From Paludibacteraceae bacterium (GTDB taxonomy: Bacteria; Bacteroidota; Bacteroidia; Bacteroidales; Paludibacteraceae), in NCBI GenBank assembly GCA_017471285.1, contig JAFUUZ010000002.1, positions 1-36,949 on the forward strand: a DNA stretch of 36,949 nt. Reading direction: 5' to 3'. Position 1 is the stretch's first letter. Each line of letters starts with the position of its first letter. The notes under the pieces were generated by a model. That model saw nothing but the letters and a program-made list of their open reading frames with translations. It had not been told where the DNA came from and did not search any database. The position numbers were made by a program, and so were the translations under genes. Below are positions 1-36,949 of the stretch, in pieces.

Positions 1-21
1 TCGGGGGGAGGGGAAATAGAT

Positions 22-55
22 AACCCCACCCCGACCCTCCCCTCAAGGGAGGGGG
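22..55 (+). repeat. Family A palindromic repeat, copy 1 (forward)
   Basis: A C-rich tail (AACCCCACCCCGA) is followed by the perfect arms CCCTCCC (35-41) and GGGAGGG (47-53) around a 5-base loop. It lies upstream of murE. Related copies occur at 318, 2998, 5724, 25145 and 32511 in this orientation and at 3114, 3404, 6160 and 6886 inverted. No gene is visible in positions 1-102; the rest is purine-rich (GGGGA/AGGGA) sequence. Confidence 0.75.
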
Positions 56-102
56 AAAGGTAGGGGAAAAGGGAGGGAGAATAGGGAATAATATATATTA
101 TT

Positions 103-1656
103 ATGTTATTAAGCGAATTATTGAAGGCGATCAAACCGATTGAGGTAATCGGTTCGACGGACAAGGAGATCAACGGTCTGCATTTCGACAGCCGCAAGAT
201 CAACAAAGGCGATGTCTTTGTTGCGCAGGTGGGCACAGCAGTAGATGGACACACATTCATTGATGGTTGTGTCGCCAAAGGCGCAAGTGCCATTGTACTT
301 AGCAATCGGGAATATTTAAACCCCACCCCGGGGAGTTCTACGGACGGCCACCGGCAGTCCGATCGAGCAGAGCTCTTCACCCACACAAGGGAGGGAGACA
401 AGGGCACTACCTTTATCCTCGTCGAGAACACGGACAAGGCGCTGGGACTGTTAGCAAGCAAGTGGTTCGGCGAGCCGAGCAAAAAGCTGACGCTTGTAGG
501 CGTGACCGGCACCAACGGCAAGACCACTATCGCCACCTTATTATATAAACTCGTGCGCGCGCTGGGTCACAAGGCGGGACTGCTGTCCACCGTGGTCAAC
601 TATATCGAAGACGAAGCCGTTCCTGCGACACACACCACGCCTGATGCAATAGAACTGAACGGTCTGCTGCGAAGGATGGTGGACGCAGGATGCGAGTACG
701 CTTTCATGGAGGTCTCGTCGCACGCCATCGCCCAGGAACGCATCGCCGGACTGGATTTCAACGGGGCGCTGTTCACCAACCTGACGAGGGATCACATCGA
801 CTACCACAAGACCTTCGACAACTACCGCGACACGAAGAAACGGCTGTTCGACGGGCTGAAGAAAAGCGCTTTCGCCGTGACCAACAAAGACGACAAGAAC
901 GGCCTCGTCATGACGCAGAACTGCAAGGCCGCTGTACATACCTACTCCACCCGTTCGCTGGCGGACTACAAGGCGCAGATTTTAGAGGAAGGGTTCGAAG
1001 GTATGATGCTGAATATCAACGGCAAAGAGGTCTTTGTTCCGTTGGTGGGACGGTTCAATGTCAGCAACCTGCTTTGTATCTACGGAGCAGCGCTGTGCCT
1101 CGGTTTCGACGAACTGGACGTACTACGGGTTTTGAGCACATTGAAACCTGTGAACGGGCGGTTTGAGACCATCCGCAGTCCCAAAGGATGGACCGCCATC
1201 GTCGATTACGCACACACGCCGGATGCGGTGGACAACGTGATTCAGACGATCCGGGAAATCTTGGGAAGCTGTCAGCCATCAGCCGTCAGCCATCAGCCGA
1301 AGTTGATTACTGTTGTGGGTTGCGGCGGCAACAGGGACAAGGGCAAACGCCCGATGATGGCCAAGATAGCGAAAGCCGGCAGCGAACAGTTGATCCTGAC
1401 CTCCGACAACCCGCGCGATGAGGAGCCGGCGGACATACTGAACGACATGAAAGCCGGACTGACCGAAGACGAACTGCGCAGCACCTTGGTCATCGAGGAC
1501 CGCGCAGCGGCGATACAGACCGCTTGCACGCTGGCGCAGAGCGGAGACGTCATCCTCGTTGCCGGAAAGGGGCACGAGGACTACCAGATCATCAAAGGTG
1601 TCAAGCACCATTTTGACGACCACGAGGAGGTTCGCAAGTATGCGAACCATAGTTGA
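103..1656 (+). CDS. murE: UDP-N-acetylmuramoyl-tripeptide synthetase MurE
   Basis: Cytoplasmic Mur ligase that adds the third stem-peptide residue, normally meso-diaminopimelate, to UDP-MurNAc-L-Ala-D-Glu with ATP. The 517-residue product has the N-terminal substrate domain, the ATP loop GVTGTNGKTT (133-142), the central ligase region with EVSSHA (203-208), and the C-terminal domain with VDYAHTP (367-373). DNPR (435-438) is the signature of the meso-DAP-specific enzymes, so a DAP-type wall is expected. Two stretches look foreign to the family. Residues about 72-99 are encoded by a palindromic repeat (318-397) interrupted by a second hairpin. Residues about 389-400 come from a CAGCCATCAGCCG-type tandem (1269-1302). 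The frame stays open through both. mraY follows after 52 bases of tandem sequence. The start has A/T-rich sequence upstream and no competing upstream ATG. Confidence 0.97.
   Translation: MLLSELLKAIKPIEVIGSTDKEINGLHFDSRKINKGDVFVAQVGTAVDGHTFIDGCVAKGASAIVLSNREYLNPTPGSSTDGHRQSDRAELFTHTREGDKGTTFILVENTDKALGLLASKWFGEPSKKLTLVGVTGTNGKTTIATLLYKLVRALGHKAGLLSTVVNYIEDEAVPATHTTPDAIELNGLLRRMVDAGCEYAFMEVSSHAIAQERIAGLDFNGALFTNLTRDHIDYHKTFDNYRDTKKRLFDGLKKSAFAVTNKDDKNGLVMTQNCKAAVHTYSTRSLADYKAQILEEGFEGMMLNINGKEVFVPLVGRFNVSNLLCIYGAALCLGFDELDVLRVLSTLKPVNGRFETIRSPKGWTAIVDYAHTPDAVDNVIQTIREILGSCQPSAVSHQPKLITVVGCGGNRDKGKRPMMAKIAKAGSEQLILTSDNPRDEEPADILNDMKAGLTEDELRSTLVIEDRAAAIQTACTLAQSGDVILVAGKGHEDYQIIKGVKHHFDDHEEVRKYANHS
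318..397 (+). repeat. Family A repeat, copy 2, inside murE and split by a second hairpin
   Basis: The left end AAACCCCACCCCG and the right end CACAAGGGAGGGA match the intergenic copy at 2998, but the middle is replaced by about 50 bases. That insert folds as GAGTTCT (333-339) with AGAGCTC (369-375, one G-T pair), CGGAC (341-345) with GTCCG (357-361), and GCC (347-349) with GGC (353-355). It is read in frame within murE. Confidence 0.7.
1269..1302 (+). repeat. Short tandem array inside murE
   Basis: About 2.5 units of a CAGCCATCAGCCGT-like sequence, translated in frame as CQPSAVSHQP just before the conserved LITVVGCGGNRDKGKRP block of MurE. Similar sequence occurs in the rplU leader at about 36430-36465. 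Confidence 0.65.
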
Positions 1657-1690
1657 AAGTTGATAGTTGAAAGTTGAAAGAAGTTGAAGA
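1652..1690 (+). repeat. Short tandem array between murE and mraY
   Basis: Repeated GTTGAAA/GTTGATA units fill most of the gap between the two genes. The array begins at the murE stop codon. Confidence 0.6.
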
Positions 1691-1708
1691 GTCTAAAGAT
1701 GAAAGTTT

Positions 1709-2992
1709 ATGTTATATTCCTTATTTGACTATTTGACAGGGGCGTACGGTCATCTGGCCGGTGCGCGGCTGTTGACCTACATCTCATTCCGAGCCATCAC
1801 GGCAGGGATATTAGGGCTGCTGATCAGTATCTGGTTCGGCAACTGGTTTATCAACTACATGAAGCGTCATAACATCTCCGAGACGCAGCGGGACGAGAAA
1901 ACAGACCCCTTCAACGTAGGCAAAAAAGGTGTGCCTACGATGGGCGGACTGATTGTCATTGCTGCTATCCTCGTGCCGTGTCTGCTGCTGGGCAAACTGA
2001 CGAATGTATATATGATTCTGATGCTTGTGACTACGCTGCTGATGGGCGCGCTGGGATTCGCCGACGACTACATCAAGACCTTCCGAAAGAACAAAGACGG
2101 TCTGAACGGATGGGTGAAGATCGGCGGCCAAGTGACGCTGGGTCTGATCGTCGGACTGACGCTGCGTTTCTGTCCCGCAGTGAGCATGAACGAGGTGGTC
2201 ACCAGCCGGATTGAGAACAACATAGTGGTGGTCGAGAAGACGCCGGAGATCAAGTCCACGCAGACCACAATCCCGTTTGTCAAACACCATAACTTCAACT
2301 ACGCCGACCTGTTTTCATGGACCGGCGAGAACAACAAATACCGTTTCGGATGGATCTTCTTTGTGCTGCTGACGGTGTTTGTCGTGGCGGCGGTAAGTAA
2401 CGGTGCAAACCTGAACGACGGGATGGACGGCATGTGTGCCGGAAACTCAGCCATCATCGGTATTGCCTTGCTGATTTTGGCTTATACATCCGGCAGTGTC
2501 GTCTGGGCGGAGTATTTCGACGTGATGTACATACCCGGCTCCGAAGAACTGGTGGTCTTCATGGCTTCGTTCGTCGGTGCGCTGGTTGGCTATCTCTGGT
2601 TTAACGGGTTCCCTGCACAGGTCTTTCTGGGAGACACCGGAAGCCTCACCGTGGGTGGTATCATCGGAGTCTGCGCTATGGTCATTCATAAGGAACTGAT
2701 GGTGCCTGTCCTGTGCGGAATCTTCCTGATGGAGAGCGTCAGCGTGATCCTCCAGACGCAGGTGTACAAGTTCTATAAGAAACGCGGAAAGCATGTCCGT
2801 ATCTGGAAACGGACGCCATTCCATGACCACTTCCGCACTTCTGTAGAACAGGTCCTGAAGAACGATCCGACATGCTCCATCGTCTTCAAGGGCAGCAAGA
2901 ACCTCCACCATGAGACCAAGATCGTTTTGCGGTTCTGTATCGTGACACTCATCTTGGCGGCTATCACTATATTGACGTTGAAAATAAGATAA
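1709..2992 (+). CDS. mraY: Phospho-N-acetylmuramoyl-pentapeptide transferase MraY
   Basis: Integral inner-membrane enzyme that transfers phospho-MurNAc-pentapeptide from UDP to undecaprenyl phosphate, giving lipid I. The 427-residue protein has many hydrophobic helices and the expected cytoplasmic motifs: TMGG (77-80), the GFADDYIK Asp pair (D119/D120), NLNDGMDG (234-241) with the catalytic-region Asp, FLGDTGSL (306-313), and the His-rich RTPFHDHF (368-375). Between residues about 155 and 215 there is a hydrophilic insert that makes it longer than the roughly 360-residue proteobacterial enzyme; such inserts are usual in Bacteroidetes MraY. It sits in a murE-mraY-murD order, presumably one transcript. 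A palindromic repeat follows the stop codon. Confidence 0.97.
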   Translation: MLYSLFDYLTGAYGHLAGARLLTYISFRAITAGILGLLISIWFGNWFINYMKRHNISETQRDEKTDPFNVGKKGVPTMGGLIVIAAILVPCLLLGKLTNVYMILMLVTTLLMGALGFADDYIKTFRKNKDGLNGWVKIGGQVTLGLIVGLTLRFCPAVSMNEVVTSRIENNIVVVEKTPEIKSTQTTIPFVKHHNFNYADLFSWTGENNKYRFGWIFFVLLTVFVVAAVSNGANLNDGMDGMCAGNSAIIGIALLILAYTSGSVVWAEYFDVMYIPGSEELVVFMASFVGALVGYLWFNGFPAQVFLGDTGSLTVGGIIGVCAMVIHKELMVPVLCGIFLMESVSVILQTQVYKFYKKRGKHVRIWKRTPFHDHFRTSVEQVLKNDPTCSIVFKGSKNLHHETKIVLRFCIVTLILAAITILTLKIR

Positions 2993-2997
2993 GGTAA

Positions 2998-3033
2998 GAA
3001 ACCCCACCCTGACCCTCCCCACAAGGGAGGGAA
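2998..3033 (+). repeat. Family A palindromic repeat, copy 3 (forward)
   Basis: Six bases after the mraY stop: a C-rich tail, then CCCTCCCC, a short loop, and GGGAGGG. It is the best uninterrupted match to the split copy in murE. Confidence 0.75.
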
Positions 3034-3073
3034 ATAACGAAGAGGTAACTACCAATATTGAGCAAACTGTTGA

Positions 3074-4492
3074 ATGTATAAAAAAATATCTAATATGAGC
3101 AAGACTAATCAGACCTCTCTCCCTTGTGGGGAGAGCCGGAGAGGGGTTCGTCGAATCGTTGTTTTAGGAGCCGGCGAGAGCGGTAGCGGGGCTGCTATTC
3201 TTGCCAAGGAGAAAGGATTTGATGTGTTTGTATCCGACTGCGGCACAATCAGCGAACCGTACCGCGCGCTGCTCGACCAGAACGGCGTCCAATGGGAGGA
3301 CGGAGCGCACACGTTTGACAAAATCAAAGATGCCGACGAGTATATCAAATCGCCCGGCATACCGCTGAATGCACCTGTTTTGGAACAGATCCGCGAATAC
3401 AAAAACTCCCTCGCCCCTGAGGGGAGAGCCGGAGAGGGGTTATCGGTTATCTCCGAGATCGAGTTTGCAGCCAGATACACCCATGCGAAGATGATATGTA
3501 TCACCGGTTCCAACGGAAAAACCACCACCACTTCGTTGATTTTCTATATCTTGAAGCAGGCGGGACTGGATGTAGGTCTGGCGGGCAACATCGGCAATTC
3601 GCTGGCGCTCCAAGTGGCACATGAGGACCATGACTATTACGTCATTGAACTCAGCTCTTTCCAACTGGACAACATGTATGATTTCAAGGCGGATATCGCC
3701 ATCCTGCTCAACATCACGCCCGACCATCTGGACAGGTACGACTATAAGTTCCAGAACTACGTCGATGCCAAGTTCCGCATCACGCGCAACCAGACCAAAG
3801 AGGACAGCTTCATCTACTGGGCGGAGGACCCTGTTATTGACCGTGAGATGAAGAAGATACAGTTAGGCGCGACCCTCTACCCCTATGGTTTCACCCAACC
3901 GAATCCGCTGCCGGTAGGGGAAGACGAACTGGCGTTGAAGGGACGGCATAATGTCCTCAACTCCATGGCGGCTACCATCGCTGCGAATGTAGTAGGAATC
4001 AAAAAAGAGGTCATCCGCGAAAGTCTCATGACCTTCCAAGGCGTGGAACACCGCTTGCAGTATGTCGCTACCGTCCGGGGCGTAAGATATATCAACGACT
4101 CCAAAGCGACAAACGTCAACTCTTGCTGGTACGCCCTTGAGTCCATGACCACGCCGACTGTACTTATCCTCGGAGGAAAGGACAAAGGAAACGATTACTC
4201 CGAGATTGACGAACTGGTGAAGCAGAAATGCCACACCCTCATCTTCATGGGCCTGCATAACGAGAAACTGCATGAACATTTTGAAAAATTAGTCGAGAGT
4301 CAAAAGTCGAAAGTCGAAAGCCCTATTCAGATCATCGACACGAACAACTTGCACGATGCGGTACAAGCGGCGTACCATGCGGCAAGAGAGGGCGACACCG
4401 TACTCCTCTCCCCTTGCTGCGCTTCTTTCGACCTCTTCAAGTCCTATGAAGACCGCGGAGAACAATTCATGGCGGCGGTAAGAGAGTTATGA
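3074..4492 (+). CDS. murD: UDP-N-acetylmuramoyl-L-alanine:D-glutamate ligase MurD
   Basis: Cytoplasmic Mur ligase that adds D-glutamate to UDP-MurNAc-L-Ala. The product has the N-terminal Rossmann-like motif VVLGAGESGSG, the ATP loop GSNGKTTT (145-152), ELSSFQL, NITPDHLDRY, EHR and ILGGKDKGNDY. Three segments look foreign to the family. Residues about 14-25, between the start codon and VVLGAGESG, come from an inverted family A repeat (3114-3148). Residues about 111-122 come from another (3404-3441). ESQKSKVES near residue 411 comes from an AAAGTCG tandem (4291-4322). The start is uncertain: ATG 3074 is the longest choice, and ATG 3095 (MSKTNQT) has the more A-rich upstream sequence. The stop overlaps the ftsW start (ATGA). 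Confidence 0.96.
   Translation: MYKKISNMSKTNQTSLPCGESRRGVRRIVVLGAGESGSGAAILAKEKGFDVFVSDCGTISEPYRALLDQNGVQWEDGAHTFDKIKDADEYIKSPGIPLNAPVLEQIREYKNSLAPEGRAGEGLSVISEIEFAARYTHAKMICITGSNGKTTTTSLIFYILKQAGLDVGLAGNIGNSLALQVAHEDHDYYVIELSSFQLDNMYDFKADIAILLNITPDHLDRYDYKFQNYVDAKFRITRNQTKEDSFIYWAEDPVIDREMKKIQLGATLYPYGFTQPNPLPVGEDELALKGRHNVLNSMAATIAANVVGIKKEVIRESLMTFQGVEHRLQYVATVRGVRYINDSKATNVNSCWYALESMTTPTVLILGGKDKGNDYSEIDELVKQKCHTLIFMGLHNEKLHEHFEKLVESQKSKVESPIQIIDTNNLHDAVQAAYHAAREGDTVLLSPCCASFDLFKSYEDRGEQFMAAVREL
3114..3148 (-). repeat. Family A palindromic repeat, copy 4 (inverted), in the 5' end of murD
   Basis: Arms CTCTCCC (3117-3123) and GGGAGAG (3129-3135), with the tail GCCGGAGAGGGGTT on the right. 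Its reverse complement resembles copy 1. It is translated in frame as SLPCGESRRGVR. Confidence 0.7.
3404..3441 (-). repeat. Family A palindromic repeat, copy 5 (inverted), inside murD
   Basis: CCCCTGAGGGG core with the right tail GAGCCGGAGAGGGGTT, shared with the copy at 3114. It is translated as NSLAPEGRAGEGL between conserved MurD segments. Confidence 0.7.
4291..4322 (+). repeat. Short tandem array inside murD
   Basis: Repeated AGTCGAA/AGTCAAA units read in frame as ESQKSKVES, in a C-terminal surface region of MurD. Confidence 0.5.
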
Positions 4493-5724
4493 GAAAATTT
4501 GATTTAAATACTATTGACCGCACCTTTTGGGTGATTTTCCTGCTCCTGATCGGTGTCGCTGTCATCGCCCTTTTCTCGGCGTCTTCGACACTCGTGTACA
4601 TGCATCATTCCGCCCTCGGACCGATCGGGCAACAGATGCTTTTCATCGTGATGGGAGTCATTGCGGCGTTTTTTATCCAGTTTATACCTACTTATTGGGT
4701 CCGCTTCGGCGGGTATATTCTGCTGGCGGTCAGCACCTTGCTGGTCTATTCCACGATGATCCCCGGAAACCCGCTCGTGGTCACTATCAACGGTGCCGCA
4801 CGATGGGTGCGGATTGCCGGCATCACCTTCCAACCTTCCGAACTGGCGAAACTGAGTCTCATCATCGTCGTCGCCGACCAGCTCGCACGCATACACACCG
4901 AGGAGGACAAACGGAAGTATTTCTATCGCACACTCGTCATTGCGGCGGTGGTGATGCTGCCCGTCATGGCGTCGAACCTCTCTACAGCGGTGCTCATCGG
5001 ACTCATCATCTTCTGCCTCTGGATACTCGCACGTATTCCTTGGAGATATACCATGTCGGTCGTCGGTATCGCTTTTCTGGTCCTCGCACTCGGGTACGCG
5101 ATCGTGGAGTTCGCTTTTGTCAGACCCGGCAGACAGATGCACGGACCCTTCAAAAGAGCTACTGTCTGGGTCAGCCGTATTGATCATCATTTTGATCAGG
5201 ACGACGGCTCCAAGTATGTCCTTACCGACGATAACATACAGGAGGTCTATGCCTCTGTCGCTGTCGCGCGGGGAGGCATGTCGCCGCTCGGCGTGCTGCC
5301 CGGTAACAGCAAAGAGAGAGACTATCTACCGCTGGCGTTTGCGGATTATATCTTCGCTATCATTGTGGAGGAGTCAGGGTTTGTCGGAGCTTTCGCACTG
5401 ATCTTCCTGTATATGGCAATCCTCTTCCGGGCGTGTAATATATCCAGCCGCTATTCGGATATGCCGGCTATGCTGATGACTATGGGACTCGCGCTGATGA
5501 TCACATGCCAGGCACTCATCTCCATGCTCGTCGCTGTCGGACTCGGACCCGTCACAGGACAACCCCTGCCGCTTATCTCCAGAGGAGGTACGTCCGTTCT
5601 CATCACGTCCGTCTATTTCGGCATCATGATGGGCGTCAGCCGCGAACAGACCGAACTGCGCGAACGGGTCAACGAGACCAAGGTGGAAAGCGCCGAAGAA
5701 GCACCTATTGTTAATTTGGAATAA
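4489..5724 (+). CDS. ftsW: Lipid II polymerase / cell-division protein FtsW (SEDS family)
   Basis: SEDS-family peptidoglycan glycosyltransferase of the division septum. The 411-residue polytopic protein opens with a cytoplasmic segment and a first helix near residues 13-33. It has the family signatures INGAARW, FQPSELAKL, VLPGNSKERDYLPLAFADYIFAII (split here: VLPGNSKERDYLPLAF, then ADYIFAIIVEE) and LPLISRGGTS. Length and position after murD favour FtsW over RodA. Its ATG overlaps the murD stop by four bases, which implies translational coupling. Unlike its Mur neighbours I see no repeat-derived segment in it. The hydrophilic stretch near residues 205-240 (GPFKRATVW, DQDDG) is the large loop usual in this family. 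The DUF559 cassette follows. Confidence 0.95.
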   Translation: MRKFDLNTIDRTFWVIFLLLIGVAVIALFSASSTLVYMHHSALGPIGQQMLFIVMGVIAAFFIQFIPTYWVRFGGYILLAVSTLLVYSTMIPGNPLVVTINGAARWVRIAGITFQPSELAKLSLIIVVADQLARIHTEEDKRKYFYRTLVIAAVVMLPVMASNLSTAVLIGLIIFCLWILARIPWRYTMSVVGIAFLVLALGYAIVEFAFVRPGRQMHGPFKRATVWVSRIDHHFDQDDGSKYVLTDDNIQEVYASVAVARGGMSPLGVLPGNSKERDYLPLAFADYIFAIIVEESGFVGAFALIFLYMAILFRACNISSRYSDMPAMLMTMGLALMITCQALISMLVAVGLGPVTGQPLPLISRGGTSVLITSVYFGIMMGVSREQTELRERVNETKVESAEEAPIVNLE

Positions 5725-5758
5725 AGGCCCCACCCAGCCTCCCCGTGGAGGGGAGGAG
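5724..5758 (+). repeat. Family A palindromic repeat, copy 6 (forward), left flank of the DUF559 gene
   Basis: The tail GGCCCCACCCA lies on the ftsW side. The perfect arms CCTCCCC (5738-5744) and GGGGAGG (5750-5756) face the DUF559 gene. With copy 7 it forms an inverted pair around that gene, tails outward. Confidence 0.75.
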
Positions 5759-5771
5759 AAAATATACTAAC

Positions 5772-6152
5772 ATGGAGCATAAATACATGACCTCAAACAG
5801 ATGCGAGTATCCGGTTTTAAAGGAACATGCACAACATATGCGTAAAGAACCAACGGAGGCTGAAAGCATATTATGGCAATACTTAAATAGCAAGCATCTG
5901 GGAATTAAGTTTCGACGCCAGCATATTATTGATTCATATATTGTTGACTTCGTGTGTCTTAGCAAGAAACTAGTTATTGAGGTCGATGGTAAATATCATG
6001 ACAAAACCGAACAAAAAGCATTAGACGAGCAACGCCATCACAGATTAAGGGAACTGGGATTTACAATCATTCGATTTACTAATGAACAAGTTATGTGTGA
6101 TATAGAAAATACTATTTTAAGTATAAAAAATCATTTACAAAATGCAAACTAA
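5772..6152 (+). CDS. DUF559 family Vsr-like endonuclease-fold protein
   Basis: A 126-residue protein of the DUF559 family, which has the PD-(D/E)XK/Vsr-like fold. Visible family features are AEAILW-type ESILWQYL (31-38), FRRQHIIDSYIVDFV (47-61), the acidic pair in VIEVDG (E70, D72) following D59, then HD, a RHHRLRELGF helix and a closing IIRFTNEQV strand. These match a complete family member, so it is probably intact. The gene lies between ftsW and murG, where such a gene is not normally found, and is bracketed by inverted copies of family A repeats. Its last 11 bases contain the murG start codon. ATG 5772 is preferred to an in-frame GTG at 5745 that lies inside the repeat. A role in DNA nicking or repeat mobility is inference; no activity is known from the sequence alone. 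Confidence 0.88.
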   Translation: MEHKYMTSNRCEYPVLKEHAQHMRKEPTEAESILWQYLNSKHLGIKFRRQHIIDSYIVDFVCLSKKLVIEVDGKYHDKTEQKALDEQRHHRLRELGFTIIRFTNEQVMCDIENTILSIKNHLQNAN

Positions 6153-7287
6153 TAATACATCTTCCCCCCTCCATGGGGGGATAAGAGGGGGGCGCTACCT
6201 CATTTCCGGTGGCGGGACCGGTGGACATATCTTCCCCGCAATCAGTATTGCCAATGCCTTGAAGGAATTGGATCCTAATGCCGAGATCTTGTTTGTCGGT
6301 GCGCTCGGACGTATGGAGATGGAGCGAGTGCCGCAAGCTGGGTATCGGATTGTCGGACTACCCGTCAGGGGATTCAACCGCGCACAGCCGTGGAAGAACT
6401 TCTCGGTTCTCGTCGATCTGGCTAAATCGATTCGCCAAGTCAAGAAGATCATACGCGATTTCCGGCCTGACGTGGGCGTCGGGGTCGGAGGGTACGCTTC
6501 CGGAGCTGCCATGTGGGCGGCGGCGAACATGGGAATACCTATCCTCCTACAGGAGCAGAACGGATTCGCCGGAGTAACCAATAAGATCCTCAAAAACAAA
6601 GCCGCTAAGATCTGCGTCGCCTACGAAGGGATGGAACGCTTCTTCCCTGCCGATAAACTCATCCTCACCGGCAACCCCGTCCGCCAATCCCTCCTAAACG
6701 GCGTAGCCAATAAACCTCAAACCGGCGAAGCCAATAAACATCTTTTGATCATCGGCGGTTCACTCGGAGCACGGACTATCAACGAAGCCGTTGCGGCTGG
6801 GATCCCGGCTCTTCAGAAAGCAGGTATTCATGTCGTCTGGCAAACAGGCAAGACTTACTACAAAAAAATCATCGATCAACTCTCATCTTCCCCCCTCTAT
6901 GGGGGGACCGAGGGGGGCTTGGAGGTTCACGATTTCCTCTCCGACATGCCGGACCAATATGCGAATGCCGATCTCGTCATCTCGCGCGCAGGCGCCTCCT
7001 CTATCTCCGAACTCTGTCTGCTGGGCAAACCCGCTATCCTTGTGCCGTCACCGAACGTGGCGGAGGATCATCAGACACATAACGCCATGGCGCTGGTCAA
7101 CCAAAAGGCAGCGGTCCTCGTCAAAGACTGCGAAGCGGCGGAGAAACTGATTCCTGCCGCGCTCGAACTCATACACGATGACCAACGCCTCGAAGACCTG
7201 CATACCAATATTCTCAGACTCGCGCAACCCGACTCCGCCAAACGGATTGCTGAGGAGGTGATAGCACTTGCTAAAACACACTTGTAA
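6142..7287 (+). CDS. murG: UDP-GlcNAc:lipid I N-acetylglucosaminyltransferase MurG
   Basis: Peripheral inner-membrane GT28 enzyme that converts lipid I to lipid II. The 381-residue product has the N-terminal GGGTGGHIFPA loop, GVGGYAS, LQEQNG, the C-terminal IIGGSLGA, the donor-site segment SRAGASSISEL and the PSPNVAEDHQTHNA block. The first dozen residues, before RYLISGGG, are encoded by the end of the DUF559 gene and an inverted family A repeat (6160-6196), so the native start has been replaced or extended. A second copy (6886-6918) encodes SSSPLYGGTEGG before the conserved VHDFLSDM. The start overlaps the DUF559 stop by 11 bases. murC and the fts genes that usually follow are not here. Confidence 0.96.
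   Translation: MQTNNTSSPLHGGIRGGRYLISGGGTGGHIFPAISIANALKELDPNAEILFVGALGRMEMERVPQAGYRIVGLPVRGFNRAQPWKNFSVLVDLAKSIRQVKKIIRDFRPDVGVGVGGYASGAAMWAAANMGIPILLQEQNGFAGVTNKILKNKAAKICVAYEGMERFFPADKLILTGNPVRQSLLNGVANKPQTGEANKHLLIIGGSLGARTINEAVAAGIPALQKAGIHVVWQTGKTYYKKIIDQLSSSPLYGGTEGGLEVHDFLSDMPDQYANADLVISRAGASSISELCLLGKPAILVPSPNVAEDHQTHNAMALVNQKAAVLVKDCEAAEKLIPAALELIHDDQRLEDLHTNILRLAQPDSAKRIAEEVIALAKTHL
6160..6196 (-). repeat. Family A palindromic repeat, copy 7 (inverted), right flank of DUF559 and 5' end of murG
   Basis: Perfect arms CCCCCC (6164-6169) and GGGGGG (6175-6180), with the tail ATAAGAGGGGGGCG on the murG side. It is read in frame as SSPLHGGIRGG at the MurG N-terminus. Confidence 0.75.
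6886..6918 (-). repeat. Family A palindromic repeat, copy 8 (inverted), inside murG
   Basis: Arms CCCCCC (6890-6895) and GGGGGG (6901-6906), with the tail ACCGAGGGGGGC. It is almost the same as copy 7 and is read in the same frame (SSPLYGGTEGG). Confidence 0.75.
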
Positions 7288-7351
7288 AGCACTGGTAAAG
7301 CAAAAAAATGTGTTTTTTCTTAGCTTTGCACGATTAATTTTTCAATTTCTC

Positions 7352-7382
7352 TTGCATATTTGAGAAAAAAGCAGTACCTTTG
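7352..7382 (+). promoter_or_regulatory. Bacteroidetes-type promoter for the exporter operon
   Basis: -7 element TACCTTTG (7375-7382) with TTG at 7352-7354, spacing 20. The spacer ends in AAAAAAGCAG, as in three other promoters here. The roughly 70-base leader to ATG 7460 contains the hairpins GCCTT-GGTA-AAGGC and GGGT-TGA-ACCC. A second TAGCTTTG at 7321-7328 lacks a clear upstream partner. Confidence 0.8.
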
Positions 7383-7459
7383 CAACCGGATTTGAAAAAT
7401 AGGCCTTGGTAAAGGCAAGGGTTGAACCCGAGAATATTCCATAAAAGAAGGGTTTGACC

Positions 7460-8857
7460 ATGACTAAAAAAATCTATATTTTAGGTTTGGCATGGATACT
7501 TCTTGCCAAGCCTTTTTCTTTTGCCTTTGCGCAAGAGACCACTGCCGCTGACAGCGTCCCGCTGACGCTTCCGGCTATTTATCAGCTGGCTGACGAGAAG
7601 AGCCGCTTCATCCGTATATCCGAGCAGTCACTCCGAGCAGCACAAGAGGGTGTCCGGCAAGCGAAAAACGGTCTTCTCCCCAGTGTCTCGATTGATCTGA
7701 GCGGTTCGTATATCGGCGATGCCTACCTCATGAGCCGCGGGTTCAGCACTTCCGGCACTACTGAAGTGATCCTGCCGGGATTAGGTCCGCAGACCATAGA
7801 AAACGGCAGGCAACCCGCTCCTCATTGGGGTAATTCGCTCTCGGTGCAGGCTACCCAAGTGATCTATTCCGGTGGAGCATTGACAGCCGGAATCAAGATA
7901 GCGGAAGCGGGAGAACGGATTGCCGAACTGGACGTACGAAAAAGCCGCCAGGAAGTGCGTTTTCTCCTTACCGGTATCTATCTGGATCAGGTGCGGCTGA
8001 TGAACCAACTGGAGGTGATTGATGTGCATATTGCGCTGACGGAAGAAGTGCTGGCACAGATGCGCGCGAAAGAACGTGCAGGTGTGGTTCTGCATAATGA
8101 TCTCACGCGCTACGAGCTGCAACTCAAGCAACTCGAACTGATGCGCATCCAGCTTCAGGACGCTCTCTCGATCATCTCGTTTCGCATGCAGACAACCCTC
8201 CAGCAACCGGAAGACCGGGTGATCATCCCCGACACTGCTGCCGTCTCGCAAGAATACGCGCGGCTGGAGAATGCTCTCTCGGAAGCGGCATGGCAGGCCT
8301 CTGCGGCAGACCACAACCTCTCGCTGCAGCAAGCACAAGCCGCCACCGACGTCTCCGAGCAGAAAGTCAAACTCACACGCGCGGCATCGATTCCGACCAT
8401 CGCTGCTGTTATCAAGAATGACCTGTTCGGACCGTACCTCAATGACCTGATTCCTGTAGATGCAAATGTCAATGCCTGGTTCGTAGGTATCGGCATCCAT
8501 TATGACCTGGGGTCGGCGTGGAAGAACCATCGCGCTATCAAACAATCAAAAGCGGAGAACATGCGTTCCAAGGAAGAACTGGAACTGGCGCGCGGGAATG
8601 TCAAAAACCAGGTCCATGCCGCCTATGTCAATTTCCTTACTTCGTTCACGGAAGTAGAAACCCAACTCAAGCAGGTCGAACTCGCAGACGAGAACTACGA
8701 CACCGTCGAGAAGCGGTACAACCATGAACTGGCATTGCTCACCGACTTGCTGGATGCTTCCTCGATGAAACTGCAGGCGAACATAGCACTCGTCAACGCC
8801 CGCGTGAACCTGCTGTATAATTATTATCAACTCAAATACACCACCCATTCTTTATAA
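7460..8857 (+). CDS. TolC-family outer-membrane efflux protein
   Basis: Outer-membrane channel component of a tripartite exporter. The 465-residue product starts with a signal peptide (about residues 1-26, ending AFAQE) and then shows the long alpha-helical, coiled-coil-rich pattern of the OMF family (OEP domains). The second half repeats the first, with VRQAKNGLLPSVSIDLSGS and KLTRAASIPTIAAVIKN as the paired turn and strand segments. ATG 7460 is chosen over the in-frame TTG six bases earlier because it gives a clean signal peptide. It stands first in an operon with the adaptor (2-base gap) and an MFS pump, behind its own promoter. The substrate cannot be told; EmrAB-TolC-like systems export hydrophobic compounds. 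Confidence 0.92.
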   Translation: MTKKIYILGLAWILLAKPFSFAFAQETTAADSVPLTLPAIYQLADEKSRFIRISEQSLRAAQEGVRQAKNGLLPSVSIDLSGSYIGDAYLMSRGFSTSGTTEVILPGLGPQTIENGRQPAPHWGNSLSVQATQVIYSGGALTAGIKIAEAGERIAELDVRKSRQEVRFLLTGIYLDQVRLMNQLEVIDVHIALTEEVLAQMRAKERAGVVLHNDLTRYELQLKQLELMRIQLQDALSIISFRMQTTLQQPEDRVIIPDTAAVSQEYARLENALSEAAWQASAADHNLSLQQAQAATDVSEQKVKLTRAASIPTIAAVIKNDLFGPYLNDLIPVDANVNAWFVGIGIHYDLGSAWKNHRAIKQSKAENMRSKEELELARGNVKNQVHAAYVNFLTSFTEVETQLKQVELADENYDTVEKRYNHELALLTDLLDASSMKLQANIALVNARVNLLYNYYQLKYTTHSL

Positions 8858-8859
8858 TT

Positions 8860-9894
8860 ATGGAAAAGACTAAAATCGCAACCTACATCTACAATTCGAT
8901 CATTATTCTGCTTCTTCTGGCAGGCATCACGTACGTAGTGATGCAGTTCACCCATTTCGGACATATCGAATACACTGACAACGCGCGTGTCTGCCAATAT
9001 ATTGCGCCGCAGAACACACGCGTGCAAGGATTCATAAAGGAGATCCGTTTCCAATCCTACCAGCATGTGGAGGAAGGAGACACGCTCATTGTCATCGAGG
9101 ACAGCGAGTACCGCTTGCGTCTGGCACAAGCCAAAAGCGACTTGGCACGCGCTGAGCAGCAGCAGAAAGCGACAGGTTCCTCTATCTCTACCACCAAATC
9201 CAGCATGACGGTGACAGAGGCTTCCATCGAAGAAGCCAAGGTGAACATGGAGAATCTGGCACGCGAGGACAAACGATATGAGGCTCTGCTGCGCGAGAAA
9301 GCGGTTACACAGCAGCAGTACGACCAGATTCACACTTCCTATCTCTCCGCCAAGGCGCGCTATGAGCAGGTCAAGCAGACCCGCGCTATGCAAAGCAATG
9401 TGGTACAGGAACAGGGATATCACCTCTCCGCATCGGAAGCCGCATTGCAGCAAGCGCAAGCCGCTGTCGAACTGGCGGAGCTGAACCTCTCCTACTGCTA
9501 TATCATCGCCTCGCGGTCCGGTATCGTAGGAAGCCGGGACATTAACCTCGGGCAACTCGTCAACCCGGGGCAGACACTGGTCTCTATTGTGGATGAAAAC
9601 GACATCTGGGTGGAGGCGAACTACCGCGAGACCCAACTGCCCAATATCCACGAAGGAGCGGAAGTAGTGATCCGGGTGGATGCCGTGCCCGACCATGTTT
9701 TCAAAGGCCGTGTAGAGCGGCTGTCAGACGCTACCGGCAGTGCCTTCTCGCTCGTGCCGATTGATAACGCTACCGGCAACTTCGTCAAGGTAGAGCAACG
9801 CCTCACGGTGCGTATCTCGCTCGCGGAGAACAGCCCGGAGGAACTCCGTTTGCTCAAAGCCGGCTATTCCGTCGAAACCGAAGTCAAATACTAA
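8860..9894 (+). CDS. HlyD/EmrA-family membrane-fusion (periplasmic adaptor) protein
   Basis: A 344-residue periplasmic adaptor linking the inner-membrane pump to the TolC-like channel. It has one N-terminal transmembrane helix (about 11-29). The biotinyl-lipoyl half-motifs follow: VQGFIKEIRFQSYQHVEEGD early and SGIVGSRDINLGQLVNPGQT late. Between them is a long Ala/Gln-rich coiled-coil hairpin (about 85-205). The beta-barrel part contains DIWVEANYRETQL. This order and the SRSG(I/Y)VG pattern fit the EmrA branch, consistent with an EmrB-like MFS partner next door. It starts two bases after the upstream stop. Its stop lies in a 15-base tandem repeat that continues into the next gene. Confidence 0.93.
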   Translation: MEKTKIATYIYNSIIILLLLAGITYVVMQFTHFGHIEYTDNARVCQYIAPQNTRVQGFIKEIRFQSYQHVEEGDTLIVIEDSEYRLRLAQAKSDLARAEQQQKATGSSISTTKSSMTVTEASIEEAKVNMENLAREDKRYEALLREKAVTQQQYDQIHTSYLSAKARYEQVKQTRAMQSNVVQEQGYHLSASEAALQQAQAAVELAELNLSYCYIIASRSGIVGSRDINLGQLVNPGQTLVSIVDENDIWVEANYRETQLPNIHEGAEVVIRVDAVPDHVFKGRVERLSDATGSAFSLVPIDNATGNFVKVEQRLTVRISLAENSPEELRLLKAGYSVETEVKY

Positions 9895-9922
9895 ATGACC
9901 AAATGGTAAATGACCAAATGGT
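9893..9922 (+). repeat. 15-bp tandem duplication across the adaptor/MFS junction
   Basis: Two exact units of AAATGACCAAATGGT span the adaptor stop codon and the first codons of the MFS gene, so the latter begins MVNDQMVNAMP. Confidence 0.8.
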
Positions 9923-11549
9923 AAATGCTATGCCTTTTTCAATGCCTATGTTCCGTGACCGGGTGCCTCGCCGCATCCAGCCGTGGATATATATCCTCCA
10001 GGTCTTCTGCATCCAATTCTCCGGCGGCGTTTATCTCGGCGCATTGGAGGCGGTGCGAGGCACGACGGCACTCATGCTGGAGGACCTACTCATGCTCCTC
10101 TATGCCGGACTCGCAGGCATGGCGGTTTATTTTCCGTTGCTGTTCCGGATGAAGTTCCGCTTCACGAACCAGCAACTCCTATGCGGAGCCGCAGTTGTGA
10201 TCGGCGTCTGCAACCTCATCACCATGTCCTCCACTAACATGGCTATCCTGCTTCCGGTGTGTTTTATTGCCGGTATGGCAAAGATACAGGGTACGTTCGA
10301 GTGCATGAGTAATATCCAATTATGGATGACGCCTACCCGCGATTTCGGGATCTTCTTCCCTATCCTGCATATCGTGCTCCTCACCGCCATCACCGGCAGT
10401 GCATGGCTGGGTGCGGTCTTTGCTTTCCATTTCACATGGCAGATGATGCATGTCTTCACGATCGGTACCATGTGTCTGGTCATCCTTATCCAACTCACTC
10501 TCTGCCGGCCTTTCTGCCCTATGCCCCAACGAATGCCCTTACGCGGAATAGACATCTGGACCGGGCTCTTGATCAGTCTGCTCATGCTCTTGGTCACGTA
10601 TTTTCTGGTCTATGGCGACTATCTCATGTGGCTGCGAACCCCGCGGTTGAGATGGGTTCTGGCGATAAGTCTGATCCTGCTCGCGTTCATCATGTATCGT
10701 CTTAAAACGGTTGAACGGCCCTATATCTCGCTGGAGGTCTTCAGATACAAGAATGTCCTGCCTATCCTGCTCGTCACGGTCATTGCAGAGATCATGTTAG
10801 GCGCGGAACACACACTGGAGGAGATCTACTGGGCGGAAGTGATCGGACTGGAGGAGCATACCAAATGTACGCTCTGTCTCTGGGCGCTGCCGGGTGTCTA
10901 TGTCGGAGTACTCATCACGCTCTTCTGGCTGGGACGTAAGAAATGGAAGGTCTGGAAACTCTTTGCCATCGGGTTCGGATGCATCTTCGGGTATGCCGTA
11001 TGGATGTATTTCAACTTGGATGTCAATGTGCCGCTTTCGCAATACCGGGTGGCACTTGTCTTGAGAGGCTGCGCTTATGCCATTCTGGCATCGTCGCTCA
11101 TGTGGTCGCTCCATGAATCCGTCCATGATCTGGAGCATTTCTTCATGGCGCTTTTTGTTTTCAATATCATCCACATGTACCTTGCCGGAGGAGCAGGATA
11201 CGGACTCTACACCACCCTCTTCAAACATCTCCTGGCGGACAACATGTCCCGCTATGGCGCCTATATGACCCTCACATCTTTGAGCCCGCAAGGCGGTCTT
11301 TCTACTTTGAGCGCAAGCGGTCTATCTACTTTGAGCCTCCAATCCATCGCTATCTCGCTCAAGCAGATCTTCGGTCAACTGGTATGGGCTTCCGGTTTTA
11401 TGACGCTGGCGTTCCTGCTGCTCGATATTCCGCGCATCCGCACGGGAATAGAGAAAGTACCGTATTGGCCTGTCTATGGTATCAAGATGCTCAGCCGCTA
11501 CCGTAGGCTCAATCCCGCGACCTCTCCGCGACCATCGCGAAGGTTTTAG
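9903..11549 (+). CDS. EmrB-like MFS (DHA2-type) transporter
   Basis: A 548-residue polytopic membrane protein with about 12-14 hydrophobic segments. It is taken to be the inner-membrane pump of the exporter because it follows TolC-like and EmrA-like genes. N-terminal topology and length fit the 14-helix DHA2 family, although I do not see a textbook MFS motif A, so the family call is partly from context. Residues about 459-479 (LSPQGGLSTLSASGLSTLSL) are encoded by a repeat array at 11276-11338, inserted in a loop before the last helix. The first codons lie in a 15-base tandem duplication; the true start could be a later ATG (9927 or 9939). An intrinsic terminator follows 10 bases after the stop. 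Confidence 0.85.
   Translation: MVNDQMVNAMPFSMPMFRDRVPRRIQPWIYILQVFCIQFSGGVYLGALEAVRGTTALMLEDLLMLLYAGLAGMAVYFPLLFRMKFRFTNQQLLCGAAVVIGVCNLITMSSTNMAILLPVCFIAGMAKIQGTFECMSNIQLWMTPTRDFGIFFPILHIVLLTAITGSAWLGAVFAFHFTWQMMHVFTIGTMCLVILIQLTLCRPFCPMPQRMPLRGIDIWTGLLISLLMLLVTYFLVYGDYLMWLRTPRLRWVLAISLILLAFIMYRLKTVERPYISLEVFRYKNVLPILLVTVIAEIMLGAEHTLEEIYWAEVIGLEEHTKCTLCLWALPGVYVGVLITLFWLGRKKWKVWKLFAIGFGCIFGYAVWMYFNLDVNVPLSQYRVALVLRGCAYAILASSLMWSLHESVHDLEHFFMALFVFNIIHMYLAGGAGYGLYTTLFKHLLADNMSRYGAYMTLTSLSPQGGLSTLSASGLSTLSLQSIAISLKQIFGQLVWASGFMTLAFLLLDIPRIRTGIEKVPYWPVYGIKMLSRYRRLNPATSPRPSRRF
11276..11338 (-). repeat. Family B repeat array inside the MFS gene
   Basis: Two and a half units of CTTTGAGC-(CGCAAGGCG or GCAAGCG)-GTCTATCTA, with the small palindrome CCGC-AAG-GCGG. 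Its reverse complement (AGACCGC...GGCTCAAAG) matches the intergenic copy at 34157. It is read in frame. Confidence 0.6.
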
Positions 11550-11555
11550 ATAGGT

Positions 11556-11582
11556 AAAAACGTCCTTCCGGGCGTTTTTTTA
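11556..11582 (+). terminator. Intrinsic terminator of the exporter operon
   Basis: Stem AACGTCC (11559-11565), loop TTCC, stem GGGCGTT (11570-11576, one G-T pair), then a run of T to 11581. It lies 10 bases past the MFS stop codon. Confidence 0.85.
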
Positions 11583-11612
11583 TGCCTATTTTGTGCTTTT
11601 CTTGTGCTTTTT

Positions 11613-11650
11613 CATTAATTTTGAATTTTTAATTTTTAATTTTGAATTTT
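11613..11650 (+). repeat. AT-rich short tandem array
   Basis: Repeats of TTTTGAATTTTTAATT directly upstream of the phosphatase promoter. They keep one frame open upstream of the true start, which explains a spurious longer reading frame from 11593. Confidence 0.6.
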
Positions 11651-11656
11651 TTATTG

Positions 11657-11664
11657 TACCTTTG
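11657..11664 (+). promoter_or_regulatory. Promoter -7 element for the phosphatase/kinase genes
   Basis: TACCTTTG followed by CACC, with 18 bases to ATG 11683. The AT-rich repeat upstream makes the -33 box unclear. This places the transcription start after 11664 and so excludes starts further upstream. Confidence 0.7.
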
Positions 11665-11682
11665 CACCCTGTTAAATTACGG

Positions 11683-12135
11683 ATGATTATGACGACGAGC
11701 ATCCTCTTCATTTGTCATGGCAATATCTGCCGTTCGCCGATGGCGGAGTTTGTCTTCAAACATCTCTGCCGGCAAGCAGGGGGCGAAGATCATTTCCTCG
11801 TTGACTCTATGGCGGTCTCTACCGAAGAAATCGGCAATGACATCTATCCGCCGGCGAAAGAGACGCTCCGCCGCCACGGCATCCCTTTTGACCATCATTA
11901 TGCCCGGCAGATAGTACGCGAGGATCTCGACCGATACGACCTCATCGTCTGTGCAGACCGGTCTAACATACGCGCCATTGAGCGCATGTTCGGTCCCTCA
12001 TCCAAACTGTCCCTCATGATGCACTGGGCTGGCGAGGAACGCGACGTATCAGACCCTTGGTACACTCGCGATTTCGAAGCCGCCTATCGGGATATCTATA
12101 CCGCATGCGAAGCACTATTGAAAAACATCCTCTAA
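11683..12135 (+). CDS. Low-molecular-weight protein-tyrosine phosphatase
   Basis: Cytoplasmic LMW-PTP of 150 residues that hydrolyses phosphotyrosine through a cysteinyl-phosphate intermediate. The P-loop CHGNICRS (C11 to R17, the CX5R motif) is at the N-terminus as usual, and the general-acid motif DPW is at about residue 124. Both are intact. The start is set at ATG 11683, or 11689 six bases later, because the promoter -7 box lies at 11657-11664. It is followed after 10 bases by a Ser/Thr kinase-like gene and then a pseudo-receiver protein, which suggests a phosphorylation-based signalling unit. LMW-PTPs next to capsule genes act on BY-kinases, but none is present here. Confidence 0.94.
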   Translation: MIMTTSILFICHGNICRSPMAEFVFKHLCRQAGGEDHFLVDSMAVSTEEIGNDIYPPAKETLRRHGIPFDHHYARQIVREDLDRYDLIVCADRSNIRAIERMFGPSSKLSLMMHWAGEERDVSDPWYTRDFEAAYRDIYTACEALLKNIL

Positions 12136-12145
12136 TCTTTTACAT

Positions 12146-13333
12146 ATGAACGAACTCAAGCAAGGTACGGAAATCGGTGACTATGTGGTTCTCTATTCGA
12201 TGACCAACAAGGAATATACGCAGACCTACTGCGTCGCGGACAAGAATAACTTCCAGTTCTTTATGAAGGTCTATGACATGAGACATACGCCTGATTTCCT
12301 TTGCAACGGGAAAGACCCGCTGGAGCTCTGGGCATATAGCCGACTCGGGCTGTGCGACTACCTGCCGCGACTGCAGCACTACGGCAGAACGACGGTCAAC
12401 AGGACAGAGATAGTTTATCTGGTCACCAAATACTTCCGGGGCAAACTGCTCTCGCAGTATATCGAGGAAAACGGACCTATGACGCAAGGCGAAGCGCAGT
12501 CCGTCGCACTCTCGCTGGTCAAAGCAGTCAAACACCTCAACCACCGCGGCGTATGCCACCTCGACATCACGCCCCAGAACATCCTTCTGGAATCAAACAG
12601 CGACGGCTCCTTCACACCCAAACTGATTGATCTGGAATATGCCTGCGAGTGGCCGCAAAACGGAGAAAGGACGCACAAAGTGCAGCGGTTCGAGAAAATC
12701 AATCCGTATTACTCGCATACCGAACTGCTGGCGAAACAGAAAGTGAGCGACTCCGACGACCTCTTCTCCATAGGAGCTATTCTATATACGATGCTCACCG
12801 GCAAACGCCCTTGGGCGGACTGTCCCATAACCTCTGACATGCCCGCCGCTGCACGGCATCTTAATATGGTCAACTGGCGCAAGGACCACCCCCTGGAGTC
12901 CCTTCTCGAACCGCTCGACTCCGTCCATCCGCCGCTCGCAAGGGCGATGGAACTCACCATGAACGGCTATGTCAAAGCGGAGGAACTGGAGAGCCTCCTG
13001 CAAGTCACAATGGGCGAGGAAGGACAGGACTCACACGTCGGCTTGGGACAGAAGACACTCCATCCCTCCCTTATGACCGGATTTGCCGCCATAGCCGGAT
13101 TGGACGAAGTGAAACAGAGTATCGCCCAGCATATCATCTGGCCGTTGAAACACCCCGAGAAAGCACAGGAATATCGACTTACCTTGCCTAACGGTATTCT
13201 CCTCTACGGACCTCCCGGATGCGGGAAAAGTTATTTCGCGTCCAAACTGGCGGAAGAACTCAAATGGAAGATGGAGTTTGTCAGCACCTCCTCCCTCGCC
13301 GTCACCCGCCCCAATCCTATCGGATTCAGATAA
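12146..13333 (+). CDS. Hanks-type Ser/Thr protein kinase fused to a truncated AAA+ domain
   Basis: A 395-residue cytoplasmic protein. The kinase part (about 1-280) has the ATP-anchoring Lys in FFMKVYD (K41), the catalytic loop HLDITPQN (H138, D140, N145), the metal-binding Asp in LIDLEYA (D162, DLE instead of DFG) and SDDLFSIGAILYTMLTGKRPW. After a linker comes AAA+ sequence: FAAIAGLDEVKQSIAQHI and Walker A GPPGCGKS (355-362). The AAA+ domain then stops. After about 25 more residues the frame ends in AVTRPNPIGFR, so Walker B, sensor 1 and the lid are missing. I looked for the rest in other frames before the next gene at 13347 and found none, so this is a deletion or a naturally shortened protein rather than a simple frameshift. 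The kinase part could still work. Confidence 0.85.
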   Translation: MNELKQGTEIGDYVVLYSMTNKEYTQTYCVADKNNFQFFMKVYDMRHTPDFLCNGKDPLELWAYSRLGLCDYLPRLQHYGRTTVNRTEIVYLVTKYFRGKLLSQYIEENGPMTQGEAQSVALSLVKAVKHLNHRGVCHLDITPQNILLESNSDGSFTPKLIDLEYACEWPQNGERTHKVQRFEKINPYYSHTELLAKQKVSDSDDLFSIGAILYTMLTGKRPWADCPITSDMPAAARHLNMVNWRKDHPLESLLEPLDSVHPPLARAMELTMNGYVKAEELESLLQVTMGEEGQDSHVGLGQKTLHPSLMTGFAAIAGLDEVKQSIAQHIIWPLKHPEKAQEYRLTLPNGILLYGPPGCGKSYFASKLAEELKWKMEFVSTSSLAVTRPNPIGFR

Positions 13334-13346
13334 ACAGATATCCCTT

Positions 13347-14561
13347 ATGAGCAAAAACCGAAACATAGTAGTCTTTTGGATTGACGAAGCACCGCGCGAA
13401 GATTTCTTAACCCGTCTCCGGGACGCCGGGATACAGGCATTCACGGCAGACAACTACGTGGATGGAGTCCAATGGCTTTCCAATCCCAAGAACATAGAGA
13501 TATGCGATGCCGTCATCCTTGATGTGAACTGCAAGATCCGCCATTCCGACGAACATGAATCTACCGACTCTTTCCGCGATTATGCCTATCGCGTCTTGAG
13601 CCGTTGCGAAGAAGACGACAAGCATATCCCTTGGTTCGTCTTCACCACCGGAAGCGGCTATGATGAGTCTTTGCTGAACGCCATCCCGCAACGCGAATGG
13701 ACTCGCCGCCGGTTCTACCGCAAAGACACCGACCAGCAGCAACTGATCAATGACATCCGCGAACTGACCAAGCACTCCGGCAATGTAGCCTTGCGGGACA
13801 GGTACGACGGCATCTTCGAACTCTTTGAGGACGAGGGAAGCACCCATCCATACGATGTATCTCCTTTCACCTCTCACCTTTCACCTTTCACCTTTCACGT
13901 ACGTCTCTATGATATCATCAAGAAGATGGAAGACCCGCAGAACACAACCGACACAACGGTCTTTAACGCCATGCGCAAACTCATGGCGTTTGCCGTTTCA
14001 TACGGGCGCGGGCATGGACTTTTCTCCGAGGATGTGGATTCTATCCGTGCGGCAGAGAAACGCTTGGCGGACATCTACGAACTGGCGCCGCAGATTGTTC
14101 CTTCGTATATACTCACCAATTTCCGCTCTTTGTCCGACACGGTCAATAATGGCAGTCATAGCCGGTTAGAGGAAGAAGAAGCCGGCTCTTTGGCGGTGGA
14201 TGCGGACGTCCTCTCCGGCAAGGCGCCGTACCTGGCACGAACGGCTTTTTACCAACTGATGACTCTCCTGAACTGGTTGCGGAAACTGCCGGTTGATCCT
14301 TCTAAGATTGATACCTTGCGCGAACGGATTGATGCCATGCTCGATAACCCGGTGGAGATGTACGAAGGATGCGAGTGCTATCTGCAGTTTGACCATGGTG
14401 TCTGGCATTACGGCCGTTGCGCCGTCCGTCCCCGTCCCGGTCATACCGTCACCGGACAAACCCTCATCCGCCTCAAAAACGTCCAACCCAACAAAAACTA
14501 CCTCACCAAAAAGCAATACCCCTTCTTCGCCCAGTATGATGTAGTAATGACGAGATTGTAA
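13347..14561 (+). CDS. Protein with receiver-like N-terminal domain, function unknown
   Basis: A 404-residue cytoplasmic protein. Residues about 6-130 resemble a response-regulator receiver fold: the first strand IVVFWIDEAP (acidic pair region), VDGVQWL, the central strand CDAVILDVNCKI with Asp at the phospho-acceptor position, and HIPWFVFTTGSG followed by RRRFYRKD with a possible conserved Lys. It lacks clear conservation, so it may be a pseudo-receiver. The remaining 270 residues are alpha-helical with no family I recognise. SPFTSHLSPFTFHV (about 171-185) is encoded by a CCTTTCA tandem array. ATG 13347 is preferred; a TTG in frame at 13278 would overlap the kinase gene. Position after phosphatase and kinase genes suggests it takes part in the same pathway. 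Confidence 0.75.
   Translation: MSKNRNIVVFWIDEAPREDFLTRLRDAGIQAFTADNYVDGVQWLSNPKNIEICDAVILDVNCKIRHSDEHESTDSFRDYAYRVLSRCEEDDKHIPWFVFTTGSGYDESLLNAIPQREWTRRRFYRKDTDQQQLINDIRELTKHSGNVALRDRYDGIFELFEDEGSTHPYDVSPFTSHLSPFTFHVRLYDIIKKMEDPQNTTDTTVFNAMRKLMAFAVSYGRGHGLFSEDVDSIRAAEKRLADIYELAPQIVPSYILTNFRSLSDTVNNGSHSRLEEEEAGSLAVDADVLSGKAPYLARTAFYQLMTLLNWLRKLPVDPSKIDTLRERIDAMLDNPVEMYEGCECYLQFDHGVWHYGRCAVRPRPGHTVTGQTLIRLKNVQPNKNYLTKKQYPFFAQYDVVMTRL
13862..13899 (+). repeat. Short tandem array inside the pseudo-receiver gene
   Basis: Units of CCTTTCA/CCTCTCA repeated about five times, read in frame as SPFTSHLSPFTFHV. Confidence 0.65.
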
Positions 14562-14572
14562 TCCTTGCTACG

Positions 14573-14608
14573 GCATTGCAGAAGCAATGCAAAAAAGCAG
14601 TATCTTTG
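14573..14608 (+). promoter_or_regulatory. Promoter with a palindrome over the -33 region (CHAT gene 1)
   Basis: -7 element TATCTTTG (14601-14608) with TTG at 14576-14578. The -33 box lies in the perfect inverted repeat GCATTGC-AGAA-GCAATGC (14573-14590), which could be an operator or a weak hairpin at the end of the upstream transcript. The gap before it is only 12 bases. Confidence 0.7.
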
Positions 14609-14627
14609 CACAAATAACTATACACTC

Positions 14628-17162
14628 ATGAGACATCACCTTTTAATAATAATCGCTTTTCTTTGGGGACTTGCAGATTTCTCCTCTGCCCAAATCGATG
14701 AATCGTCTATCAATCCGTTACTTTTGGAAAAAATGGGACTTGAGTACTTCGATAAGAATGATTTCCAAAGGGCAGAGCAATATCTTACTCAAGCACTTAT
14801 GCATTATCAGGCGCGATATGGCATCAAAAATGAACGATGTGCGTCCGTGCTTATTAATCTTGGAAATTTATACATGCAAAACCAAAATAATGAAGCCGCG
14901 GAAACGTGTTTTATCAAGGCACGCGATATTTGTGCAGAAACAACCGGAAAAAAAAGCACCCGCTATGCATTAGCCACAGCCAATTTAGGTGCGCTCTATA
15001 TAAAATCTGCGATGGTAGAAAGAGGAGAGATGTACACACGGGAGGCCGCGGACATTTATGCAGAAATAATAGGCAAGAATACCATTGATTACGCTCGAAC
15101 ACAAAACACTCTCGGTGGGTATTATTTCTTAAGAGGAGAGATGGAGCTTGCCCATATGTATCTTTCCAATACCCTGCTGCGATTAGACTCTATTCAAACA
15201 GCGCCCACTGATTCCTCTGCTCTATATGGCAAGAATCAGCTTTACCTTAGTGCTCTCATCAATCTGGGGGCTGTCTATGTTGATAGTGACCCTAAACAAG
15301 CATTAGATATATATCAAAAAACTTTAAAACTTATTCAGGACATGGCGCTTGAGGGAAGCGAGGAGCACATGAAAATTAAGTTGAATATTGCAAATATAGC
15401 GCGAGAATATGGGGAATTTAATCTAGCCGAGAAATTTTATCAGTCTGTGTTGACTTATAGAGAACAAACACCCACCCCGTCATATTATCAGAATATCATC
15501 ATTTATCGTAATTTAGTATTGTTATACGCTGCAAAAAATGATCTTCAGAAAATTGCACTATTTTATCGGAAGTTAGAAAATGCATGCAAAATGTATTTCA
15601 TTCAGTCTATCAACTATATGACAGAAGACCAACGGAGAGAAATATCATACACTATCACAGGAGAGTACGAATCTGATTTTCCGCAATTTACTGCTTTCTA
15701 TTATCCACAAAATCACGCTATCGCCGGCTGGGGATATAATAATGAGCTTTTTGCAAAAGGTATGCTTCTCCAATCCACCGATGCTGTCAAAAATTCCATT
15801 TTGAGGTGCGGCGATACAACACTCATTCAACAATGGGAAAAATTAGTCTCTTTGAAACAGAAGATGGCGATGCAAAGCAACGATACGGACTTGGAATTTA
15901 TTCAAGAAAACAAATTGGAAGTGGAACAACTTGAGAAAGAGATTACACGCAAGAGTGCTACTTATCGCGAGAATATGCGGCAATGGAATATAACATGGGA
16001 TAGTGTCAAAGCGACCTTAAAGCCGAATCAAGTTGCCATCGAGTATATGCGTGCACCGATGAAAGAAGATCGCACGATGTACTGCGCTTTACTGCTGCGG
16101 GATACATGTTCCTACCCCATTATGATTCCGCTCTTTGAGGAAAAAGAGGTGACTCAACTGATAGAGGTTTCTATTCCGAGTTCTATCAGCAAGGCATATT
16201 CCTATCGCGAGAACGGGAAAGAACTATCTCGTCTGGTATGGAGTAAGGTATTGCCATACATCAATCCCGGCGAAATCGTCTTCTTCGCCCCCACAGGATT
16301 GCTCCATGAAGTAGCTATGGAATCAATCCCTTATGATTCTACACAAGTCATTTCGGATGTTTATAACCTTGTGCGGCTCTCCTCTACACGCGAATTGGTC
16401 ATTAACAGACCTGCCATTCCCCATAAGAAAGCAACGCTATACGGAGGTATCAGTTATGACGTGAGCGCAGATGAATTATTGGCACAAAGCGCAGCCTACC
16501 CATCTTTAGCGTCCAGATCGGTTATCAGCGACACTATTAATCGTGGGCGGGTACACTATCTGCCGGGAACCAAGTCCGAGATAGAGGGTATTCAAAAAGT
16601 ACTATCCGATAAAAAAATTCATGTTCAAGCATATACAGCCTCAGCAGCAAACGAAGAGTCCTTCAAAACCCTGTCCGGCACAAAACAAAACATCCTGCAT
16701 GTTGCTACACATGGTTTCTATTGGGCTGACTCCACCAACATAGACCCGATGGAACGGAGCGGATTACTTCTTGCCGGAGCCAATATTGCCCTTTCCGGAC
16801 ATAGCGAACGGCTGCCGAAAGGAATAGAAGATGGTGTCCTAACCGCCAAAGAAATCTCTACATTGGACTTACGCGGGGCGGATATTGTTGTTCTCTCCGC
16901 CTGCGAAACAGCCCAAGGTGTGATTTCCGGAGAAGGAGTGTTTGGACTCCAACGAGCATTCAAAATGGCAGGAGCCCAAAGTATACTCATGGCATTATGG
17001 AAAGTAGATGATGAAGCGACGAAGACATTAATGACAGCTTTCTATCGTTATTATTGTCAAGGAAATAACAAACGTCAGGCACTACGGCTTGCACAGCAGG
17101 AAGTTCGCAAAAACGGATATTCTAATCCGTACTATTGGGCAGGATTTGTTCTTCTCGATTAA
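14628..17162 (+). CDS. TPR-CHAT caspase-like peptidase, copy 1 (exported)
   Basis: An 844-residue protein with a signal peptide (about 1-22, MRHHLLIII...SSAQ), so periplasmic or surface. Residues about 30-320 are tetratricopeptide repeats. A helical linker follows (SLKQKMAMQ..., ENMRQWNITWDSVKATLKPNQ), then a C-terminal CHAT domain (about 480-844) of the caspase/separase clan. The catalytic dyad is intact: His695 in HVATHGF and Cys759 in SACET, 64 residues apart. It ends in the family-typical YYWAGFVLLD. From about residue 480 it is very close to copy 3 at 29713, even in DNA, while the TPR part differs. It has its own promoter 20 bases before the ATG. The ATG was chosen because an in-frame TTG at 14565 lies upstream of that promoter. 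Substrate unknown. Confidence 0.9.
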   Translation: MRHHLLIIIAFLWGLADFSSAQIDESSINPLLLEKMGLEYFDKNDFQRAEQYLTQALMHYQARYGIKNERCASVLINLGNLYMQNQNNEAAETCFIKARDICAETTGKKSTRYALATANLGALYIKSAMVERGEMYTREAADIYAEIIGKNTIDYARTQNTLGGYYFLRGEMELAHMYLSNTLLRLDSIQTAPTDSSALYGKNQLYLSALINLGAVYVDSDPKQALDIYQKTLKLIQDMALEGSEEHMKIKLNIANIAREYGEFNLAEKFYQSVLTYREQTPTPSYYQNIIIYRNLVLLYAAKNDLQKIALFYRKLENACKMYFIQSINYMTEDQRREISYTITGEYESDFPQFTAFYYPQNHAIAGWGYNNELFAKGMLLQSTDAVKNSILRCGDTTLIQQWEKLVSLKQKMAMQSNDTDLEFIQENKLEVEQLEKEITRKSATYRENMRQWNITWDSVKATLKPNQVAIEYMRAPMKEDRTMYCALLLRDTCSYPIMIPLFEEKEVTQLIEVSIPSSISKAYSYRENGKELSRLVWSKVLPYINPGEIVFFAPTGLLHEVAMESIPYDSTQVISDVYNLVRLSSTRELVINRPAIPHKKATLYGGISYDVSADELLAQSAAYPSLASRSVISDTINRGRVHYLPGTKSEIEGIQKVLSDKKIHVQAYTASAANEESFKTLSGTKQNILHVATHGFYWADSTNIDPMERSGLLLAGANIALSGHSERLPKGIEDGVLTAKEISTLDLRGADIVVLSACETAQGVISGEGVFGLQRAFKMAGAQSILMALWKVDDEATKTLMTAFYRYYCQGNNKRQALRLAQQEVRKNGYSNPYYWAGFVLLD

Positions 17163-17178
17163 AAAAACATCTTGGTAA

Positions 17179-17210
17179 TTTGCATAATCCAGAAAAAAGC
17201 AGTACCTTTG
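17179..17210 (+). promoter_or_regulatory. Promoter of the membrane/Gfo-like gene
   Basis: TTTG (17179-17182), 20-base spacer ending AAAAAAGCAG, -7 element TACCTTTG (17203-17210). The leader ends AACTATACACTCATG, identical to the end of the CHAT copy 1 leader, so the two control regions share ancestry. Confidence 0.82.
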
Positions 17211-17232
17211 CAAGCGAAAAAACTATACACTC

Positions 17233-18924
17233 ATGAAATATTCTTGGTGGCAAAAAATAATCAACTACGCGGATAAGATCAGTACTCGTCCGAACGAAGT
17301 ATCATGGCGGTGGAAAGGTCACATCTCTCCACTGACATGTGTTACGCTCTACGCCATATATGTAGCACGTACGCTTTCGCTACTCCAGCATTGCAAATTC
17401 TGGTTCAGAACATGGAAATCAAGGCAAAAAGAAATGGTCTCCATAGACAAACCTTCTACGCGGGTTAATGTACCGCCTATTTTCGACGAGATCTATTTTG
17501 GATGTTGGTGTGTTCTTTTATTTGTATTGCCTCAAGGATGGCTCATTACCCGGATCGCAGCCTGTTATTTCATGGCGGAGTCATTAGTCTGGCTTCTTTA
17601 TTATTTCTTTTTCAGACGTTTCTACGAAGAGAAATATGCCATCATGCATGTGCTGGAATATATCATTTTGTTGCCGGTACTTATCATGACCCAAGTACAA
17701 TGCGTAGCAATAGTATATGACGATATATCTTCTTTTAGTGTCGCATTGGCTAATCTGTTCTATCCGTCCCCGGAGCATATTCATGTCTATCTCATCTTGA
17801 TGAGTATCATCTATACCGCCTTGATTTTTGGTATCTTCCTTTCTAATCTACCTATCGAAAGAGTAAAAGAAAAGGGCGACTACCACTATCATATAGCCAT
17901 TATTGGAAACGGGCAGATAGTGAAAGAGAAAGTGGTACCGGCAATCGCGCACACCATGGATCCTAAAAATATTGCTATTTTCGATAAGGCGCTGCCGGAT
18001 ACCGATAGTTATAGCACGACAATGGGAAATGCCCATTTTCATTATTTCCCGATAGATGATTTTACCGAGAAAAAGATCCTGAGTTCCAATATCTTATGGA
18101 TTGCCTCCCCTTCGTTTGCGCATTTTGAATACCTGACGCATTATGTCAATCAGGTGTTTATTGTTCTGGAAAAGCCGGTCACTTCTAACAAATTCGAGTT
18201 GGAGGCAATCAAAAAACTTCGTGGCACCTCCGTTTGGAACAAGGTTTTCTGTTTAAGTTATTATTACCAAGAAAAAGCTCTGCCTCTTACTTTCTTGTAT
18301 AATCCGTACTCTTTTTATGAGAAATATCTTCGTTTCTTCACCTCTCGGGACGAAATAGTGAATGTTTTCGGAAGGATGGGTGATCTACGTAGCGTCTCGC
18401 TGTTTTTGCATGAAGGAGAAGATCACCGGGAATGGTTGTCGTCGGACAAGTACGGCGGGCAGTATATAGAAACATTCCTTCATCTTGTTGTGCTTGCCAG
18501 AATGGTAACCTCGACGGACAAGCAATGGCTTACCGATAGCTTGACAATCGAGGATTATAATGGTCATTCGGGCTGTAGCATCTTCTATCGCGGCAAGACG
18601 GCACAAACAGGAGCGGACATCACGCTTTCTATGAAAAAGTTTGCACCCGTAAGCGAACAGAAACGCGGCGGAAAGATAGTGTATGAAAACGGATATATTA
18701 CCATCGATTTTAATACCTACGAACTGGAGATGCATTACCTCCCGACAGACTCTTGTTATAAGATGGCGCTGAAAGAAGAATATGCTTTGCCGGACAGAAA
18801 ATACACGGTTCAATTGGATATGGCGGAAAGATGTTTTAACGAGAACACTCCGCCATGCATGATTGACGGTATCGACTTGCAAATTGAGTCTCTGGAGTGG
18901 CTCTTCGCGCAAAAAAGAATCTGA
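17233..18924 (+). CDS. Membrane protein with C-terminal Gfo/Idh/MocA-like Rossmann domain
   Basis: A 563-residue protein. Residues about 85-205 hold four or five transmembrane helices. At residue 220 a Rossmann-type nucleotide-binding fold begins (HIAIIGNGQIVKEKVVPAI) and continues with ILWIASPSFAHFEYL and VFIVLEKPVTSNKFELEAI. The EKP (313-315) in that setting is a hallmark of Gfo/Idh/MocA dehydrogenases. A substrate domain follows, with a GGQYIETFLHLV segment resembling the family's conserved C-terminal GG...D.xxH helix, but with EFTLH-type changes. A TM-then-Rossmann order also recalls RCK-gated channels, but no K+ selectivity filter is visible. A membrane-anchored Gfo/Idh/MocA protein is unusual. 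It is followed 22 bases later by the pentapeptide-repeat gene, likely on the same transcript. Confidence 0.75.
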   Translation: MKYSWWQKIINYADKISTRPNEVSWRWKGHISPLTCVTLYAIYVARTLSLLQHCKFWFRTWKSRQKEMVSIDKPSTRVNVPPIFDEIYFGCWCVLLFVLPQGWLITRIAACYFMAESLVWLLYYFFFRRFYEEKYAIMHVLEYIILLPVLIMTQVQCVAIVYDDISSFSVALANLFYPSPEHIHVYLILMSIIYTALIFGIFLSNLPIERVKEKGDYHYHIAIIGNGQIVKEKVVPAIAHTMDPKNIAIFDKALPDTDSYSTTMGNAHFHYFPIDDFTEKKILSSNILWIASPSFAHFEYLTHYVNQVFIVLEKPVTSNKFELEAIKKLRGTSVWNKVFCLSYYYQEKALPLTFLYNPYSFYEKYLRFFTSRDEIVNVFGRMGDLRSVSLFLHEGEDHREWLSSDKYGGQYIETFLHLVVLARMVTSTDKQWLTDSLTIEDYNGHSGCSIFYRGKTAQTGADITLSMKKFAPVSEQKRGGKIVYENGYITIDFNTYELEMHYLPTDSCYKMALKEEYALPDRKYTVQLDMAERCFNENTPPCMIDGIDLQIESLEWLFAQKRI

Positions 18925-18946
18925 AATCTAAAAACAAAAACATACA

Positions 18947-20167
18947 ATGGAAAGTACATTTTTCTCTACAATTACGTTTATTATCTCGATCGTAACGGTC
19001 ATCGGAGCCGTAATTTATGCGGTGTATAAAATTCTTTCGGATTTCTTTGACTTCAAAAACGTCAATATCCGGTGGGCACAAGAGAAAGATTCATTGAGTA
19101 CTATTATTGCCGGACTTTCTCAAGAGAACCCGTCCTCACGGATTTCTTCGGCTATCATGCTCCGGCGGTTCTTGAACACCAAGATTAGCAAACGATTTCC
19201 GAATCTGCAAAAAGAAGCACTCAACGTCATATCTGCCACATTGAAGATTTCTCCATCCGGCGTCTTCCAGAAGACATTGGCAGACAGTCTCGCCTATGCG
19301 ATCAACCTTACTCATCTGGACCTGCAAAAAACGAATCTGCAGGATGCATATATCGGACGCAAAGACGGTCAGGCGGTTGTCATGGAACATACGGATTTCT
19401 ATCTCAGCGACTTATCATACGCGCTTATTGACAATGCTGTCGGCAGTCCTATTTTCTATTACGCAATCCTCTTTGACACCCAAATCAAGAATTGCCATTT
19501 TGAGGGAGCAAACTTCTGCGGCGCGGATCTGGCATATACGTCTTTCAAAAATGTATTCCTTGACGGGGCGGATTTTACCAATGCAAAAAATATCCCGCAA
19601 GAGATTATGCAACACCTGGAGCGAAATGACAAGGGACAAATGATCCTCCATTCAGCCGAGCCTATTACTGCCCGACCCGCCAAATCAAACAACGTGGTCT
19701 TCTTCTCCATGCCGAGTGTCATGACCAAGGAAGAAGAACTGCTTACCAAAGATTATGAGACATACCTCCAGAACAAAGGCATACGCGTCTTCTATTACAT
19801 CAAGGATGACTACCCGCAATTCGGGCAACTCAACCAAGTTCGGGAGAAAGTAATGGTCTCCACCGGTATGATTGCCTTCGGATTCAAGCAAACACATATT
19901 CAGAAAGCCACCTATCGGCCACAACTGACCGGAGAAGAAGTTTGGGAGGACAAATGGCTCTCAACCCCGTGGAATGAGGTCGAAGTGGGAATGGGCATGA
20001 TGAAAGGGATGCCTATTCTGCTGGTTAAAAATCCGTCTATAAACGAAGGTATTTTTGACGAACACCTCAGCGAGTGCTTCGTCGCCACTATTTCTACATC
20101 CGAAGACAGCCGGCAACTGGATACCAATGCGGAAATGCAAAAATGGCTTGCTAAGCTTAATGCATAA
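18947..20167 (+). CDS. Membrane-anchored pentapeptide-repeat protein with TIR/NDT-like C-terminal domain
   Basis: A 406-residue protein in three parts. A single transmembrane helix lies at about 7-30. A middle region has pentapeptide repeats of the A(D/N)Lxx type: LTHLDLQKTNLQDAYI (121-136), then HTDFYLSDLSYALID and FEGANFCGADLAYTSF (185-200), with GADF at 207-210. The C-terminal part (about 248-406) runs VVFFSMP, an alternating strand-helix pattern, VSTGMIAFGFK, and WNEVEVGMGMMKGMPILLV (342-360). The last motif resembles the NxxxElG(y)AxaxgKPvil element of nucleoside 2-deoxyribosyltransferase-like and TIR-like nucleotide-cleaving domains, with E346 as the candidate catalytic Glu. This would fit an NAD- or nucleotide-degrading effector, but the assignment rests on pattern only. 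It follows the Gfo-like membrane gene by 22 bases. Confidence 0.7.
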   Translation: MESTFFSTITFIISIVTVIGAVIYAVYKILSDFFDFKNVNIRWAQEKDSLSTIIAGLSQENPSSRISSAIMLRRFLNTKISKRFPNLQKEALNVISATLKISPSGVFQKTLADSLAYAINLTHLDLQKTNLQDAYIGRKDGQAVVMEHTDFYLSDLSYALIDNAVGSPIFYYAILFDTQIKNCHFEGANFCGADLAYTSFKNVFLDGADFTNAKNIPQEIMQHLERNDKGQMILHSAEPITARPAKSNNVVFFSMPSVMTKEEELLTKDYETYLQNKGIRVFYYIKDDYPQFGQLNQVREKVMVSTGMIAFGFKQTHIQKATYRPQLTGEEVWEDKWLSTPWNEVEVGMGMMKGMPILLVKNPSINEGIFDEHLSECFVATISTSEDSRQLDTNAEMQKWLAKLNA

Positions 20168-20232
20168 TCTGTATATTATACCATAGGCTTTTGTTTGTAG
20201 CAGATAGAATTTATCATTCCATAAAAAAGTTG

Positions 20233-20240
20233 TATCTTTG
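20233..20240 (+). promoter_or_regulatory. Promoter -7 element driving the structured intergenic RNA
   Basis: TATCTTTG followed by CACTC, preceded by AAAAAGTTG. No exact TTTG is seen at the expected -33 distance (TTTA near 20210 is the closest). It points into the 20247-20500 region, which contains a strong hairpin but no reading frame. Confidence 0.6.
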
Positions 20241-20246
20241 CACTCG

Positions 20247-20346
20247 AAAACAAAGCTGTTTGACGAGGCTACCTGAGCCCGTTAGTACTACATACGCCCC
20301 CTATAAGGGGGATATGTATACGTACTAAGGGCGTCAAGCGGTATAC
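20247..20346 (+). ncRNA. Candidate structured RNA (own promoter, long hairpin)
   Basis: A hairpin spans 20277-20332. GCCC (20277-20280) plus TTAGTAC (20282-20288) pair with GTACTAA (20322-20328) plus GGGC (20329-20332), leaving one bulged G. TACATA (20289-20294) pairs with TATGTA (20313-20318), and CCCCC (20297-20301) with GGGGG (20307-20311), around the loop TATAA. TTGAC upstream and GTCAA downstream could close an outer stem. It may be a small RNA or a long leader of the 20532 gene. The remaining 20347-20500 holds TTACCAC and TAAAGTTT direct repeats and no gene. No named RNA family is recognised. Confidence 0.4.
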
Positions 20347-20477
20347 TGTCAACCGACACACTTTTAGCGGTCGTTTGAGGGGCATTTACATTACCACTTC
20401 GTTACCACTACGGTACGTTTGAGTAAAGTTTGAACTAAAGTTTAAGCGGAAACATCTTTGATTTTTTCGCTTTTTTC

Positions 20478-20508
20478 TTGCATAGTTCAAAAAAAAGCAG
20501 TATCTTTG
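20478..20508 (+). promoter_or_regulatory. Promoter of the 20532 gene
   Basis: TTG (20478-20480), 20-base spacer ending AAAAAAGCAG, -7 element TATCTTTG (20501-20508). The start codon is 23 bases further on. It has the same extended form as the promoters at 7375, 14601 and 17203. Confidence 0.82.
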
Positions 20509-20531
20509 CAACCGAATAAAAAATAAACTGC

Positions 20532-22205
20532 ATGAAAGACCCAATACCCCAATTCTACACTGGTGAAGACAAAGGGCACATTATCTTTGTTATTCCTTTT
20601 AATTTCATCTCCGATGAGAATGAGAATACCAATCTGTGCGAACAGTTTTTCGGCGACATCATACCGGCAGAGAAGAAGTTTCTGGACAATGGGAATAGAA
20701 ACGCCATCAAAAATCTCTACGAGGGATACAAAGAGAAATTATGTCTTTCACTAAAGGAAGATGCGCTCTTCTGCGGTGCCTGCCCTACATTAGAAGCACT
20801 CTCTTGGTGTACGTTCTGCAAAGGGAATAAGAAAAAGGGCTATCAGGGCCGGAACCTGTGTGATTGCTTGTCTATCAGCCGGCGTTTTCACGATGACAGA
20901 TCCCAGTTCACCCCGCGTCTTGAGGTGCTACTCGGCGAATATGATATACGCTACGGCGAGAAGAAAGCCTTTTTCTATTTCAAGATGGCTGCCTCACTGC
21001 TCCTCTATGGAGAGAAAGGCAACGAATGCGGATTTCTGATGTACTCTATCCCGATGGCATCCATTGAAGAGAACGGATTCGGTTCTGCTACCGGCAACGA
21101 ACTGGATAATATTATCTTCCTCAAGCACCTGTTCTACAAACAGCGGTTAGAGGTGTCCGTCAATAGCGAGAAAAAACTCACCTCGCTGCAAGCATGGACA
21201 GAGAACTATTGCAGCCGTCTCTTGCCTATATTGGGTATTCATGACTACAAACGGGCCTTCAATAACAGCATCAATTTCCGCTACTCGATGATAGAACTCA
21301 ATAATATCGTGGACAGAGAGGGAAATCTGGTCCCGCTGACGAATATGAAAGCAATGATGCAAACCTATCATCGTCAGTTATACGGTATTTTGGTGAGCGA
21401 TGAAGGATGGAAGAACACGCCGGACGAAGAGATCAATTCGCTTTTCGGGCATAACTACTGGACGAGCCGCGATTATGCCTGTACGATTGTCCTCAACCGC
21501 AATGCGATCCTAATCAACCAGTATAAAAGTCATGAATGCATTGACAATAGAAAATATGCCTCAGAATGGATGAGTCATTACAAAGGCAAAATCAATGATC
21601 TGGACTTCTACAAGCAATACCTCTCTCTCGAGCCATGTATACCGGGAGTCTCCACGCTTGCTTTTGACGCCTATTTGCGGTGTATTTGCAAGGAAATGAA
21701 GATAGACATTGCCAAGAGCCGGACGGAAGGAGACAAAGAAACCTTGGAGAAACGGTTCCTGCATCTCTCCAACACGCTCCAGACCTACTCCATGTCGCTG
21801 GATGTCATTCATTCCCTCGAGGACATGATCTGCGCACAGTTCGGATTGCAAGGGACGCTCAATAACCTGCGGGAGCGATATACACGGGAAGCGAATAATA
21901 TGCAGAACCATGCTAACGACCTGCAAAACGAACGAATCTCGCAGCTCACGATCATTACTGCCAGTATTTCCATCGCTGCGCTACTCGCTTCGTTTATGGG
22001 TATTATACTTACTATCCTTGATTATAAAAAAGGCTTTATCTATACCCTGCGCCACTGCCTTGATATCAACTTCTGGGGAACGCATCTCGGTTATCTGTGG
22101 GGGCTTATAGTGGTTATCGCCATTACGGTTGCTACCGTGATTGGAGTCTATTTCATAGTAAAGTATATTTTTGAGAAATATTGGAATAAAAACAAAGCTT
22201 CGTAA
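20532..22205 (+). CDS. Protein of unknown function with a Cys-rich motif and two C-terminal membrane helices
   Basis: A 557-residue protein that I do not recognise. Most of it is soluble. A cysteine cluster near residues 84-118 (CGAC, CTFC and CDC groups) could bind a metal such as zinc. A helical stretch at about 395-470, including [20 protein letters not shown], probably forms a coiled coil. Two hydrophobic helices end the protein: [19 protein letters not shown] at about 475-493 and a long one at about 520-545. Soluble domain, long helix and two C-terminal TM helices recall the topology of CorA-type proteins, but the GMN signature is absent. It has its own promoter and is followed after two bases by a GH13 gene, so the two are probably co-transcribed, though no functional link is obvious. 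Confidence 0.75.
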
Positions 22206-22207
22206 TT

Positions 22208-23335
22208 ATGATATATCAGATTTTAATTGACCGGTTCAATGGAGGATGGGCGACTCCGCCTCAAAATGATATAACCTTCCTTGGCGGTACGCTCAAAGGC
22301 ATTACCGATAAATTGGATTATATTCAATCGCTGGGGGCTACTGCTATCTGGCTCTCGCCTTTCTTTGCGAATGCCGAGAATGGCTATCATGGTTATCACA
22401 CGGTCGATTATGAACGGATAGACCCGCATTTCGGTACTTGGAAAGACCTTGAGACCCTCATTGACAAGGCTCATGCTAAAAACATGAAGGTCATTGCGGA
22501 TTTTGTACCGAACCATTGCCATATTAATCATCCTTTCTTTCAGGACGCACTCAAACGAGGCAAGGCAAGCCCCTACCGCAACTGGTTCTATTTCCAACCT
22601 GATTACAGCAACAAATATGTCTATTTCCTGCAATACCGCGATTTGGCTAAGTTCAATCTGGAAAACAAAGCTACAGCCGATTACCTGATTCAGGTGGGTG
22701 AGCGTTTGTCGAAAGCCGGAATTGACGGTTTCCGTATTGACCACGCGGCCGGAATCCCGATGGATTTCTTGCGTTCTTTCCGCGACCGGATGCATGCTCT
22801 CAATCCGGAGTGCCGTGTCTTCGGAGAAGTATGGGGGTTCGGCGTAGCGCGTAAGTATTACCACACCCTCCGTTTCAAATCTCCTTGGCATAAACTCTTC
22901 TATTGGATAGTGGGTCTGAAGCAGGAATGCCTGCAATTGGATTATGACGGAGTGATGGACGGTGTCCTGGATTTCCAATTCCGGAATATTCTTATTGAGG
23001 AGCTCAAAGCCGGACACAGATTGCGCAACAACGAGCGCTTGGAGCGTAAACTCAAAGCCCATTTCGACCGCTATCCCTCACCGGATTTCAAACCGTATCT
23101 CTTCCTCGACAACCATGATACAAACCGTTTCCTCTTCTATTGTCATGAAGATCATACATTGCTGGAGGAAGCGATAGAAGTGATGAAACAATGCGCTCAA
23201 AAGTACGGGCTCGAATATATCATCTATTACGGCACGGAATGCGCAATGACCAACCGACAAACGATTGAGAATGCCGAACCATACGCAGACATGCGGGTGA
23301 GAGAACCGATGAAATGGGAGAAACGACGCGTTTAG
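22208..23335 (+). CDS. GH13 (alpha-amylase family) glycoside hydrolase, short cytoplasmic form
   Basis: A 375-residue enzyme of family GH13 acting on alpha-glucans or short alpha-glucosides. All four conserved regions are present: ADFVPNH (97-103), GFRIDHAAG (174-182) with nucleophile D178, VFGEVWG (204-210) with acid/base E207, and FLDNHD (299-304) with the stabiliser D304. There is no signal peptide, so it is cytoplasmic. The C-terminal beta-sandwich is short or missing; the protein ends soon after [15 protein letters not shown], the segment normally followed by that domain. Exact specificity cannot be read. It begins two bases after the previous gene, and pfkA lies about 600 bases downstream, consistent with glucan breakdown feeding glycolysis. 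Confidence 0.92.
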
Positions 23336-23351
23336 ACAAAAAAATAAGCAT

Positions 23352-23897
23352 ATGAACACTGCGCGAAACATAGCCGATGAACACTGGTGGGGCAATCCCG
23401 CCATGCCGGAGGGGATGGAGTATCCTTATACGATCGGGGACAATCCCATGACTCTCATCTGCCAGTTCCATCTGGGAGAAGGAATGGTCTATGTCTTCGC
23501 CGACCTCGATTATTTCTTCGGTGACTACGACGTTCATTGCGGCGGAATGGGTGAATGGCCCGATTATTTCTACAAAGTCCTCTACTCCCCTACCCGTAAG
23601 AACCTGCATGAGCACGAAGTCCTCTATGAGGACGGCACTTCCGCTGCGCCCGATCCGCAAGCCATGGACGAACCGGCCAAACGGGGAGAGGAATCGGATG
23701 TCCTTTGCCGTCCTACTAATTTCGGGTATGAAGTCACGCGTGCTTACCCCGATTATGAGGTGCTCCTTCAGTTGGACGAATGCGACCCGCTCGGTCTGCG
23801 TTTCTACGACTGCGGCACGCTCTATTTCCTTATCACGCCGGAAGATTTGGAAGCGCGGCGGTTTGATGATGTCAAGTGCGTAATGTATTCTTTTTAA
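23352..23897 (+). CDS. DUF1963 (YwqG-like) family protein
   Basis: A 181-residue cytoplasmic protein. PMTLICQFHL near the N-terminus and VLLQLDECDPLGLRFYDCGTLYFLITPEDLEARRF (quoted in two parts: VLLQLDECDPLGLRFYDCG, then TLYFLITPEDLEARRF) near the C-terminus match the DUF1963/YwqG pattern, in which the family ends with a CGxLYFxI strand and a helix. The function of this family is not established. It lies 16 bases after the GH13 gene and before pfkA; its upstream spacer is short and A-rich. No unusual features. Confidence 0.8.
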   Translation: MNTARNIADEHWWGNPAMPEGMEYPYTIGDNPMTLICQFHLGEGMVYVFADLDYFFGDYDVHCGGMGEWPDYFYKVLYSPTRKNLHEHEVLYEDGTSAAPDPQAMDEPAKRGEESDVLCRPTNFGYEVTRAYPDYEVLLQLDECDPLGLRFYDCGTLYFLITPEDLEARRFDDVKCVMYSF

Positions 23898-23930
23898 TAA
23901 AAAATAAACTTTAATAAAAAATAAACGGTT

Positions 23931-24914
23931 ATGGAATATAAAATCAATACTATCGGAGTGCTGACCTCGGGAGGTGACGCTCCGGGAATGAATGCTGCTG
24001 TGCGCGCTGTGACACGTGCAGCTATTGCTAATAACATCCGCGTGAAAGCGATCTTCCGCGGCTATAAAGGTCTGATGGACGGCGAAGTACAGGAGTTCAC
24101 CACCCAGGACGTGAGCGGTATCATCCAGCGCGGAGGTACAATCCTCAAATCCGCACGCAGCGAGGAGTTCAAGACGCCGGAGGGACGCAAACGGGCTTTT
24201 GAGACGATCCAGCGCGAGCAGATAGATGCGCTCATCGTCATCGGCGGAGACGGTACGTTCACCGGTGCGCGCGCTTTGTCGCAAGAATATAATATTCCCG
24301 TTATCGGTGTACCTGCAACGATTGATAATGACCTCTGGGGCACGGACTCTACGATCGGTTATGACACGGCGCTGAACACCATTGTCGAATGTGTGGACAA
24401 GTTGCGCGATACCGGCACGAGCCATGAGCGTCTCTTCCTCGTGGAGGTCATGGGACGCGACGCAGGATTCCTTACCCTGAATGCCGCTATTGCCGCCGGA
24501 GCAGAAGCCGCAGTCATCCCGGAACGCGCTACACTGGAGCAGCAGTTGGAGGCGGCTATCGGACAAGGACGACGGAAACATAAGAACAGCGGTATCGTTC
24601 TCGTACAGGAGCATGCTATCCCGGGTGGCGCACAAGCGGTAGCCAAAGTCATTGAGCAGAGTCATCCCGAATACGGCACGCGTGTCACCATCCTCGGACA
24701 CTTGCAACGGGGAGGTTCGCCTACCGCTTTTGACCGTATTCTGGCTTCACGGATGGGGTGCGCCGCCATACAAGCGCTGATGGAGGAACAGCGATCGATC
24801 ATGGTAGGGTTGCAAAACGGAGATGTGGTCTATGTGCCTCTCTCCAAAGCTATCAAAGAGAAGAAAGACATCAAGGATGACAAATGGCAAGCTCTCCAAG
24901 TGCTCAGCCTGTAA
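23931..24914 (+). CDS. pfkA: 6-phosphofructokinase PfkA
   Basis: ATP-dependent 6-phosphofructokinase, 327 residues, the normal length of the bacterial enzyme. Motifs are [16 protein letters not shown] (11-26), the ATP site GGDGTF (105-110) and the catalytic [12 protein letters not shown] (128-139) with D132 as the base. [20 protein letters not shown] and [15 protein letters not shown] follow (substrate contacts). Gly after GGD rather than Asp marks the ATP type and not the pyrophosphate-dependent type. The 33-base spacer upstream contains a near-exact duplication of AATAAAAAATAAAC. It begins the short run pfkA plus a small membrane protein. The + strand reading is certain; a long frame on the opposite strand is its shadow. 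Confidence 0.97.
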
Positions 24915-24930
24915 AACAACAATAATAACT

Positions 24931-25587
24931 ATGAAAACTTCTTTCAAAACCACCACCCGTATTGCCGCTATCGGCATGATTGTGTACACGCTGTACATCG
25001 CAGCACGCTTTCTTATCCATTTGATCCATCCCATGCCGTACCATTACGTTCTATGGGAAGATATATGCGAGCGTCTGATACTTGATATTCTGCCGCTCAG
25101 CCTGATTATAGCAGGCATTGGTTTGTGGAATCCCTCAACGGGAGAGGCCCCCCAGCCCCCCAAAGGGGGAGTTGAGCCCGTGGAAGTCAGCAAGCCATTC
25201 CGCATACTGACTCTCTGCTTGCTCTGCGGATTGGCGGGAACAGTCATTCTTTCTCCTCTTTATGCGTTTTCCATAGCCGGTGCGACTCCTCTATTCCCGC
25301 CTTTCCTTTGGCGTGTTGCCTTAGCCGTTGCAGGAATAATCTGGCTCTTCATGCTCGGCAACCGGACACCAGAGACAAGCGTTTCCCTTCCGTTCCGCGT
25401 GACACTGGCTATAGCGATGGCGTTGCTGGCATTGCCTGTCGTTTTAGAGGCAATCTCAGGAATAGCTCTGTTATGCGGCAATGAGACTGTCCTCGGTCTC
25501 CGTTCCGGAGTAATCCAGACCTGGGTCAAATACATTGCACCTATCCTGCCACTGGGGTATATATTTTGGAGGTATCGAAAACATTAA
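24931..25587 (+). CDS. Small polytopic membrane protein with a repeat-encoded loop
   Basis: A 218-residue protein with five or six transmembrane helices (about 12-32, 45-65, 93-113, 125-143, 155-175 and 195-212). No family is recognised; it resembles DUF2975-type membrane proteins only in size and topology. Residues about 69-90 (STGEAPQPPKGGVEPVEVSK) between helices two and three are encoded by a family A repeat copy (25145-25195) and form a hydrophilic loop. ATG 24931 is chosen over an in-frame GTG/ATG in the end of pfkA. It starts 16 bases after pfkA. Confidence 0.75.
   Translation: MKTSFKTTTRIAAIGMIVYTLYIAARFLIHLIHPMPYHYVLWEDICERLILDILPLSLIIAGIGLWNPSTGEAPQPPKGGVEPVEVSKPFRILTLCLLCGLAGTVILSPLYAFSIAGATPLFPPFLWRVALAVAGIIWLFMLGNRTPETSVSLPFRVTLAIAMALLALPVVLEAISGIALLCGNETVLGLRSGVIQTWVKYIAPILPLGYIFWRYRKH
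25145..25195 (+). repeat. Family A repeat, copy 9, extended form, inside a membrane-protein gene
   Basis: AGGCCCCCCAGCCCCCC-AAA-GGGGGA, then 12 variable bases and GGAAGTCAGCAAGC. Copy 10 at 32511 shares both blocks at the same spacing, and both are read in the same frame (APQPxKGG...EVSK). Confidence 0.7.
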
Positions 25588-25614
25588 CTTAAAACGAACT
25601 TTTAATCCTCTCCC

Positions 25615-26316
25615 ATGAAACGCATTCTTCTTACGCTCTTTGTTGTTATATCTGCTATCACACTCTTAGTGACGTCGTGTGGCAAATGGAGTCATTTCGA
25701 TACAGCTAACGATTTTTCAGAAGACATCTATTCTTTATATGACACCTATACGGATGAATTTGGGAATGAAGGGATTGTGGTATATAAAAAAGATAGCGGC
25801 AAAACGATGCTAGTCCTTTCTGCGGACGAAGTGATTTTGCCTTGGGGCCCAACCAATGAAAAAGTATATTTAGGAGATTCGATAGCTCATTATGCAATAG
25901 AATATGGCGTGACCATGCTGCAGTGCATGTGTGCTCGCGGCATAGAACGATTCCCGGCTATGGATTGGTGCAACAGAAAAAATGGAGAGAAGCTCCCGTA
26001 TTCAGGCAGTTGGCGTCTGCCGACAGAAGCCGAGTGGGAAATCATGCTATGGTACGATGGGGTAAACTTACCTGCTATTAACTCTGCCTTAAAACGCATA
26101 GGAGGAGATACTATCGCCGGAAACAATGCGCTCTATTGGCTATGCGAGGAAGACTACGAGAATTATATTAAGATTTCAATGCCCAATTGGGACTATAACC
26201 CATATGATAGAGCCGTTGCAGAAACAGCCACCTTGCTATTTGATTTGAATAAAGACCATTGGATAAAGAGTAACAGTCACCGCGTGCGTGCCATGAAACA
26301 TGTCATTTTTAAATAA
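25615..26316 (+). CDS. Lipoprotein with FGE-sulfatase/DUF1566-like segment
   Basis: A 233-residue envelope lipoprotein. The N-terminal signal ends in LLVTSC, a lipobox with C22 as the lipidated residue. The C-terminal half contains WCNRKNGEKLPYSGSWRLPTEAEWE (WCNRKNGEKL, then GSWRLPTEAEWE), and HRVRAMKHV at the end. The WRLPTEAEWE and terminal RV-type strand are typical of the formylglycine-generating-enzyme/DUF1566 C-type-lectin-like fold, often a binding module in Bacteroidetes. Catalytic cysteines of true FGE cannot be confirmed. It overlaps the next gene by 17 bases and probably opens a transcript that continues into two CHAT genes. The base composition here is more AT-rich than the cell-wall region. 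Confidence 0.75.
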   Translation: MKRILLTLFVVISAITLLVTSCGKWSHFDTANDFSEDIYSLYDTYTDEFGNEGIVVYKKDSGKTMLVLSADEVILPWGPTNEKVYLGDSIAHYAIEYGVTMLQCMCARGIERFPAMDWCNRKNGEKLPYSGSWRLPTEAEWEIMLWYDGVNLPAINSALKRIGGDTIAGNNALYWLCEEDYENYIKISMPNWDYNPYDRAVAETATLLFDLNKDHWIKSNSHRVRAMKHVIFK

Positions 26317-27061
26317 ATCCATATTGTTTATAGGTATTGCGCTGGTATTTGGCACGCATTGCCTTCACGCGGCGGAAGTACACGGTGACACAATTGTTAT
26401 CGACACTCCGTTAGAGACACGGAATAAAAAGAAATACTCCGTTCTACCTACTATTTGGCTGTACGGAGGCGCGAACGGATATATTCAATCAAAATACTGG
26501 AAGATACTTCCTGATGGCAGTCATTCATTGTATAATAATGGCATTACAGGCGGTATCCAAACAGAACTTATTTTGCACGACTACCAACACACGAAATCCT
26601 TTATGATGCGTGTCGGGGCAAATGTCGGATATAAGTTTAACCAGATTGCCACACACAAGTGGATCTATGACTCCAATGGCATTAACATGCATTGGATAAC
26701 CGCTGACATATATATGGGGATAGGATTTATTCAAGTGGGCTTTTTTACCGATTTTTGCGTGAGCCATAGTATAAACAACCCTGACCACTATACGTATAGC
26801 GGGATTTACGAGGATTGTCTTCCCAAAGTAGTTCCTGGTGCTTTTGTAGGCATACAACTTCCGTTCCCCGTCATACGATTTGACCTAAGGTTTAATATAG
26901 GATTCATACCATATCTGGACTCTGAGAAACTGGCTTATTACAATGGCACCTCAATCAACATTAACCAGTACCAGATAGAGGCACGAATAGGAATTCCACT
27001 ATTTATTATGTCCAATAAAATCAAGGCTGTTTCTATATCTATCACGAACCCACTAAAGTAA
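26300..27061 (+). CDS. Predicted outer-membrane beta-barrel protein
   Basis: A 253-residue protein with a signal peptide (cleavage after about residue 25, HCLHAAE). The rest alternates polar and hydrophobic residues in strand-length pieces rich in aromatic residues and glycine (for example FMMRVGANVGYKFN, ITADIYMGIGFIQVGFFTD, FDLRFNIGFIPYL), as in small outer-membrane barrels. No specific family is recognised. The start codon lies inside the lipoprotein gene, in another frame (overlap 26300-26316), so translation is likely coupled. It may present an export or anchoring partner for the neighbouring exported CHAT proteins, but that is inference. Confidence 0.65.
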   Translation: MSFLNKSILFIGIALVFGTHCLHAAEVHGDTIVIDTPLETRNKKKYSVLPTIWLYGGANGYIQSKYWKILPDGSHSLYNNGITGGIQTELILHDYQHTKSFMMRVGANVGYKFNQIATHKWIYDSNGINMHWITADIYMGIGFIQVGFFTDFCVSHSINNPDHYTYSGIYEDCLPKVVPGAFVGIQLPFPVIRFDLRFNIGFIPYLDSEKLAYYNGTSININQYQIEARIGIPLFIMSNKIKAVSISITNPLK

Positions 27062-27074
27062 TCGAAAAAAATTG

Positions 27075-27590
27075 ATGAAGAGAATTATTCATATTATTTT
27101 ACTATTCGCGTTGATAACTGCTCCGTTGCAAGCCCAAGACACCCTATCTATATCTGTGGATAGTGTCATTGCGCCCCGGCTATCCGAATATCATTACTTG
27201 GAAAAATCTGCAATGGACACGAGAAACTATGATTATGACATACGAAGTAGAGCCCGATACTACAAATCTATGGGATATGCCATAGCAATTGCCGGACCAT
27301 TGTTGGCTGTAGGATCATTTCTTTTCGTAGGTTATATCGTTATGGATGCTGTAGATCTCTCTGATTGGGCGGAATTTGGGATAGGCATAGGTATTCCGTT
27401 AGTTGGAGGAGCGGCGGTAGGAGTACCTCTCGTCTTATTGGGAAGAAGTATTATCCGAAAAGGGCAATTGATAGAGCAAATGAGTTATATTCCTCTTACC
27501 GACAAAGTGAGCCTCAGCACCTCACAATACGCCAACATGAATGACAGAATGGATAAAGGAGGAACTGTTGGAATAGCTGTTCGTTTGTAA
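27075..27590 (+). CDS. Exported or membrane protein of unknown function
   Basis: A 171-residue protein with an N-terminal signal peptide (about 1-20, ending PLQAQD). It has a short region with DTRNYDYDIRSRARYYKSMG and then two glycine-rich hydrophobic helices (about 66-90 and 100-124, with GIGIGIPLVGGAAVGVPLVL). The pattern is common among small Bacteroidetes envelope proteins, but I recognise no family. ATG 27075 is preferred to the TTG immediately before it. It lies 13 bases after the barrel gene and 10 bases before CHAT copy 2, in an apparent operon. Confidence 0.65.
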   Translation: MKRIIHIILLFALITAPLQAQDTLSISVDSVIAPRLSEYHYLEKSAMDTRNYDYDIRSRARYYKSMGYAIAIAGPLLAVGSFLFVGYIVMDAVDLSDWAEFGIGIGIPLVGGAAVGVPLVLLGRSIIRKGQLIEQMSYIPLTDKVSLSTSQYANMNDRMDKGGTVGIAVRL

Positions 27591-27600
27591 AAAAAGAAAA

Positions 27601-29700
27601 ATGAGCATTATACTTCAAATAGCAGTAGGCGCACTTGCATTGATCAATAGTATCTATGAAGAGCCTAATAGCCGGGAAATGAATTCCCTCCTATCTATTT
27701 ATGCCAATGAATACGGAGTTGATAGTCCCGAATACGCAGACTGCGTACTATGGTGTGCCACACGTCTCGCCGAATATGAAGCGATAGGCGAAGCCGAACA
27801 ATTGGTAAAGCATAGTACTTATTTGTATAAAAAATACGGGAATGGCTCTTTTAACGGAAGAGATAGTATTTCTCAAATCCTCTATTTGGATGCACTTTCT
27901 TGTATTGCCAAGATGAAAGGACAAGAGTATCTTCAAATGCGATATTCAGAACGGTCACTATTACTAAAGAAAGACCTACTGGGCAATGAAAGTGATGCCT
28001 ATTTGAATAACTTGTTGGATTTGGCAGAGTTGTATGCAGATAGGTTAATGTACACACGCTCCAGGAAAACGCATAATAGCGGTTACGAGACCTATGTTAA
28101 TTTAATTAGACGCGAGTTCTCCCGTTTGCCTGAATCCCAACGGCAAACATACTGGGATCATGTATCCGGATATATAGACAAAACAATCACTATGGCACAT
28201 AGGAATGCCAGCAGCAAAGTAACAATTAAATCCAAAGATCTCTCAAAAGCTGCCTATAATGCTTCTTTATTATCCAAGGGCCTGCTACTGAATACAACCA
28301 TCGGATTTGAAACATATGTCAGAAATAGCGGAATTGAGTCAGCAGTTACCCTCTTAAATCAGAAAAAAGCTGCCATGGAGAAGTTTGCTGAGACAAAAAC
28401 ATTGGATTCATTAGATTACGCTATTCTCCATGAATTGGCAATCCATGACAAGCCGTTTAAAGTGGCTCATTTGGAACTCACTTGGGATAGCGTTCGCGCG
28501 AATTTGGGAGAACATGATATTGCCTTGGAGTTTTATCGTACCCGTTTAGGTTCATATGGTGTTTTAGCTCTTCGGCAATCTTGGTCTTCTCCTAAAATGA
28601 TACCCTTGTTTGAAGAGAGCGAAGTCAACTCTTTACTACACAAAAAAACGAATGGCGAAAATTGGATAGACATCGGTTATACATATGCCTACAAAGGAAG
28701 GGGAAAACAACTTAAAGAACTAATATGGGATAAGATACTACCCTATCTCCATCCCGAAGATAACATCTTCTTCTCTCCAATAGGTATTTTACATATTGTT
28801 GCTATAGAAAATCTACCCTTTGACATGCAAAGCACAATAAGTGCCCATTATTCTATTACGCGACTCTCCTCTACACGCGAATTGGCAATCAAAAAACAAC
28901 CTACTCTATTTCAAACCGCCTCTCTATACGGAAACATCAATTACAGCGAGCTGAGCGATTCTGTCATGAAAGCCAATAGCATAAAATACGCCCATCGAGG
29001 ATTTATGCATTTCAGCATAGATGAGCAGTTAGAAGGAATTACTAGAGGTGGGGCAACAAAGTCTTTGCCAAATACGAAAAAAGAGATCGAGACCATATAC
29101 CCTATCCTCATAAAGAACAATATAGATGTAAGCATTTATTCGAACGATACGGCCAACGAAGAATCTGTTAAAGCTCTAAGCGGCACCAAACAGAATATTC
29201 TTCATTTTGCCACACATGGTTTTTTCTGGAAGCCCAGCCGTAAGCATCGGGACCCATTGGAGCGAACCGGATTGGTCTTCGCCGGAGTGGATAAGATTAG
29301 GATGAAAGGTTCAAATGCTATTCCTGACGATGTGGATGACGGTATCCTAACCGCCAAAGAGATTGCATCTTTGGATTTTCAAAGTACAGATATTGTCGTT
29401 ATGTCTGCATGTGAGACAGGGTTGGGAGATATATCCGGAGACGGTGTATTCGGCTTACAGCGGGCATTCAAGATGGCAGGGGCTCAGACCATTATAATGG
29501 CACTATGGCAGGTCAATGATAAAGCAACACAAATCCTCATGACTGAATTCTACCGTAATTATTTCGAACGTAAAATGTCCAAACGAGAAGCCTTTCGGGA
29601 GGCACAACAAACAGTCAAAAAATCCAGTTACAAGGACGGAAGCATTACCATATATTTCAACTCTCCCTATTATTGGGCTGGGTTTATATTGCTGGATTAA
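27601..29700 (+). CDS. CHAT caspase-like peptidase, copy 2 (divergent)
   Basis: A 699-residue protein. The N-terminal 270 residues are helical and TPR-like but degenerate (ANEYGVDSPEYADCVLW, EAEQLVKHSTYLY). The linker keeps HLELTWDSVRANLGEHDIAL. The CHAT domain runs to the C-terminus with His539 in HFATHGF and Cys604 in SACETGLGDISGDGVFGLQ, ending in YYWAGFILLD, so the dyad is intact. It is clearly more distant from copies 1 and 3 than these are from each other. The N-terminus (MSIILQIAVGALALINS) is hydrophobic but has no positive n-region or obvious cleavage site, so export is uncertain. Start at ATG 27601, 10 bases after the previous gene. CHAT copy 3 follows after 12 bases. Confidence 0.88.
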   Translation: MSIILQIAVGALALINSIYEEPNSREMNSLLSIYANEYGVDSPEYADCVLWCATRLAEYEAIGEAEQLVKHSTYLYKKYGNGSFNGRDSISQILYLDALSCIAKMKGQEYLQMRYSERSLLLKKDLLGNESDAYLNNLLDLAELYADRLMYTRSRKTHNSGYETYVNLIRREFSRLPESQRQTYWDHVSGYIDKTITMAHRNASSKVTIKSKDLSKAAYNASLLSKGLLLNTTIGFETYVRNSGIESAVTLLNQKKAAMEKFAETKTLDSLDYAILHELAIHDKPFKVAHLELTWDSVRANLGEHDIALEFYRTRLGSYGVLALRQSWSSPKMIPLFEESEVNSLLHKKTNGENWIDIGYTYAYKGRGKQLKELIWDKILPYLHPEDNIFFSPIGILHIVAIENLPFDMQSTISAHYSITRLSSTRELAIKKQPTLFQTASLYGNINYSELSDSVMKANSIKYAHRGFMHFSIDEQLEGITRGGATKSLPNTKKEIETIYPILIKNNIDVSIYSNDTANEESVKALSGTKQNILHFATHGFFWKPSRKHRDPLERTGLVFAGVDKIRMKGSNAIPDDVDDGILTAKEIASLDFQSTDIVVMSACETGLGDISGDGVFGLQRAFKMAGAQTIIMALWQVNDKATQILMTEFYRNYFERKMSKREAFREAQQTVKKSSYKDGSITIYFNSPYYWAGFILLD

Positions 29701-29712
29701 GAAAAAAGAATA

Positions 29713-32652
29713 ATGAAAAGAATAAGCTTGATCATATTGTTGCTTGTTTCCGTTCTCCACATAAGTCATGCGGAGACGGGTGAAGTGCAGATGAGCGGAC
29801 TTAACGTGAAGGCATTGGACTCCATTGCAGTCTCATTCTATGAGAATCAAGATTATGACCAAGCGGAGTTGTATTTTTCGGAGGAACTTACACGGCTCAC
29901 AGACTCTCTAAAAACAGATATTGATTCGACGTGCTCAAAGGTTTATACTTATTTAGGTGCGATATATTCTGAAACAGGTAGATATTATCAAGCATATGAG
30001 GCGACGACACTAGCGTTGGAGATAAAACTACATGTATACGGCGATCACCATCCCGAATATGCTATATCAATGGCCGCCTTAGGAAATGTATTCATAGCAA
30101 CGGGAGACGATTATCAAGCAGAACCATACCTGCTAGAAGCATTACAGATATATTCGGATTCGATGGGACAAAATAATGTTTTTAGTTCGAATATGCTTCA
30201 AAACTTAGGCTTGGTATATTTGAATATGGGAGATTACAGGACTGCAGAAAAGAATCTATTGCAGTCTATTCAGATAAGCAAGGATTTGGAAGGTGAGACC
30301 TCGAGTGAGTATGCAGTAAAGTTACACACATTGGGATTACTCTATTACCGCATAGGTGACTACGAAAGTGCGCTTAATTACTTCGTGCAAGCGTACAAAA
30401 TCTGGATAGAATCCGGTGTGGGTTCTAAAGAAGTGGCCATTTCATGTTCCAGTATTGGACGAATATGCACAGACCTAGGGGAGTATGAACTAGCAGATCA
30501 ATTTCTCAGTACAGCAATCTATCTGCAAGACAGTCTCTATAATGGACAGAGTCTGGAATATGCACGAACGCTATCTAATGCGGCCAATTATTTTCGCCAA
30601 AGAGCTGATTATGAAAACGCGCTCGATTATTATGTCGCGTCCATGGAGATGCGAAAAAGCATAGTGGGCCAACAGCATTTGGGGTATGCCCTTTCTTTGA
30701 ACGATATAGGGGTGGCGCTATTTGAAATGGGAAGATACGACCTTGCTGAGGAATACTATCTATCTGCCTATCTGATATACAAAGACATGAGTAGCTCATA
30801 TGACAATTCCAGATTAACTTCTTTGTTTAACTTGGGACATTTATACTATATACAAGGGCGATATGCTGAATCAGAAGTCCATTTTTCAGAGTTATGTTCG
30901 TTGTATAAAACACTGTATGTCAAATCGGTAGATTTCATGTCCGCACGCCAAAGACAAGAGTATTGGAATACGATGCTGGATCTCTTTGAAAATTGGTGCC
31001 CTGACTTAACATTTCGATATGTGGCTTTATCCCCGTCCATCACCACCTTGTCCTATAATAACGAATTATTCAAGAAAGGATTATTGCTTACGTCATCAGA
31101 TGCTGTGAAACGTTCTATATTGGAAAGCAGCGACACCACGCTGATTCATCAATGGAATGACCTTACAAAAAAGAAACAGCAGATCATGGTGCTAGAGGAG
31201 AAGAACTCGGATGCTGATTATTTAGCACAACTCCGCGAAGAGGCTGAAACATTAGAGAAAGAAATAACTCGTTCCAGTGCCGCTTACCGTGAGAACATGC
31301 GACAGTGGGAGATTACATGGGATAGCGTACGGGCAGTGCTGAAGCCGAAACAGGTGGCAATCGAGTTTATGCGAGCACCGCTTAATGAAGACAGTACAAT
31401 GTACTGCGCTTTGCTGGTGCGGGATACTTGCTCGTATCCTATTATGATTCCTCTGTTTGAGGAGAAAGAGGTAACTCAATTGCTGCAGGTTTCCACTCCG
31501 AGTTCTATCAGCAAAGCATATTCCTATCGTGAGAACGGGAAAGAACTATCCCGTCTGGTATGGAGTAAGGTATTGCCATACATCAATCCCGGTGAAATCG
31601 TTTTCTTCGCTCCCACAGGATTGCTCCATGAAGTAGCTATGGAATCAATCCCTTATGATTCCACACAAGTCATTTCGGATGTTTACAACCTTGTGCGGCT
31701 CTCATCCACGCGAGAATTAGCCATTCATAAACCTGCCATTTCTCATAAGAAAGCAACGCTATACGGAGGTATCAGTTATGACGTGAGCGCAGATGAATTA
31801 CTGGCTCAAAGCGCAGCCTACCCTTCTATGGCGTCCAGATCGGTTATCAACGACACTATTAATCGAGGACGAGTACGCTATCTGCCGGGAACCAAGTCCG
31901 AGATAGAGGGTATTCAAAAAGCACTATCCGATAAAGAGATACGCGTTCAAGCATATACCGCCTCTGCAGCAAACGAAGAGTCCTTTAAGGCTCTATCCGG
32001 CACGAAACAAAACATCCTGCATGTCGCTACACATGGTTTCTATTGGGCAGACTCCACCAACATAGACCCGATGGAACGGAGCGGATTACTTCTTGCCGGA
32101 GCCAATATTGCCCTTTCCGGCCATAGAGAACGGCTGCCGGAAGGAATAGAAGACGGTGTCTTAACCGCCAAAGAGATCTCAACATTAGACCTGCGCGAAG
32201 CGGATATAGTTGCTCTCTCGGCTTGCGAGACAGCGCGTGGAGATGTCAGCGGCGAAGGAGTGTTTGGTCTTCAACGGGCTTTTAAGATGGCAGGAGCACA
32301 GACCTTACTGATGGCAATCTGGCCGGTGGACGACAAGGCAACGCAGTTATTGATGAATTTCTTCTATCGCTATTATAGCCAAGGGATGAGCAAGCGGCAG
32401 GCATTCAGGATGGCACAGCAGGAAGTGAGGAGTTATACAGCGGAGGGAACATCTTCCGGAAGCAGGTCTGCGCTGCATGAGAAATATAAAAACAAAGGGA
32501 AGATGACGGGGCAGGCCCCCCAGCCCCATAAAGGGGGAGCTGGGTCCTCGGAAGTGAGCAAGCAGGCAGCGGAGGTGAGCAAGGAGGGAGGCGAAGTCAG
32601 TCATCCGTACGCATCGCCTTATTATTGGGCAGGGTTTATATTGTTGGATTAA
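29713..32652 (+). CDS. TPR-CHAT caspase-like peptidase, copy 3 (exported, largest)
   Basis: A 979-residue protein with a signal peptide (about 1-21, cut before ETGE). At least eight tetratricopeptide repeats follow (about 30-400), with clear repeat cores such as LGNVFIATGDDYQAEPYLLEAL, read in two pieces (LGNVFIATGDDYQ, AEPYLLEAL), and LGLVYLNMGDYRTAEKNLL. The CHAT domain is intact, with His774 in HVATHGF and Cys838 in SACETARGDVSGEGVFGLQ. A segment before the final YYWAGFILLD is longer than in the other copies. It carries APQPHKGGAG from a palindromic repeat (32511-32548) and three 7-residue EVSK(x)xx units (32551-32610). The CHAT part matches copy 1 closely in DNA. Periplasmic TPR-CHAT peptidases are thought to act in protein complexes assembled on the repeats; the target is unknown. 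Confidence 0.9.
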   Translation: MKRISLIILLLVSVLHISHAETGEVQMSGLNVKALDSIAVSFYENQDYDQAELYFSEELTRLTDSLKTDIDSTCSKVYTYLGAIYSETGRYYQAYEATTLALEIKLHVYGDHHPEYAISMAALGNVFIATGDDYQAEPYLLEALQIYSDSMGQNNVFSSNMLQNLGLVYLNMGDYRTAEKNLLQSIQISKDLEGETSSEYAVKLHTLGLLYYRIGDYESALNYFVQAYKIWIESGVGSKEVAISCSSIGRICTDLGEYELADQFLSTAIYLQDSLYNGQSLEYARTLSNAANYFRQRADYENALDYYVASMEMRKSIVGQQHLGYALSLNDIGVALFEMGRYDLAEEYYLSAYLIYKDMSSSYDNSRLTSLFNLGHLYYIQGRYAESEVHFSELCSLYKTLYVKSVDFMSARQRQEYWNTMLDLFENWCPDLTFRYVALSPSITTLSYNNELFKKGLLLTSSDAVKRSILESSDTTLIHQWNDLTKKKQQIMVLEEKNSDADYLAQLREEAETLEKEITRSSAAYRENMRQWEITWDSVRAVLKPKQVAIEFMRAPLNEDSTMYCALLVRDTCSYPIMIPLFEEKEVTQLLQVSTPSSISKAYSYRENGKELSRLVWSKVLPYINPGEIVFFAPTGLLHEVAMESIPYDSTQVISDVYNLVRLSSTRELAIHKPAISHKKATLYGGISYDVSADELLAQSAAYPSMASRSVINDTINRGRVRYLPGTKSEIEGIQKALSDKEIRVQAYTASAANEESFKALSGTKQNILHVATHGFYWADSTNIDPMERSGLLLAGANIALSGHRERLPEGIEDGVLTAKEISTLDLREADIVALSACETARGDVSGEGVFGLQRAFKMAGAQTLLMAIWPVDDKATQLLMNFFYRYYSQGMSKRQAFRMAQQEVRSYTAEGTSSGSRSALHEKYKNKGKMTGQAPQPHKGGAGSSEVSKQAAEVSKEGGEVSHPYASPYYWAGFILLD
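32511..32610 (+). repeat. Family A repeat, copy 10, plus 21-bp tandem, inside CHAT copy 3
   Basis: GGCCCCCCAGCCCC-ATAAA-GGGGGA, then 12 bases and GGAAGTGAGCAAGC as in copy 9. The last block is then repeated in about two and a half 21-base units (EVSKQAA, EVSKEGG, EVSH). It inserts just before the conserved C-terminal strand of the CHAT domain. Confidence 0.7.
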
Positions 32653-32669
32653 GTCCTCATTTAACCTTA

Positions 32670-32724
32670 TTATGACGCACTTATGACGCACTTATCACCC
32701 ACTTATCACGCACTTATCACGCAC
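32670..32724 (+). repeat. Five tandem 11-bp units (iteron-like)
   Basis: TTATGACGCAC twice, TTATCACCCAC once, TTATCACGCAC twice, without gaps. The period of 11 bases is near one helical turn. The array begins 17 bases after the CHAT copy 3 stop and lies about 285 bases before the CHASE2 gene. The gap 32653-33009 also holds an inverted repeat, a promoter and 23-bp repeats, but no gene. Confidence 0.85.
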
Positions 32725-32748
32725 TAATTTTTCGAGGTTAATACGTTA

Positions 32749-32773
32749 GTATTATATACTATGTATATAATAC
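32749..32773. promoter_or_regulatory. Perfect 11-bp inverted repeat, possible operator
   Basis: GTATTATATAC (32749-32759), loop TAT, GTATATAATAC (32763-32773). An additional TAATAC at 32739-32744 pairs with GTATTA at 32749-32754, so three TAATAC half-sites are clustered. The stem is AT-only apart from its ends and no T-run follows, so a protein-binding site is more likely than a terminator. Confidence 0.5.
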
Positions 32774-32869
32774 CGAGGAGCGAGTGCAAAAAGTCAAAAA
32801 GAAAGGGTAACAAATAAAAAATAATATATTCATTTTTTTGCGCAAAAAAGACAAAAAAATTCACTTATA

Positions 32870-32901
32870 TTTGCGTATGTGCAATTTTTGTTATAAATTT
32901 G
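32870..32901 (+). promoter_or_regulatory. Promoter of the CHASE2 gene
   Basis: TTTG (32870-32873), 20-base spacer, -7 element TAAATTTG (32894-32901). The leader of about 100 bases contains the 23-bp tandem repeats. An alternative TATATTTG at 32866-32873 has TTTG at 32837-32840 but a spacing of 25. Confidence 0.6.
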
Positions 32902-32912
32902 CAGCGCAAATT

Positions 32913-32982
32913 GGGTGCAATACAGAGACGACGCTGAGTGCAATACAAAAAACACTACTGAGTGCGATACAAAAACACTACT
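32913..32982 (+). repeat. Three 23-24-bp tandem units in the CHASE2 leader
   Basis: Units begin G(G/A)GTGC(A/G)ATACA and end AC(G/T)AC(T/G)CT at 32913, 32936 and 32960; units two and three are nearly identical. They lie between the promoter and ATG 33010. Confidence 0.75.
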
Positions 32983-33009
32983 GATTGTTCCATAAAAAAT
33001 ATACAAACT

Positions 33010-34149
33010 ATGGATAATAAAGAAGGTATGAAATGGTGGCATGGCGGATTGATCATTATTCTGTCCGTTCTGATTGCCGGACTCTTCAGCGCCATGTTGA
33101 GTTCCGATTTTTCGTCGATTGATATCTTTGCTCCAATTGAGAAGAAGGTAGATTTCCAGGTGTCGGATATCTATAATATGATGGAGGAGGCGAAGTCAGA
33201 AAGAGAGTTGAGCGATGAAGTGGTAGTTGTCAGCGTTGACAGCCTGGATCGAGAGCAACTGCTGACCCTCATTGATACCATCCGCCAATATGAGCCGAAA
33301 GCTATCGGGTTGGATATCTATTTCTCTATAAAAAAGGAAAACAACGAGGTACTATACAATACAATCCGCAACACACCCAACATGGTAAGTATCCATAAAA
33401 TCAAGAAAGACAGCGACAATATCCACTATGAGATAGAGAACTTGTCTTTTTATGACGATGAGATCACTCCTCCTCATCGGGGCTACGCGAATCTGGATGT
33501 CAATCATAGCTGGACGGTAGTGCGCACGTTCCTTCCCTGTGTCTATAGCCGCAACGGCGACACTATTCCCAGCATGGCTCTGGAGTTGGTTCGGATAGCC
33601 GCTCCTGAACGCGCGGAAGAAGCCATCCGTAGAGGCAACACGGAAGAAATTATCGATTTTACACACCAGGAGATAGAGGTTATTTCCGCCGATCGTTTGA
33701 AGAACCCGGCAGTAGCAAGCAGGCTCAAAGGCAAAGTGGTGTTGATCGGCGTGATAGAGGACACCAAAGATATATACCGTACTCCGTTGCGGGAGCCGGT
33801 AGCCGGTGTGGTCATCCATGCCTATGCCACGCAGACGATGCTGAACGGGCAGTATATCCAAACGCGTGCGGCCTGGAAGAACTGGACCTTTGCCGTATGT
33901 ATCTGCCTGATTTTAGTAAGCCTGTTGCTCATTGCCAACAAAAGCGAGCGAATGAAGTACATGCTCAATCTGGCGGTACGACTATTGACGTTCGGCTTCA
34001 TGTTCGGATTTGTGTTTATCGGTTGCGCCCAATTCGCACATTCCCATATCTACGTGGACTACACGCCAGCCATTACAATGCTTGTATTCGGTACGCTGGC
34101 CTTTGATATAGTCTATGCCATATACGGGTTGTGCAGACAACTGAAATAA
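33010..34149 (+). CDS. CHASE2-domain membrane protein without output domain
   Basis: A 379-residue inner-membrane protein. One N-terminal helix (about 10-29) is followed by an extracytoplasmic CHASE2-type sensor domain (about 30-285). It has the typical VVVVSVDSLDREQ, a segment placing GLDIYFS about 30 residues later, GYANLDVNHSWTVVRTFLPC and LKGKVVLIGVIEDTKDIYRTPL. Three C-terminal helices follow (about 294-312, 325-345 and 352-373). In most families CHASE2 with three helices is joined to a kinase or cyclase; here the protein ends 4 residues after the last helix. The signal must therefore pass to another protein, or the protein acts in the envelope itself. ATG 33010 was chosen because the frame upstream runs through the 23-bp leader repeats. 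Its neighbours are CHAT peptidases and a FecR-like gene. Confidence 0.87.
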   Translation: MDNKEGMKWWHGGLIIILSVLIAGLFSAMLSSDFSSIDIFAPIEKKVDFQVSDIYNMMEEAKSERELSDEVVVVSVDSLDREQLLTLIDTIRQYEPKAIGLDIYFSIKKENNEVLYNTIRNTPNMVSIHKIKKDSDNIHYEIENLSFYDDEITPPHRGYANLDVNHSWTVVRTFLPCVYSRNGDTIPSMALELVRIAAPERAEEAIRRGNTEEIIDFTHQEIEVISADRLKNPAVASRLKGKVVLIGVIEDTKDIYRTPLREPVAGVVIHAYATQTMLNGQYIQTRAAWKNWTFAVCICLILVSLLLIANKSERMKYMLNLAVRLLTFGFMFGFVFIGCAQFAHSHIYVDYTPAITMLVFGTLAFDIVYAIYGLCRQLK

Positions 34150-34156
34150 AGACAAA

Positions 34157-34182
34157 AGACCGCAGGCAAGCCTGCTCAAAGA
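34157..34182 (+). repeat. Family B repeat, intergenic copy
   Basis: AGACC followed by GCAGGC-AA-GCCTGC (34162-34175) and TCAAAGAG. It matches the reverse complement of the array in the MFS gene (AGACCGC...GCTCAAAG) and is flanked by GACAAAAG repeats. It fills the 59-base gap between the CHASE2 and FecR-like genes. Confidence 0.6.
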
Positions 34183-34208
34183 GAAAAGACAAAAGAATAT
34201 AGACAAAA

Positions 34209-35066
34209 ATGAAACGTTTTCTATTTATTTCGCTCTGCCTGTTAGGCGGATGGTTCAGTTCGCAAGCACAGTATCGCGTTTATTCGTATGAGGGCGATGT
34301 GCAATACAAGCAATCCGGTTCTTCCTCGCAATGGAAAGCCGTTGAAGTGGACCTGGTTTTGAACGCCATTGACTCTTTAAGCGTTGCCCAAAACGGTTCC
34401 GTTCGCGTAGAGGACACGCGTCAGAACAAGATCTACAAGGTCAGCGGAAAAGAAAAAGATGCAGTTTACGAACTGGTACGGGATGCCAAGAACAACCTTG
34501 CTGCACGTATCTTAAGGGGACTGAATATATCTCTCCGCTCCGGGGAAAGAGACACAATGAAAAATTCAGTTCACGCAATGAAGATTTTAGGTGCAGGCTC
34601 TCGCGGAAGCGCAGCAATGAGAGAGGTCAACGAAATAGACTACGACCAGTTGGCGGAACAGTTGGCGTGGATCGGCGCGCAAGCCTGCTCCGGCAAGAAG
34701 AGTCCGAAGATAGACGGGATCACGCTCAAGCGGCACAAGCTGAGCGGAGGAGAGTTGGATTTTGAGTTCGAGAACCGCACCGATATAGACTATCATATCA
34801 ACGTGCTTCATGTGAACAAACGCACCCACTCCGTCTCGCTATGCTATGTGATCACCCCGGAGATAGAAGCCAACGCCTGCCCTATCACGCCGAGCGGTTT
34901 CTGCTCCTGCGCGATGGATGTGTATTTCCCGGACGGCGAAGATGATGTATATGTACTGGTAGCACTGAAGGAGCCGTACGACTCTTACGCGCTGGACAAC
35001 GAACTGCTGTACCATCGTACCGACAAGGCACAAAAGACCCAAACGGATATTCAATACATGTGGTAG
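34209..35066 (+). CDS. Secreted protein with FecR-like N-terminal region
   Basis: A 285-residue protein with a signal peptide (about 1-20, ending SSQAQ). Residues about 21-80 follow the FecR-domain pattern: YSYEGDVQYKQ, a short turn with SSQWKAVEVDLVLNAIDSLSV (WKAVEVDLVLNAIDSLSV quoted), then NGSVRVEDTRQNKIYKV, as in periplasmic ligand- or polymer-sensing FecR segments. The remainder, including six cysteines in the C-terminal half (for example CPITPSGFCSCAMDV), looks like a beta-rich extracellular domain I do not recognise. No transmembrane anchor is visible, so this is not a complete anti-sigma factor. It follows CHASE2 and precedes another secreted protein by two bases. FecR-like, CHASE2 and CHAT domains are known to occur in the same proteins or loci in other bacteria, cyanobacteria in particular. 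Confidence 0.7.
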   Translation: MKRFLFISLCLLGGWFSSQAQYRVYSYEGDVQYKQSGSSSQWKAVEVDLVLNAIDSLSVAQNGSVRVEDTRQNKIYKVSGKEKDAVYELVRDAKNNLAARILRGLNISLRSGERDTMKNSVHAMKILGAGSRGSAAMREVNEIDYDQLAEQLAWIGAQACSGKKSPKIDGITLKRHKLSGGELDFEFENRTDIDYHINVLHVNKRTHSVSLCYVITPEIEANACPITPSGFCSCAMDVYFPDGEDDVYVLVALKEPYDSYALDNELLYHRTDKAQKTQTDIQYMW

Positions 35067-35068
35067 AT

Positions 35069-36235
35069 ATGAAAAAGACGCTTTTATTCATCACCTGTTT
35101 GCTTGTGTGGTCCACAGGTCTTTTTGCCAAAGGGGAAGCCCCTGCAAAACCTTCTTCGAAGCCGCTTATCGCCTATAAGACGATCGTCTATACAGACAGT
35201 ACGCTGACGGACGAAATTGCACCCAAACCCGATGATACGGAGGGGGCGAGCCGCAGTTTCGGAAGCGATCTTCTCAATGTGGTTGGAAATGCGGCGTTAG
35301 GTGTGGCAACAGGCTATATCTCATCGGTGGTTGATTTGGGTATTCAAGCTATCGGCCAACTCATCACCATGGACCGCCGCCACAAAGAGGAATGGATGGA
35401 AACGGCGTCCAAGGAATGCAGTTTCACCAGTTCGCTTGGCACACTCTACTCCATCAATGATTTCTATTCTCACGGTTCCGAACTGGGCGCACTGGATCCC
35501 AGCGGCATCCAGTTCAACGGTATCGGATGTCTGGCAACCATAGAAAACGACACCTCGTTCTATGTATCCTGCCATCTGAACCGGCAAAAACTGAACCGGA
35601 TAAAAGACCATTCGAAGTTCGAACTGATTCTGGACACTATCGTCATCAATCCTTATCATTCCCATCTGCCCAATTCGCCGCTACCGCTTTCTTTTTCGTT
35701 CGCGGAGAGAAAGACATTCAATTTCAAAATGACGATTCAGATCAAATCCTCCTGGATGGATTTCACCCCTTCATTACACCAGGACGAGGTGCTGGGAGAG
35801 TTTGTTCTGGACATTCCTATTGATTCAACGGACGTGGACGAGAACGGTTCATTCATCTATATCCGCAAAGCCGGACAAGAAGCGAAATATGCGTTGAGCG
35901 GCGAAAGTTTCATCGTGCCCCGATCGTATATGCAGATTCCGGACGATTCACTGGGTCTGCGTGACCATTTCGGGACGGGTCAATACAGCCTGGCAGTGAC
36001 GGTAGAGGAGAGTTGCGAATTGTCGCCGGAATACCAGAAGAACTGGCGTGCCGATCGTAAGTACCGCAAGTCTCTGGCACAAAACAAGGGAAAGAAGACC
36101 TCCTTTGACGAGGTATGGAAAACCATCACCCGTCAGACTTGGGACGAATCGCTTCAGTCCTGGGTAGTGACAATACTGAAAGCTCCGGCAGACTATTCTA
36201 TCAAGACGATGAACGAGCAACTGAAGCTGAAATAG
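35069..36235 (+). CDS. Secreted protein of unknown function
   Basis: A 388-residue protein with a signal peptide (MKKTLLFITCLLVWSTGLFA, cut at about residue 20). A glycine/alanine-rich hydrophobic stretch at about 65-95 (LLNVVGNAALGVATGYISSV) may be a membrane-interacting helix. The rest is beta-rich and polar, with GIGCLATIENDTSFYVSCHL and FELILDTIVINPY. No family is recognised. The start at ATG 35069 gives a standard signal peptide; an in-frame GTG at 35060 would overlap the upstream gene. It lies two bases after the FecR-like gene and is presumably part of the same operon. A weak hairpin (ATTGC-TTTATA-GCAAT, 36244-36259) follows the stop. Confidence 0.7.
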   Translation: MKKTLLFITCLLVWSTGLFAKGEAPAKPSSKPLIAYKTIVYTDSTLTDEIAPKPDDTEGASRSFGSDLLNVVGNAALGVATGYISSVVDLGIQAIGQLITMDRRHKEEWMETASKECSFTSSLGTLYSINDFYSHGSELGALDPSGIQFNGIGCLATIENDTSFYVSCHLNRQKLNRIKDHSKFELILDTIVINPYHSHLPNSPLPLSFSFAERKTFNFKMTIQIKSSWMDFTPSLHQDEVLGEFVLDIPIDSTDVDENGSFIYIRKAGQEAKYALSGESFIVPRSYMQIPDDSLGLRDHFGTGQYSLAVTVEESCELSPEYQKNWRADRKYRKSLAQNKGKKTSFDEVWKTITRQTWDESLQSWVVTILKAPADYSIKTMNEQLKLK

Positions 36236-36297
36236 AAGAGCTAATTGCTTTATAGCAATGGCAAAATGCACTTTTTTCTATAAAAAACGCAGAAAAA

Positions 36298-36329
36298 TTT
36301 GGTTATATCAGAAAATTGTTGTACCTTTG
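36298..36329 (+). promoter_or_regulatory. Promoter of rplU-rpmA
   Basis: TTTG (36298-36301), 20-base spacer, -7 element TACCTTTG (36322-36329). It belongs to the ...GTTGTACCTTTGCAC subtype shared with the promoter at 20233. Confidence 0.82.
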
Positions 36330-36335
36330 CACGCT

Positions 36336-36517
36336 TTTTTCGCGGATTAGGCCAAATAAGTATAACCGCCGCAGCGTATGAGCCTACGGCAGCAGCGCAC
36401 AGGAAGAGGGTTATCGCCGCACCGCCCTAACAGGCTATCAGCCGTCAGCCATCAGTCGTCAGCCAAGAAAACTGAATACTGAAAGCTGAATACTGAAAGC
36501 CAAAAATTAAAGTACAG
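36336..36517 (+). promoter_or_regulatory. Structured leader of rplU, possible r-protein autoregulatory element
   Basis: About 180 untranslated bases separate the promoter from rplU. ATAACC (36362-36367) pairs with GGTTAT (36409-36414), enclosing GCCG/CGGC stems. The second half (about 36430-36505) is short tandem sequence: TCAGCCATCAGTCG-type units and two copies of CTGAATACTGAAAG. The structure may mediate feedback by L21 or L27; I cannot name an RNA family. Confidence 0.5.
36430..36505 (+). repeat. Short tandem arrays in the rplU leader
   Basis: TCAGCCGTCAGCCATCAG units, similar to the array inside murE (1269-1302), followed by two copies of CTGAATACTGAAAG. Confidence 0.65.
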
Positions 36518-36838
36518 ATGTACGCAATTGTAGAAATGAAAGGCCAGCAGTTCCGAGTAGAGGCTGGCAAGAAACTGTTCATCAACCGTATGAACGAGCT
36601 CGAGAAAGGCGCAACCGTTGAGTTTGAGAACGTACTGCTCCTTGACAACGAGGGTAAAGTAAAAGTAGGTGCTCCTTACGTAAAGGGCGCAAAAGTAGTT
36701 TGCGAAGTGCTCGACAACGAGTGCCGCGGCGAGAAAATCCTTGTATTCCACAAGAAACGCCGTAAAGGTTACCGCAAACTCAATGGACACCGTCAGGATC
36801 TGACGAACGTCGTAGTTAAAGAAATTGTTATTGCTTAA
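36518..36838 (+). CDS. rplU: 50S ribosomal protein L21
   Basis: A 106-residue ribosomal protein with the L21 signature start [19 protein letters not shown] and the C-terminal [20 protein letters not shown] segment that contacts 23S rRNA. Length is normal. It is the first gene after the promoter at 36322 and is followed 17 bases later by rpmA, the universal rplU-rpmA pair. No unusual features in the coding part. Confidence 0.98.
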
Positions 36839-36855
36839 AGAAAGGACAACAGAGT

Positions 36856-36949
36856 ATGGCACACAAGAAAGGTGTCGGTAGTTCAAAGAACGGCCGTGAA
36901 TCAGAAAGCAAACGTCTTGGCGTGAAGATCTTTGGTGGTCAATTCGCAA
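36856..36949 (+). CDS. rpmA: 50S ribosomal protein L27, 5' part only
   Basis: The first 31 codons of L27 ([20 protein letters not shown] followed by [11 protein letters not shown]); the gene runs off the window end. In Bacteroidetes L27 starts directly with MAHKKG, without the cleavable N-terminal extension found in Firmicutes. It lies 17 bases after rplU in one operon. Confidence 0.96.

Follow-up and report, generated by a model that had tools for sequence, protein, structure and literature searches.

The window (the whole stretch of DNA analysed, 36,949 nucleotides) contains an open reading frame with a PF04480 (DUF559) domain between ftsW (4489–5724) and murG (Pfam E 5.9e-36), in the place given by the original prediction; Pfam reports DUF559 and MTES_1575 in this frame and nothing else. 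The two flanking inverted repeats are likewise present as described, the left with arms CCTCCCC/GGGGAGG (5738–5756) and a C-rich tail facing ftsW, and the right with arms CCCCCC/GGGGGG (6164–6180) and a G-rich tail facing murG. The start of the nuclease gene is taken as the ATG at 5772; an alternative GTG at 5745 falls within the left repeat. The features of the intact cassette are as follows.

5724..5756, + strand: left end of the intact cassette, with the C-rich tail GGCCCCACCC pointing outward and the hairpin CCTCCCC-gtgga-GGGGAGG
5772..6152, + strand: predicted DUF559/YcjD-like PD-(D/E)XK nuclease gene (Pfam; PDB relatives 3hrl and 3r3p)
6142..6162, + strand: ATG (6142) and short polar leader derived from the cassette, now the murG start; overlaps the DUF559 3′ end
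6163..6195, − strand: right end of the intact cassette, with the hairpin CCCCCC-tccat-GGGGGG and an outward G-rich tail
6142..7287, + strand: murG reading frame, a host gene with its N-terminus from the cassette

The native murG start is gone, and the gene is read from the ATG at 6142 in the DUF559 tail, in frame across the right repeat, where 6163..6195 encodes SSPLHGGIRGG. An empty ftsW-murG junction had been anticipated in related genomes, and in 17 of the 18 readable relatives the junction is too short to hold the cassette; the eighteenth carries a different gene there. The invariant residues of the DUF559 nuclease are E, D and E-x-D-G-x-x-H, and the window protein is probably a PD-(D/E)XK enzyme of the EDxHD-like kind, which would cut DNA. 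Its profile relatives include PDB entries 3hrl and 3r3p, the latter titled 'Mobile intron protein' (E 6e-7), a chain that we take to be the intron enzyme I-Bth0305I. The homing endonuclease model of PADLOC matches DUF559 at E 1.9e-5, with the Dpd defence protein DpdF ranking slightly above it at the top (1e-5).

A second cassette is located at the mraY-murD junction, in which the nuclease is internally deleted and both ends are kept. This junction is empty in 13 and filled in two of 20 fetched relatives, and an intact cassette occupies it in five related genomes of the genus. The decayed cassette and the other repeats in the window are listed here.

2999..3031, + strand: left end of the decayed mraY-murD cassette
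3036..3098, + strand: DUF559 3′-end remnant (NEEVTTNIEQTVECIKKYLI and stop), its TGA overlapping the murD ATG at 3095
3117..3149, − strand: right end of the decayed mraY-murD cassette, read in frame as the murD N-terminus
3410..3442, − strand: solo repeat in the murD reading frame, frame kept
6889..6921, − strand: solo repeat in the murG reading frame, frame kept, lying in a loop that is variable among species
21..53, + strand: solo repeat upstream of murE
35–67, other strand: weaker unit overlapping the 21..53 repeat
25142..25169, + strand: weak repeat copy, found by descriptor and covariance model
32510..32537, + strand: weak repeat copy with poor triplex register, found by descriptor only

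A mechanical descriptor of the repeat unit, which asks for a C-rich tail and a hairpin whose arms are C-rich and G-rich, finds ten units in the window and none in each of ten second-order Markov versions of it. Eight of these lie beyond the cassette pair, two of them weak, in agreement with the eight or more further copies originally claimed. A covariance model built from repeats of the genus (40 rows, seven of them window units) gives nine matches in the window at E ≤ 0.1 and at least 84 repeats in the 1.55-Mb assembly, where 111 of 292 candidates were scored. The consensus of 40 units is AACCCCnCCCCG followed by the hairpin. The hairpin arm is mirrored by a third block, perfectly so in 8/10 window units, and the register of the cassette left end (5724..5756) is perfect (7/7). 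Among 126 informative units beside DUF559 genes the triplex match is perfect in 91, against a mean of 19.2 and a maximum of 31 in tail-swapped controls. By its base pattern the tail and hairpin match as a potential intrastrand DNA triplex, and the repeat is a PIT/TM motif, a type described by Holder et al. 2015 (PMC4666352).

Association of the repeats with DUF559 extends well beyond the window. The Bacteroidota sample comprises the best 80 of 569 confirmed relatives, all with Bacteroidota titles, and density was scored at 77 loci, the other three having too little flank. Repeats occur at 3.3/kb within 260 nt of DUF559 compared with 0.089/kb more than 1 kb away (37-fold), and 127 of the 132 units beside the gene have the tail outward. 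The descriptor places repeats at both ends in 46/77 loci, while in the other 31/77 an outward unit is lacking at one end or at both, and the inverted repeat between the flanks reaches at least the 99th percentile of 3198 same-locus controls at 47/78 loci. Chance is rejected as the origin of the repeat/DUF559 pattern by these flank controls and by the Markov comparison. At ten loci from other phyla, hand-picked from the match list and thus non-random, there are 25 matches in 5.2 kb near the gene versus 20 in 100 kb far from it (24-fold), and seven of the ten loci exceed every one of their controls; orientation is mixed (22/41 units outward). Enrichment is seen in Deinococcota, Cyanobacteriota and Alphaproteobacteria; the predicted concentration of repeats at DUF559 flanks is strong across genomes. 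On visual inspection the low-scoring PF04480 matches L011–L014 and L017 lack these repeats, and the counts exclude them; L019, L020 and L140–L144 are outside the inspected set.

Genomes of the genus with a strong DUF559 match (n=17) hold a median of 26 repeats and the rest (n=44), including those with weak matches alone, a median of 4.5 (Mann-Whitney p = 2e-4); these counts are partly circular because the model rows came from DUF559-bearing genomes, and the high ones are lower bounds because at most 111 candidates were scored per genome. Three DUF559-positive genomes that contributed no row have 4, 107 and 110 copies. The proposal that genomes lacking DUF559 would lack the repeats therefore stands insofar as they have fewer, but not as a strict rule, since G021 (at least 80) and G049 (at least 102) are rich in repeats with no strong DUF559 match. 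Such plentiful solo repeats, together with the location of most copies away from a nuclease gene, would suit a DUF559 gene that is a passenger caught between two repeats moved by a different enzyme, whether RAYT, IS or host factor. This is improbable given the 37-fold enrichment, the fixed outward orientation and the left/right matching in Bacteroidota, and the recurrence of the enrichment in other phyla; furthermore, in 18 host ORFs and fusions that were scanned the sole foreign domain between the host parts, or ahead of them, is DUF559, with the overlapping MTES_1575 model.

The elements are frequently read as part of host genes. Among 94 distinct loci (two duplicates among 96 having been dropped), the element lies in frame within a larger ORF at 55, including those for LeuRS, RecG and a UvrD-type helicase; at 29 more the right repeat is read as part of the downstream gene, eight of these being in-frame fusions to that gene and 21 restarts. 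Two or three reading frames run open through the element ends, so within an ORF the element becomes an extra in-frame domain. Many distinct sites are used, and left and right ends match within each element. At one identical spot in RecG four genes are filled and 26 are without the element, and one genome has both filled and empty DegT paralogs. Comparison of sites revealed neither a target-site duplication (at DegT and RecG) nor a clear target motif; about 3–12 nt of target were apparently lost from the sites compared. An ordinary DDE insertion sequence is rejected, there being no duplication at DegT or RecG and no DDE domain.

Insertion in frame within essential genes is typical of inteins, and the interrupted LeuRS is the sole LeuRS above cut-off in a 99% complete genome, both as expected if the in-frame elements were inteins or introns, excised to give a working host protein. 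This is most improbable: Pfam and NCBIfam scans find DUF559 alone between the host halves and no Hint splicing domain, no Rfam family reaches its gathering score in 99,512 bases spanning six loci, and the RecG insert of about 145 aa, mostly DUF559, leaves little room. Intein and group I/II intron identities are accordingly rejected.

DUF559 lineages group by insertion site (15 label changes, where shuffled labels give 43 on average), a pattern that could reflect vertical descent and loss. The similarities of insert and host are correlated across 78 filled RecG pairs (rho 0.43), and overall the host usually diverges more slowly than the insert. Both the grouping and the correlation favour ancient fusions, inherited vertically and often lost, with no mobility today. 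In the two closest species pairs for RecG, however, the host is less alike than the insert (insert 99.1% versus host 93.9/92.7% in one, and 93.8% versus 85.0/88.1% in the other), as would suit horizontal gain at the site, and this, the filled and empty DegT paralogs, and the many sites with matching ends make such a history unlikely.

It is also conceivable that DUF559 is a Vsr-like repair nuclease which has been domesticated, protects the break-prone triplex repeats and is found near them for that reason. A Vsr-like mismatch-repair role is proposed for the Caulobacter DUF559 protein VsrA in the available text of PMC12907096, and TM motifs are tied to genome instability in that of PMC4666352. 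Such an enzyme would need neither cis linkage, inverted ends nor in-frame insertion into LeuRS and RecG, and patchy presence at identical sites is not expected of it; we regard this account as very unlikely.

The segment 5724–6195 is probably one homing-like mobile element composed of a nuclease gene and triplex-forming ends, of which the solo repeats would be derivatives, and the original reading of the cassette as a mobile unit is supported, with cutting and movement by DUF559 as its putative mechanism. In its favour are the unit structure and the recurrence of the association in several phyla, the filled and empty alleles, insertion in frame, the internally deleted derivative, the grouping of nuclease lineages by site and the profile relationship to homing enzymes. 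An element of ~0.47 kb would thus consist of a single DUF559/YcjD gene and terminal inverted repeats able to fold as intrastrand triplexes. The nuclease would cut or nick an unoccupied copy of the target, or the repeat structure, and repair would then copy the element into the cut site. It would persist because the host gene is spared. At the start of a gene it donates the ATG, which in many cases overlaps the stop of the element's own gene, and the right repeat is then translated as the host N-terminus. Internal deletion would yield paired ends without a gene, and further decay or mobilisation in trans may give rise to the genome-wide solo repeats.

The available part of PMC1189080 places the E. 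coli K-12 protein YcjD among the PD-(D/E)XK proteins and gives Vsr as a profile hit. The ycjD gene is a DUF559 member with TM-type repeats downstream, on the 3′ side only, unlike the Bacteroidota cassettes, and YcjD has a match in 3365/5426 genomes. The strict repeat pattern was not found in E. coli; a looser one (up to three mismatches) gives 14 and 25 copies, and its reversed control none. Two strains without ycjD have efflux genes in that region, and E. coli is unusable as a clean empty-site case because of these genes and the one-sided repeats. It is possible, and advanced here only tentatively, that DUF559/YcjD genes form a new cross-phylum class of splicing-free homing elements with triplex ends that enter essential genes in frame, with PIT/TM motifs as their footprints and YcjD as the mobility enzyme. 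If so, the missing mobility enzyme would be found for the PIT/TM repeats that E. coli shares with hundreds of other bacteria, which may explain the spread of a widespread and puzzling repeat class; linking triplex repeats to one small nuclease family that includes E. coli K-12 ycjD makes this a question for the bench. The element also illustrates a way in which selfish DNA may become established in an essential single-copy gene (that of LeuRS, for instance), as a domain that is translated rather than spliced out. Odd protein extensions (SPKGRAGEG-, PPKGG-like) in bacteria call for caution in annotation, as they can be translated repeat ends. A limited literature search found no publication tying DUF559 to repeats, which does not prove that none exists.

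Several known systems share parts of this organization. REPs carry a conserved tetranucleotide foot of the GTAG/GGAG type. This foot, hinted at in the available text of PMC3733652, is absent from the consensus of the 40 repeat units, and Pfam finds no HUH (Y1) tyrosine transposase domain in the cassette ORF. Identity as a RAYT or a classical REP is thus rejected, the repeats being of the intrastrand-triplex PIT/TM type, and 'REP/RAYT-like' is fair as an analogy but not as membership. As far as the available parts of PMC2817692, PMC3116915 and PMC8266576 describe them, REP/RAYT systems and REPINs likewise have short palindromes in high copy number with an inverted pair at one enzyme gene; here inverted copies flank the gene and solo copies abound in the genome, and the gene-less pairs resemble REPINs. 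The enzyme family differs, however, and insertions within ORFs set the present element apart. EDxHD/Vsr-like homing endonucleases, from the available text of PMC3943268 and PMC6083498, share a profile-related nuclease, patchy occupancy and empty alleles, and here too the nuclease is related to homing enzymes and sites are filled or empty among relatives. The present element differs from them in having its own putative triplex-forming terminal repeats and in keeping the host frame, with no intron or intein found. Rickettsia palindromic elements are palindromic insertions translated in frame within genes, and resemble the element in this respect, the likeness being one of description; they are not known to carry a nuclease gene. 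The motifs in the available text of PMC4666352 are the closest in structure: they share the order of C-rich tail, C-arm, loop and G-arm, a G-strand tail mirroring the arm, high copy number and inverted pairs, and the second loop, CCG, matches TM_ECO type B. Triplex formation by TM_ECO in vitro is reported there, its copies in E. coli are given as intergenic without exception, and its describers mention finding no mobility genes or activity nearby. The repeats described here, in contrast, bound a putative nuclease element and are often translated within genes, with copies in murD, murG and many host ORFs.

Between ftsW and murG lies a DUF559 nuclease gene with inverted repeats on its flanks, as first noted, and both repeats carry their tails outward. 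A second, decayed cassette lies nearby. The features are:

2999–3149: decayed cassette between mraY and murD, two outward repeats around ~85 nt
5724–5756: left end, a C-rich tail followed by the hairpin CCTCCCC-gtgga-GGGGAGG, tail outward
5772–6152: DUF559 gene, ATG to stop, between ftsW and murG (Pfam E 5.9e-36)
6163–6195: right end, the mirror of the left-end layout, tail outward

Comparison with relatives indicates that the cassette junction is an insertion. A murG gene is present in 57 of 61 genus genomes and 30 loci were compared, including that of the window. ftsW adjoins murG in 18 of the 29 relatives' loci, the stretch showing no ftsW in the other 11. In 17 of these 18 readable junctions the two genes are separated by −3 to 67 nt, which leaves no room for a cassette and is in keeping with the empty junction that had been anticipated; the 18th contains another gene. 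Within the window the murG frame starts from the ATG at 6142, which lies within the DUF559 tail, and the right repeat is read in frame as part of murG (MQTNNTSSPLHGGIRGG-RYLISGGG). Relatives begin murG with ATG and codons such as CGTTAC; the window has GGGGGGCGCTAC there instead, and its native murG start has thus been lost. The MurG linker of relatives holds KVESRKSKVESR or ERREVKGER, and other repeat families may therefore also enter such linkers in frame. Start-codon-rich tandem repeats (AAATGACCAAATGGT-like) fill short intergenic gaps in several relatives, the loci noted being window 9887–9928 and two junctions (L154, mraY-murD; L123, ftsW-murG).

The ~85 nt between the ends of the decayed cassette still encode the DUF559 C-terminus NEEVTTNIEQTVECIKKYLI (homology judged by eye), with a stop overlapping the murD ATG. 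Five genus genomes (G020, G045, G050, G056 and G067) have a full cassette with the same kind of ends at mraY-murD, and 20 such regions from relatives include 13 empty (gaps 0–56 nt), two filled (G045, G056) and four unreadable junctions; that of G062 (L161) has a different gap content of 1,044 nt with AT-rich, inverted ends (ACGATAATTATATGTTAAA-like). A single site thus occurs filled, empty and internally deleted across the window and its relatives.

Further copies of the repeat had been proposed across the window, and a mechanical descriptor of the unit finds 10 there and none in 10 Markov-2 versions. With a covariance model of the genus repeats, the assembly (1.55 Mb, 55% complete) yields at least 84 copies, a lower bound with 111 of 292 candidates scored. 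The 17 genus genomes with a strong DUF559 match (E < 1e-20) have a median of 26 repeats versus 4.5 in the 44 others, six of which have weak matches (p = 2e-4; counts are lower bounds, with 111 candidates scored per genome); none of the 17 has zero repeats versus 11 of the 44, and the excess has p = 0.008 among genomes at least 90% complete. The expectation that genomes without DUF559 lack the repeats thus holds as a difference in medians but not as a rule, as some negative genomes have 80 and 102 copies, and the link is partly circular because the rows of the repeat model came mostly from positives. Repeats may outlast the enzyme, as has been said of REPs.

The window has other repeats. A TCAGCC-type repeat (family D14; 1267–1306 and 36440–36465) is another family of translated repeats, one copy being translated in frame within murE (QPSAVSHQP), and AAAGTCGAAAGTC-type units lie at about 4290–4325 in murD. 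About five 11-nt tandem units (TTATGACGCAC-like; family D5) lie 3′ of an ORF end at 32659–32728. AAAAAAGCAGTATCTTTGCA occurs five times (family D7; 7365, 14591, 17193, 20223 and 20491) and is reminiscent of a Bacteroidetes promoter. Three long ORFs (14565–17162, 27601–29700 and 29713–32652), which look like TPR-CHAT paralogs, have common blocks with 74–88% DNA identity (families D1 and D2).

The association of DUF559 with repeats is general in Bacteroidota, as the predicted enrichment across genomes required. Among 80 loci (the best 80 of 569 confirmed; up to 10 kb per side), 78 had enough flank for the left side to be aligned locally with the reverse-complemented right side; in 47 of these 78 the score reached or exceeded the 99th percentile of 3,198 control placements within the same loci. 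Over 77 loci there are 132 units in 39.9 kb by the gene (3.3/kb) versus 98 in 1,096 kb beyond 1 kb (0.089/kb), and 127 of the 132 have outward tails. The element is a unit with fixed ends. Both ends are present in 46 of the 77 loci (one or both are missing by the descriptor in 31), and where both were found its length is 435–656 nt (median 485; 56 loci, two duplicates included). Of 45 DUF559 records in plasmid and phage collections, 20, from other phyla, were examined (19/42 and 1/3). The ten with 6-kb flanks have 4.8 units/kb by the gene, some of them nested, versus 0.20/kb far from it, and in seven the inverted-repeat score is higher than in any of about 65 controls. An outward pair is present at three of four Deinococcus loci; Sphingomonas, where the gene sits at the sufB-sufC operon junction, and Pseudanabaena have inverted pairs with tails inward; no units were found at the Parageobacillus locus, nor by the descriptor at those of Sinorhizobium and Shinella. 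Only 22 of 41 units over the 20 loci are outward, so this orientation is not universal. A Photobacterium record (L170) has a long, REPIN-like array of alternating inverted triplex-type repeats adjoining DUF559.

Filled and empty alleles also occur within coding regions. RecG is present in 260 of 296 Bacteroidota genomes (E ≤ 1e-60), and four of the 30 closest loci share the exact position of a ~145-residue insert, which takes the place of about two residues ahead of PPHVLVMTATP; the other 26 have no such insert, two of them carrying 9 and 27 extra nt. One genome has a filled and an empty DegT paralog, the element ending in GCCCCCC and GGGGGGC; no target duplication is seen and, by eye, the target has lost about 12 nt, with edges good to a few nt because the paralogs are only about 84% alike. 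In a 99% complete genome the sole LeuRS above the family cut-off is interrupted (break between positions 234 and 238 of the profile); as LeuRS is essential, this filled gene must be functional.

Such in-frame settlement is common. Of the 94 loci left after two duplicates were removed from 96, 55 are embedded in a longer stop-free frame (extending more than 60 codons ahead of the DUF559 match and more than 40 beyond it), eight are fused in frame to the downstream ORF, and in 21 DUF559 ends in a stop, but the cassette ATG lets the downstream ORF read through the right repeat; five restart otherwise, three run off the contig and two are decayed or odd. Hosts identified by Pfam in eighteen such frames include LeuRS (two sites), Ile/Val-type tRNA synthetases, RecG, a UvrD-type helicase, DegT aminotransferases, CinA, a type I restriction subunit, GH31 and UDP-GlcNAc 2-epimerase; IspF and Gmk have N-terminal DUF559 fusions, and one MetH (L037) contains two DUF559 domains at two in-frame insertion places. 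Insertions may be tolerated because right-hand repeats are open in two or three forward frames (77 of 79 cases).

The element recurs at one site in different species. Insertion sites, assigned manually from BLAST clustering and Pfam, were mapped onto a tree of 92 DUF559 proteins (few columns, many weak forks); the 59 labelled rows require 15 changes of site versus a mean of 43 for shuffled labels. For 13 filled RecGs divergence is usually faster in the insert than in the host, but in the closest pair the insert is 99.1% identical versus 93.9 and 92.7% for the host (Fisher p about 1e-7, from rounded percentages), and in the second 93.8% versus 85.0 and 88.1%, which would fit a recent transfer to that site. 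Over all 78 pairs the similarity of the insert correlates with that of the host (rho 0.43); descent with loss therefore contributes as well.

DUF559 and its terminal repeats very probably constitute a mobile unit. The nuclease would cut the empty target, or an extruded hairpin or triplex, and repair templated by a filled copy would then insert the element; end processing would account for the some 3–12 nt that appear to be lost at the site, and solo repeats could be deletion products or have moved in trans. This homing-like mechanism is narrowly favoured, and the fuller description, a mobile nuclease element with triplex-forming ends that spreads in a homing-like manner and spares the host frame, is likely to be correct.

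The nuclease domain is related to known enzymes. Among the residues invariant in 39 aligned proteins are E31, D59, E70, D72, H76 and D85, and profile searches of solved structures match 3hrl (endonuclease-like protein, E 2e-30), 3r3p (mobile intron protein, E 6e-7) and PvuRts1I chains (0.008); PADLOC models matched are DpdF (1e-5), a homing endonuclease (1.9e-5) and a restriction model (0.003). PMC1189080 places YcjD among the PD-(D/E)XK members, with Vsr as a profile match.

On the G-rich strand of the repeats the tail mirrors the hairpin G-arm, with A or T facing A, which is the rule for an intrastrand purine triplex. The fit is perfect in eight of the 10 window units and in 91 of 126 informative units beside DUF559, versus a mean of 19.2 and maximum of 31 with tails swapped among units. 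Two E. coli chromosomes (KE47, W01; H240, W02) have 14 and 25 pattern matches and none in the reversed control; five close inverted pairs, each spaced by under 150 nt (W01 has one, W02 four), resemble element ends without the gene. Of 5,426 complete genomes, 3,365 have a match to ycjD, the E. coli DUF559 gene; in the strains read it lies between sapF and fabI, with triplex-type repeats on its 3′ side only. Judged by sequence pattern, the repeats flanking DUF559 are the PIT/TM motif of E. coli, as described by Holder et al. 2015 (PMC4666352).
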